A DNA stretch of 64,000 nucleotides from Bryum argenteum. Taxonomy: Eukaryota > Streptophyta > Bryopsida > Bryales > Bryaceae. A program made the translations under genes and the position numbers. The stretch's first letter is position 1, and every line of letters begins with the position of its first letter. This document shows positions 1 through 64,000 of the stretch, piece by piece. Location: positions 34,760,101 through 34,824,100 of the forward strand of contig CM073321.1 in the NCBI GenBank assembly GCA_037043015.1. Reading direction: 5' to 3'. Under the pieces are notes generated by a model. It saw only the letters and a program-made list of their open reading frames with translations. It was not told the DNA's origin and ran no database searches.

Positions 1-210
1 ATCTAAGCGGGCGGGCGTCGCCCGGCCGGCGCCGGCCGGCCTGCGGCGTCGTCGGCCGTCGCCGGCGATCGCCCGTCGTCGTCCATCGCCAGCCGGCCGC
101 CGGCGACCGCCCGTCGACCGCCCGGCGACCGGCGACCGGCCGGAGGACCGCGCCGACCGGCGTCGGGACCGACCACGTCCCCCGGGCGACCGGTCGGTCG
201 GTCCTTCCGC
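1..210. repeat. GC-rich low-complexity block at window edge
   Basis: This is almost pure C/G sequence built from short cggccggcg, cgaccg and ccgtcg words. It resembles the GC blocks upstream of genes elsewhere in the window. No convincing gene starts to its right, so it may belong to a gene left of the window. Long open frames across it are a by-product of composition. Confidence 0.6.
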
Positions 211-714
211 ATCCCCCCTTCCCCCTCCTCCTCTTGCCTCTCCCCAAACTCCCCGTTTGCACAACTTCGATCGCTTCCTCGCCTTGCATACCTGCATTTT
301 CAAAAGTACTATATTTAGTCTTTATGCTCCCACGGCGTCTAAATATGGACGGGGAATTTTTCGACAAGAGAATGTCGGGAATATCTTTTTGTCCCACGCG
401 AGAATGTTTTATGACAAAGATACTCTTGGCTTTAAATATATCCATAGTAATGGACTTTCTTGAAGGGGAGTTAAGGCGAGCAAATCTCCACGCCAATACA
501 CTCATTTTTTGAGTTGTTGTGCCCAATTGGCTCGAATCGAAGTAAACATTTAACAATCAATATAGTGTGGTCAATTTTCTCATTTGTGAAGGCATTGAGA
601 GTTCATGCCCTTGTTTTTAAGGAAAGCAAAGGCAAAGGGGCCAATTCTTATTATTAGTTAAAGACCATGCTTTTGATTGTACACCTTAATTTATTTTTGT
701 TAAAATATTCCTTC

Positions 715-760
715 TTAACCCCTAAAGATCCATGGACACCAAAGTGGAGGTTTCCTATTT
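715..760 (+). mobile_element. One end of a piggyBac-like MITE copy
   Basis: TTAA at 715-718 is followed by CCCCTAAA and then by sequence resembling the start of the MITE at 1512 (gatccatggacacc against cgaccacggccacc). I found no partner end facing it before 1771, so this is either a truncated copy or the outer end of a larger nested arrangement. Confidence 0.4.
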
Positions 761-1511
761 CAGTGACTTATATGAAGAGGTCAAAAGTAATAATTTTTAT
801 TAAATTTTGTCTAGGTGGTCCTTACACACCGCAAAGTGCATGTGGTAAAATTTGCATATCCAAATTCCAAATTTACAACCTACATCTATAATATTTACGT
901 TTGAAGTCCATTAAGGGCGAGTTAAATTTAGTCTTTGTTTGAAATTCTTTTTTGAAATATGTTCATGAACAATTTACTACTTCAGTTCCAAAGTGACCCA
1001 AGTCAAAATGTTTGTCTATTTCACAAGGGTACTGTTGAAAGATTACAAAAATAATCTTCACAATTTCTAGTAATTTCCGATATAAGTCATATAACTCTTT
1101 CTTCGAGTGATTGTTTTGAAAATATAAAATTTTAAATAGGCATCTCTTCTTCATTTAGAGTATCTAGTGGATAAAATCACTCGTGGATAGGATTTGAGGT
1201 TTATGGTTTAGGATGTATGAATAACTCTTTAGGATGAGTTCCAAAATAAGTGTCCTACATTAAGATTAGGATACTCCAATTGACATTCTCAACCATGCAA
1301 TATTGGAATAGAGTTACTGTTGTAGGTCATGTGGTTAAAAGTTTGATTCATGAAGCCAATGGTCAATTAAATTACAAAAGGAAAATAGAGAAGAAAGATA
1401 TTGATTCGAAACCAAATGAATGCCTTATGTTTGAAACATCTATTAATATGTGAAGATTTACACTTTAAAGAGTCCACTCAAAATGGTTATGAACTTAAAA
1501 TTTAGAGTTAA

Positions 1512-1771
1512 CCCCTAAACGACCACGGCCACCGATTCGGCGTTTACAGTGAAGGAAAAAATAATTTACAGTCAACTTTAAACGTTATGATCTCACATCT
1601 AGTGATGATCCAACGGTTAAAAATATTCACAGTACTATCAATGGTAGTCTACTTCAAGATCCTACGGATGAAATTATCAATAATTTCCAAAAATATTGGA
1701 CGTACCCCCAATAGTACATAGTGGTCTGTGTTGGGATTTCAAGCTCCCGAAACATTGTGGACTTTTAGGGG
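1512..1771. mobile_element. piggyBac-like MITE, 260 bp, TTAA target duplication
   Basis: The element begins CCCCTAAA and ends TTTAGGGG. TTAA flanks it at 1508-1511 and 1772-1775. The inverted ends continue beyond the first 8 bp with scattered matches (CCAC at about the same offset). TTAA duplications and CCC-starting termini are the hallmark of piggyBac. The element is far too short to encode a transposase, so it is non-autonomous. Its age cannot be judged from one copy. Confidence 0.6.
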
Positions 1772-1983
1772 TTAAGATGTATCCGTGAAAAATAATATAT
1801 TGCATTTCAGAAATCAACCTAGGATTCCTAATTTCAGTGTGTAATAATCACTGAGAATCAAATAACAAAAAACTTTGCGAAATAAAAAAGGATCCTATGC
1901 TATGTAAGATCTCTGAATTTTAAATATATATATAATTTCCTAATTTTTATTTTTTTAAAAAATTGAAAAAAAATTAAAAAAAA

Positions 1984-2262
1984 AAACCGCAGCGGCCGCC
2001 CACATCGGTCGGCCGCGTTGGTCGACCGGCATCGGTCGGCCGGCATCGAGCGGCCACGATCGGCCGGCCACATCGGTCGGCAGCGACCGGTCGGCAGCCC
2101 CCGGTCGGCAGCGACCGGCCGGCCCGAACGACCGGCCCCGATCGGTCGACCGGATCGACCGGCCACGATCAGTCGGCCGGACCGGCCGGCCAGCATCGGT
2201 CGCGGCCGTGATTGGCCGAGCGACCGGTCCGGGCGGCCGGTCTCTAGGGTTGGGAGGGAGGG
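1984..2262. repeat. GC-rich cgaccggccggc block upstream of F copy 1
   Basis: Short words cggtcggcc, gcgaccgg and gatcggtcgaccgg recur for about 280 bp after an A-rich run. The block ends about 200 bp before the first good ATG of the F1 gene (2467), on the same strand. It belongs to the class of GC blocks found 5' of many genes here. Confidence 0.6.
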
Positions 2263-2466
2263 GGGATAAAAGGCCTTTGGGGCCTCATTTCCCCTCACTT
2301 CTCTTTGTATTCATCTATCTCAACTGAGCTGCAACCGTGGGCATTAGCTTCTCGTGTGCTGCATTTGTGGTGGCGGGGGGAAGTCAGCGTGATACTTGCG
2401 GCTGCTGCATCGAATTTTTGCATACTTGGGATATTTACGGGGTATTTTAAATACTCCCTATTCTTC

Positions 2467-5167
2467 ATGGCGACGGATATTGATAACACAAACATGGAGG
2501 CTGGTTCTGAACAGACCTTGAGGTCACCTGCGACAGAAACCACAAACGCAGGATTGGTGGGGACTGAGTTGGTTTTACATGAGACACCGTCAAAGAGAGT
2601 GAAACCAAAAGGAGCGAGACATGAGTTGCACTACAATATCTTGGATAATGAGGCCATCAAAGCTGAGAGCGGTTGGGCCAACCGGAGGAATACTGGAGAA
2701 TGGCGACGTGCAAGAAATATGTGAAGATGTATCACATTGGGAAACTTTGGCCTCGAGAATGTCACAAAGTTAATACCAATAATTTTACTTGCAACCCAGA
2801 AACATGCAGAAATCATGCAGAAATGTGAACAGATAACTAATCTAGGGTACAACTTGAAGATGGGGTCAAAAATACTTGCGGATATGGCTCCAAAATTTGT
2901 GGGGTTGGCTCATAGTTTTGCAGGTGTCATGCCCAACGTTCTACTAGCTGCCAACAATTTTGAGGCACTCGTAGATCGGTTTGAACCTCTACTGAAGGAC
3001 CGAGTGAAGACTGAGCTAATCATTGTGAAACAGGAGAAACAACAGCAAATTACGCAACGTCTCCTTGACGAGTTCTATAGGGAATTGCGGTTGTTTGGCC
3101 AAGGTCCTGCTAGCAAGTATGAGGCGAAGTACCAAGAAGCAATCCGCCAAAAGGATGCGGTAGAAGCATGGGCGGATGACCAATTCGCCTATGTTCCATC
3201 ACAGAATGACACTCAGGGGGCTTCATGTAGTCATGTTGTTCCAGAATGTGATGCGGGTGGTAAGACGATGGTAAAGAGGATGGTGAAAAGGATGGTAATA
3301 AAGATAAGGGGAAGACCATTATCGGGACTTCTGATAGTCTTTTTCTTTCACAAATTGATGGGGGTGGTGAAGAGGATGGTGAAGAAGAGACGAGAAAGAC
3401 GTATATCAGGGATTTATCTCCTCTCAAAGAGGTTAGTGAAGAGGATGGTAAAGAAGATAAGGGAAAAACCATTATCGAAATAGACGATGATGACGATGAT
3501 GAAATTCGGGGGAATTGAAGTTAATATCACAAAAGGAGATAGATGATGCATGATTGAGCGACAACGAGCATGGGCGATGGAGTTCGCAGATCAAGAAGGA
3601 GAGAGATGTTACGATTTGCGAAATTGGAGGAGGAAGCAAAAGCATGCTCAATGAAGTTGGAGGCTACAAGTAAAGAGAGAGATGAGAGCGATCATTTGAA
3701 TTGGAGGCATTACGGAAAACCTTCAAAACGGTAGATTCTACAGAGCGGCAAAGAATCCACCTTCACCTACGCATACTACCATGGTTGGGATGGGTTCATC
3801 GACTTCAAGATAAGAGGAGCTTGGTTTCGAGAGCAAAAGAAGATCTGAAATCGATTGCACCGACATCAAAGGAATCACGTGAAGTTGTAGATGCTTCATT
3901 GGAGAAGTTCGTTAAGAACGGATCGAAAAAACGATATGACCCCATAGAGGTCACTTTTTGGGGGGATATTGAAGAGATGATGGAGCGTACAAACTACTCT
4001 AAGATGGGACGAAACAATGATGTTGATTGGACTATGGAGATAGAGGAAGGATGGGCGCCGTATAGTAGATTCTCATCGCACCTACAAGAGTCAGCTCGCA
4101 TTGTAATCAACACATGCGACCCTCCTCCCGCAATACTTAAAGACAAATGTGCGGTGTGCCTACATAATTTTGGTCCGGAGGGCGCATACACGTTAGGCCA
4201 ATGTGGCCATAACTTTCATGTTACTTGCATATGCCGATATGCGATGACTAAATCGCTATGTCCAGTATGTCGCTCCCCATTTAGCACGAGATTCTATGAG
4301 ATGATGGGCATTCGAGATCTTATGCCACTGGGCACGAGTTCAACCGATGGAATCTTCCATTGGATCAATACCGAAGAAATTTCTAAACTACTACGATTGG
4401 GGAAATGCTCTTACCGGAGTACATCCGAATCAAAACACCAACTAGCCATTCTATTTGGTGGGGATCATGATCAGTTATTTTGGATGACACGAGATTACGA
4501 AATAGAGATCAGGGCGAGGAATATTGAAGGTGATGAGCAACGAGAGTTGTTTTGTCGTAATTTCGGGGGGCATTGGAGCGTCGAACACAACCGTTTCTTT
4601 CGATTTCCTCCAAAGAAAGTGGAAAAGGGAGAAGATGGTTCGTGGCACGAAATAACCGATTCAACAGGCTTTGGTGAGGAGTACAAGAAGTACGATCATA
4701 CTCCAATTGGAAGAGCTCTGGTACTCGCGAAATTGGAGGAGGCCGCAATATTCCGGATTTCGATACCGGAAAATTCTTTTGAAGATGTGGAGGTCTCTTA
4801 TTGGGATGCGGTGAAGAAGTTTGATACGCGTATCGATGACGCCATTACATTTTGGAGAGAATGTCTTTTAAACCCAAAAGACACACAACTTCTATTATTG
4901 GATGAGTTTGAAGGTGTTGTACAGGATGTCATTGCAAAGATCGAGAAGGCCATGGAAATCTTACATAACAAACAAGTGGATCCGAGCAAAAAGCGGAAGA
5001 GGCAATCGGGCGACGATGGGGAGGATAGTTGGCAGGCAGGTATGAGAGGCGAAATCGCAGCGGTGGATCGAGAGTATGAAGAGGGCGGTCGAATTGCCCG
5101 TCCAAGTCAAAGACCGCGTACTCGCAGTGTAGCTCAGATTGGCCAATCGGATGGATCTTCAGTTTGA
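2467..5167 (+). pseudogene. Family F copy 1: broken N-terminal domain plus RING-finger protein
   Basis: The first good ATG is at 2467. The N-terminal domain shared by family F runs across several frames: ILD..A..GW....GEW, then YHIGKLWP about 2720-2750 in another frame. A coiled-coil-like stretch follows (about 2850-3200). Next is an acidic Asp/Glu/Lys-Gly segment (3250-3520), again in a different frame. The longest open part (3701-5167, 488 codons) holds a C3HC4-like RING: CAVC, FGPEG, CGHNFH, then CPVC (about 4147-4280). After it come a conserved FYEM segment and a basic KKRKR patch near 4990. RING proteins usually act as E3 ubiquitin ligases, but activity here is inference. At least three frame changes lie upstream of the RING, so this copy is probably dead as one gene unless splicing rescues parts. 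It is convergent with hAT-1. Confidence 0.6.
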
Positions 5168-5556
5168 AGTTAGAACGGATGTTGGACCTTAAGTTCCACA
5201 TATATAACTATATATATATGCTTTTTTTAGATTGTATGGTTGTTGTTTTAAAAATGATGCAAATGCCACCATTGATCCATGGGGCCTTATTTTTGAAGTA
5301 AAGGGTTACAATCTTTTTTGATTTAATGTGCATTTCTTTTGTATGCTTGAGACAATTGAGAGTGAAGACTATCGTACGACAAGTATGTAAAAATATATGT
5401 AATATTTTTCAAAACATTAAATGCAGTCATGTAGACAATAGAATCTCCAAATGCATTTGGAGTATAACAATAAAGTACTACCGTAAACTATAACTACAAT
5501 TTCTATAATAAGTATAAGTCCTATGAACCTATACTACATAAAGATGCCAAATTCAA
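5168..5556. other. Convergent intergenic spacer, nothing recognised
   Basis: This AT-rich spacer lies between the 3' ends of F1 (+) and hAT-1 (-). I saw no repeat structure, terminal inverted repeat or gene. It probably holds the two 3' untranslated regions. Confidence 0.5.
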
Positions 5557-8463
5557 CTACTCATCAGGACCAGAGGATTGCTCATAATCGCTATCTCCCT
5601 TCACTTCAACTCCACTGGATCCCGTAGGATCATATTCATAATCGCTTGGAACCTCCTCTTTGATCTTGGGTTTATTCTCTGGACATTGTATATTCCCATA
5701 CTTATGCCAAGTATCAAATTCGGGGAGATTAACAGGGATCTTCGTTTTTTTAGGCGGAACAATTGGAACTGTTTCAGATTTCCGTTTATGCGACTTGGAA
5801 GAGCCAAGCATGTGCTGTAATCCCGTGGCAGTACGAAGAACATTGGCATTCTTTAAATACCTGCCCAACGGTACATCAGAGTCACTAGAGATGCTCCCAT
5901 ATTTGGCTCTTGAAAGGGATACTAAACCCTTAGACGATTTCTCCAAGGTTGTCGTAACCCTTGTAGTAGAGGGTTGAAATAAAGCGCGGGGAGTAGCACA
6001 TTGATCAGATACTTGATCCTTACTACCGGATGCAATATTCTCCGCGACCGGATCAGAGCTCATAGTGCCCGCAGTTGTATTGCACGCAGTGGTCTTTGCA
6101 TCTATCGCCTCCTTTTCCAACCGTAAACCAGTAGCGATAACAGGTAGGACGTTATTTGATTTGTCCATGCCGCCTTGTGTCATTAACCGGGCTAACGGCT
6201 GCTCATCATCTAGATCATCCGCTGAAAGACCATGAGCGATAAAATCACCATTACCATCATGAACATTTGAAGCATCTTCATCATTTGAAGCGGGGAAGAA
6301 AGTCATATCATCATCTTCATCGCCAAATTCAAAAACATCATTGTCATTAGACTCTGATTCGTCCTCGACAGCTTCCTCATCATTCTCATGTACTTGGTCT
6401 TCCTCTAAATCCAAGTTCTCTCTATACCAGCGCCCATCATCACTCAACTTATCATTCGCGAGCAATTTCGAGTTGGAATATATGTAGACCAAGTCATCAG
6501 CTCTGCCCGGTAGTAACCGATTCCGTTTCTTGTCGTGAACATAAGAGTAGCTACTTCAGTTGCGTTCGCAAGCTGACGAGGACACGGTCTGTGCTAGTAT
6601 TCGCTTTGCAATTGGAGAGAGGAGCTTAGCACAAGCACCTTCAAACTCCCACCATGCATGTGGAGCTAGTTTTTGAGTATTAGGCTCCAACATGTCATGG
6701 AATGGTGGACCCCTTACTCGAAATGCAAGAAATTCACTCACCACGTCTGCGTAATCCTCCGCGGGACATAATTTTTGTAAAACACGCTTGCAAGCGATTG
6801 TAAGATCGGGATCGTCAGCTAACTCTTGGTCGTGTAGTAAATAAGGATTTAAAAGTGCAGCCGCGCCATGTAAATCCGTTGTCATGAGCCGTTTCCGATG
6901 GTAAAACTCCTCTTTTGCGGTGGCCACCTCAAGTGGTTCCAATGAGATGGGCGGTGCGTGCAAAGTATGGACATGTCTCTCAAGATCACGCATAATATGC
7001 CATGCCTTGCCCGTACTAGGAGCCTTGCCGTCGAATTCTCTCAGAGCGTACACCACGGGGACAACCATATCCCGTAGTCTTTTGCATTGCTTCCAAAACT
7101 CATCGCTCAACACCACCTTCTTGACCTTACGTGAGAATATAAGCTTATCTCTAGCAGATACCGTCTTCTTCGAGGCATAGGCTGTGAACATAGGGTCGAC
7201 AACAACTTGCTCCAATGATTCCTTGACCTCCAACAAGCGATCTATCATTATGAATTGACTAGCAAATCTTGTTTTCCCGGGCATCAGGAGGCTGAATTTC
7301 GCCTCGTGTTTACGAAACACAGCTAGGGGCATTTGTCGCCTCTTGATAAACTTGACCATTTTCTTCGCCATGACCAAAGTATTCGCCATCCATCCAGCCT
7401 TTCCCCAATCCTCCAACAACAAGTCCATTGCATGTGTCGCACACCCTTGCATGAAAATGTGCGGATATTTCTCAAGGACTATTCTTGAGGCATTGAGCAC
7501 ATCAAGCATTGTCTGTGCATACTTGAACAATGTTCTCTGGTCCCACTTTCTTCTATGTACTTCAACATGAGAGTTGACATGTACACGCTGCGTTTTTTCT
7601 TGGCCAGTAGTATCGACAGCACCAAGAAAAAGATCTCCGGCTTGAGTCACGAGCATCGCATTTACCAAAGGGCGACTAGTCACAGATGACCATCCATCCA
7701 TAGTCAAAGTTCCTCCAAACTTCCGAAGGCTCTCAGAGAGTCTACTATCTAGTTTCTTTTGTAACTCCGTCTTTACTTCTCCTAACAACCTTGTCCGAAT
7801 GTCATGGTAGGATGGTGGAGCATAGGATTTTCGAAATCCCTTGAGTCTTAAATCGTCACGGCTGACTTTGAACGCATCATTGCGGGCTACTGAGAATGGT
7901 ATATTTGCTTCGTAAAAAAATTTCGCCCAGAGTTTATGCAACTCCCGCCTATCCGCTTCTGCAAAAGTAGCTTCAATTGAAGATTGCTTCGTTTGCTTCA
8001 TAGATCCATACATCGGGCGAGTATCCCTTATTCCCCTCATATGCATGGAAGAAGCAGAGGTTGACCCTACCAAAAGATTTGTTGAATTCATGGGGGTGCC
8101 TAGCGAGGACCCTACACAAGAGTCACTCCTAGGGGTTTCAGGAATGTCATGTTTTGAAGCACCTGGAACGTCCGTGGATGGAGTGAGAGAACATTCACCG
8201 AGAAATAGTTCCAATTCTCCGTTATATGGAGGGAACTCCCCACCACATCTTAAAAATAACTGCCTAATTTCCCTAGGCAGCTTCGGGCAAAGGCGTAACT
8301 CGAATCCCTATGTCAGGAATCTTCTCGTACCCATAATGACTCAAATTCCGACTCTTCTTCTTGAAACAATTACACGACATAGTGAAGATTGTAGGAAGGA
8401 CCCAGACGCTTTGCCTTCCTTCTCGATGTCTCTAAACCAAGGCTCATGTGGAGCAGGGCCCAT
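5557..8463 (-). pseudogene. hAT-1: DUF659-type hAT transposase gene, decayed
   Basis: The hAT landmarks appear in order on the minus strand. A BED-like finger (CNCFKKK...HYGY) lies near 8330-8380. A DUF659 segment with DGWSSVTSRPL and CATHAMDLLLEDWGK follows. The C-terminal dimerisation motif is LLSPIAKRILAQ...SSACERN. An acidic tail of about 310 residues ends with ψKxE-like SUMO motifs (KIKEE). The BED finger is in a different frame from the body. Around 7470-7610 the conserved YIEE...VCTDNA core is spread over three frames. A TGA at 6556-6558 replaces the Trp of CERNW, where hAT-2 still has TGG. The gene is probably inactive. A GC block lies just upstream (8745-9165). I could not place element ends or an 8-bp target duplication. 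Confidence 0.75.
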
Positions 8464-8744
8464 TTTGATAAATGGGACGCCTCAAAGTCTTAAATAATGG
8501 TGGGACCGTGACGGGGAAAAAATTGGCAAGAGTTCCTTACGGAAATCCTCACTTCCGAACTCAATACCTACCAAGCAATGTACACATAAAATGAATTATG
8601 TGGCTCATAGATCTTGGAAAGTGTTCAAAATTCGGAAGTGAAATGAGACTCAATGTCTTCTCTTATATACCATCCAACTCGAATATGACCGTTGCAATTT
8701 GAAGTTGAAATGCTCCTAAACCGTTGGATGCTCAAAAGGGCTAT

Positions 8745-9165
8745 CCGCCGTTGGCGTCGTCGATGGCCGCGGCCGGTCGCCGGACCGACGGCCGGTCGCC
8801 GACCGACGGCGGCGGCCGCGCCAAGGCCGACGGCCGTCGCCGAAAGGCAGACGGCGGTCGCTCGCGGCAGACGGCGGATCGACGGTCGGTCGCCCGCCGA
8901 CGGCGGCCGTCGCCGTGCCGACGGCCGGACCCAAGGTCGGTCACCCGCGGCCGACGGCGGTTGTTTTTGCCACCGACCGGCCGGTCGGTCGGGCCGACGG
9001 AGAGGTCGGGGACCGGTCGACGGGGTGGTTCGACCAATGAACGCACCCCGTTGGTCATTTACCCTTGGTAAAACGACCAGATTTTCTAAGTCACGGACGG
9101 TCCCCGGACCCCTGCCGGACGTCCGACGGACGTCCGCCGGACGTACGGACGTCCGGACGCTGTGA
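8745..9165. repeat. GC-rich ggtcg/gccgacgg block 5' of hAT-1
   Basis: This block of about 420 bp is built from cggccgg, gccgacgg, cggtcggtcg and, at its right end, ggacgtccg words (9100-9160), several of them palindromic. It lies about 280 bp upstream of the hAT-1 start on the minus strand and abruptly abuts the 5'-truncated RING gene at 9166. It could be subterminal transposase-binding repeats or a CpG-dense promoter. Confidence 0.6.
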
Positions 9166-11688
9166 CATCCCTGGAAGGTACTTTAATTCCTTTTTCCTTG
9201 GTTCGTAGTGGCTCCATCCAAGGATGCTTCCCCCCGGATGTCTCCACAGTCCTAGATGTTGTGAAGCTCGAATTGGCGAGCTTCATTTTCCGGAAGAAGG
9301 ACGTCCTCCAGAGGTTGGAGGCTGCCATGAAGAAGCGGAATATCACTATGGAGGTTGTAGAAACATTCCGTGCTAAACTCCAGCGGAAGCAGGACAAGAT
9401 TATTATGCTGGAGGCGGAGGGGAAGAGCACAAAAAGAGATGAAATTCAGTTGAAGGGCATGGCCGAGGAAATGACCGAGGAGGAGCACAACCTCTTCAAC
9501 GACACTGGCGCCTACACAGATGTCGAGGCCGAGCTGCAGGATGTGACGGCGAAGTTGGAGTCCTGGCAACTGCAGTTCAACGCATTGCAGGCTGAGCACT
9601 TCCAACTGAAGCAGGGAATGAGCAACGCCACGATTTGGCCGCGCCCGATGGTGTACAGTGCGGAGGACCCGGAAGGGAACCCGGTGATGAACGAAGAGCA
9701 AGGGCAGACAATCCGAGTCACGAAGTGTTCTTTGTGTTTCTTTTCATTTCCCAACTTAGATGTTGTTATTTCGAGTTGTGGGCATGCTTATCACCCGTAC
9801 TGTGCATTAGTGGTTTTTGCAAAGGCGCGCCCATGCATGGCGTTGGGTTGTAATGCCCTCCCTCATCCAAGTTGGTTTAGCAGTTTTGGATGGGGTGAGC
9901 CCTCAAGCCAGATGAGCGAGATTGCAGAGGAACTGCAGTTGGGTGAGAAGCGTCGACTGGCGCTCCAGGAAAGGGCCGAGGATGCGTTGAGGGAGCTGCC
10001 AGAGCCAGACGAAATAGGTGAGCTCGAGATATTCTGGATTTACGGTTTACGCAGATGTTCAGTTTTGTGGAACATCTTGGATGTGCTGGTGTGTGCGTAT
10101 GCATTACTGCCGTGTACACAGATTTGTTTCGTAGGTAGTGGCGTTGTTCTCAGAGTAGTAACGTACCGGATCAACCATGCCACTAACCTCACTACAACGA
10201 GGTTAGTTGCGTTGTTGCTCTTCCAGTCTTTTCTATGCTAATCGTGTAGATACTCAATTCGGTATTCTAGTGGGTACTGGTTTGCAGTTTCACGTAGTAC
10301 TGCATTAGTACTACGTGTGTTTAAGTAGTTGTCAGTTTCCAATTACATTTGTGGATGAGGTTTTTGGTTGTACTCTTGGGTTCAAAGTGAAGTCAATGTA
10401 CATTCTTTTTGCGAATTCCCCGTACTTGTAGTTGGTTCTGTAGGTATCATGTACAGTGTGCACATTATAGTTTTCAGCTGTACATTGCTTTTGCACTTCA
10501 CCCCACTGATGACCATGTACTTTTGAGCGTGTGATAGAGGTACAAGACATGTGTACTAGTAATGCATTAGGAGTACTCTCTGTAAATGACCAACAGCGGT
10601 GTACTACCGGCCTCAATATTTAGTACAGAATGAGTATTCCTTCCACTGCCAGCAGTTGAGTGTTTGCAAATTCGGTTTTGCACTTATTTTATGTAGTCTA
10701 TTTGTATCACCTCATGTACAGTATTGCTTTTGTACTTTAATTTTGATCTACATGTACTGACGACCACGATTTGAGCAATGTGTGATAAGAGTACATAATA
10801 AGTGTACTGTTATTACGTTCAGTGTACTGTTATTACATTTAGTGTACAATTGCAGGTCAGGGATCCACCAGTTCACCTTGTTGTTCCTAAGAGGTACTAG
10901 TCACTATTTTGTACATTATTTCTTGCAGCCTAACACTCCCATACTTTCAATTCATCATTTGGGGGGCCTACCGATTTTTGCTATATGTTTGTCTTGTGCA
11001 TGATAGAAGAAGAGCCCATCTCTATTCCTGCTTCTACTCCTGTAGTGCCGAAAAGGACACCTCCGGAAGTGCGTGCTCGACCTCCTGTCACAGCGGGGGG
11101 TCTATCATCTTCGCGTGCAGTGGTTGCTTTTCCGTCTTTGAAGAAGAAGTCTCCAAGCCGGTTGCCAATCACAATGGAGTGTTTAGAAGAGGGTCCAGGC
11201 GGGATGGAGCCCGAGTTATCCGAAGGAGATGACGGGGAAGACGAGGAAGATGCAGATGAAGATATGCCCGATCTGGGATCTTCTTCGGCGACATCTGCCC
11301 ATGGGGGATCAAATTCAGGTACTTTCTTCTCTCAGAAGTTCCAACATTGCTCGCTCTTTTGGTTCTTTGTCTCTTCCGGTAGATTCTAATGTACATGACA
11401 TTTTTTGTTTTGAAGGCGCTCCAACTGAAGAGCAGTCCAACTGTGAGTGGTTGGAGAGAGAGCTTAGCGGAGGCCTGGAGTCAACGGGAAAAGCAGTAGT
11501 GGGTGCTGAGACACCAAATTCTGTCAAGACAACACCGGTCAAAGAGAATGCCGATGGCGCTGAAGCCTTCCTGGCGCAGGGGACTGATGAGTCTCCAATT
11601 CAGTCCCAATCGGAGTTGACCGCGGTGGCACAAGAGGTGTCACCTCGAGTGTGTATGTCGCCTCCGCTCGATAAGGGCCTGGCCTGAC
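9166..11688 (+). CDS. 5'-truncated coiled-coil/RING gene with multiple exons
   Basis: The open frame enters from the GC block without a credible ATG, so the 5' end is missing. Exon one (to about 10017, donor g|gtgagc) encodes a long coiled coil (residues about 40-160). A RING-like module follows: CSLCFF, SSCGHAYHPYC, then C...C near 9722-9850. After an intron packed with GTAC come an acidic, Ser/Pro-rich exon (about 11010-11320; ends at donor aattcag|gtactt) and an exon from about 11416 with matching phase. The frame stops with TGA at 11686-11688. About 60 bp past the frame is a gagcggt heptamer array identical in part to the inner end of the 13-kb transposon's repeat, so this may be cargo of a related element. 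Middle exon joins are uncertain. Confidence 0.5.
10261..10920. other. GTAC-saturated intronic region
   Basis: I count 23 GTAC tetramers in 660 bp, about one per 29 bp against roughly one per 256 by chance. Most are tgtact, agtaca or tgtaca. The segment lies in an intron of the RING gene. GTAC is the core bound by plant SBP-domain and algal CRR1 factors. Whether any such factor binds here is inference. Confidence 0.6.
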
Positions 11689-11754
11689 AGTTGATGCCGC
11701 CTCCGCCCAATAAGCAGATACTGACATCTCTGGTGATGGGGACGTCGCTACCGT

Positions 11755-11790
11755 GTGAGCGGAGAGCGGTGAGCGGTGAGCGTTGAGCCA
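11755..11790 (+). repeat. gagcggt heptamer array
   Basis: The sequence reads gtgtgagcggagagcggtga and on through further gagcggt/gagcgtt units. The first 22 bases match, in reverse complement, the inner end of the left inverted repeat of the 13-kb element (28527-28549). The right repeat has the same motif at 39047-39090. Confidence 0.6.
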
Positions 11791-12222
11791 TCAAGTTTCA
11801 GGAATTTGAGCGCTGAATTGGTATTTTTAGCAAAATATTTTCTAAAAATGATATTTTACTATTTTTTTCTGTAATATTCTCAAGAATATTCGAATATTCT
11901 TGACTTATTACCGTGATTTTGTGTTCCTAAACCCGTGGAAATAAGGCTAAAATTTCTGAAATTTGGAAGACTTCAACCACGTTCTTCAAACGTTAAGAGA
12001 CATTTACGAATTTTACAGAGTAGACTAGTATATTATAACTGTGAAATCAACAGTCCAAGTTTGTATAGCAAATCATAATTTTGTGTAAATACGGATACAT
12101 TTATTGATTCTATTAAAACACTGAAATCAAAATAAATAACGTGTGAAACACACGATTACAGGGATAACATGTGGAATGGGTAGATGTGGATGTTGGTTTA
12201 CGTAATGTGACCTTGAGGTAGT
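11791..12222. other. AT-rich spacer before MULE
   Basis: No gene is seen. The stretch includes short palindromic words (ttctcaagaatattcgaatattcttga near 11876) and nothing else of note. Confidence 0.5.
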
Positions 12223-15200
12223 CTACTCTCTAACTTGGTCTAGAATTCCCCGCTCTAGAATGGTTTTCACCTCGTTGAAACTAAGGGTGGGCGCGTGGAT
12301 GAAGAGGTCTCTATCAATATCAAATTTGCATACCAATACCAACACAAAGTATAGGTGCTTGCAATGTCTATACGGTTCGCCTTTTCGTCCTAACTTAGTT
12401 ATGGTTTTTTTGAACACTGGGCAAGAACACTCAGGGTTCTCACTTAGAGATAGTTTATAGATAGACTCTGAATCCGACTCCAAAGCAACGATACATCCAA
12501 AACCAGGTTGAGGTATCATGGTCACCTTGAGTATTTTTGCCTCCATGGCACGAGCTCAGTCAATGTTCTTCATGTCCTTTGAAGTCACAGCCTTGATGCG
12601 TCGAAGAACTTTAGACTTGCGTGATTTGGGGTACAGATCAGCCTTGTCCGGCACAGGAATATGTGACAAGTCTCTCGGTGGCGCAGAAGTATTGAATGTG
12701 CGGTTGAGAGGAAGGCGTTCCTTTTGTGGGAGCCGAAAACCCGCATTCTCCAACGCCTCTATTTCATCCAGTGTGAGATTAGTCCCAATCTTCACGGGCC
12801 AAATAGAGGGAATAGGCGGGCGTCCTTGTTTCCGAGAGAACGGCTCAATCCATTTACGACGACTGCCTTTCACACAACGCTCAATGTCGTCTGGACAAAA
12901 GAAAAACTGATCAGTTTTTTTTGGACCTTCTTGAGGACGTTGCCATACTCCGGTGTAAGTTGGAGCTGCGGTCGCCTTCCCGTTTTGGACAATGCGGGAT
13001 TCGCATTTCTTCCTGGTCTTAGCCATAATACCCCAACAAGCCTTGGATGAGGATTCCTTCAAACGAGCAATGTGCCATAGACGCTCATTCACTCTCGTCT
13101 CTTGGATAGCAATGACGCGCTGAATACTGGGTTTTGGAGAAGCGGGGGTTCCATCGGTTGCTCCTGAACTTCATCTTCTTCGTAAATATGACTGAGATTC
13201 TCAGCCAAGAGCTCGTGTGACTCTTCTCCCTATTCGAGGACGTGAGTAACTCACGGTGTCAGGTCGATGAGATTCATCTTCAGCACCAATGGGAACATCA
13301 GCCTTACGTTTCCTGGAACCAAAAATCTCTGCCCCCTCCAAGTGGGCGTCACGCGTACAATAAGCTTCAGCTTCAGGGAAGTCCATAACTGCCTTGTTGA
13401 GACAAGATGGATTGCGGGATCGATTAGCCCGACGTTGAGCAGTATAAAGACGCTGACGAAGTTCTTCTACGGATGGTCCAGAACCACTTGCACCGCCTTT
13501 GTTGAATTGATGGTAGCCGACCACTTGGAGGAAGGCCCGAACGTAGTCGTCAACGGCTGCGACGTAGAGATCCCTACCCTTATTGCCAGACGCTTGCAGC
13601 CACTTGTTGTGGATTGACTCCGCAAGATTACATGAAGGCATCTCTGCGAGTTCTTCTGCCGAATACTTTTTTTCCTGCAATGTAGAAACGTAATAGGCTT
13701 TGATTAATAATTTAGATTTGAACTTAATACAGATTGGAAGTATATAAATTCACAAAAAAAATCAACTAATAATATATAAACAATACCTGTTAGTTTATTT
13801 GCTACTGTCGTAACAGTATAGAAGCTAACATAGAGCATATAATCAGCAAAGATATTGCAAAGAAATGGTAGACTTACTAGTTCCATAAATCCACCCCATT
13901 GACTGTATCTGAAGTGCCAGTACGCAAGCCAATGACCTAAGTGTTCTAAACCAACTTCGGAGGTCGCCTTCGAGGATGCCCACCACGCTCTTATAGCCCA
14001 ATATCGGGTCTCAGCCTCTTCCATGGTGCGCGCATCCTTGTACTGCTTACACAGAATCCGGTGTTGGCCTTGCAATTCGGGCAAAATGTATTGTTTCGTA
14101 TGTTTCTCAAGATATTGAGTCCAATGGAAATAACATGTGCGTTCGCGGCCTTCCATGGGGATAGCTGGGTTTCTAGAGCCGTAGATGATGCGCACAGCGT
14201 TCCAGTTAGCTTGGGCACTATCAGCCATAAATCCCTGAAACTGCGGCTTAGGTACTCCGTTCCTTGCCATCACATGATTAAGGTTCTTTCAGAAGACGAG
14301 TTGAGCATCTTTGTCCTCTGACTGGAAATCACAGCATGCAATGGTTAGAATGCGTTGGTAACGTGAGTCGTACACGTGGCAGGCCATGGTGGTCCAATCC
14401 GTAACGCGTTTGACATGGTCGAACATCATCCATGCGTGGGAGAGATTTCCTCCAGGCTGCATACGACGAACCAGATCAACACCGCTACCAGGGCCGACCT
14501 CCGACATCTTGAAGATGAAGACTTTCTCCGATTCGTCGCCTTGGCCAGGGAACATGTTGCGTTGCACATATGCCCAGTTGCTGAGACCTCTGAGCTTTGT
14601 GATCCCATCGAGAATGCCATACCTACGCAAGTACTTGAAAGTGTAGATACGATCGCGCATGCTGGGATAGTTTAACTCCTTGCATTGTTCAAAGACAGGT
14701 TCAAGCTGCTGAAGAGAAAGATTGCCGGTATCGGGGTCATCTTCTTCACGGAGAAGTAAGTTACCTAACAAGTCTTTGCTGGTTTCCATAACTATTTTGG
14801 AAACGGTTGCTTGAGGGTTACGGTCAACATGCTCTTCTAGTAACTCATCTATTTTTTTTCGTACACATCTATAATCTCCAACTTTGACAGGATGTTCGTG
14901 TGTTCCTATATGGACACATGCACGCTCTTGACAGTCTTCTCCAATTACATAAAAAAATTTCGCAGAACAAGGCGCAACACAAACATGAGGTTGTTTGCAA
15001 AGCTTACAGACCAACGTAGATGAGGGCGGAGGCGCTCCGCCTACGAGGAATGGGTCTTTGGTAATGCCTTCAAACTCCACGTCGTTCACTCCAGCGACTC
15101 GATCAGGCCGTTGTAAGAAGTTGCAATTCGTGTTGTGGCACTGTAGATGACCTACACAATTTGAGTATCGGAAGGACAACCCCTGGGTGTTGCTGATGTT

Positions 15201-16000
15201 GGTGGTCATCGTCCTAGTCCACACATGATCGTTGTACCGTTTATCCATCCCTTCCATGGACTTCGCGACCTTGTGAGTTGCAGACGGAAGAGTAGGCGGG
15301 AAGATGAAAAGATCATCGCCATTGAACGACGGAGGCAAGAAAGATACGTTGACAGTCCGGATGGTTTTGAAATCAATTTTTTTGAGGAGAGTTTTGCTAC
15401 TGGGCATTCTAGCGAGATTGCAGAGGGATGGAAGAATTTTTTGGTTTTCACACTTTGCGATGAAAGTGAAGTAGGAGGGGTGGCTCGTAGATAGTTATCC
15501 CTAATAGGAGGCGGCAATGGAAAATCAGACGACAGACGACAGGGTTGCAGAGGAGAAATCTTCTCGTCTTCTGATGAATCTAATATGTTAATGGTGACTT
15601 CCAGACCTGGTTCGACTTTGACATGAGTAAGAGCTGGAGCAACCGTGGAGATCGTTGAAGAACTACGTGGGGTTAGGAGAATTGTTGACGCGTTCATGAC
15701 GGACTCCGTTAAGCCGTAGAGGCGATACTTCCCAGCTCTAAGCTTCCAGATTGTAGTACTATTCTCTAGGATGATTGGATCTACGACCATGGAGTACTGA
15801 ACATGATTAGTAACAGGGTCTTGAACTTCTCTCTCTAACCACAGTGAAGATGCATCGTAGCCGAATCGAATGCCAAGCCACGATGCAGTGATGTCTACGA
15901 CTCCTTCAAGCCCTACGGACATGCAAATGGGAACAAGTGCTCCCTATGACACAATCTCAACGATGTCTGCAGCAGCGGGTTCAGATGAGGATGAAGCCAT
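12223..16000 (-). pseudogene. Mutator-like (MULE) transposase with SWIM finger, decayed
   Basis: The likely start is the ATG at 16000. The N-terminal part (to about 15400) ends in a frame change. The body (15407-14289) includes a Cys/His cluster (CVGHLQCHNTNC). The catalytic region has MMFDHVKRVTDW (first Asp) and FMADSAQANWNAVR (second Asp). The MULE CxxH signature is CYFHW near 14125. A clean intron spans 13877-13675 (donor gtaagt, acceptor ttgcag). The C-terminus has a SWIM finger, CSCPVF then CKHL (about 12360-12440). In-frame stops lie at 15944 (TAG), 14289 (TGA where Trp is expected in VFWKNL) and 12556 (TGA), plus frame changes near 15400 and 13200. SWIM fingers are typical of MuDR-type transposases. 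I did not find long terminal inverted repeats. Confidence 0.75.
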
Positions 16001-16509
16001 GATCTGCGAGAGGACCTACGAGCATCGACAGTGGACGTGAAAAAAGGATGCGAATTAAGAGTGATGCAGTTTATAAGAGAAATTTGGTAGTAGGAACTCG
16101 TAAGGAAAGAAATAAGGTTAGGAGATTGAGTGAATCAGAGAATTACCATAATGGAGAGTAGATACGGTATACCATTAGGCAATTGTAATTAGTGTCATTA
16201 ATGTGCAAGTGTTGACAGTCTCAAAATTGGAAAAGTGACGGCGGCCGTCACTGTCAGAGCATTTGTAAGCAAATTCAAAAAATAGATTAGCATCATGTCA
16301 GTGACCGTCACATTTGGCTGACCATGAGCCGCCATATTTGTTGCGATATATTATGATCATCTGCGCGAATTAGGTTATTGGGCGGTTGGGAAACTTAGTA
16401 TAAATAAGACTAGGACGACGATATGGTCTTTTCCTTTGTTCGTTTAGTTGGTGTTGCTAAGGTATTGAGACGGCACAATCTGTGTCCTTTTCTTTAGAGT
16501 CTTGACGTT
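16001..16509. promoter_or_regulatory. Divergent spacer between MULE and a Glu-rich gene
   Basis: This 509-bp spacer lies between the starts of the MULE gene (-) and the gene at 16510 (+). It contains gacggcggccgtcac near 16238 and gtgaccgtcac near 16300, short imperfect palindromes sharing gtcac. A tataaataag box lies at about 16399, some 110 bp before the ATG at 16510. Its role as a promoter is inferred from position. Confidence 0.4.
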
Positions 16510-19500
16510 ATGGACGCGATGAACCTGGGGTCTGAAAGATCCATTGAGAGTGTGCCGAAGAAGAAGAAAAAGAGAGGGGATACTCGTTTTAGTAATACGA
16601 AAGCGCGCAAACGAAGTGCATTACGAAAGGTGGGTGCGTCTAGGTCGAGTGGAGATGAGGGAGGCCCTGCTAATTATGATCTAGACAATGATGAAGTCGG
16701 GCCCCAGTATAAGCGGAATCTCAAAATGCGGTCGATCAATCTTGACACAGTGATCGAGGTTGATGAGAAAGATACAGCTGAAAATGTGAACGACATCAAG
16801 AGATTCATAGAAGAGGAGGAGCGCGGTAGAAGTGGATCAACATCGAGTGATTCTCTAAGTTATTACGTAGGAGGTGATGAAGATGCACATGATTCCGAAA
16901 AGCAGGTACGGTAGTATTCTTGACTTTTTGCCTTTAAGTTACTACAATTTGAGTTTAACGAATTGAATGTTTGTATAATAGGGTGATGCCGAGGAAGGTC
17001 TCAAGGCTGGTGACGTAGATGATTTTGGTTTTGAAGATACGCAGAAAGAATTGAAGGACAGATCTAAGAACAAGGAGCGGATGGACCAAAACAAGAAGTT
17101 TGTAGATGATGAAGAAGATGAATATACAAGTGATCGCATTTTAGAGGAGGAGGTAAATGACATGACGTTTTTCTTAAGTGTCATGAAGGAGTCTAGGCCT
17201 ATTTTAGCATTCACTTCCATAGATTAGATATGCGATTATGTTTTCACGGGACACCTAGAAAAATATGAACAAGTATTGCGTATATGTTTATTGTTTTTTC
17301 ATATTAATATCGACCGAAGTGACTAAGTACGATATTCAGAAATACAGTACAGAGTGTGGTTGAAATTATCACAGACTATACAAAATACAAGTCTGATACA
17401 GAGGTTTAGTTGAGTCCGGACCGATGTTGGCACACCGGTCCTCAATTGCCAAGCCGGTCTTCAAAGGGCATTGGTCATGTGGAAGCCCCGGTGCCCGATG
17501 ATATCCGTCAGCATGCAAAAAGTATACCCTGTAATACGAGAATATAAGCCACGGTCTAGATTGATACCCGCGGTCCAGAATTATACCCGCGGTCCAGAAT
17601 TATACCCGCGGTTCAGAATGATACCCGCGGTCCATGGTGATACCCGCAGACCAGAATTATACCCGTGGTCTAGAATTATACCCGCTGTCCATGCTGATAC
17701 CCGCGGTCCAGAATTATAACCGCGGAACATGCTTGGGTATGAGCCCTGCCGGGGCATGGACACTGCCTGGGTATGGATCGTGCCCGGGTATGTACAATGC
17801 CTGGGTGATGGACCCTGCAGGGTATGGACCATGCGCTGGCGGGGATAGGGGCCAGTCTCATGGCGGGGAAGGGGGCAATAACAGGGCGGGTATGGGTGCC
17901 GATGACGCGGCCTGCATGGGTTCTGCAGATGCAGACTCGGCGGGCGCTGTCAAGCGGCCCAGCTCGCCTTCGCGGCGTCGGCGGCTCGGCGGTGGTGCCC
18001 TCATCCGAATTTACTGCCGAAACTGTAGCGCGGTCCCTGCCGAAACCCTAGCGGGGCCTGAGCGCCGTTTCCCAGCCGCAACCCTAGTGAGGGCCTGAGC
18101 GCAGGCTGCGCAGCACACTGCTCGTGCTCGTCATGACATTTTTGGAATTTAGTTGAATGTTCTGACAAAAGAAGATGCTGGCAGTTAATAGAATGGAGAA
18201 TATAAATTCATGTCGTGTAGTGGAATATGTAAAGGAGAGTATATGTGTACTTCATCGATTAGAAGAGCAATTTGAAGGGCGGAGTAGCCATTGCAGAAGA
18301 AGAAGAAATGGCGAACAGATTGGAGGAGGAAGAGGGAGTGCGAAGCGATGAGGAGAACATTCAAACCGATCTGGAACACGTGAGTACTGATTCTGAATCG
18401 GCCGTTTGGGAAGAATTCTATAGAAATCGTCGTGAAGCTATTGGAGAATCGTTGAAGTGTAATGCACAGGTGGAGAACTTGCACTCAAGCACATTTGAGG
18501 TATGTTTGGCTTCATGAATCTCATCCCTATCTCCTTGTATTCTCCTCCTGAATCTCACTCCAACAATCTTCGAATGCTGTCTTCCCAGCACTTGTCGATA
18601 TGTCGTTTTGAACGCTGTTTCCAGTTGGGATGGGCGGTACAAGTTCTGGTTCCTGACCTACCGGATGTTCGTGCCCGTGCGGGGATTCGTGGTTTTTGTT
18701 TTTCTTTTTCGTTCTTGAAATCACCATGTTCGAATCCCTGACAGTATTGAAGGATTGGGGTTGCCGATGATGCCTCCTCGTGATTGAATCGGGGCAGGTT
18801 GAGGGTGCCGACCCCATGGACGAACTTCTGAATGGAATCCGCATCTGGTTTTTTTGCTGACCTCTGAGACGACTCATTTCATTTTTTTCTGCTTTTTCGT
18901 TACTTGAAAGCCCATTGTTCGACTCCCTCAAATCAGAGTGGATTGGGAATGCCGATGATGCCTCTCGTGTTTGACTCGGGGCAGGTTGAGGGAGCCGACC
19001 CAATCGGGGCATGTTGAAAGGGCCGACCCATGGATGGGCTCTTTGCTGAAACAGCAGCAAGAGCTGGCTTTAGGGGTGATCGTCTGTAAGCTGGTTGGTT
19101 TCGATTCTTGAATGCCGATGATGCCTCCTCGTGTTTGACTCGGGATGGTTGAGGGTGCTGACCCCATGGAGGGACTGGTTGAGGGTGCCGACCCCATGGA
19201 GGAGCTCCCTCCTGAACAGCAGCAAGAGCTGGCTCTCGTGGTGATCGTCTGTGAGCTGGTTGTTGCGAGCGACCCTGATGCTCGAGGATTTGAAAATTTT
19301 TTACGAATTTGACCGACTAGCAAGGCTGACCTGGGAGGGACGATTCATTGCTTTTTTTTTATCTTTTGCTTTTCTTGAAATGAAGTTGTTCGAATCCCGG
19401 ACTGTCTTGTTGGATTGGGAATGCCGATGATGCCTCCTCGTGTTTGACTCGAAGAAGGTTGAGGGTGTGGACCCAATCGTGGCAGGTTGAGGGTGCCGAC

Positions 19501-21431
19501 CCCATGGAGGGGCCCCTCGCTCTAACAGCAGCAAGAGTTGGCTTTCGCGGTGATCGTCTGTGAGCTGGTTGTTGCGAGCGACCCTGATGCTCGAGGATTT
19601 GATATTTTTTGGCGAATCTGACCGACTAGCGTCAGCCTTGCGTCCACGCAAGGCTGACCTGGGAGGGACGATTCATTGCTTTTTTTTTATCTTTTGGTTT
19701 TGTTGAAATGGAGTTGTTCGAATCGCAGACTGTCTTGTTGGATTGGGAATGCCGATGATGCCTCCTCGTGTTTGACTCGGGGAAGGTTGAGGGTGCTGAC
19801 CCCATGGAGAGGCTCCCTGCTGAAACAGCAGCAAGAGCTGGCTTTCGTGGTAATCGTCTGTGAGCTGGTTGTTGAAGGCGACCCTCAAGCTCGAGGATTT
19901 GAAATTTTTTTGCGAATTTGACCGACTAGCGTCAGCCTTGCGTCCACGCAAGGCTGACCTGGGAGGAACGATTCATTGTTTTTTTTTATCTTTTGGTTTT
20001 GTTGAAATGGAGTTGTTCGAATCCCAGACTGTCTTGTTGAATTGGGAATGCCGATGATGCCTCCTCGTGTTTGACTCGGGGAAGGTTGAGGGTGTGGACC
20101 CATTCGGGGCAGGTTGAGGGTGCCGACCCCATGGAGGGGCCCCTCGCTCTAACAGCAGCAAGAGCTCGCTTTCGTGGTGATCGTCTGTGAGCTGGTTGTT
20201 GAAGGCGACCCTCAAGCTCAAGGATTTGAAATTTTTTGGCGAATCTGACCGACTAGCATTAGCCTTGCGTCCACGCAAGGCTGACTTAGGAGGGACGATT
20301 CATTGTTTTTTTTTTTATCTTTTGCTTTTCTTGAAATGAAGTTTGAATCCCAGACTGTCTTGTTGGATTGGGAATGCCGATGATGCCTCCTTGTGTTTGA
20401 CTCGGGGAAGGTTGAGGGTGTGGACCCATTCGGGGCAGGTTGAGGGTGCCGACCCCATGGAGGGGCCCCTCGCTCTAACAGCAGCAAGAGCTGGCTAGAA
20501 TTCGTGGTGATCGTCTGTGAGCTGGTTGTTGAAGGCGACCCACAAGCTCGAGGATTTGATATTTTTTTGCGAATTTGACCGACTAGCGTCAGCCTTGCGT
20601 CCACGCAAGGCTGACCTGGGAGGGACGATTCATTGCTTTTTTTTTATCTTTTGGTTTTGTTGAAATGGAGTTGTTCGAATCCTCGACTGTCTTCAGTCTT
20701 GAAGGATTGGGACTGCCGATGATGCCTCCGGGGAAGGTTGAGGGTGTGGACCCATTCGGGGCAGGTTGAGGGTGCCGACTCTATGGAGGCGCCCCTCGCT
20801 CTAATTGCAGCAAGAGCTGACTAGCTTTCGTGGTGATCGTTTGTGAGCTGGTTGTTGCGAGCGACCCTGATGCTCGAGGATTTGATATTTTTTGGCGAAT
20901 CTGACCGACTAGCGTCAGCCTTGCGTCCACGCAAGGCTGACCTGGGAAAGAAGACGATTCTTGAGTTATTATTTGGAGTTTTTTGTCACTCCCTAGTTAG
21001 AATTTCTGAGATTGATTTTGATTGCTTTTGCGTTGATGCTGATATGTGCATTGCCGATCTCTTGGTTGCTTTTAAATTCTAAGTTTTGGTATGTGGGGAT
21101 GCAGGATCCTAGCATTGTTCTAAAGAAAATTCCGTTTGTGGAGGAAGACGAGTCTGACACGGATAGCGATCTATTTGAAATTAGATCTCATGTCCTGAAA
21201 TACATTGAGTCTCGGCGTTTAGCAGTACCATTGTCTTCGGTTCTAGTAACGCCTTCTCGTGCTTCTTCTGTTCGTCACACTTTAAGTGCTGATGTTGATC
21301 GGGTAGCACGTGCAACTTACATGCGAAACTATCATGCAGAAGCAAAAGCACGTCGTCTTGCAGCCAATGCATTGGCTAGACTTGCCCCCCGTCGTTCACC
21401 TCGATTCGCAGCAAAGTCCAACTCTAAATAG
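16510..21431 (+). CDS. Candidate four-exon Glu/Lys-rich gene with repeat-filled introns
   Basis: Function unknown. Exon 1 (16510-16905) starts with ATG and has a basic KKKKKRGDTR patch (a likely nuclear signal) and an acidic, Ser-rich end. Its donor is cag|gtacgg and the acceptor ataatag leads into exon 2 (16982-17153, donor gag|gtaaat). If that donor is unused, exon 2 reads on to a stop at 17225. Exon 3 (about 18263-18500, donor gag|gtatgt) contains MANRLEEEEGVRSDEEN. Exon 4 (21105-21431, acceptor ggatgcag) ends in a basic RRSPRFAAKSNSK tail. Phases agree at every proposed join, but the exon 2-3 join is the weakest. On this model the 19-bp minisatellite and the roughly 300-bp array are intronic. 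The alternative is two genes, with the second starting at ATG 18308. Confidence 0.4.
17555..17727 (+). repeat. 19-bp minisatellite, nine units, exact period
   Basis: The word taccc recurs at 17565, 17584, 17603, 17622, 17641, 17660, 17679, 17698 and 17717, a strict 19-bp period. The consensus unit is atacccgcggtccagaatt. It is followed (17728-17850) by a looser run of gggtatg-containing units, which look like degenerate inverted copies. Confidence 0.85.
18764..20965 (+). repeat. Tandem array of eight units, the last five about 300-340 bp
   Basis: The marker ccgatgatgcctcc starts at 18764, 18952, 19115, 19424, 19752, 20051, 20377 and 20716, giving spacings of 188, 163, 309, 328, 299, 326 and 339 bp. 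Full units run from this marker through tgaggttgagggtg-like words, aacagcagcaagagctggc and a gatcgtctgtgagctggttg segment to a perfect hairpin, a T-run and a ttcgaatcc word. The first units are shorter. The array probably lies in an intron of the surrounding gene. Open frames on either strand are a by-product of near-identical units. Confidence 0.85.
19631..20941. repeat. Five copies of a 13-bp-arm perfect hairpin
   Basis: Arm gtcagccttgcgt, loop cc, then the exact reverse complement acgcaaggctgac. Copies lie at 19631-19658, 19931-19958, 20258-20285 (one or two end mismatches), 20588-20615 and 20914-20941. In the unit at about 19311-19332 gaccgactag joins directly to caaggctgacc, so the left arm and loop are missing. 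That looks like a deletion across a cruciform. Confidence 0.85.
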
Positions 21432-21569
21432 AGCATTGTCCACATTATATGTTACTTATTTATTATCTTTATCATATATCAATTTAATGATTTGTTTCAT
21501 CTTTTATTTCTTTTTGGACAAATTCTTATTATGTATGTGCTTTGTTGTAATTGGTTGTTTTTGTTACCA

Positions 21570-24500
21570 GATGATATTATCACCGGCTTCTCCGCTAGAG
21601 GAAGAATAGGATGTTCAACCTCCTCCAGAACAAAATGAAAACATGATTGGTCAAGACGAGGTAGTTCTTGAGCAACGACCACTAGAAGGCTCAAGCGATG
21701 CGGTTCCCCACGATAGTCCGTCCGAAACTGCCCAACTCCCTCAAACATTCAATGTTGACGATGGACACGATTTTCTATCCGATGACGAGGAACCTGCATT
21801 GCCGGGAGGTGTCAACGTCGGGATTGTTCACATGCCCCCTCACCTCGAAAACAAAGATCCAGACTGGAGTGCTAACGAGATGCGAATGATTCACAAAAGT
21901 GATTCAATTGCCATCATCAACAGGTTGCGTTTTAAACCTGTTAAGAAATCTCGAATGATGATTCCATTGTGTCGCCTTGTTTGTTATCCTAAGGTTCGGC
22001 CAATATCGGAACAAGACGTCCGAAAATTGGAGAATGAGTTCAACAAAGGCTATCGCGAGGGAGACCGGGTAATGTACGTTTCTCCTTTCGATCGAAAAGA
22101 GAGAGAAAAAATTGTGGATGCCGGTGATGATGTCTTCAAGGATACGCTTTGGAGAGAGGCGAATGAAGAGTTCGACAAGACGTTGCGATCGGATCCGGAT
22201 CTCCATGATCTCGTTGGCAAGTACTTTTATGTTTACGAGGGTAACCATCGTGTTACGGCGTAGATGCGACACATCGAAAGATACCATAAACTGGATGCAT
22301 CGTGGCATATTTCGGTCGACTGCATCATCCTTGATGCTCGCAGAGAGAGCAGTTTGCGCCTCGACGTTATGAATGACATTAACTGGTATGAGTAAATCTC
22401 ATTGCGTAACTTAACTTTGTTCTATATTTTATCTCCGTGCAACCTTACTTATATTTGATTCCGATTTGTAGGTCTACTGAACATGACCATGTTCAAGACA
22501 GTCTTTGTGCCAAACTTCAACGCATGAGGAAATTTGGTAAGCTGAAACTGCAAGATTTCAAAGATCTTATAAGTCCAGAGGACTACAGAATCTGCAAGAA
22601 CGCCAAGGCCAAAAAAGAAACTTGGTATCCGGTCACTCTTGACGTTTTTGTTAAGTTTTTATACTCGGTAAGTTTTCGTTACACGTGATAGACCTTTGTA
22701 CATAACATTTAATTTTTCACATCTTCCTAATATTGGGTTGTCCTTCGTACAGAGGAGGTTAGCCAAAGCATCGGACGATGCCGAGGCTGCGTACTATGCG
22801 ACTGTCCCGAAAGAGAAGCAATCGGGGCCGGGAGTGTGGAGTGCCATGGATAATGCAATCAAAGCAGAAATTAAAGCAATCCGTGGTAAAAATTTCGACA
22901 AGATGGTCGCAGTGGCGAATTACAATCTTTGGAGACAATTCCCTAAAGAGGTTCGTATGTCAATTTTTCAAGGTTCCTTTTTCGCCTATATTTGATTGCT
23001 TTCCAACACTATATTTCGTATTCTAATCCATCTTGTGTGCAGATTTATGCACACTACAGCAAAAACCTCAAACCAGATATGACGATCGATCGCTTGCACA
23101 TGGTTGCAACTACGAATGTTCACTTCGATTTCAAGGCAAAGTGGTTGCAATGGTGGAACTCACCAAATGATGTTCGACGTTCAGTCCACTTCCCGGAGGA
23201 CCGCCCCATGAAGGATAAAAGTCTGATTACTTTCCTACATCGTGCTTCTCTATGGGCACAGGTAATTTGGTTCCAACTTTTTTCTTTATTTTACTGTTAC
23301 CATTTGAGTAATACGTTGTTTAACGTGTTCTATGTATGTGCAGTTGGAGAAGTCTCTTGAAAGTGAATTGGAGAAACTTATCGAGAAAGAGAATCTCAAC
23401 ATACAGTGGTCTGACGCCATCCTCAAGCCATCCGCATATGTCGAGAAGTGGAGGTTGCTATACTGGGAGAAGGCATTCGGCAACTACCTTGCTCCAAATG
23501 CCAGCCCAAAATTTATCAAAGGCACAGATATTTATAAGATTGCAGGTGGCAAAGTCACCATCAAACGTTTGTTGTTCCGGTATGCCAACCACTGATTAAT
23601 TATCTACTAACAAATTCAATTTTACATATTTGATTCCGTTGATGTAATTGGCTCTTTTGTTTGTAGGTACTTGAAGCAAGAGCTTGTTGCCAAGGGAGCT
23701 TTAGCTTCATGGTCCATTCCTTTGGAATTGGAAGACGTTGCAGTCACAAACAATCCCTCGAGCATCTTCTCCGAATCCCAACAAAGGCAATTTACTAACG
23801 CACAGTTACTGACGGGGGGTTGGTTCCTTGAGTGCCAGGCTAACTTCGTGCACAAGGAGGAGAAGGAGCTTGTGCGAAACCTCGGTTCACTTGGAGCTGC
23901 CGATGAACCCATGGAGATCGATGATGACAACGACGACGACGACCTCTCAATTCTACCAAGCGCACCTGTCTCAAGTTCTCCACCACCGTCCCCGGCTGCG
24001 CTGCCTAATGCTCGAGCAAAAAAGAAGCGACGCAACGCTGTTGCGGACCCTGCAGGAGATCTTCAACAACATTCTGCAGATATCGCTCCTCTCCAACTAG
24101 AAGGTCCCGAGGACACTGATCTTACTCAAACTTCACATGGTGCGACAGTCAACGTCGTTCCACGTGGTGCACGACTGACTCAGGTTTCCGGAGGTGCACT
24201 TACAAATGCGGAATCCCCTCCCGTGTCCTTTACCGTGGACCACAACTCCCCGCAGTCGCCTCCCCGTCTCAGTCAGCCAAAGTTCGCCAAACGCCCTCTT
24301 CCGAAACCCAATCACATTGGTAGCAGCTCGTCGTCAAAAATTACAGTCACTCTGCCTATGTATCTCGAGAAGGGGAACACTGGAGATTTGTTTCATCAGT
24401 CGAAGACTGCAAAATGGGATTCGCAAATCCTAGATATTGTCGAGCACATCAAGAAGGTATTATTTCGTACATTTGTCACTTATAATCTCCTTAATTACGT

Positions 24501-25852
24501 TTTAAGCTGGTAAATCTATTAGCCACTAGCTAATTTCTGACTTGTCTCCCAGATTGGCAAAGACCGTAAGTACCCGTGTTCGGCGATGGAGTATGAGCCC
24601 AAGCATCCAGGGATTGATCTCATTTTTGCAGATGCTCCCGAGAACTTGCTTGTACCGGGTGTGTCTCCAACAGAAATTCCATCCTAGAACCGGCGTGACA
24701 AAACCTACTTTGAGAGCCTCTTTGTGTTTGCCGCGTATCATTTGACAGACGTTGGAGCCATTCTTCTGATGCATCCAAAATGTCGGAGAATCGAGCGTAC
24801 TCTCGATTCTGAATCCCATATATATGGTTTTCGTCTTGTTCGAGACTGGTGGGGATATAATCCCCTCCCTATGGCCTCTACCGTACCCAAACCGAAAGAG
24901 GTATGAACCCTATTCTAGTTTCCAATTTCACAATTCATGGTTATTGCCTTCTATGCATCTATATTAATGTATCTATACTTCTGTTTTGCAGACTCACTGC
25001 TTTCATGTCAAAGTATATGTTCGCAAAGAGTATGTTTCGAAGTTCCAAACTCGGCAAGTGGCACACGCATACGCGGGTGTGGCAATCGTACCTGATGAGG
25101 AAGACCACCTCTGTAACTTTGCTGAGAAAGAAACCTTGCGTTATCGTCCGGACGGTACGCCCTGGCGAGGCTCACGAGAGAAGGACCCCTCATTGATTCA
25201 GTGTTTTGTCGATTGCCTCACGGACGAGGGGGATATAGTCTTCGACTGGAGCGCAAGAACAGGTAATGTTTCTGTAGACTCTATATTACAATTCGTTACT
25301 ACATTTCGCATTTTTAACGTGGGCTTCCGATTATGTAGGTGCATCTGTGATTGCTTGCGCGCGCTCCAACCGACACCTCATCGCCATGGAACCTGACGAA
25401 GAAATCTTTGATGGTGTACTCGCGGATTACAAGAATGGTCCTCCCGGTGATGAAGAAAGTGGAGAATCAGCCCCTCCCGCAGATTATGACTCTGACGAAC
25501 CAGTCGTGAAGAAGTCACGAAAATTCATTGGTGCGTAATTTCATCTTGTATTCTCTTTATCGATTTAAAAAAAACACACTTACATATCGGTAGGACTGAC
25601 TTTCTTTGTACTTTTAGGAGCGCAGGTCTGAAAGAGCGATTGTCTCGCAACGCTCATCTCTACAAGAGCCCTCCATCAAAATTCACCCTACCATCGTACG
25701 CTGAGCGTCTTGCTCAAGAGTTTGTTCAAGCTCCATCTCCCATTCTCTCTGACACTCCACGTCGACGTTATAGCAAGAGTGTACTTAAGTTTATAGACTT
25801 TGAGGCTGATCAGTGTGATCAGCACTTTAATGGTACTACACCGTCTGCCTAG
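21570..25852 (+). pseudogene. ParB-like / DNA-methyltransferase-like fusion gene, copy A
   Basis: Ten exons with consensus splice sites give about 1,160 codons: 21570-22385, 22472-22667, 22753-22950, 23043-23261, 23344-23579, 23667-24456, 24553-24900, 24992-25262, 25339-25530 and 25626-25852. Exon 1 holds a ParB/sulfiredoxin-like domain: PISEQDVRKLENEF, then YVYEGNHRVTA in the place of the ParB GERR box. Exon 6 is disordered with a KKKRRN patch. Exons 7-9 follow beta-class N4/N6 methyltransferase order. LIFADAPENLL is at the DPPY position (motif IV), a hydrophobic strand region follows, then KDPSLIQCFVDCL and VFDWSARTGAS at the FxGxG position (motif I). Both catalytic motifs are degenerate, so activity is doubtful. 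In-frame TAGs lie at 21606, 22261 and 24685. The last two replace Trp codons intact in copy B. ParB-methylase fusions are known from phages and bacterial mobile DNA. Acquisition from such a source is inference. Confidence 0.65.
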
Positions 25853-26073
25853 TGTGTGATTTGTTTTCCAATAGGTACTGGACATGGTAGCGCCATACAT
25901 TTGTAGTTTTCCATGATCTATTACTTATATACTATCTATATGTGTTTTTCAATATATACGGTTTTATATTTTTATAAGTCGGTAATTTGTATCCAAAAAT
26001 TTCCAGCACATTTAAGCCAACTCTCAATCCAAGTGTGAGTCGTGGCCATACAACTACTATAACTAGCAATCAA

Positions 26074-26511
26074 CTAGTCGTAGTTGGAATCACTCCCGGA
26101 ATCACTGCTGCTGCAATCACCAGCTTCTGAAGTGAATTCCACGAAATCCTCCCAAATCGTCTGCAGAGGCACTATCTCATACCTGTTGCAGCTGAAGCTC
26201 CCCCAATTTTTGCCCGTCATGTCCTTCAGGTAGTCGTCTCCCTTGTTCCGTGCGATACACGCTGAACACCACGCCTTGTTACAATAATCACACGGGATCA
26301 CAAACTGCATTCCTCCACACCAATTGCATTGCTCATCATCGTACTGGGCGTTCTTCGTGAATACAACGTCGTCCAACACAAGTTTGCACGAAATGCATAT
26401 GCCAACACCGAGACGAGGATGCTCCAACAAACAAGCACGGATTTTTTTCTCCCCGCAGGTAGTGCAGGAATACAAGTACAATGGATCCAAATCGCCCGAA
26501 TGCCCCGCCAT
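26074..26511 (-). CDS. ADD-domain zinc-finger protein, 145 aa, intact
   Basis: This single-exon frame runs from ATG at 26511 to TAG. Nearly the whole protein is one ADD domain (ATRX-DNMT3-DNMT3L). It has a GATA-like finger CTTCGEKK...LEHPRLGVGICISC, then a PHD-like part QCNWCGG, CDYCNKAWCSACIARN and W...SCNR. ADD domains in ATRX and DNMT3 bind the histone H3 tail unmethylated at K4, often with K9 methylation. No helicase or methyltransferase domain is attached. The C-terminus is acidic and Ser-rich (DCSSSDSGSDSNYD). It is convergent with the methyltransferase-like gene A (220 bp apart). A reader acting with that gene is attractive but unproven. It is one of few undamaged reading frames here. 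Confidence 0.8.
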   Translation of the reverse strand: MAGHSGDLDPLYLYSCTTCGEKKIRACLLEHPRLGVGICISCKLVLDDVVFTKNAQYDDEQCNWCGGMQFVIPCDYCNKAWCSACIARNKGDDYLKDMTGKNWGSFSCNRYEIVPLQTIWEDFVEFTSEAGDCSSSDSGSDSNYD

Positions 26512-26599
26512 TTGATCTGCAACAGTGCAAGAGTGAGAAGCTTCAAAAAGAGATGGTCAACGAATTGCTTTGAGATGATGGCTACCCTGCTCCTCCGTT

Positions 26600-27110
26600 C
26601 TTGTATATAAAGGGAGAACTCCGGATTTCCTTTCCAGCCTCACCAACCCGAGAACTCCGGATTTGCTTTCTAGCCTCACCAACCCGATTTCTCAGCACCT
26701 GCAGTGCCGTTAGGATCGACACACCGGCAACGCCGTCAAGATCGACACACCGGTAGCTTTTCCAAGGCACCTTTTCTGAACTCTCGATGGCACCGACATT
26801 TTAACGAATTAGAATTCGACACTGCAATTCCCTTACATTCTCATGACAACCGACGTGAGTTTTCAGGGAGACCGTCGCATCACTTTTCTTACATTCTCGT
26901 GAGTAATGAGCACCGACACAATGAGCACCGACACTGCACAGCTACATGGGACGAATTCGCCCCTTAACCGACACTCCTTATGACACAACCCATCCAATCT
27001 CATGAAGTCTAACATTATAATGCATGAGCACCGACATTTTGTGCATGGGACGTATTCACCGACCGACACTCCGACACTCCTTATGACACAATCGATTCCC
27101 ATCTAGTCCG
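26600..27110. repeat. Short tandem duplications upstream of the ADD gene
   Basis: Three small duplications lie 5' of the ADD gene. A 42-bp unit (gagaactccggattt...cctcaccaaccc) occurs twice at 26606-26690. A 28-bp gatcgacacaccgg unit occurs twice at 26713-26755. A unit of about 100 bp carrying gagcaccgaca and gacactccttatgacacaa occurs twice at about 26928-27000 and 27025-27095. The cgacac word recurs throughout. Confidence 0.6.
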
Positions 27111-27802
27111 ACACAGCCCAAACCAATTCCAGTACAAAAACCTGTTTTTTTTTTGTTGTAATATGAGAACATATTTTTATTTTTCACAAATTAGCTAACC
27201 CATTTAATCAATTACGGCCGAGGGCGCCCTTCCTGGATCGGCAGTATTTGAAGGCAGCCACGAATTGCAAGGTCGACAATTAAATGAGTTCCCCGAGGAT
27301 CCCATCAATGGAATCTCAACTGCTGGATCTCTAGATAGTGAGAATTCACTAACGTTGGGCCACATGATCAGGATATTGAATCCTTTTTGAGGAGGCTACG
27401 ACTGACACAAATAAAAAGTGTACCATGACGATCTGTTTGACAAGGGCACATTTGGCCGGTTTGATCGACGAGATCGATTTTTTAGAAACGATGTGCTGGG
27501 ACCAGCCTCCACTCGGAACATATGAACTTCGTTTGAGCATAATTGTCATTGTGGGGTCAAGAGGGCTCCAAGTTCACTATGCATGGGGTCATTAGTTGCG
27601 GGCTTTCAGTGCCCTCCACAATCATTCAGCTGAGCCCTTGTTCAATTTGTATTCCCCTAAGTCCTCACAAATCGACCAAATTTGGCAGGGTCGGCCCAAA
27701 AGGGTTAAGAGCAAAACAACAAAAACGCCTTTAACGGTTACGTCAGCCCTAATTTTGACGTAACTTCTTCAACTTTAATTTCCATGCATCGATGTATGTA
27801 AG
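27111..27802. other. Spacer before the 13-kb element, nothing recognised
   Basis: No gene or clear repeat is seen. A tcagccctaattttgacg word at about 27744 resembles the gacgtcagccctaatta word inside the inverted repeat, so the element could begin somewhat further left than 27803. Confidence 0.4.
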
Positions 27803-28549
27803 TGTTTAAGTTCTAAACTCAATGCAGCCTAAAAAGTTCAGAAGGTTTTTATTATTTTCCATTGGAGTGATTGAATCTTGCCAATGTTGGTAGGGGCTAT
27901 AGTCCATTATATGTATAGCTCAGGATAGCTGCTTTAAGTCGCAATGCAACGCTCAAACGAGGCCGAGGAGAATCGAACTCGGACCACTACAATGCCACAT
28001 GAATGTCTTCCTCTACACCTTACAAGGAGAGACGAGAAGACGACCTCTAGTTATAAATTTCAGATTATATAATTCGCAGCATTTACCAATAATTCTGACA
28101 AGTGTAATAGGAAATTGATGACGTCAGCCCTAATTATTCTCTAAATCTTAAAATTGATAAAATAAACTTATTGATTTCAGAAAGGGCCATCCCAAATTTT
28201 GGTTCACTTTTTGTATATGATTTGAATTGTATTGGTTACACATGATGATGCCAGCCCATAATTTAATTAACTTTTATTTAAACTTGCAAATGTGAATAAT
28301 TTATGAAATATTGTACAATCTCAATACCATGAAAATAAATGGATAAAAGACCTATATCCACGGTTTTGGGTACTTTTTCGCCTAAAAGTGACCATTTCAA
28401 AAATTCAGAACCACCCATTCCATGGTAATAGGGCTATTAACTTTTAATTTTTTTTTGCAATGAGTGGTAATAGGGTCTTAATCTTTCATGAAAAAAAAAA
28501 AAATTCTGCCAATCACCGCTCACTGCTCACCGCTCTCCGCTCACACCCG
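27803..28549 (+). repeat. Left terminal inverted repeat
   Basis: The order is gtgtttaag, ttggagtgattgaatc, gctcaggatagctgc, ccactacaatgccac, gatgacgtcagccctaatta, tgatttgaattgta, ccacggttttgggtac, ggtaatagggctattaac, then inner caccgctcactgctcacc. Each occurs in reverse complement, in reverse order, in the right repeat. The start of the SET gene lies 17 bp inside the inner end. Confidence 0.85.
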
Positions 28550-28565
28550 TGCATTCCCCCTGGTG

Positions 28566-31500
28566 ATGGCGGCGCGTGGTGACGTCCTTCCCGAACGACT
28601 GCAATCACCACCACAGGAGTTCACTATCCACAGGAGACTCGACACCAGGGTCGCCCATCTCTCAACGAAACGCACATTTCCGGTGAATCCTGCCCCCGCT
28701 AGAAAAGTGATTGCCTGTGGATCTCCTAGAGCTGGCCTCACAAAGAAGGTTCCTGTCCGAGTGATTGACCGACCTGCCACGACACCGCCTTCTATTCCTT
28801 CAGGTATGCACTCTTTCAATTCTGTGGCGATTTATTGAGATTTAGGGGGCACAATGACAATACGCCCATTGTATTGTCCGAAATTGCAGTGTTGCAGGAG
28901 GATGTTGTGGATTTGTCGGCTGTCCGCAGAGAAGTAGTCGCGCTAGGGGGTGCTGAAGGTGTTGAGCCGGCTAATACTCAAACTGTGGAGCCGGCGAATG
29001 GTAGCGCTGTGGCACCGGCGACAGGTGAAGCTGTGGCGCCGACGAATGGTGAAGCTCCGGTGATGGCGGACGCTACCGCTGTGGAGCCGGCTCGCGATCA
29101 TGAAGAAGTGGCGCCGGCTGCGAATAGTGAAGCAGTGGAGCCGGCTCTCGTTGACGAAGCAGTGGCGCCAGCTTCCACAGATGACCGAGTGGCGAGGGCT
29201 CCCGCTGAACTTGTGGCGGTGGCTCCCGCTGAAGCAGTGGCGGTGGCTCCCGATGAAGCAGTGGCGCCGGCTCCCACAGATTACCGAGTGGCGAGGGCTC
29301 CCGCTGAAGTTGTGGCGGTGGCTCCCGCTGAAGCAGTGGCGCCGGCTCCCGCAGATGAAGGACTGGCGTTGGCTCCAGTTCAAGTCCAAGCGTGTCGCAA
29401 CCCTTGCTAGCTCACCTTAGCTTACACCAACTTTTTCCCAACTCTAGCAAGTGTCACGAGCGCTAACTCTGCACATCCCCCACATGCACAAAGTTAGCTC
29501 TCCATACCAACCACCAAGCTCACCGCTTGGTTATCAATCCCTCCTACTCATGCAACCGGGACTCAACCCCTTCGTAGGTAGCCAATGGTTAGGTGCGGAC
29601 TTCCACTTATGTCCAAGGCCCAACTTGGTGGCACTCCCATACCACGCGGCCTAACCGCACTTGGTGGTGTCTCCTCACCACCGCCCATGACCACCATGGT
29701 GACCCCAAGGCCACCAAGTAATCACAACGCCGGCGGTGAGACACCACCCCACATCGGTAGCACTCATGGTCCTCATTTTGCCTATATGAGTCCCCGTGGT
29801 GAAGCCCCAACACTAGCTCCCCCACCGGGACTCACCTTGTCCTTATGAGCCACCGTGGTGAAGCCCCAACACTAGCTCCACCCACCGTGCCTCATTTTGC
29901 ACTTTGAGTCCCCATGGTGGAGCCCCAACACTAGCTCCACCCATTGGGACTCACCTTGGCTTGGAGTCCCCATGGTGAGGCCCCAACACTAGCAACACCA
30001 CTCGGGACTCCCACCTTGGTCACCACCAAGGCACCATGGGAGTGGGGAGGGAGACCAGCCCTCCCCATAGTATACTCTGTGGGATTCGGCAGCCCCCTGG
30101 TCCTAGGTGAAGGGCTGGACCCTCACACCTCTTAGGTTTGGAAGACCACCCAATCTCCCAATGCCTTAGCCGCTGGAAGGCCCCGGGAGACTTCCCGAAC
30201 CTTCCAGGGCTCGTATCTACCTCGTCCCGCATCCAAACGCGACGAGCGACCACTCTATCGACATCTACTCGTCAAGCAGATGCCGATAGACACCTTACTT
30301 GCCTCATTCCGACAAGTATTGAGGGAGTTATGCCCCTCTGAAGATTCGGGAGTCCCGGGCCAGCTTCCCAGTCCAGCACTGTCCCTGGACAGCACTCACT
30401 TTAGTCCCACAATCTTCCAACTCCCATAACTTTTAGCTCACACCTCCAAATGAGGTGCTCCTTAGCATCCCGGAATCGTGGCAACATGAGCTTCCATAAT
30501 CTCATGTCCATTCCCTCGTGGCTCCTAGTCTCCGTGGGTGAGAGGCGTCTCCAACGCCCGGGGTCCTCTCCCACACTAGGCCCACTTAGGTTCCCTTCAC
30601 CTTGGCACCCCAAGGCCCGGGCGTCACTCCGGTGTCCCCCTTGGGCCCTTGGTGTTGCGGGCACTCCTCAAGGAGAGGTGCGCGACAAAGCGCTACCACT
30701 GCTGGATGTGCCAGCGATCCCAGCGCAGTTTCCACCGCGCGTTATCCGGGCGCTCGAAGCACCTCATGTCCCAGCAACGGCTCCCGCTGAAGTCCCCGCG
30801 CCAGCTCGCGCTAACGTCCCAGCGCCCGCCTCTGCTAAGGTCCCTGCGCCGGCTCCCGTCGCTGCTAAGGTCTCTGCGCCGGCTCCCGTCGCTGCTAAGG
30901 TCCCTGCGCCGGCTCCTGCTAAGCGCCTAGCGCCGAAAATTCTTATAGCCTCTAAACCTGCTCGCGCTAAGCTCCTAGCGCCGGCTCCTGCGGAGAGAGT
31001 GGTTTGGGTGCCGCCGCCACAAGAACCAATTTGTATTCAGACACCAATGCTGCAGAATATGACCCCTGCAAAAGCTGAGGAAGCCCGATTGTTGACCCTC
31101 TACGAGTCTCCCGTGAAGACGCCTGGCGTACCCCCAATGTCTCCTATGGAAACTCTACAGGGCTCCTCCGCCTCTCCGAATACAAAAGGCTCCTCTCGCG
31201 TTGCGCGTGGCGCCAGAACCTATCCGGATGACTCCCTCTTCAGCTCAGACAACGAGAGCACCGGAAAGGTAAACCGTTCGCGTCGTTGCGGCTTTAAACC
31301 GCTGTCTGAGTTGTTGGACGAAGGACACAATACGCCGTCGCCAGGGGTGAAGTCTACAGTACATGGGAGAGGGGGTCGGGATGAAGAAGATGATGAAGTT
31401 GCCACACCGCCACCGCCCAAGAAAGTCGAGGTGCAAAAGAAGCGCAAGGTAGGGTCTGCCTCTGCTACTTCACGCTCATCCGTCGAGCGTCGAGTCCAGG

Positions 31501-33024
31501 GTCGGAGTGGTAGAACATAGGCTGACCCGCAGCATTTTTGTAGTTCCCAACGTGCACAGGGCTCAAGTCCCAGTGTGGACTTGCGATGTTGGAAGTGAGC
31601 ACCCAATAGATCAGCAATCACTTCCCAAGGCAATTGCGTGGGCTCAACCAATGTTGAAGCTCCATGAATGTATGGGTTCTCAGATTAATTAATTTATTAT
31701 ATCGATTAAAAGCCACAGTGGTGCCCAACACTTCAACAAATTCTTTATGAGGTGGGAGACATCTTGGAAAGGAACATTCCTAGGATTGCAAAGAAGAAGT
31801 TGAATTTAGAGTTTAGACCCAGTTATGATAGAAGCGGAAGAGATAGTTTACATAATTTTTATTATTATGTACACTAAATACAGTGCAGAAGTCCAGTTGT
31901 ACATTGCTGTACGTAAAGTCCTTTGGGTTTCTTCCGGTTTCTGACGTTGTGGTTGTCAATTGTGCCGTAGGGATCACCGGAGGCCACACCAAAATACATG
32001 ATAGCCGACATCTCTAGGGGATTAGAGAACAATCCCATCCCTGTTATAGCGTGTGATTATCCTTTCCCTGCCTTTGAGTACATCAAGACCAGCATAGTAT
32101 ACAAAGGAGCCAACATAGACGAGGCGCTGTCGAACTTGCCTAAAGAAGCCTTCTGTAAATGCTCGAGTGATGACTGTCTGAGATACCCTTGGTGTGGTTG
32201 CTCGGTTACTGGGAAGAACTAGAGGTTTGCGTACACTTCGCAGGGGACACTACAAGACACCTTTTTGCGAGGAAAGCTGGCAAAGGCGGCTAAGAAAATG
32301 ACCGGCTGCGACTGCATGGACTTGCGGCACATCGGTGGACACGAGCCTTGTACGTCACAGAAGCCCCTCTTCATGACGGAGTGCAATGTGAAGTGCGGTT
32401 GTGACGCTGACTATGGCAATCGCGTGGTACAGCAAGGGATGAAGCAAAAACTAGAAGTTTTCCACACGGGTAGAACAGGGTGGGGGATTAGGGCGCAAGA
32501 GCGCATTCCTAAGGGGGCTTTTGTTTTCGAGATGACCGGAGAGATCTTGACAAATGCAAAAGCAATGGTTAGGAACGAGGATGCCTTAGATGGAGCAACA
32601 GATTATAGTGTGCAGATTGACACCGATTGGGTCCTCGAGGAGCTGGCGGATGACAACACGGCCTTGAACGTGGATGCAAGTCGTTTTGGCAATGTGGCAC
32701 GTTTCCTAAACCACCGGTAATTTTACTTCTAAGTTTCGTATTGCTCAGCACATGTTCCCCGAATACCTAACCCTTTCTTTGCCATGTACTACTTGTAGGT
32801 GTGAGGACGCTAATCTTATAGACGTTCCAGTGCTAATAGGTAGAACCGATCGGAGTTTTTATCGACTGGCCTTCTTCACCAAGTGAAAAATCAACGCTCG
32901 TGAAGAACTCACCTCGGATTACAACACAAGTTTCATCACCGAATCAGACGATGATATGCAGCCATTTGCTTGCAAATGTTTGAGTATGCGGTGCCGAGAC
33001 CCCACCAGAGGTTCTATCATATGA
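28566..33024 (+). pseudogene. SUVR-like histone H3K9 methyltransferase carried by transposon
   Basis: The start is ATG at 28566. Exon 1 ends at 28803 (tcag|gtatgc); exon 2 begins at 28890. Exon 2 encodes Ala/Pro/Val-rich repeats (VAPAPAEAVAPA type) and is split by a solo LTR. Beyond 31000 the protein is Ser/Pro-rich with a basic KKRK patch. The exon 31971-32716 carries the SUVR pre-SET: DISRGLENNPIPV, CKCSSDDCL, FAYTSQGTL, ECNVKCGC and GNRVVQQG. The SET domain follows, with GWGIRAQERIPKGAF, GEILTN and RFLNH. Exon 32799-33024 continues with CEDANL, INAREELTSDY and the post-SET CKCLSMRC. This architecture is that of plant SUVR1/2/4 enzymes, which methylate histone H3 lysine 9. In-frame stops lie at 32220 (TAG) and 32884 (TGA). 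Exons between 31520 and 31970 are unresolved. It is probably a captured host gene, now decayed. Confidence 0.75.
29393..30687. mobile_element. Solo LTR, 1.3 kb, inserted in the SET gene
   Basis: The segment starts TGTCGCA and ends TGCGCGACA, a TG...CA structure with a terminal inverted repeat. AAGCG flanks it directly at 29388-29392 and 30688-30692, a perfect 5-bp target duplication. It interrupts the Ala/Pro-rich exon. No internal retroelement region is present. It is a fossil left by recombination between two LTRs. The superfamily is not determinable from an LTR alone. Confidence 0.8.
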
Positions 33025-33828
33025 AGCTCTCCTAATTGTATACAATGTGTATACCATTGAACATTCTGTACAGGTAGTAACAGATTACTCTCATTTAGCA
33101 ATAATAGAATAAAAACAATAAGTCGATGAGGGCCAAAGGCTACACAACATTTGCTTTATTCGTCCTTAACGTGCTAATAATGGTAGCTCGAGTGTGCCGA
33201 TTTCCACTCAGCAGCTGTCCACAGTCTCGGCAGAAAACGCTGAGAAACTATTTTGCAAATCGGGTGAACTTCCATTGTGTATTCCATCATTCTACACAAA
33301 GTTCTGAAAATGAATAAGCTCTACAAAAGAAGTAATCGAAAGCAAATGAAGCCTGTAGTATACAAGTACAAAGTACATAACGTAAAACCTGCTAAGCTAC
33401 GGGTTGTGTGCAATCACACAATCGCATCTGAAAACCCTCCCACAAGCAACTGTCCAAAATCTAGCTTGCTTCTCGAACGCTTTTGACTTGAGCTCCTGCC
33501 CCACGTAAAAACCCTCCCCAGTAAGCGAAAGTTTCTGGGTCCTGCGTTCTTCCCCGACCTCAATACAAATCAACAATCAATCTCTGGGTGTGTACCTTGA
33601 AAATTCGACGCTACCAACGAAAACCGCGTCTGCTCTCGCTGAGGTCGCAGCACGCGCGCCAGCTCCTACTGACTTCGCAGCGCTCGCGCCAAAAACCGCC
33701 GAGGTCGCAGCGCCGGCGCCTACTGAGCGTATACCTGCACAAAATGCAATTACAGACAAACATTTGTGGGCACAATGGAAGCCTATAGCAGGCTATTTAT
33801 ATTGGGAGTTCCACGCAGTCGCCCTCCA
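33025..33828. other. Spacer between SET gene and transposase 3' ends
   Basis: No gene is seen. A short GC segment (33640-33740) repeats gaggtcgcagcgc and gcgccagctcctactga words. When translated it would be Ala/Pro-rich, much like the SET gene's repeat exon, so it may be a stray piece of that repeat. Confidence 0.5.
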
Positions 33829-36800
33829 CTACTCCGAGTTGAATGCCCACCAATTCTGAATTGCATCCTCACAAAGCCGTTTTGACTCCGGCGGAATATG
33901 ATACACAGACGCACCTTTAACTCGATAAGCTTGCAGGTACATGCGAAACCTGCCTACCCTCACCAGATGTGCATCCAAGGTCGCATCTTCCTCTCTACTG
34001 CAAAGCACGTAGGAGTTCGCACCCCTTCCATGTTTTTTGTAGTACTTACCTACAATGACCTCATCCCTAGCAATAAAACGTGGACCCCATGGACAAATGA
34101 AGTCAGCAGTTAACACAAACTTCTCTTTTGTACATATCAGAAGATGACAATCCGCCTTCTCATAGTCATCCGCCTCTACTGGCACCATGTAATTGTCGCC
34201 CATTCTAACCAACTCCCCGACGTCCTCACAGACTGCATCATGCACCCACATGGCTTCATTGTCAAGTAAAGCCACCTGGCGCGCCAATGCATCAGCCCGG
34301 AAAGGTACTAGTCGCTCCACCTTCCAATCCTTCACATGCCCCCGATTCTCACAATCAGCCCAATTACAATCTACACAGAAAACACAAAAGCATGACAATT
34401 CCCGGGTTTTAATTAGCGTTGGTTCAGTAATGGAAAAACCCATAACAGAGTACAAACTTTTTGAGCCACTCAACGTACGGCACTTTAAACTGCTGTCCTT
34501 GTGGTTGACCTCGAACTCATCTACAAGCCAAAATTCACGAGTTATTGGTTTAGAAATAGCCTGGGAGTAGTGTGTCTCTACACGGGTGGAGTAATTCCCT
34601 CGCAGGAATCCCACTACTTCGGCCGCATTTCGGAGAGGCCGGTCGGGGTTCTGAATTTGCTCTTGCCGCAGCGCTCTTTTAATCACCGCACCGGCGCCAT
34701 CCCACTCTCCCTTCCCGTGTGCGGCTTCGAAATAGTTCCAGCGCATCAGACACCCCCCTGTCAAAAACGGATAGCGCGCCACAAAATACATTGCACTTGC
34801 ACACTTAAATTGAGATGAGCACCCATCAGAAAACACCCAATGTTCTTGGAACCCCACCCCTAACCCTATAGCCCAATTCCAATGTTTTAATAAATAGTGT
34901 TGAACAAATGCCGAATCGTGGCATTTGTCGTCAGAAATGTAATAATGTGTACTTTTTAGTACATCGCCACCCAATCTATACATAGAAATCTGTACAAGAA
35001 TCGTCACAGAAGTACTAATGTAGTACAAACTCTGAACTTCGTTCTGTATGGCGAAAGTATAGTTTTCAGCAAAGTCAATGTAGGATACAAGAACTCCCTC
35101 AGGCACGTTTTTCATCATATTCTGGCATTGCTCATCCTGCCATCTTGCTCTGAAGTTGTGCGTGATGAACTTTGTCACGGTCTTCTCCATGTAGGCTATG
35201 AAATCAAGAATAGGCGTCTCCATGAACTCCTCCCTTAGGCGTTTCTTTGCCAACCCTGTTTCTGCATGCACCCCAACTTCGTAATACTGAAAGCATTTCC
35301 ACTTTATAAGGAACTCCTCATCAGCTATTTCTCGGGGGCACAATTCAAAAATGTGAAACCCACAATCAGAGCAAGTTCCCATTAGACACTCTAACCTGTG
35401 GTATTTGTCAAACTCTCCCTTACGACAAACACAACTTTCCCACATTAGGGTCATATGTTTAAAAAACCTATCATGTGTCTGGCACCTACCTCCCTGAGAG
35501 TCACCTGCACAAACCAAACATTCACAGACACAATTTGTGGCGGGATGGAAGCCCCTCAATCTATCCCTCAAGTTGCTCAAGCCAACCTTCATCATATCCA
35601 TTTCAACATGGTATATGCAGCAACAAGTGTTCCTTTCCTTGAGTTTCTTCACCCACCACGGCTTGAGTCGCTCAAAAGCTCGAAGTCGTACCCCACAATC
35701 TGGGTGGGCTTCTAGAATTCGCTAAAAGAACACCGTTTATACAAACGAAGTACACTTCGTTAGCCACTGTGCAACAAAAGTACTGCCAGGGGGAATAGTG
35801 TACTGTACTGTCACAAACTTCAAAGTACTAAACTTCAAACCGAGCATAACACGTACACAAAGTTCGAAATCAACGCTGTTTGTGTAGAGGATGTACACCA
35901 CGTTAGCCAGTACTCAGAAAATGTACTCCTAGGAGAATAGTGTACTCCTGTCTGTGTCACATGGATTTCAGAGTACAAGACTACAAACAATGCAAATCAC
36001 ATACATAGCCTACACATGCGCAGGAATAAGTACTTCACTTCATACAAATCACGTAAGGATGTTCTAACATCTTGTACGTGTTTTGTACACATAGAATGAA
36101 CGCTGTGTACAAAACACCAGATGTACGAACTGATCAGCTAATGTACTCTAGGGGAACTATAGCAAAAAATGAGTTCACTACACAGATACATGCACTGAAC
36201 ACAATGTACAAGAAAATGATAGCGAAGAAATGGAGACGTCAAGTACAAAGACTCTTTATCGACGAAAACCAATCAATTTTTTACATTAAGTACACCCTAT
36301 ACCATTCCATGGCAATTTTGTGCAGACAGCAAAATATCATACTGTACTAGAAGGACAATGCCTACAATCAGTCAGAGCAGTTACCGCTGGGAGAAGCACA
36401 ACAGAAACACAAGAACTACAAAAGATACACAAGAAGTACAAGAGTCACAAAAGGTAGTTATATACCTGTGATTCACAAAGGTAGTGAGTGGGATGTGGTG
36501 GCAGCCACTCCTTCCTACCGGTCTTGTGCCTTACAACATCCTTCTTATTAGGACTAAATTTCGTTTCGTTGCTCCACCACGCAATAACAGTCGCCTTCAC
36601 GTCAGCAGACAGCCCTTCCCGTCTTTGCCAACATAATCGAAGTTTGGGCAAGAAAGTTCCATCAGAATCAGACACCCTTCTCTTGTAAGCAGTAGCAAGC
36701 ACTTTCCTACTAGATCCAAGCACTCTTGATAAAGTACCAAGTTTTTGAAACCCACTACTTCCAGCTGCGTCTAACAACGCTGATTTCCTAGCTAACAGAT

Positions 36801-37347
36801 CGTGAGAGTTTGCAATTTTAACAAGGCCTAACTCATGCCTAAAACTGTCAATGAAGGCATCCCTAGCACGAGCTTCCTGAGGACGGTGATAAAAATCCGG
36901 CAAGAACAAATACACTCTCTCCAACACACTCTCCATTACAACTTTCTTGTCAGCTAGATTATTAACCTCTCTCAACTGTTCTGAAATGAAAGCAAAAATT
37001 CGTGAGGACATTCTCCTGGACTCTCTACGGTTTTGGGAGGGAAGGGAGGGAAGTACTCCTCCATCGGTGGTCTCACAGTCCATGCTACCCGAACCCAACG
37101 ACGTGGAATCTCTATCGCCCAACCGCTTTAGCTCCTTCTCGCGACTTCTCTGCAACTGCTTTCTGTCCCGAGCCGCTTCTGGGACCTCCGCTCGCGTCGC
37201 CTCTAACAGGTGTTGACGCTCAGCATCACTCTCAACAACCTCACGCTCAGCAGCCTCACGCCTAATCAACGCCTCAGCGAGCCGTTTCCTCGGACCGCCT
37301 ACTTTCAATCCTTCCCGTGCGCGACGTTGCTTAGCAGCATTACCCAT
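33829..37347 (-). CDS. DDE-type transposase of the 13-kb element, apparently intact
   Basis: Exon 1 is 37347-36466 (donor cacag|gtatat) and exon 2 is 35721-33829 (acceptor ttcttttag). Phases agree and give a 924-residue protein without stops. The N-terminus is basic and coiled (residues 1-100). Later come Cys-rich segments (TCCCIYH, CVCECLVC, MGTCSDCGFH). The catalytic core reads SYIDFAENY, then VFSDGCSSQFKC, then EAAHGKGEWDGAGAVIKR, which I take as the D, D and E positions. The HGKG...DG.GA.KR signature is found in many unclassified eukaryotic transposases. I cannot assign the superfamily. A CFCVFCVDCNWADC cluster and a C-terminal domain follow. Being intact while neighbours are broken, it may be the youngest or most constrained frame here. 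The intron is dense in GTAC. Confidence 0.65.
35745..36440. other. GTAC-saturated transposase intron
   Basis: I count 22 GTAC tetramers in about 700 bp within the transposase intron, a density close to that in the RING-gene intron at 10.3-10.9 kb. Many occur as tgtactcct or agtacaaag words. Confidence 0.6.
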
Positions 37348-38376
37348 TGCACCCTAAACCCTAAACGCCACTTCTATTGAGTACTCAGAGGCCACGGCAA
37401 AATTAGAAGCGCTACCGCAACTACCGCCGAGGTTACAGAAGCCTACACTCAAACTAAAACCACCCTTGACAGCAGCTTTGTAGGAACCGCCTATCAGATT
37501 CTCGCGCCTATCAAATTCTCGAACTTCTTGCGCAAACTTGCTGCAAAAGAAACAACGCGATCTCACTCCGGAAATCGCAGCCCCCCCCCCTCCCTCCTTC
37601 GATTTGGAGACAACGACGGTTAGAATTCATTGTCGTAAGAGTGGCGACTAGAATGCAGACTTCTTCGTACATGACAGGTTCGGGATGGCGGCTATGATTT
37701 AAGCTGTCACTCGTGCCACGTAAGCAGCTGTCATTTCTACCACGTAAGCAACTGTCAGTCGTGTCAGGCTCAGTACTTGATGTACTAAAGTAAACCACAT
37801 AATGTACAAAAGACTCGGGCTATGCGGGAAAATAGTCATACCGCCACACATGTTTATTCAAATTTCGGACTTCTACCTAATGGGGAGAACCTCTTCTTAT
37901 GCTGGAATCCGCTTTACAAACTCAAAAAAAATAAAATTTTGAAACACATATGCTTTCCAAAGCATTTTATCTATTTTTTGCAATTATCAAACAATTATCA
38001 GCTCCCACCAATGAATCAACCTCAAAAATCTAGAAGAACATTATATTATACTCTTGAAACCTTGTACATAACTCTAATTTCAATTCTAAACAAGCCCAAA
38101 CTATGTACTTTTGCATTTTTAAAAACTGCGTGACCCAGTGGCTGAAAATTGGAAAAGTACACTTTAAACATACTTCTCTATAGGATTTTCTAAATGTGAT
38201 TGTTGTAGAATCATCTTCGAGTTGTAAGGCACCTAAGTCTTCTAAGAAACCAACACACACCCACTTCTAAGGTATGTTAAATTCATGCCAAAAACCGTCA
38301 ATTTCTGGATTTTGGCAAAAATGTACATTGTGACCTAAAAAGTGGGTCGGTCTAGCATACTTCCACCCATATAGAG
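37348..38376. other. Spacer upstream of transposase, no gene
   Basis: The first part (37348-37810) is the probable promoter of the transposase, with a C-run at 37579 and two ccacgtaagca words near 37715-37750. The rest is AT-rich without features. Confidence 0.5.
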
Positions 38377-39048
38377 TTGCCACCAAAGTACTCTCCGAGG
38401 GAGCTTTTTGTTGGGTCGAGGTCGGCACCTATCTTTGATGCTGTTCTCCAGGGTGCGGAGACTTGCATATCATCACTGCGTCCAGCACCAGCTCTTCCAC
38501 TTCGAAAGATTCCTCTTCCGCCAATTCTCAATGTTCAGATGGACAATGCAGCAGATGACAACAAGAATAGATATGTATTGTATTTTTGGTCTCTCTTTGT
38601 TGCAAAGAAGATCGTCCGGGAGGTATACGTCAATTTCATGTTCGTTGGGCATACCCATAATGACATCGATGCAATGTTTGGGAGGTAGAGCATGTTGTTG
38701 AGGAAAGACAATTTCCCCACTATACCGTTACTCATGAAATCATACATGGACGTCGAATCTATTCCAGCCATCCCCCACCTTGTTGAAGAGGTGCGAGATT
38801 TTAAAGGATTTATCGATGGGTTTATTAGGGATGGAGGGGAAGCACTTTCTGGTCATATGAAGGAAAACAATTCAAGTTTTTTTTGGATTCGACAGGTTGT
38901 CCCGTGATGAAGTACAAGGTTTTGTGCTCATTAGAAGATAGGTTGCCAAATGATACAACCGGAAGTAGGTTGTGGAGAGAGGACTCGGAAGGTTGTTCTT
39001 TGTGGCCACGTGGTGATCCAACTCCTACGACGGGGAAACCACCGGTGT
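38377..39048 (+). pseudogene. Second transposase-like fragment (DUF7869-like RNase H fold)
   Basis: Residues ILNVQMDNAADDNKNRY and FVGHTHNDIDAMFGR match the widespread eukaryotic transposase-type domain with a D-N...NKN strand and a GHTH.DID acidic site. The tail continues through MKYKVLCSLEDRL to WPRGDPTP and a TGA just as the inner heptamer repeat begins. The start is missing and a TAG at 38686 replaces the Trp of the usual GRWSM. A second stop separates the tail. It is unlike the main transposase, so it may be a remnant of another element or an accessory gene. Confidence 0.55.
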
Positions 39049-40929
39049 GAGCGTTGAGCGTTGAGCGGTGAGCGGTGAGCGGTAAAGTTTGAGCGGTAAG
39101 AAAAAAATAATTTAAAAGTTAATGGCCCTATTACCATGTAATGGGTGGGTCTGAAATTTTGAAGTGGTTATTTTTGGGCATAAAAGTACCCAAAACCGTG
39201 GATATAGGTCCTTTATCCATTTCTTTTCATAGTATTAGGGTTGTATAATATTTCATAAATAATCCACATTTGCAAGTTTAAATAAAAGTGAATTAGATTA
39301 GGGCTGACATCATCATGTGTAACCCATACAATTCAAATCATATACTGGCCACGTTCACTCACAAATACAAAACTTTAACGAAAATCTGGGAGGGCCCATT
39401 AGGACATCAATAAATTTACTTTTATGATTTTAAAATGTAGGGTATAATTAGGGCTGACGTCATCAATTTCCTATTACACTTACCAGAATTTTATGTAAAT
39501 GCTTCGGTTTATATAATCTGAAGTTTATATCTACAAGTCGTCTTTCCGTGTTTCCTTGTAAGGTTGTGAGCCAAAAATCCACCATGGAGGTGGCCTTTGG
39601 TCACAAGGAGATTAATAGCTCCGATTGGGGCGTGCCTTAGCTTTTTAGAAAGCTAAGTCAATTTTGCACTTACCCTCAAAATCTCAGAATCATAGGACTA
39701 GAAACCTAGGACTGATTACCAAATAGCTGGGGCTGTTTTTCCTACTGCCGGCAGCGGTTACCCTTCAACACCCTTAACTTTGGAGGGGTGTATCTCCCTC
39801 CCTACAACTCGGAATCGGACGAGCCATATATCAATGGAAAGCTACTGAAGAGATCTACCATCATCTCAAGTCTTGATTTGGTTGGACAAAAACCGAGGGA
39901 CTGACGGGGGAAAAACTGAGAGGTACAAGAGAAGACATCACACACTCAAGGCAATCACTACTAGCATGGAAGGGGAGATCAATATTAGAGAGAAGGAGGC
40001 CCTCGGCCCTCCTTCTCCTATCAACTAAGCATTACAAGAAGAAGAGGTAGACAAACAAGATGAATCAAGATACAAACAAGAAGAGGAAGGCTTGATTATA
40101 GATAGCTTGCAAACAAGCTCTTAAGTAAAAAATATGGAGCCGCCGGAGAGGCGGCTCACTCTAACCCTACCAAGGCTCAAAGCCCAACTAAGGTTTTATT
40201 GGATGAATGTCGTCACTACTTCACGCGCTCCATCCTTCAAGCCTCCATTCCATCAACCACTTCATCAATGGATGTAGCCTCACATGCTACCACAAGGTTA
40301 TATGGATGAGACCTGCAACAATCAAATTTCAAACACAACATCGACATCAAAGACTAGTTGTACAAAGCCCATGGTAAAACGCTCAATTCTAATTTAAGCA
40401 ACTAACCCTATTTCTAATTTAGGATTCACTAGGGGGAATTTTTTCCTCCTCTAGTTCTTCTCCATCATCAATTGGATCCACTAGAGGGAATTTTTCCTCC
40501 TCTAGTCCTTCCACACCCTAAAGCTTAAATTAGTCATAAACGTCCCATCAAAGGCCTTGCAACAACTAACCCCTAATATACAAATTGCATTCAAAACTAA
40601 ATCATTGTATATTCATCAATTTACCTCAAGATGTCATGGTTTGCAAACACTTCATTAATAAAAGTCATTATTAACAACATTTAAACAAGAGAGCGCTTCA
40701 CGCTCTCACAAAGGTATACAGAAAGACATTCACGTGGCATTGTAGTAGTCCGAGTTTGATTCTCCTCAGCCTCGTTTGAGCGCTGCACTGCGTCGTAAAG
40801 CAGCTATCCTGAGCTATACAAATATTGGAGTAGAGCCTTTACCCACATTGGCTAGATTCAATCACTCCAATTGAAAATAAAGAAACGTTCTAAAACTTTT
40901 GGTTTGCATTGAGTTTAAAACTTAAACAT
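39042..40929 (-). repeat. Right terminal inverted repeat, split by an LTR
   Basis: The reverse complement reads in the same order as the left repeat. The inner end carries gagcgttgagcggtgagcgg. Removing the 1,146-bp solo LTR and one target duplicate leaves about 737 bp, matching the left repeat's 747 bp. Confidence 0.85.
39565..40710. mobile_element. Solo LTR, 1.15 kb, inserted in right inverted repeat
   Basis: It begins TGTGAG and ends CTCACA, with AAGGT directly repeated at 39560-39564 and 40711-40715. The flanking sequence rejoins in register with the left inverted repeat, which confirms the insertion. It contains two copies of a cactag.gggaattttt word near 40430-40500. It is a fossil without internal region and differs in sequence from the LTR at 29393. 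Confidence 0.85.
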
Positions 40930-41150
40930 TAATTTTAGATATTAATTAAAAATGCGTTAAACGTTTATGATTAACAGGTAAACGTCATATATAGATATAA
41001 AAACGGATAATAAAACCATATGTATGACCAATGCCGTAGGGCAACTATATGATCGTACGTAGTCCAAACCAAACCAGGAAAATAAAAACACCTAAGATGC
41101 TGATGGTGAACGACCATTTAAGTGTTGGTCACACTAATCAGCCTCATCGT
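40930..41150. other. Short junction between transposon and copy B
   Basis: About 220 bp separate the inverted repeat from the 3' end of the ParB-methyltransferase copy B. No feature is seen. Confidence 0.5.
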
Positions 41151-44100
41151 CTATAAACGCAAGCACTCTCGAGCTAAGCGTCGACGTCTACTACTGTCCG
41201 ATAATACGGGAGAAAGGGCAGCCACAAAATCCTGAGCTATCCTCTCCGCATAAGTTGGTAGACTGAAACTTCGCGGAGGACGGCTGTAGAGACTTCCGTC
41301 GCCAATTAAGCGTCGATTTGAACCTGCGATTGTAAAAGTACAGAAAAAGTCAATACCAATAAATTATTAGCAAGTGAAAGTGACAATAGAAGGGGGGAAA
41401 GTAAGAGATAATTAAGCACAAAATGTTGGGCGTTGCTTCTTCTGAAGCGGTTCACAAGTGTCACTCTCGTAGTCATAATCTGGAACCAAATCGCCGCTTT
41501 CTTCCTCAGAAAAGGTACCATCTACGTATGCCGATAAAAGTCCGTCAAATATCTCTTCATCAGCTTCAACAGCAATGAGATGACGGTTTGATCGCGCGCA
41601 GGCAATCACAGAAGCACCTACATACCTGCAACCAACATCAGAACTACAGTATTGAATAAGTTGAATGAAAGTTGGTATTAGCAACAACTAACCTGTACTA
41701 GGACTCCAGTCAAAGACGATTCCCCGCTCGTTTGTGAGAGAATCAATGAAACATTGGATGAAGGATGGATCCTTCTCTTGCGAGCCACACCACGGAGTAC
41801 CATCTTCCTTCTTACGAATGGAGTCATTGCTCGCAAAATTGAAAACATGGTCCTCCTCGTCGGGAAGAATGGGCACACGTGCGTACTCTTTTGCAACCTG
41901 TCTTATAGAGAATGTGGTGGCGAAAGACTTCCGAACAAAGATCTTAATGTGGAAGTTGTGAGTCTACAAAATTCAATCCATGAGAGAGATTTAAAAAAAA
42001 GTTGTAAATAATCATGACTGATGATTTGCATGCAGAATGAAGACCATACCGTTTTCACATGAGGGTGCGTCGAGGCCATTGGCATGGGATTATATCCCCA
42101 CCAATCTCGCACCATTCGGAAATCAAAAGCTTTCGACTCCGCATCCAGAGCTTTCTCGACTCGACGGTCCTTGTGATGCATTACAAGTATCGCACCTTCG
42201 TCCGTCAAGTTGTAGAAAGCAAAATAGAACACACTCTGGAAGTAACTTTTCTCTCGCTTGATCCATGAAGGGATTTCGACGGGCGACACATCAGGCACGA
42301 GTAAGTTCTCGGGAACGTCTGCGTAGATGAGATCAATGCCGGGATGCAGGTGTTTCGTGCCCATCATCTTACATGGGTACTTCCTGTCCTTGCCAATCTT
42401 TAAAAGTCACAAAAAGTTAGACATGTTGTAAGCAATGTGTACCAATCAAAATTTCAGAAAGAAAATAATGTTATAAAAGATTTAAGACATAATACCTTTC
42501 TGATGTGGTTAATAATGTCCATGACTTGCGCGTCCCAGTCTTTTGTTTCGTGAGCTGCCTTTTGAACAGAAGCTCCGAAATCCCCTTTTTCCAAGTACAT
42601 TGGGAAAGGAATAGTAATCTCAGAAGACAAGCACTCTCCAACATGCTTCGGTTCAAGAAATGGGAGTGAAGCGAACTTCTTTCCGGAGTTGTGGTCGGCT
42701 GTGAAAGATTGAGGAGAGGACCCCGCATTCGTAAAAGCGCTTGCAGAAATCTGAGTCAATTGTCGACCACGTCTACCTGCAGTGTTGGTTGCACCATGTA
42801 AAGCCTGAGTCAACTCAGCTTCTGGACCTGCAATGTCTTGATGGAGCGGAGCAATTTCATCGGGTTCTTGATCAAGATCAACGACAGGCTCTGCAGCGGC
42901 GTTGCGTCGCTTTCTGTTTGCTCGTGTCCTGGGTTGTGCAACCGGTGAAGAAGGTTCGGAGGGTGAGACAGGTGCGCTTGGTAAAACGGAGACGTCTTCG
43001 TCGTCATCGTCATCAATCTCCATATGTGCATTGCCTGGTGCGTTTGAATTGAGGTTCCAAAGCAGATGTCTCTCTTCCTTGTGCACAAAGTTATCGTTGT
43101 ACTCAAGGAACCATCCACCGGTCAGCAGTTGTGAGTTGGAAAACCGTCTCTGTTGGGCTTCAGAGAAGATGCTGGATGGATCATTTGAGACATTACGTCC
43201 TCGAGCTCAGCTACAATGGACCACGAAGCCAAGGCTCCTTTGCTAAGAAGCTATTGTTTCAAGTACCTACAGTCAAGAAAACATATTACAATGACAAAAT
43301 TCAGTATACAGTACTCATTTTGGTACTTCGCAAATTGAGTAGGAAAATGAAAGGCTAAGTTAATACGTACCGGAATAAGAGCCATTTAATAGTAACCTTG
43401 CCACCACTAATTTTCTGAAAATCGGATCCTTTCATGAACTTGGGGCTGGCATTTTGAGCGAGGTAATTGCCGAATGCCTTTTCCCATAAAAGCAATCTTC
43501 ATTTTTCAACATACGCGGATGGCTTCAGTACGGCATCGGTCTACTGAATGTGGATTTTGCCATCCTCCAGAAGTTGTTGCATTTCACTTTGGAGGGATTG
43601 TTGTAACTGCAATCAAGTAGAACCCGTTAGAAAAAGTACATAGTGAACGTATTGTAATGATAGAAGTTCAAAACAATATACATGAGCCCAAAGAGAAGCC
43701 CGATGCAAAAATGCAAGCAACGTTTTATCCTTCATAGGGCGCTCTACTAGGAAGTGGACAGATCGACAATCATCATTTGGCGCATTCCACCATTGCAACC
43801 ACTTTCCCTTAAAATCAAAATGAACATTGGTGGTGGCTACCATGTGCAACCGATCGATTGTCATATCGGGCTTCAGGTTTTGGTTGTAGTGAGAATAGAT
43901 CTGCACATAGAACAAATCGAAGTAGAGAATTTCAGTATTACTCAATAACAGTATTTAGTCTCACTAGAAACTAAGTAGAAAGAATTGTTTACCTCTTTCG
44001 GGAATACTTTCCCAAGTTTGTTACTGGCCACAGCAACCATCTTGTCGAATTGTTTGCTTCGAATTGATTTGATTTCCGCTTTGATGGCGTTATCCATGGC

Positions 44101-45352
44101 ACTCCAAACTCCTGGCCCTGTTTCCTTCTCTTTAGCGGTAGTGGCGTAGTAAGTAGCTTCGGCATTATCCGATGCTTTTGCTAACCTCCTCTACATGGCA
44201 CAGAAGTAGTAGTAAGAAATTGTAATGAAATGAGTACAAGATAGAAGTGTTTAGTACGTATTAAGAAGTCTTACCGCGTATAAGAACTTGACGAAGATGT
44301 CCAGTGTGACAGGATACCATGTATCTTTTTTAGCTTTAGCGTTTTTGCAAATTTGGTAATCCTCTGGAGTAATGAGATCCTTAAAATCTTCAAGTTTCAA
44401 CTTACCAAACTTCCTCATGCGTTGCAGCTTCGCACATAAACTGTCTTTGACATGGTCATGTTCAATAGACCTATATAGCGGAAAGGTAGACCTATATATA
44501 AGAATACATCGAGGTTACAAAAAATCAAAATAAAATTAATTAAAAAATGTTTCAAGTACTTACCAATTTATGTCATTCATGGCGTCAAGAAGGAGATTGC
44601 TTTCTCAGTTGATTGCATCGTACTCAATTAACTGACATGTACCATGATGGATCCAACTGGTGGTACCTCTCTACATGACGCATCCACGCCGTCACACGGT
44701 GGTTACATTTGTATACGTAGAAGTATTTGCCACTGAGATGATGAAGATCAGAATCCGACATCAAAGTCTTCTCGAACTCTTCATTTGCATCTCTCCAAAG
44801 CGGATTCTCCCACAAACTATCTCCTGCATCAACTTTTTTTTCTCTTTCTTTCTTATCGAATGGAGATACATACATTACCCGATCTCCTTCTCGGTAACCT
44901 TTGTTGAACTAGTTCTAGAGTTTCCGGACGTCTTGTTCGGAGATAGGACGAAGCTTTGAGTAACACACCAAAATGCACAATGGAATGAGCATACGGGACT
45001 TCTTAGCAGGTTTGAAACAGAACCTGTTTATAATTGCAATGGAATCACTTTTGAGAATCATCCGCATCTCGTTCGCACTCCATCCACGATCTTTGTTTTG
45101 GAGATGGGGTGGCATGTGAACGTTGCCGATGTTGACACTCCCTGGCAAAGAAGACTCTTCGTCATCCGAACGAGACTCGTGTCGATCGAGATCTTGCATG
45201 GCCTCCGGAGAAGGTTCGGTTTCGATGGGAGTATCACGCGCAACTGGAAAAGGCATGAATTCCACATTTTCTTGTAGTACGGGTGTGCTATCCAGGGTTG
45301 TCTTATTAGACACACTTTTCGGAATGTCTGTCTCAATTGTCGTATTGGACAT
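41151..45352 (-). pseudogene. ParB-like / DNA-methyltransferase-like fusion gene, copy B
   Basis: The exon plan matches copy A. Exon 1 starts with ATG at 45352 and ends at 44564; exons at 44470-44275, 44190-43993 and 43900-43682 follow, and the others are alignable down to the last exon near 41324. The ParB-like part reads CNHRVTAWMRHVERYH. The methyltransferase part has LIYADVPENLL and VFDWSPSTGASVIACARS. Protein similarity to A is roughly 60-70 percent by eye, so this is an old duplicate. Stops lie at 44915 and 44909 (Glu codons in A) and at 43541 and 43499 (Trp codons in A), and the last exon slips frame. Intron positions are conserved, so the copies arose by DNA duplication after introns were gained. 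A GC block lies upstream (45490-45790). Confidence 0.65.
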
Positions 45353-45489
45353 GTCTGTTATACGTTCGGTTTGACAGGAATGTCGACCGTACCAAAAATT
45401 GCATAGTAAAAACTTGTTGAGATTGACATTGAGATAAAAAGCTATTTTCATACGTGGCGTAGGGTCGATACTGACGTATAACATAAAAA

Positions 45490-45790
45490 TACACGTCACA
45501 ATGGGCGACCGCGGGTGGGCGAGCTTGCTAGGCGACCGACGGTAGGCATGTGCGATCGACGGTCGCCTGCGGCGATTGCCGATCGCCCTGGACTGCCGCG
45601 CGTACGCGACCGGCGGTTGTTCTGCCAACCGCTTCTAGGCAAGCGCCGGTGGTCAGTGAACTACCGACGATCGCCTTGGGCGATCGTCGGTAGCTTATAG
45701 CGATCGCCGGTCGCCCTGGGGGTAGCCTGCTTGTTGCGATCGGTGGTCGCCTAGGGCCACCGCGTGTGTGGCGGCCAGCACCATGGTTGA
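45490..45790. repeat. GC block 5' of methyltransferase-like copy B
   Basis: Words such as gggcgaccgcggg, ggcgaccgacggtag, gcgatcgccggtcgcc and gatcggtggtcgcc occur in both orientations over 300 bp. The block lies 140 bp upstream of the copy B ATG. Copy A has the hairpin array upstream instead. Confidence 0.6.
45661..45693. repeat. Perfect 15-bp-arm palindrome in the GC block
   Basis: Arm ctaccgacgatcgcc, loop ttg, exact complement ggcgatcgtcggtag. Confidence 0.85.
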
Positions 45791-46109
45791 ATACGAAACA
45801 AACAAGATAATTTTATATTGGTATAAAATGAGCACCAATGCAATTTATGAATACCTTTTTATGCGAAACAAGATCAATGGTGCATTTCAGAGTACACATT
45901 TGTCCATGTCTATAATCAAAGTATTCATATATATGATGTAACTACTACATACACCGAACTATATATATTATAATCCGAAACATACTAGGATACCAAAATA
46001 TTGTAAGCTAATAGTTGCCCTACTTGCAGTACATTGTAGTATTGTACTGAGTACTAACAACCAACTTCGTGCTTCTAATCCAAAATAACAAAATTCTAAT
46101 AACACGTCT

Positions 46110-49100
46110 TTAGGTATCCTTCAATGTATACGTATCGTCGCTTAATACTTCATCTGCGGTTGGATCGGTTTCACCTAGAGACTCATCAGTGCTTTGGTCG
46201 CCATCCTTGTCTTCATCCTCTGTCTTATTGCGTACTTCACACTCAACCTCACTCGCCAAATTGCGCAATTCCGTGTCCGTAGTTGTTTTCTTGTTCACTG
46301 TAACGAGGCGCTTTAAGGGCCGAGAAGCATTAGTGATCCTGTTTGCGTTCAGTGGTAGATGTTGCATTGTACGTGTATTCAGATTATTGGATGAAGCAAT
46401 CCCTGCATGGACTTCTTCATGTACGCGTGCTCCTTTCCGACATCGTCGGTTGTGTGCCTTCCTCAAACGCTTCTGGCCTCATGTAATACGATTGCGAGGT
46501 TGTGAAGATGGCCCGACGTCTCGTGACACTGCCAATGCTCGGGTGCATGTTGGACTTGTTGCTTCTATTTTGATCTCCGTCTTCGGCAATATCATACGAG
46601 TTGTATGGGCCCCTTTAGGTTGAGTAACCCTTGGGAACAACTGTTGTAGAGGTACATCGGAGTCATCTCCGTTATGAGTTGCACTTCTTGATGGAATGGT
46701 TGAAACTCTAGGTGGCCCCACTTCCATGCAACCTGAATTGGATACATTGTCAGGTTCCACTTTAATTTGGCCCATTTCAACTCCTGCCGTGGTAACTGTG
46801 CACTTCACACTGTCAAGTTTATCGTTGTTGTTAGAGTGTGGGCTGTCTTTAAGTGGACCAATGTTCTCTTGGTTTACCAAGTCTTGTTTCGCTAGGCAGG
46901 TTCTCTCTTGGAGCACTAAATTTGCCACTCCTTCTCCTTCCGTGTCATTGGCAAATACCGCAAACTGGCGAGGCTGTTGTGGAACATCCTCGTCGTCATC
47001 AAACTCAAATGGGTCCTTGACATGAATAGTCATGTTTCCTCCCTTGTCGTTCCAATTCTCTAGGTCGTTGTGTTCGCTACCGTCATTGAGATAATTGTCG
47101 TCATCCGCCTCCAGGTTATCCATGAATACACCATCATCCCATTCATTGTCCGGTACATAGTCTTCTTCGTCAGAGTCCTCTTCTAAGTAATTTTTGTACC
47201 ACGTTCTCGGCAATTTTGTACGTTTTTCGCGCTCGAGTTTGGCGTTTGCATAGATGTACACAAGGTCCTCTGCTTTGGAAGTTGACAACCGATTCCTCAC
47301 TTTGTTGTGCACGAAAGAGTACATGCTCCAATTCCTCTCACATGATGAAGCTGAACATGTCAATGCCAAAATCCTCTTCGCAATTTTTGGCAAGGCATTC
47401 CCCCCGACTTGATGCCACCATTGATGTGGTAACAAGTCACATTGAGCGGCATCACGGGCCTCTGAATTGGTGTTAAATGGACCCGTCCTCTCCTCATATT
47501 GTATGAGTTCCCGCACCACTTCCTCATAGACCACTCCCATTGGGGCGCTAAGCTTCCTTATGACCCGGTTTAAAGCACTTTTTGCTTCTCCATTGTTTTG
47601 AATTGCTCCCATATTTGTCAAATAAGGGTTCAACAAAGCTCCTGCATAGTGGAGGTCTGTGAGCATCATTTCTCATCGTTTTTGAAATGCATCCTCGTAT
47701 TTTGTAGTTATGTCGGGGGATAGTTTGAATGGAGGTTCACGCAAAGAGAACACGTGTTCTTTAAGGTCCGACATGATCACATATGCCTTAGGCATGGTTG
47801 GTACTTCCCCGTCAAACTCCCAAGGAGCTACACGTACTAATTCAACTACTTTCACAAACTTTGTACAATTCTCCCAGGACTCATTGCTCTTAATGCTATT
47901 CCTCACATTCCTTGCCTTTGTCTGTAATTGGTGACTATTTTGTCTGTTAAACAATGTATGGACAAAGACATGCCACTCCGCATCGATTACCATGTTGTTC
48001 AGAGGTTGTTGTAGCTTTAACAACCGCTCTATCATCAAGTAGTTTGTTGCAAATCGAGTTTGAGGTGGTACATTCAGCTGCAGCTTCGGGGAGTACTTCC
48101 TGAATAGAGCAAGTGGGACGTGCGACCCTTTAATAAATGTGCACATTTTCTTGGATTGCTCCACCAAATCTTTAACCCATGCCTCTTTCCCCCAATCCTC
48201 TAGAAGGAGGTCTAGAATATGTGCCGCACAACCTTGTCCATATAAGTGAGGATAGTCTATCTGCAACTTCTTGACAGCCTCTAACATGGAGCTTGCTTTG
48301 TCTGTGGATATTTCAACGATGTATTGTGGTCCAACCTCCTCTATGTACTTCGCCATTTCCTTTGCCACATAAGCGATGTCCTTCTTCTTCCCTGTAGTAT
48401 CCACTAATCCAAGAAACACCTCTGCTACTGGGCAAACGAGCATAATGTTAATGAGTGGTCTACTTGTGACATCTGACCACCCATCCGAGCATATTGTTCC
48501 TCCGTACTTCTCAATAGAAAGTTTTGTTCGATCTTCCACCGACCTTTGCACAGCTGCCTTCTTCGCATCAAGCATCGTAGTTCTAATAGCATGATACGAG
48601 CGTGGTTGATATCCACCAATACCGGCCTTTGCTGTCTCTTGAACGACACTTATGAATGTTGGATGTCGTACGACATTGAATGCAATGTTTGCCTCATAGA
48701 AAAATGAAGCCCGCTTTGCATCCAAATTTTGCCTAGTGGCAAGATCATAACTATCCTCCATACTCCTTTGCCCATGTCGCCGTCCGCTAGAGAGTGTAGA
48801 GACTCTTTGTCCATTGCTGCCATGACTCGCCATGTTAGAGGATGGCATCTGAACAGACCTTATGTTAGGAGATGGCACTTGTACTAACTTCATGCCAGGG
48901 GAATCTTTGTTCTTTATAGTTTCTCTTGCCACATACGGTATGCCTGCATCCACTCCTCACTCACAAACAACATTCGCATAAGGAATGTTCTTTCTAGGAA
49001 CAATCCCTCCACAGTCATGGAATAGCTCCAAAACTCCACGGGGTGACCTCGTTCACCGGGGTAATGGAGAATTTTGAGGATATCCAAAGTGAGCAAATGC

Positions 49101-49310
49101 TCGTTGCCTTGCAAAGACTTTGCTTTTCCTACAGAATACGCACACCCGAGTATTTGGCTTGTTGTTCCGTTCCTTAGATAATTGTAGCCAATCGTCCCAT
49201 TTGCGAGTTTCTCTTCTATTATCTACTACCCCGTTGGATTGGGAAGAATGCTCCATGTTCTGGAATCGTACCCCCGCCGGTGCAATGAAATTGGTGACGG
49301 CAACACACAC
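46110..49310 (-). pseudogene. hAT-2: DUF659-type hAT transposase gene, one frame broken only by TGA
   Basis: One continuous minus-strand frame of 1,067 codons runs from 49310 to TAA at 46110. A BED-like finger comes first (VCVFCRKSK...AHFGY, near 49110-49150). DUF659 follows with CSDGWSDVTSRPLINIML, STDKASSML and CAAHILDLLLEDWGK. The dimerisation region has LPKIAKRILALTCSASSCERN and then W. The acidic tail carries QIKVEPD and EIKIEA, SUMO-type motifs. Four in-frame stops occur, all TGA: 49053, 48957, 47673 and 46479. The one at 47673 falls in KR-stop-EMM, where hAT proteins usually have RW. I saw no TAA, TAG or frame change. The gene is less decayed than hAT-1, and a GC block lies just upstream. 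Confidence 0.75.
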
Positions 49311-49449
49311 TACAAGGACTCAAGTTACTCTTTGCACATATAGACCGAGCAGGGAGCTTCTCATGGGGAGACCCAAGACAACGGGCAAAGCACAAAGGAA
49401 AGTGGCTTCAAGCCCGTGAACGACTCCTTATATACTCCATACTTCTGTA

Positions 49450-49650
49450 AGTCGGGGGCGAATGCGCATAGAAGGCGACCGGCGGTTTGGCTAGGTCGCC
49501 ACAGCCAGATCGGCGGTCGCCCTAACAACAACGATGTCGCGCCATATGAACCGCCGGTCGCCCTGGCCTTGACTTCATCGCGCTAGCTGGACCGCCGGTC
49601 GCCTTAGCCCTGATCCAGCTGGACCGCCGGTCGCCCAAGCGATGACAGAT
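49450..49650. repeat. GC block 5' of hAT-2
   Basis: gcgaccggcggtttgg is followed on the other strand by four ccgccggtcgcc-type copies (about 49520, 49556, 49592, 49624). Spacing is about 35 bp. It lies 140 bp upstream of the hAT-2 start. Confidence 0.65.
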
Positions 49651-50196
49651 TTTTTCAACGAAGAGCGCTTTACTCCCTAACTACAAATTTGTAGAGGGCC
49701 ATGGTCAATATCCATGGTCCATGCAGTACAGCAACCTTGAACTACAGTCCCGGAGACCATGCGGCTCAAAAATGTTTGATTGTCAATTGTTTTTTTTTTT
49801 TTTTTTTTTTTTTAAAACAAAAAAGGGAACATGGGAAGGCAAGAGAGAGAACAATAAGGACTCATATTAGAAAATAGAGTTTTAACTTCTCTTGCTTCAA
49901 ATCCAAAAAATAAAGGGATCAATATTGCTCAACCTACATTCCCTAAATAATTAAGAATGATAAAAATTGCCATATATCAATGAAGGTACCTTGGACATTA
50001 AAGGTTTTTCCCTTATGCTTATACCAAATGCAACAGTGAGATTTCATTCACCAAGAATATTTAAATTGAAGAAAAACAAAAACTTCATATTCACATTCAA
50101 CGTTTCTGCATACAAAATGGCAATTGCACTTAGTGTTTGATATTGCGTACACTACTTTTGAACAACTGCATCTAAACGTGATTAACATACTACCGG
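49651..50196. other. AT-rich spacer with a T-run
   Basis: No gene is seen. An uninterrupted run of about 27 T lies near 49789-49815. Confidence 0.6.
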
Positions 50197-50976
50197 TCAT
50201 TCTTCGCTTGGGCCCCCTTCATTATAAAGTTGGCTTGGCCCCCCTTCATTACAAACTTGGCTTGGCCCCCCTTCATTACAAACTTGGCTTGGCCCCCCTT
50301 CATTACAAACTTGGCTTGGCCCCCCTTCATCCAAATGTGCTTCATCTTCCTCCATGGTTTGGTTCGGCTCCCCTTCATCCACTTCTCGCCTTTCGGTCGT
50401 TTCTTCTTCTGAATCTGACCAAACTATGTCCTCATCAGGGATTCCTCCTCTGTAACCCCTAGGCGTTGTAAGACCTTCTTGTGGGTTCTCCGCTGGATAA
50501 GGAACTCGCGGAATATGGGGTTCTGTTGGCTTAATAGTTTGAGGCGATTTTTTTAACGTCCTCCAATCCACCTCCCTCTCCAAAATTATTTCCGCGTGTA
50601 GCATTTGTGCTATGTTGTACGAAACCTCGTTGCTCACCACAAGCACACCGGCGTAGAGGAACTTCCACACTTCAATGCATCGTTGTATTAATTCATCGTC
50701 ATTGCAATAGTGCAATATTGCGCTATTCAAGCGGCAATGAAACTCGTGACGATAGTGTGGAAACAAATGGCCGATGTGGCACCAAGCAATGTACCACTTG
50801 CAAGTCTTAAGAGTCCACAGTCCCTCTACTGTCGCCCACCCCGGAAAAGCATGTTGCGTGAGATCTACAAGAATCTTGTGATATCTCCTTTGCTTCTTTC
50901 CTTTCCTCTTGTGGTTTTTGTCTCTCGCTATTTTCCGCTCCTGGCTAGGCGTCATCGTCACCCAAATGCTAACCAA
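50197..50976 (-). CDS. Family F copy 2: N-terminal domain with nonapeptide repeat tail
   Basis: This 259-residue frame opens at ATG 50976 (a second ATG lies seven codons in). It contains the best N-terminal family F domain: HAFPGW, then GLWTLKTCKWYIAWCHIG, LFPHYRHEF, AILHYC, CIEVWKFLYAG, EVSYNIAQMLHAEIILE and EVDW. An acidic segment WSDSEEE follows. The protein ends in five NEGGPSQVC-type nonapeptides encoded by a 27-bp tandem repeat. No RING is present before the stop, so it is either truncated or a short form. Function is unknown. The GC block with 143-bp units is upstream. Confidence 0.6.
   Translation of the reverse strand: MVSIWVTMTPSQERKIARDKNHKRKGKKQRRYHKILVDLTQHAFPGWATVEGLWTLKTCKWYIAWCHIGHLFPHYRHEFHCRLNSAILHYCNDDELIQRCIEVWKFLYAGVLVVSNEVSYNIAQMLHAEIILEREVDWRTLKKSPQTIKPTEPHIPRVPYPAENPQEGLTTPRGYRGGIPDEDIVWSDSEEETTERREVDEGEPNQTMEEDEAHLDEGGPSQVCNEGGPSQVCNEGGPSQVCNEGGPSQLYNEGGPSEE
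50213..50332 (+). repeat. 27-bp coding minisatellite, five units
   Basis: ttcat recurs at 50218, 50245, 50272, 50299 and 50326, an exact 27-bp period keeping the frame of the F2 gene. The unit is ggccccccttcattacaaac plus ttggctt. Confidence 0.9.
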
Positions 50977-51240
50977 CGAAGAAACTTTAAGAAAAACTCA
51001 AAACAAAGTTATATCTATTCCGTGGACTAACACAAAATTTGAAAAACTCAAAAAATGGGCGGCACGTATGTGTAAAGTGTAAACGTGTGGCACGTGTGTG
51101 CCAATCACCGCACGCTCTAGCACTCGAACAAGCAGGCGGCAACCAGAAGTCGACACCAGACAATGCGCAAGGCCCGACATGTGGAGGTGAAAAATGGCGA
51201 CCGCCGGTGTCCGCGCACCTATTTGTACCCCTCGTGTTGG

Positions 51241-51735
51241 GGCGACCGCCAATCCAGCGGATGGGCAAACGTCGGTCACTGGGGCGACCGCCGATCCAGC
51301 CGATGGGCGACCACCGATCCACCTGGTGGGCGAGTGTCGGTCAGAGGGCGCGACGTAAGTCAGAGGGCGCGACCTCCAGATCGCGCGACCGCCGATACAA
51401 TGGACGGGCGAACGTAGGTCACTGGGGCGACCGCCGATCCAGCCGATGGGCGACCACCGATCCACCTGGTGGGCGAGTGTCGGTCAGAGGGCGCGACGTA
51501 AGTCAGAGGGCGCGACCTCCAGATCGCGCGACCGCCGATACAATGGACGGGCGAACGTAGGTCACTGGGGCGACCGCCGATCCAGCCGATGGGCGATCGC
51601 CAATCCACCTGGTGGGCGAACGTCGGTCAGAGGGCGCGACTCGGGATCAGAGGGCGCGATGTAAGTCTGGGGGCGCGACCTCCAGATCGTGCGACCGCCG
51701 ATACCATGGACGGGCGAAGGTCGGTCACTGGGTCA
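51241..51735. repeat. GC-rich 143-bp tandem repeat, about 3.3 units
   Basis: ggtcactgggg starts at 51274, 51417 and 51560 (exactly 143 bp apart) and again at 51723 after a unit with a 20-bp insertion. Each unit holds several gcgaccgccgatcc motifs and gagggcgcgac words. It lies upstream of the F2 gene. Confidence 0.9.
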
Positions 51736-51779
51736 AAAAATTTGGAACCATCAGAAAAATTTTAAAAAAAAACGGAGCT

Positions 51780-53215
51780 ATTTGTCCCGAATTAGTTTAG
51801 ATTGGTCGAAGTGACCAGAACTTTGAAAAATAGAGGGAAAATAGTAAAGAGGGAAGGAAATATAATTTTAAATCTTGGGTTAGCTAATAAGTACCTTATG
51901 AACATGATGGAGAAATAAAAATTATCAAAGGAGTAACGAAATCATATGATGGATTTTGGTTGCAAGTATTTGGAACCATCAAAACTATAAAAAAAAATAG
52001 ATAAAATAGATAAAGGGGGGAATGATGTGATTATAATAATTGGACTTGCTAATAATGACCCTATAAAAATGATGGAATCATAAAAAAAAACCATAGGGAA
52101 ATCGCATTCATATGTCATAATTTAAGTGCACCCACTAGAACTTCGAATGATAAGGGAAAAGAGAATAAAAGGGTAGAGGAGGTGATACTAACACTTGATT
52201 TAGGTAATAAGGGCCTTATGAATTTAATGGAAGTGTTCATAAAACCAATGGAGAATAGAAACTATGTGCTTGAGTTTATATGGGGATATTTGAATCGGCA
52301 GGGTTTGAAGTAAGGCAGCATATGTAAATATATAAGCAAAAAGGAAGTGGAAGGGGTGTTGATAATTTTCCTAGGTGATTCATATAGTATATAAATTATG
52401 GTAAAAATCTTAGGGCAACGGGAGGAACGAAAGTATTTTTCCCAAATTTCTAAAAATTAAATAGTCATGTGAAAGTAGGGCATGTGCGTAGATACATACG
52501 AGAACAAAGTGGGGAATGTAATTTGAACATTTGGACTAGCTAATATGGATCATATAAAAATGATGGAACCATCAAAAAGATTTTAGGAAAACCTGAACTA
52601 TTTTTCCCAAATTAATCTAGAATGTTCGAAGTAACTAGAGCTTAAAATAATAGACAGAAAATAATAAAACGGAGAGAAAAAATAACATTAAATCTTGGAC
52701 CAGTTAATAAGTACCTTATGAACATGATGGAGCTATAAAATAAATCGTAGTAGTAAAGGATTTATAGAGTGGATTCTGGTTGCAAGTACTTAGAAACACC
52801 AGAACTTTAAAAATAAGAAAAAATAGATAAAGGGGGTAAGGGGACAATTTAAACACTAAGACTAGCTAATTATGACCCTATGGAAATGATGGTGTTATTT
52901 GAAAAATCGTGGGGATAACGCTTCTATAGGTCATCATTTACTTGCAAGTCTTTTGAATCAGCAGAATATTTAATAATATAGGGAAAATAGATTTGTGGAA
53001 AGGGATAACGATTTTAAAACTTGTGTTGACTAAAAAAGACCTTATAAAAATTATGGAAGAATAAAATTTCGCGTAAGAGAAACGTATCTACATGTCATGA
53101 TTTTCTTTGACTTTGTAGGATGCTGCGTAATAGAGAAAGTTATACTAAGGGGGGAAGAGGTGGTATTATTATTTTCTCTAACCCTATTAAATATATTGAA
53201 TCATACAAAAAGCCA
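51780..53215 (+). repeat. AT-rich satellite-like array, period near 163 bp
   Basis: A marker gctaataagtaccttatgaa / gctaataatgaccctataaa recurs at 51893, 52048, 52203, 52373, 52539, 52703, 52865, 53038 and about 53190. Spacings are 155-173 bp. Each unit also carries atgatggaaccat-, gggaaaatag- and acttgcaagt-like words. Units are well diverged. The array separates two pieces of the same GC-rich repeat (ending 51735 and resuming 53310). A 28-bp atacttggtgttaatttgat duplication (41 bp apart) marks its right edge. Confidence 0.75.
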
Positions 53216-53309
53216 CATGGAATTTGGATTTACATGGAAGGAAATACTTGGTGTTAATTTGATTCAACCCTGGCACGGTATAGGATACTTGGTGTTAATT
53301 TGATTCAAC

Positions 53310-53600
53310 CCTCCAGATCGCGCAATCGCCGATACAGCGGACGGGCGAACGTCGCTCACTGGGGCGACCGCCGATCCACATGATGGACAAACGTCGCTGA
53401 GAAGGCGACTTGCGGTCTACGTGATGGGCAAGGAGAAAGTATTTGCAAGCCTCTTCATACCCCTCCTGTTCGGGCGACCGCAAATACAACCGATGGGCGA
53501 TCGTCGGTAAGTGGGGCGACCGCCGATGCAATTGATGGGCGACTGTAGCTGAGATGGCGACCGGCGGTCTATCTGATCGGCGCAAATATCTGCTTCCCCC
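53310..53600. repeat. GC block resuming the 143-bp-type repeat
   Basis: ctccagatcgcgcaatcgcc, gacgggcgaacgtcgctcac and tggggcgaccgccgatcc closely match the 143-bp unit left of the satellite. It grades into gcgaccggcggtctat. No gene starts just after it on the plus strand. Confidence 0.65.
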
Positions 53601-54284
53601 CCTTTTCCTACAAATTTTTTTCTTCATATTTGAATTCATGTACAATTATATTGAATCATGACCTTTAGATTTTTTGGGGGGTTTGTCAAAATATTTATTG
53701 ACTCTAAATACTTGCAAGTAAATCCCACCATATATTGATTGGTAACTTCAACAACTTAGTTACAATTCCTAATTTTTACAAATTATTTATCATTACTTAA
53801 TCGTGGATTAAGGCTAATCAAAGCTTTCCAAAATTCAATATCATTATATATAAATATGGTATAGAAAACATACTTTTTTCAAATACCACCATCCAAAGTA
53901 TCGACCAACCTACCAACATACAAACCTACCAACTTACAAAATTACCAACCCACCTACCATTCTATCAACCTTTTTTTACATATTTCTAAATCATGCATTT
54001 AAAATAAAAAATAAAAAAGTACATAGAATAAACACGATGATAAAACTAACACTGTGGGCATATACACAAATAATAAACATTACACCGTTCAACGTGTACC
54101 TTACTAGTACAAACATATCATATAATCAAAAAGGTACACTGTATAACATCCAGCCTTGCACATATCTCCCAACTTTCAATTCAAAAATAAAATAAATTAA
54201 ATGGATATAACCAACACACCAACGTCTTTCTAAAATTTGATTCCGCTTACTCTAATCTTCTTCCATTGTACTTCCGATTTTTTC
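53601..54284. other. AT-rich spacer
   Basis: No gene is seen. A short run of ctaccaac / cttaccaac words lies at about 53890-53970. Confidence 0.5.
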
Positions 54285-55863
54285 TCAATGGTGCCAGCTC
54301 CGATATTTCTCCTTTGTCTTATTTGCAATACATAGATCTTCGATCCTTGCTTTTAAGAACCTCTCCTCTTTTGTGGACACAAGTAGCTTTTTGACCAACT
54401 CCTCAGTTGTTTCATTGCGCTGTGAACTTTAACCCTCTTCTGCAATTTCCACGGAATCTATTGTATTGGGTACTAGCTTTTCCTTGTTCTCCTTCAATCT
54501 TCTTGATGTTGGGTTCACCCTTTTGATCTCAGCTCTCAAGGCATCGCATACCGAAATGAATTCCTTTAGCTTCTTTATACAATGACCTTGGTCCTTGGCT
54601 CCTTCAACCATAATATCCTTCTCGCGACCCCAATCATTGACCACAAACCATTCGTCGACGTCATTATATCTCCTTCGCACATCTTTGAAATATTTTTCCT
54701 GCTTTATGAGCTCTTTCTCATAATCGACCTGATCCGATGCATCCAGAGCTGGAAAAACATTCGTCGCCACCTCTTGGATCTTACATTTCGCATCCTTGAT
54801 TTCTTGAATGTCATGTTGGAGTTCAACACACTTTGTCCATTCGAATGACAAAGCATGAAACAAATATTTATAACCCTCATAAGTCCTCTTCATCTCCTCC
54901 ATCCACGAATCTTCGACTTCCTTCATGTGTTTCTCTTTGAAGACTACTTGAACTTCCTTCTCCAACTCTACTTCTTCATTTCCTTCTCTTTTTGGCCGTT
55001 CAGTCGTTTCCATTGGATATTCTTGAGTCCCCTCCTCTACGCTAACATTTGTTTGAAGGGGGCGCGCTTATACAGGGCCCAAATATGACTTCGGATTGAC
55101 CCAAACCTTGTGCACCAAACATTCCTTGAACCTCCATGTGTTTAATGAGATCGGCTTCTCCTTTTGTTCGTAGGTCCTTGACGTGCTTCACAGGTGCATT
55201 AATCACCTCCAAATCCCGCACGCTTGTTTCGCCCACATGAAAGTGTTCTACGTCACCAATAGAACCTTCTAAAAGAGGAGTATGATGCTCCCTCTCTTGA
55301 ACCTCTTCTTCATCAGAATTAGGATTTTCCCAAACATACACATCATCGGCATCCCCATCTTTCCAATGCCTTGCTGCCGTAAGACCTTCTCGTGGGTTTT
55401 CGGACAATGGAGCTCTTGGAATTTCTTGCTTGGTTGGAAGGAAGATTTGAGGCGTTTTATTCAATGAGCTCCAATCCACCACTTTCTCCAATATTACCTC
55501 TGCATACACCATTTGAGCAATATAATACGAAACCTCGTTCTTGGTGACATTCTTGCCTTTATAAAGGAACCTCCACACTTCAATACATCGTTGTACAAAT
55601 TCGTCATGCTTACAATAGTGCAGATTTGCAGCATTTACTTTCATGTGCGTCTCATGTCGAAAGTGTGGAAACAACTTGCCGATGTGGCACCAGGCAATGT
55701 AATTCTTTACTGTTTTCTGATTCCAAACACCCTCTTTGGTCTTCCACCCCGGAAAAGCGCGTTGAGTAGCATCTTGGAGAATACGGTGATTCCTCTTGTG
55801 TTTATTTTCTCTACTATTGCGTCGTTGGCCGAGTACTATTTTACGTTCCGCAATTGTAGTCAT
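54285..55863 (-). pseudogene. Family F copy 3: N-terminal domain plus coiled coil
   Basis: It opens at ATG 55863. The N-terminal domain is complete: QRAFPGWKTKEGVW, YIAWCHIGKLFPHFRHE, NAANLHYC, CIEVWRFLYKG, EVSYYIAQMVYAEVILEKV and VDW. An acidic VWENPNSDEEE segment follows. A frame change near 55050 leads into a long Glu/Lys-rich coiled coil (55013-54429). A TAA at 54429 is followed by further coding-like sequence to a TGA at 54285. No RING was found. Probably degenerate. Confidence 0.55.
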
Positions 55864-56039
55864 TGTTACCTCTGATCACGAAATTGCGGCTATGATGTGA
55901 TGTTTGATACAAAACACCAGAAATAGTGCAGTCCACGTTGGCCGACCAATCGAGCAAGCAAGTGGCAACTTTGAGTCAACAGTGGACAATGCGCAAGAGC
56001 ACGGCACGTTGACCAAAAAGTGACGACTACGGCCAATAA

Positions 56040-56265
56040 CGATTGTATAGAACCTCCTGTGGCATGGCGTTCAGCGGTGTCAGGGCGACATCGTTAGAGC
56101 GACCGCCGGTCCAGTGTTTCTTGCAATCCTCGCTCCGGGGCGACCGCCGGTCCAGCTGCAGCAGACCTCCGGGACGACCGGTGGTGCAGCTTCGGAAGAG
56201 TTTCACTTCAGCTTGAGCAGAGCCGTTCGGGGCGACCGGCACTCTGCAGGGGCGACATCGCGAGA
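56040..56265. repeat. GC block 5' of F copy 3
   Basis: Copies of gcgaccgccggtccag lie at about 56099 and 56141, with gcgaccggcactctgcag and related words. It lies about 180 bp upstream of the F3 ATG. Confidence 0.65.
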
Positions 56266-57345
56266 GCTCCCGCTCTTGTTCTCGGATCCTCTTTATGCAA
56301 TATTCAAATTTTGAATTAACTGCTTCAAGCATCTTCTCCATTCCTCCTTCAATCCCCCTCATCCCCCCTCATTCCCTCTCATTTGCACTCGGTTCTTCCT
56401 ATTTCTCATTCCCAAATGAAAATGATTCTCATGGTCATGGGCATTTTGCCAAGAGCCCTGACCATGATAGATGAAAAATGTAATTTTAAGTTCATTGGAT
56501 ACTCTTGTGGTGTAATATGGATTTAGACCGGTACAAGTTTAATCACAATTTTAAAATATAATTCTCAACATTCTCAAAATTCTCAACTTAAAATTCTCAT
56601 CAAATATTGGTTCCAAAAGTACCCTCAGCAATGTGTTGATTAGAATGTCTGCAAATCATTAGTCTTCTTGACTTAAAATATTTACCTTCATATGGTGGTC
56701 ACTCATTTTTTTCTCCAAACATATAATATGTCATATATCACCTTTTAATTTGGTAAGCAACTATTTCTCTCTGTGCTTACTAGGCTATATGCACTAACTT
56801 TTACACTTAATTGTATTTCAAGGCGTTATTATTTGACCCGCCAAAATTTTCAAAATCCTCCCCCCTCTCAATTTAACCAATGTTATAATGTTATGAGGCA
56901 ATAAACTCATTGCAAGGATAATCTATTAGCATACATATACTCGGATATTGTATAGGGAGAACTAATAATTTATTAAAGGCTCCACTGATATATAAAAAGA
57001 AACTAGAAATTGTTCTTGAATGTGATGTTAGAATATGAGGTGCAGTTTTGGTGCAAAAATGGTATCTTATGTAGATGCTAGAAATTGACTAACTTTGAGT
57101 CTAAACTTTGAGAATACCTCTCTTGTCCATTTCTTATGAATTGAATGATCATAAAATGGGAATTGATGGACCCACAATCCGAAATTACTACCCTATGCGA
57201 ACCTTCTTAATTTTTGAACTAATACATTATAAACTATAGGGCTCTTTTACCCCTCCCCCATCCAATATTTATCCTCATCTCATCCTCGTAGGAGCTGCTA
57301 CGAAACCTCATGCCCTCACATTCAACATAAACAGGGGAATTACCG
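56266..57345. other. AT-rich spacer, nothing recognised
   Basis: About 1.1 kb without gene, terminal inverted repeat or tandem structure that I can see. Confidence 0.5.
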
Positions 57346-57349
57346 ATTG

Positions 57350-57655
57350 CAAATAGGGCGACCGCCAATACAGCCGATGGTTTACGTCGGTCACAAGGCG
57401 ACCGGCGGTCCAGCTCATGGGCGAACGTCGCTGAGAGGGGCAATCGGCGGTCCAGCCGATGAGCGAACGTCGGTCATAGGGCGACCGCCGGTATAGCTGA
57501 GGGGCGAACATCGCTGAGAGGGGCGACCGACGAGGAAGATAAGGCGATCGGCAGTACAGATAGGGCGATAGCTGGACCAGCGGGCGACCGGCGGTGCAGA
57601 TTCTGTAGACCGCCGGTCGCCTTATTACTGTGCTTAAGAACCCGACCGGCAGTCC
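57350..57655. repeat. GC block 5' of F copy 4
   Basis: About eight motif copies (gcgaccggcggtccag, gcaatcggcggtccagc, gcgaccgccggtatagc, gcgaccggcggtgcag and others) at 30-40-bp spacing end about 110 bp before the F4 ATG. Confidence 0.7.
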
Positions 57656-57763
57656 ATTTTCACACTTTGCGAGTCCCTCCTTTTCGCGCTTTGACTAGTA
57701 TCGACTTCAGTGTTGCTGATTGTTTGCTCGTAGAGGGACTTTGTGTTTCTACGGAATTTTTTA

Positions 57764-59106
57764 ATGGAGGCACTACCCGTTGTAGCGGGTACATCCATGG
57801 TGCCACATGACCGAGGTTGGATTGACAAAAAGCGCATAGACATCTTGAAGAATCCGAAGATATTAGCGTTTAGAAAATGGGAGGAAGAGACGGAGCCGTG
57901 GTCTTTTGTCATGTGTGTGAGATATGTGGAGTGGTGATACATCAACAAGCTCTTTCTTCTACATCGGCACAACATTCATTGGCACAACAATGAAGCAAAC
58001 CTCCAAGAGTGCCATAATGACCTATTTAAAGAAAAGTACATATATGCTTGGCATTTGATATACGGTAACAACCATATTTTTAAATATGAGGTTACTTACT
58101 TTTTGGCAAGAATGGCATATGCGGAAATGATTCTCGGGAAGCAGGTGGATTGGTCAACGCGTCCACGTTTGCCTATACAAGAGAAGACTGAACCAATAGA
58201 GGTTGGAGAGACATCAAAGACTATTAGAGAAATGGAATTGGACCTATACCTAGGAGTCCTAAGGCCAACGCTAAATATTACCAAACATGGTCTTCTTCCG
58301 AATCCTCAGAGGATGAACACACACACAAGTACGAGCTCAGTAAACTGATTGAACCAACTGGTCCTCCAATAAATTGGAGGATGGAGATTCCTTATGAGGC
58401 AAATCCATTGCGAACAGTGGGTGGAAGATTATTAAGATTCATGGATGATTTTATCATACATTTCAATTTCAGTGTAATGAAATGCTTGCAATTGGAGGAA
58501 GTAATGCACTATAGAAAGGAATTGGAAGCCCTCAAAGAAAGAGCCCTTTGTGCCATTGAACCATACGATTTACAAGAAGAGTGTCGGGAGACTTTGGAAA
58601 AAGTTCTAGACTGCATAGCTTATATGGAGAGCATACTTGTGCTACAAAAAGAGGCTCTTGAGAAGTTTTTTGAGAAGAAACAATCAAACAACCTTTCCAT
58701 AACTGACTACGTAGAGTTGTGGATAGCGAAACATACTTACCTGGAAGGGGTCCTAGCTGAGGAGAGGAATCGGTTGACGGATATTGAAGAATCTATTGCT
58801 CTAGAGGTAGATAAAGAGATGCTATGCATTCGTGATTTGGCATTTGCGGGTAAGTATGGCAAGACTTTAAAGGAAATTGACAAATTAAAGAGGTTGGTGA
58901 AATGGAGTGAAGACCATATTAATGTTAAACTCGCGAAGCAACTACGTGTAGCTGAAGAGGATGCTCGGTTTGAGGACGCATGGGCAGAGTGGGCTCATTG
59001 TAAAAATAACGCAAAAGTTGACATCAACATAAACGCAATTGACGCTGATTTGGAACCGCAACGATCACATTTTTCAAAGGGCAAGGACAAAGTTGAATAT
59101 TCTTAA
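57764..59106 (+). pseudogene. Family F copy 4: diverged N-terminal domain plus coiled coil
   Basis: ATG at 57764. The N-terminal domain is recognisable: FVMCVRYVEW, stop, YINKLFLLHRH, NEANLQEC, WHLIYGNN, EVTYFLARMAYAEMILGK and VDW. A TGA at 57935 replaces the Cys of the family's WCHI. A frame change near 58250 leads into TWSSSESSEDE and then a 240-residue helical, Glu/Lys-rich coiled coil ending at 59106. No RING. Function unknown. Confidence 0.55.
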
Positions 59107-59539
59107 CGTAGAGACGATGGACTTACACCTCCACCATTCACCAAAACGATATTTGATTAATGTTAATTAAGTGTAGGGTAAGTGTACGTAATTTCGTCTA
59201 TGTACTTTTTTGCATACACTTTATATATGGAAGGTTGTTTTTACCTTTCATCATGCGTGAGTACGTGTCTGTGTATTGGTACAAGGAGTTGGGCGAGTTA
59301 TATAGACTAAAGAGATGAAGGATACAATAAAAGCTGACAAAGTACAATCGATAGACCACAAGCAAAGGAGTCAACCAAATATATACCATTGATTTAATCG
59401 GTGCAAAAAGTAGTACAATAGGAACTGAGATACATTCTTGCAAAAAGCTACCATTTGATAATACTACAATCAAATACAGTCCTATATAGCTAAAACCATA
59501 CGCTATGCTGGAGTGTATGGATTCACAATATCGTAATTA
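59107..59539. other. Convergent spacer between F copies 4 and 5
   Basis: AT-rich, no gene seen; probably the two 3' untranslated regions. Confidence 0.5.
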
Positions 59540-61890
59540 TCATTCAGTAGACTGAGGGTTCGAGCATTCTCCAACAAGGAGTTTACGCTTTGCACGAGTT
59601 CGATTGAATGGACCATCTGCGTTTAAAATCAGATCCAAGACTCTAGAGTCTTTCAAGTCCTGCAAAGTCTTTCTTGTGAGGGGACTATGTACATCCAGTA
59701 AATAGTCTAGAGCTTGGGACTGGTATCGTGGCCCCCAAGTAGATTCTGCATATTGACACTCTTCCGAATCTTCTATGGAGGCATGACCTTCACCATCGGT
59801 TACTGTCTTCCCAAATTGATTCCATGGATGTCCCATGGGGTGGGGCCCCCACTTGAATGTATTAGAGCTCTCATCAAAATAGCCCCCATGGCACTGGAAG
59901 AAGAACGTCCAATTACCCTCATGCTGTGGACCTTTTCCGGCAAGTATTGGAGCAACTCTTAGAATCTCGTTTGGGTCAGTCTCCCAATTCAATTGGAAGC
60001 TAGGATTACTCTTCTCAAGATCATGTTCACCTCTACGCCAACTCTAAATAAGGTCTTTACCCCTGAATCGAACCTCATCATTAGTCTCAGCATTGTGTTC
60101 CCAAGAAGGCGGCATATAAGTTCTTAGATTGAACATCTCGTAAAACCGCTCGTGAAAAGGCGCTTTCCATATAGCACAACGACTTTGAGTCAAACAATGA
60201 ACTAAGAGACACTACGGATGATACATATGGACACAGGAGCCTAAAGCCCATCCACCCTCAGGTCCAAATGGATTTAGGCATATGGGACACGTAGAGTGAT
60301 CCAATACAAACTGCGGAGGGTTGGACCACAGTAATGTCTTTGATGCTACATCAACATATGCCGACATGTGGTGTTTGAAATTACACCCGACTTTGCTCCA
60401 ATCTACAACCTCTGTAGAAGTGTCATCTTGCATCTTGATGTCCATTATAGGAAGATTATCAAAAAATGTATCCACACCCGACCACAAGGTCATACCGAAC
60501 GTTCGTCGACCAGCTCCACTAGTAAAATTCTTATCGATCTTCTCCAGCTCCGCTGCAACTTGTCTCCCTCTCTCCACCAAAAGTATACATGCCACCTTCC
60601 AATGGTACTAGTAAGTGGCAGACAAGTGCGACAAACGATCTTGCAGTTGTTGCTTTTCCTTTAGTACGGAGTTGTACCCCTCATAGGACATGAAAGGGGG
60701 ATCATGAATAGGGGGGAACAAAGGTAAAGATAAGGAATCTTGGGAATCACTTCGTACATCTTCTTCTCGTTCCAAGCCACACATATTAACAACACATGGC
60801 TGAGCTTTCACAAGACGGCGCAATTGAGGGCATTGCGGTGACATTACTCCAGAAGCCAAGTCTTCTGTAAGGTTGAAGACAACTCTATCAACATCCGCCA
60901 TGTCCGAGTTCTCTATTTCTCCAGGAATATTACGTGGGTGAGATAGTTCTTGCATCTTCTCACGCATGCCTGCATATTCTACGCAAAGCTGGTTCCTTCT
61001 TTCACCTTCTCCTCATACATTGCTCGTGTTTTTTTCGAGATTTGCTTGCAATCTTGCTATGACATCGTCTTTGCTCTTTAGAAGAGCTTTGAGATCAGAA
61101 GATGTGTCAAGTTCTTCCAATGCTAAGATGCTAGTACAATGGGGCTCTACTACGGGTGAATGATTACTTGCTATAAGAAGGCGAGAGCCACCTATATGAA
61201 CAACGCGGCCAGATAAATCACGACGATGATTCGCATCAATCACAACGCTGGGGGAGGAATAGCACACTGTACTTGACGCACCGCCTTACGAGGCCGCGAA
61301 CCATCTGAGTCATCGTCCTCTTCCGATGTAGCACTATAATAGGAAGCCTCTTCCATAGCCTTGGTAACAGACATTGTCATTCCCATACCACCATTAGGAG
61401 CGTCAGGGAATCTTAGAATGTCTGTCGGAATGTCACTCGTTGAAGGTCGTGTCATATGCTTCCCCTCTTTGACAGTTGTCTAATCCACTCGTTTACCAAG
61501 AGCAACCTCAGCGTATACTCCACGAGCAAGAAACAAGGGAACCTCGCTGCGCTCCACACATGGTGTGCCATACAAGACTTGGTAAACCTCACTGCATTGT
61601 TGTTTGAAGTTTGGGCAATCGCAAAACTTAAGATTTGCCTTATTGGTGCGCCGAAGAAAATGGTGACGTGACAGAGGGAATTTCTTGTCAATGTGACACC
61701 ATTCAATGAACGATTCCCAAGTGGCCATCGTCCACATATCCCATTCATCTTCCCAACCTCTAAAGGCAAGCTTATTCAGATTTAGAAGCACGTGTAATCT
61801 TTTCCGTTGTGGGTTGCCCCTCCTCTTCCTCTTCTTGTTGTTCTCTGCCTTCCTAAGTTGCCCGGGAGTAGCCATGGATGAAATAGCCAA
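59540..61890 (-). pseudogene. Family F copy 5: N-terminal domain, coiled coil and RING
   Basis: ATG at 61890. Domain order shows the full family plan. The N-terminal domain has AFRGWEDEWDMWT, FIEWCHIDKKFPLSRHHF, KANLKFC, EVYQVLYGT, EVPLFLARGVYAEVALGKRVD. A Ser/Asp-rich linker and helical segments follow. The RING has CPICLNPFGPEGGW and C.HMYHP, then RFYEMF, as in copy 1. The C-terminal region has WNQFGKTV. A TAG at 61480 replaces the Trp of the family's VDW. Further stops lie at 61013, 60608, 60212 and about 60045, and a frame change near 61255. This copy and copy 1 tie the N-terminal domain to the RING. A role in ubiquitin ligation is inferred only from the RING. Confidence 0.6.
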
Positions 61891-62014
61891 AATGGCGAAT
61901 AGTATTACCTACCCGGAACGAGCATGCAGCCAATTTAATGGATGTAAGACAGCGCGCCAGGCCAGTAAACCCAAATTAGAAGTTCAGATACGATGGGGGA
62001 ATTTATAGGGCAAC

Positions 62015-62310
62015 CTCGCGTTGGGGCTACCGCTGTTACAGAATCAAGGCGACCGGCGGTCGTGATAGTGCTAGGACGTTGCGTGGGTGACCGGCGGTTC
62101 AGCGAGAGAGCGACCGCGGGTACAGCTGTCGCGGCAGCAAGAGGTAGGGCGACCGCCGGTGCAGCTGTCGCGACAGCGGGAGGTGGGGCGACCGCCAGTG
62201 CAGCTGTCGCGACAGCGGGACGTGGGGCGACCACAAGTGCAGCTGTCGCGATAGCGGGACGTGGGGCGACCGGCGGTGGGCGTCTATGGGGCGACCGCTG
62301 GTCTACAGGG
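62015..62310. repeat. GC block with 39-bp tandem repeat between divergent genes
   Basis: cagctgtcgcg starts at 62123, 62162, 62201 and 62240, an exact 39-bp period. Each unit ends in the shared gcgaccgccggtgcagc motif. Additional motif copies flank the array. It lies between F copy 5 (-, ATG 61890) and the kinase-like gene (+, ATG 62487), so it could serve as a two-way promoter. Confidence 0.8.
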
Positions 62311-62486
62311 ATATATAAACCCGAACCCGCGGGTTACATATTACTTTTCGCCAAACCACTCTCTCCTCGGCCCTGTGTCCTTGCTCGCGGAAATGCGCAC
62401 TGTCGGGTCGTCAGAGGGGTTTTTGGGGTTTGGTGCACATTGATAGGAGGGGGAGATTTATGCCGGTTTTCACAACAAGTTCAACA

Positions 62487-64000
62487 ATGAGTAAATCCAA
62501 AAAGCACCAGGAGGGAGAGCCAACATGGAATCTTGATGCCCCCGAAGCATTTGCACCAGACGTTGCTATGCAACAACCTAGTGGAAGCGCAGGCCATAGG
62601 AGGAAGAGGAGACCCTTAAAAGTAGTAGCTCCAGGATTCCCAACATCAGGTTATACTAGGTTTGCAGAAAAAGTGTGTTTGGATTGGTATGAGGAAACGG
62701 GGGCTCAATTCCTAGAGCACAACTACTTGAAGAATGTTAGCACGGGTAAAGAGAGACTGAAGGAAAAATTGCAGGCGGTAGTTATGAAGGCCATGGCAGA
62801 ATCGGAAGAATTCCAAGATGTGGATTATCATTCGCAGTACCAGTTGTGGATGGAGAATACAATTGAACAATGCATCTTCAATGTGAAAGACTTGTGGAAG
62901 AAGCGATTTGGACAGAGGCGTCTAACACAAGAGGAGAACCAGTTCAAACGCATGATGGATTGGTGGCGACACTCAATCCAAAAGCTTAGCAAAAATAAAA
63001 ACCGAAGGATGGCATGGGAAAAAACTGCTTTGCTAGCCACATTTGAACGAGACACAGGGTCGGGAGTGTTGTGGATTCCTCAAGACGCTAGGATAGGAGC
63101 TCTATCAGCCCGCAACATGTAGGGAGGCCATGGACTCGTGCGGAAGGTGCGGATTGTTGGAGTGTACCACGTTCCAGGTCATATCGAGTTTGGAGCAAAG
63201 CTTTCCAAGAATATGAATATTCAGAAGAGGAGGATAGAGACTGCAGCAGAAGCTCTCATATGTCCTTTGAATCATCTAGGTATTATCAAGTTTAGGGCGT
63301 TGCATACAAGAACATTCGAGGCTTACACATATTGGTGGAATGGAGGATTAGTACACGAAATGCTGAAGTTAGATGAGAAGGTCGGCGACAAACATCTTCA
63401 CTGTTCGAAAGTAAAGGGAGTTCCGAGTCTCACTACACAGGAGGCTTTCAGAATTAGCCTTTTTCGTTGTCAGAGGATGAATTTAGCTTGGGGTTTAGTG
63501 TACATCATGAATCTGGTGCATAAGACAGGATTTCGCAATGACCTATCCTCCTCAAATATACAACTAATATTTAGCTAATTATGGACAAATTCATAGTCCA
63601 GAAATAATGTCGGCTGTCCGCCGATATTATCATAGACTCCATCAGTAATCTTTGAAAGGTCATAACTCAAACAAAGTTTGTCCAAATTAAACATATGAGG
63701 TGTTTTTTGATATCTAAAAAAAATTTAGATGTCAAAAAACACCTCATATGTTTGATTTGGACAAAATTTGAGTGATTTATGGCTTTTTGAAAGTCGCTGA
63801 TGTGGAGATGTATTGGTTGGCTTGCGATAAAACCAAGGTATTTATTGGTTGCAAGAAGTCCATAAGTTGCAAATAAGTCCATAATTAGTTAAATGTCAGT
63901 TATACTATTGCATTTCCAACCGTCAGAGAAGACAAGATTTGTATTGAAGTGTGTGACTGGCGGATGGCATCTCGTATAGTAGAACAGCAGCCTTCACGTT
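62487..64000 (+). pseudogene. Kinase-like gene, broken by a stop and a MITE, runs off the window
   Basis: ATG at 62487. The first 210 residues are basic with WYEETGAQFLE and EENQFKRMMDWW segments of unknown role. A protein-kinase-like domain follows: Gly-rich GGHGLVRKVRIVG, a possible ATP lysine in FGAKLSKN, an alpha-C glutamate near AEALICPLNHLGIIKF, a hinge-like YTYWWNGG, and a catalytic loop GFRNDLSSSNI with Asp and Asn. After the MITE the frame resumes (63892 on) with VCDWRMASRI in the DFG position. A TAG lies at 63120, just before the Gly-rich loop. The DFG Gly is replaced by Arg, so catalysis is doubtful. The 3' end is outside the window. Confidence 0.5.
63574..63888. mobile_element. 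Foldback MITE, about 315 bp, inside the kinase-like exon
   Basis: Ends are ctaattatggac (63575-63586) and gtccataattag (63877-63888), perfect inverted repeats, with tta on both outer sides (63571-63573, 63889-63891). The centre is a strong hairpin: arms 63672-63718 and 63724-63770 match at 44 of 47 positions around a 5-nt loop, with weaker pairing extending to about 63630 and 63830. It encodes nothing and splits the kinase-like frame. Confidence 0.75.

Follow-up and report, generated by a model that had tools for sequence, protein, structure and literature searches.

Fixed order of a RING-like gene, a SUVR4-like SET gene and a transposase in DNA transposons of the moss Bryum argenteum

The HarbingerS and MuDR families of Phytophthora encode a SET histone methyltransferase (Kojima and Jurka 2014, as reported in PMC12730594) and, as far as that account goes, are DNA transposons of oomycete hosts with Harbinger and MuDR transposases. 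The same source describes fungal DNA transposons of several lineages encoding TET/JBP dioxygenases, in which an enzyme acting on silencing marks is likewise found as transposon cargo, although the reaction there is fungal DNA demethylation and the gene is said to have passed between lineages, whereas the SET gene considered below was seemingly kept by one superfamily. The VANDAL transposons, as presented in PMC10398659, offer the case of a plant DNA transposon gene altering the silencing of its own copies, but their VANC proteins are DNA-binding anti-silencers of MULE-type elements and not methyltransferases. A SET domain and a transposase are also united in SETMAR, which is a single fused primate host gene, in contrast to the mobile, multi-gene element of this report. 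The Sola transposons, according to the accounts in PMC10741241 and PMC3627910, possess a DDD transposase, 4-bp target duplications and variable terminal repeats, exceed 15 kb in some cases and have been reported in a moss, and Sola2 has captured the foreign gene Fanzor1; the passages on Sola in these two sources do not mention SET or RING cargo, both of which are present here.

The DNA analysed, called the window throughout, is a stretch of 64,000 nucleotides of Bryum argenteum (GCA_037043015.1, contig CM073321.1, positions 34,760,101 to 34,824,100). A sequence-only reading had seen in it a 13-kb transposon, enclosed by long inverted repeats and carrying a SUVR-type SET gene together with a transposase, and had known of no described family with such cargo. 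SET genes on Phytophthora transposons are on record. In a literature survey that had most subscription papers and Repbase Reports outside its scope, no plant or Sola transposon with SET, or with SET and RING, was met. SET-bearing transposons as such are therefore already known, and it is a plant lineage with both SET and RING that looks new. The window probably holds part of one interrupted copy of a large SET-carrying DNA transposon belonging to a diverse superfamily. The association of a SUVR-type SET gene with a transposase of its own in a DNA transposon is supported more strongly than was originally claimed; the borders proposed for the element had to be abandoned.

The long inverted repeats do exist (27803-28456 against 39103-40929, in five pieces, 78-96% complementary), but both arms are end regions of an abundant transposon, here termed A, and do not bound the SET element. 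The search of the own genome (258.8 Mb, 25 contigs) with the left arm yielded 429 candidate places, the best 40 of which were scored, against four near copies of the SET DNA. The left repeat was compared with seven further copies of it (L002-L008), each over about 3.5 kb; in 7/7 the homology extends outward past 27803 and halts at the inner edge, at 28559-28568, so that the body of A lies outside the repeat and the inner edge is its terminus. Copies of the repeats lacking a SET gene had been named beforehand as evidence against the 13-kb transposon, and 0/7 of these copies, within the 3.5 kb examined for each, contain one; the true SET element is left untouched by this, since its ends differ from the repeats.

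The copy of the SET element designated C6 provides an empty site for A, the counterparts of window positions 9236-11739 and 28562 onwards being contiguous in it. Because the C6 DNA runs uninterrupted across 11739/28562, the segment 11740-28560 is an insertion of A into the SET element; its two ends show a 34-bp inverted match at 94%, and the window junctions display a 9-bp target duplication, TGGTGATGG, at 11731-11739 and 28561-28569. The outward homology of A and the C6 empty site excluded 27803 and 40929 as element termini. A target duplication of 9 bp is compatible with a MULE, and A fits a MULE-like transposon solely by this length, since its open reading frames 14292-15407 and 23671-24510, as well as 41906-42367 of the right copy, were scanned and showed no Pfam family. 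The claimed right repeat is the end region of a second, partial copy of A in inverse orientation (39032-45188), situated outside the SET element and containing an extra insert at 39582-40710; over 21759-25848 and 41099-45188 the two copies are related at 68% in opposite orientation. A tandem array occupies 18684-20947, most of its repeats being about 310-330 bases apart and 70-88% alike. Between the end of the SET element and the second A lies a coding-like fragment (38369-39031) reading ...VGHTHNDIDAMFGR, which we take to resemble a transposase-associated plant domain.

The right end of the SET element was located at 38368, where the window, C6 and C4 copies part at the identical base, and end comparison across copies defined a right terminal inverted repeat at 38342-38368 (minus strand), such repeats measuring about 27-30 bp in the family of the window copy (family s). 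One occurrence of the end sequence lies in the window, and the whole genome has eight exact 19-base matches to it. C6 has a pair of these ends, facing one another across 16,068 bp, which gives 16.1 kb for the uninterrupted element in place of the 13 kb first proposed. The window copy runs from C1:34728652, about 31 kb before the window, to C1:34798468 and thus reaches about 69.8 kb, having been stretched by insertions; C4 and C7, reckoned alike, measure about 42.7 and 59.1 kb. Within the window the element is represented on the plus strand by a left fragment, 9236-11739 (95% to C6), comprising the 3' part of the RING-like gene and spacer, and, resuming at 28562, by a main fragment, 28562-38368 (92-94% to C6, 95% to C4), which holds about 1.3 kb (29392-30704) absent from C6.

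Target duplications of 4 bp were found in 6/6 SET-element copies readable at both ends, namely TGCT in C6, TCTA in C4, AGGT in C3, TGAG in C9, ATAT in the window and CCTT in C7, and they have no common motif. In the window the duplication at 38369-38372 equals the left flank C1:34728648-34728651; for this copy and for C7 the right flank was already in hand before the left flank was found. Several insertions with the SET gene in equal position and a common length of target duplication, the observation proposed as support by the sequence-only reading, are thus on hand.

The order of genes in the element is fixed, the RING-like gene preceding SET and a convergent transposase following it. The RING-like open reading frame (listed as 9162-10241) belongs to the element from 9236 to 10241 on the plus strand and is 93% identical to that of C6; the RING matches of its protein in Pfam stay under the curated cut-off. 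NG86 ratios for this gene were 0.33 between C3 and C5 and 0.32 between family s and the distant family d. Another open reading frame within the span of the interrupted element, 3701-5164, contains a RING-H2 finger above the Pfam cut-off (37.1 bits) and is similar to the element RING protein across 28 residues only.

The SET open reading frame is present at 32265-32720, with a Pfam SET score of 38.4 bits against a cut-off of 22.4. The window copy is not intact, in-frame stops occurring at 32220 in the pre-SET/SET exon (31971-32716, plus strand, 91% to the open C6 exon) and at 32884 in the last exon (32799-33024, plus strand), whose C6 counterpart is open; the borders of both exons are predicted, those of the former with splice-like signals. 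Other copies are open, and in C6 and C3, representing families s and d, pre-SET and SET both score above the Pfam curated cut-offs. The remainder of SET and the post-SET cysteines are encoded by the exon that follows. Among solved structures the best matches were with EHMT2, and among named proteins the nearest include plant SUVR4, at 39-53% across the matched part. The SET exon ends at NHR, as does the SUVR4 model P0066 of Ilex, a hint that an intron may be shared with SUVR4, although this is not proven. The two upstream element frames scanned gave no Pfam family, and among others no WIYLD, the N-terminal domain of SUVR proteins, while the Manihot protein P0063 has it. By homology, the element protein is a putative H3K9-methyltransferase-like enzyme.

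A transposase-like gene lies at the place where it had been claimed, in two open minus-strand frames that may be spliced into the claimed 924-aa protein: 33829-35652, the large exon, with an integrase-like core recognised by a model and a structural match, and 36445-37347, the first exon, a 300-aa frame conserved in family d. The window protein matched no Pfam family at E 1 or lower; its 37 homologues gave DUF4326 in five cases and four single weak matches, and nothing else, and NCBIfam returned no match for the transposase, SET or RING proteins. Foldseek alone produced weak matches, the best being NurA with E 2.8e-4, at TM-scores of about 0.1. Among the candidate catalytic residues in 37 aligned rows, D276 was conserved in 37/37, D193 in 33/37 (3 gaps) and D318 in 23/37 (8 gaps). 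The element is probably moved by its transposase, through a putative DDD/E mechanism.

Harbinger transposases form a Pfam DDE family and generate 3-bp target duplications, and those of MuDR and Pack-MULE elements are 8-11 bp long. The SET element shares neither HarbingerS trait, having a transposase outside Pfam families and 4-bp duplications (6/6), and likewise departs from MuDR and Pack-MULE, the 9-bp duplication being that of the insertion A. Unlike the Phytophthora transposons, it therefore combines a SUVR4-like SET gene, a RING-like gene, a transposase without a Pfam family and 4-bp duplications. With Sola it has in common the length of the duplications and the terminal inverted repeats, and its transposase may be close to Sola, as judged by the described features of that superfamily.

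The high ratios and stop counts of the C5, C7 and C9d3 transposases do not signify decay; they are artefacts of small frame shifts and were left unused. Relative to C3, the divergence of the transposase-region DNA in 400-base bins is about 0.3-6% for C5 and C9d3, and C7 stays in this range apart from one 109-base bin at 21%. Relatives of the transposase in public databases are mostly nameless (36 proteins by search, 62 by profile). The best full-length one, P0001, and the SET protein P0042 come from one source, each on a 5,267-base contig, which suggests a single contig bearing both genes.

In the own genome the SET DNA has four near copies (94-100%) and ten distant ones (67-70%). Several of the distant copies make up family d, with elements of about 14.4 kb and 31-bp ends alike at 87%. 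Between C6 (family s) and C3 (family d) the identity is about 42% for the RING-like protein, 56.5% for SET, and 50% and 62-79% for the transposase exons; the further matches between their open reading frames are antisense frames across these three genes. In C7, as in the window, inverted copies of A flank the SET DNA.

The arrangement was then counted over more divergent loci. The best 72 of 543 transposase candidates were scored and 96 matches merged into 71 loci, with 34-100% identity to the window transposase over the matched parts; the best 150 of 327 and best 150 of 303 SET candidates together gave 154 loci, and the best 138 of 250 RING candidates 137 loci. A convergent SET gene, on the opposite strand and downstream, lies within 12 kb of 57/71 scored transposase loci at a median gap of 1,237 bases, SET in any other arrangement within that distance was seen at 0/71, and the full RING-SET-transposase triad was present at 40/71. 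Shifted positions and shuffled strands served as null models in place of a uniform-random one: after the SET and RING loci had been displaced by 50 kb to 5 Mb, the mean was 0.32 pairs (maximum 2) and 0.17 triads (maximum 2), and with strands shuffled in place 28.2 pairs (maximum 38) and 9.8 triads (maximum 20). SET and RING loci no more than 12 kb apart were in the expected arrangement in 91 pairs and otherwise in 3. Counter to the association, 14/71 transposase loci lack a convergent SET within 12 kb, 5/71 have neither partner within 20 kb, and upstream of 64/154 SET loci there is no RING within 12 kb. A partner accompanies 114/154 SET loci, and for 40/154, on contigs C1-C11, neither a transposase nor a RING locus was scored within 20 kb; since the best candidates alone were scored, partners were possibly missed, and these 40 could represent broken elements, SUVR genes of the host or loci with unscored partners. 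The SET gene thus travels with divergent transposase lineages, and the arrangement is superfamily-wide.

Purifying selection acts on the SET gene between families s and d, where NG86 gave pN 0.29 and pS 0.82 (saturated). Between C3 and C5, dN was 0.005 and dS 0.063 (ratio 0.09), and the ratios of C6 to C7, to C4 and to the broken window copy were 0.29, 0.36 and 0.60. In a SET tree (42/43 rows, 122 columns) the element and database SET proteins join the named SUVR4 proteins with support 94, EHMT2 and L053, another SET of the own genome, falling outside this group; their separation from SUVR4 has a support of 67 only. C10, C6b, C3b, C4b and C3c, which have more distant transposases, separate from s, d, C8 and C9. 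Some rows are short (C3c, 83 residues), and the comparison was made with transposase tiers; the correlation of transposase and SET identities was not used because the matched stretches are of unequal length. With modest support, the tree fits inheritance of SET together with the transposase, as might be expected if a SUVR4-like plant gene had been captured once, early, and afterwards inherited with it.

Two neighbouring minus-strand open reading frames, 6559-8214 and 47673-48950, contain DUF659, the first also a hAT dimerisation region, and are probably remains or relatives of hAT-type transposases. Direct repeats at 50468-50911 and 55379-55819 (69%) overlap two similar minus-strand frames.

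The inverted ends of A on both sides of the SET DNA in the window and C7 copies would agree with a 13-kb transposon bounded by the 27803/40929 repeats, or with a MULE that had captured SET in the manner of a Pack-MULE. This is very improbable, in view of the body of A lying outside its ends in 7/7 copies, the empty site in C6 with the 9-bp duplication, and true ends that differ and have 4-bp duplications; moreover, the C6 and C4 elements are without A at the corresponding places, and the C7 element resumes beyond A. That SET is a functionless passenger, picked up by chance from the host, might be read from the stops in some copies, the window's included, and from the transposase loci at which no SET was found among the best candidates scored, but it is improbable given the identical place and orientation in 57/71 loci of divergent transposases and frames that are open in both of two families between which synonymous divergence is saturated (pN 0.29, pS 0.82).

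The function of the SET protein admits several readings. H3K9 methylation is usually directed at transposons, and the simplest reading we can infer is an element-encoded chromatin writer acting on its own copies. The SET protein would methylate H3K9 on the chromatin of its own element, perhaps aided by ubiquitin that the RING-like protein may place, and would thereby tune the silencing of that element; this is the least certain part of the account, put forward tentatively and with slightly less than even confidence. Arabidopsis SUVR4 is described in PMC7218100 as converting H3K9me1 to me2 or me3 in vitro and as binding ubiquitin via WIYLD. Such use of H3K9me1 could instead serve a protein that frees the element, by pushing H3K9me1 to higher states or acting as a decoy and so breaking the host loop between H3K9me2 and DNA methylation, with a VANC-like effect; transposon-borne anti-silencers are indeed reported (PMC10398659, PMC12730594), and we regard this as unlikely. 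A chromatin writer next to an integrase-like transposase would also fit a role in marking or reading target sites, steering insertions into heterochromatin, or in silencing rival transposons, a proposal that seems somewhat more unlikely again and against which stands the lack of a motif common to the six duplications. It is tempting to speculate further that the whole plant superfamily has carried, since before the divergence of its lineages, a kit of RING ubiquitin ligase and SUVR4-like H3K9 methyltransferase, ubiquitin being placed first and H3K9 methylation next, so that the chromatin of the element would escape or tune the host silencing loop; in this extended form the proposal is doubtful.

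If the kit exists as supposed, the majority of the SUVR-like SET loci in the genome (114/154 with a partner) would be transposon genes. The findings describe a superfamily with an H3K9-methyltransferase-like gene of its own under selection, with this number of partnered SET loci in one genome, and raise the testable question of whether transposons silence, shelter or redirect themselves through the host's own mark. In genomes of this kind, transposons may also inflate the number of SET genes counted.
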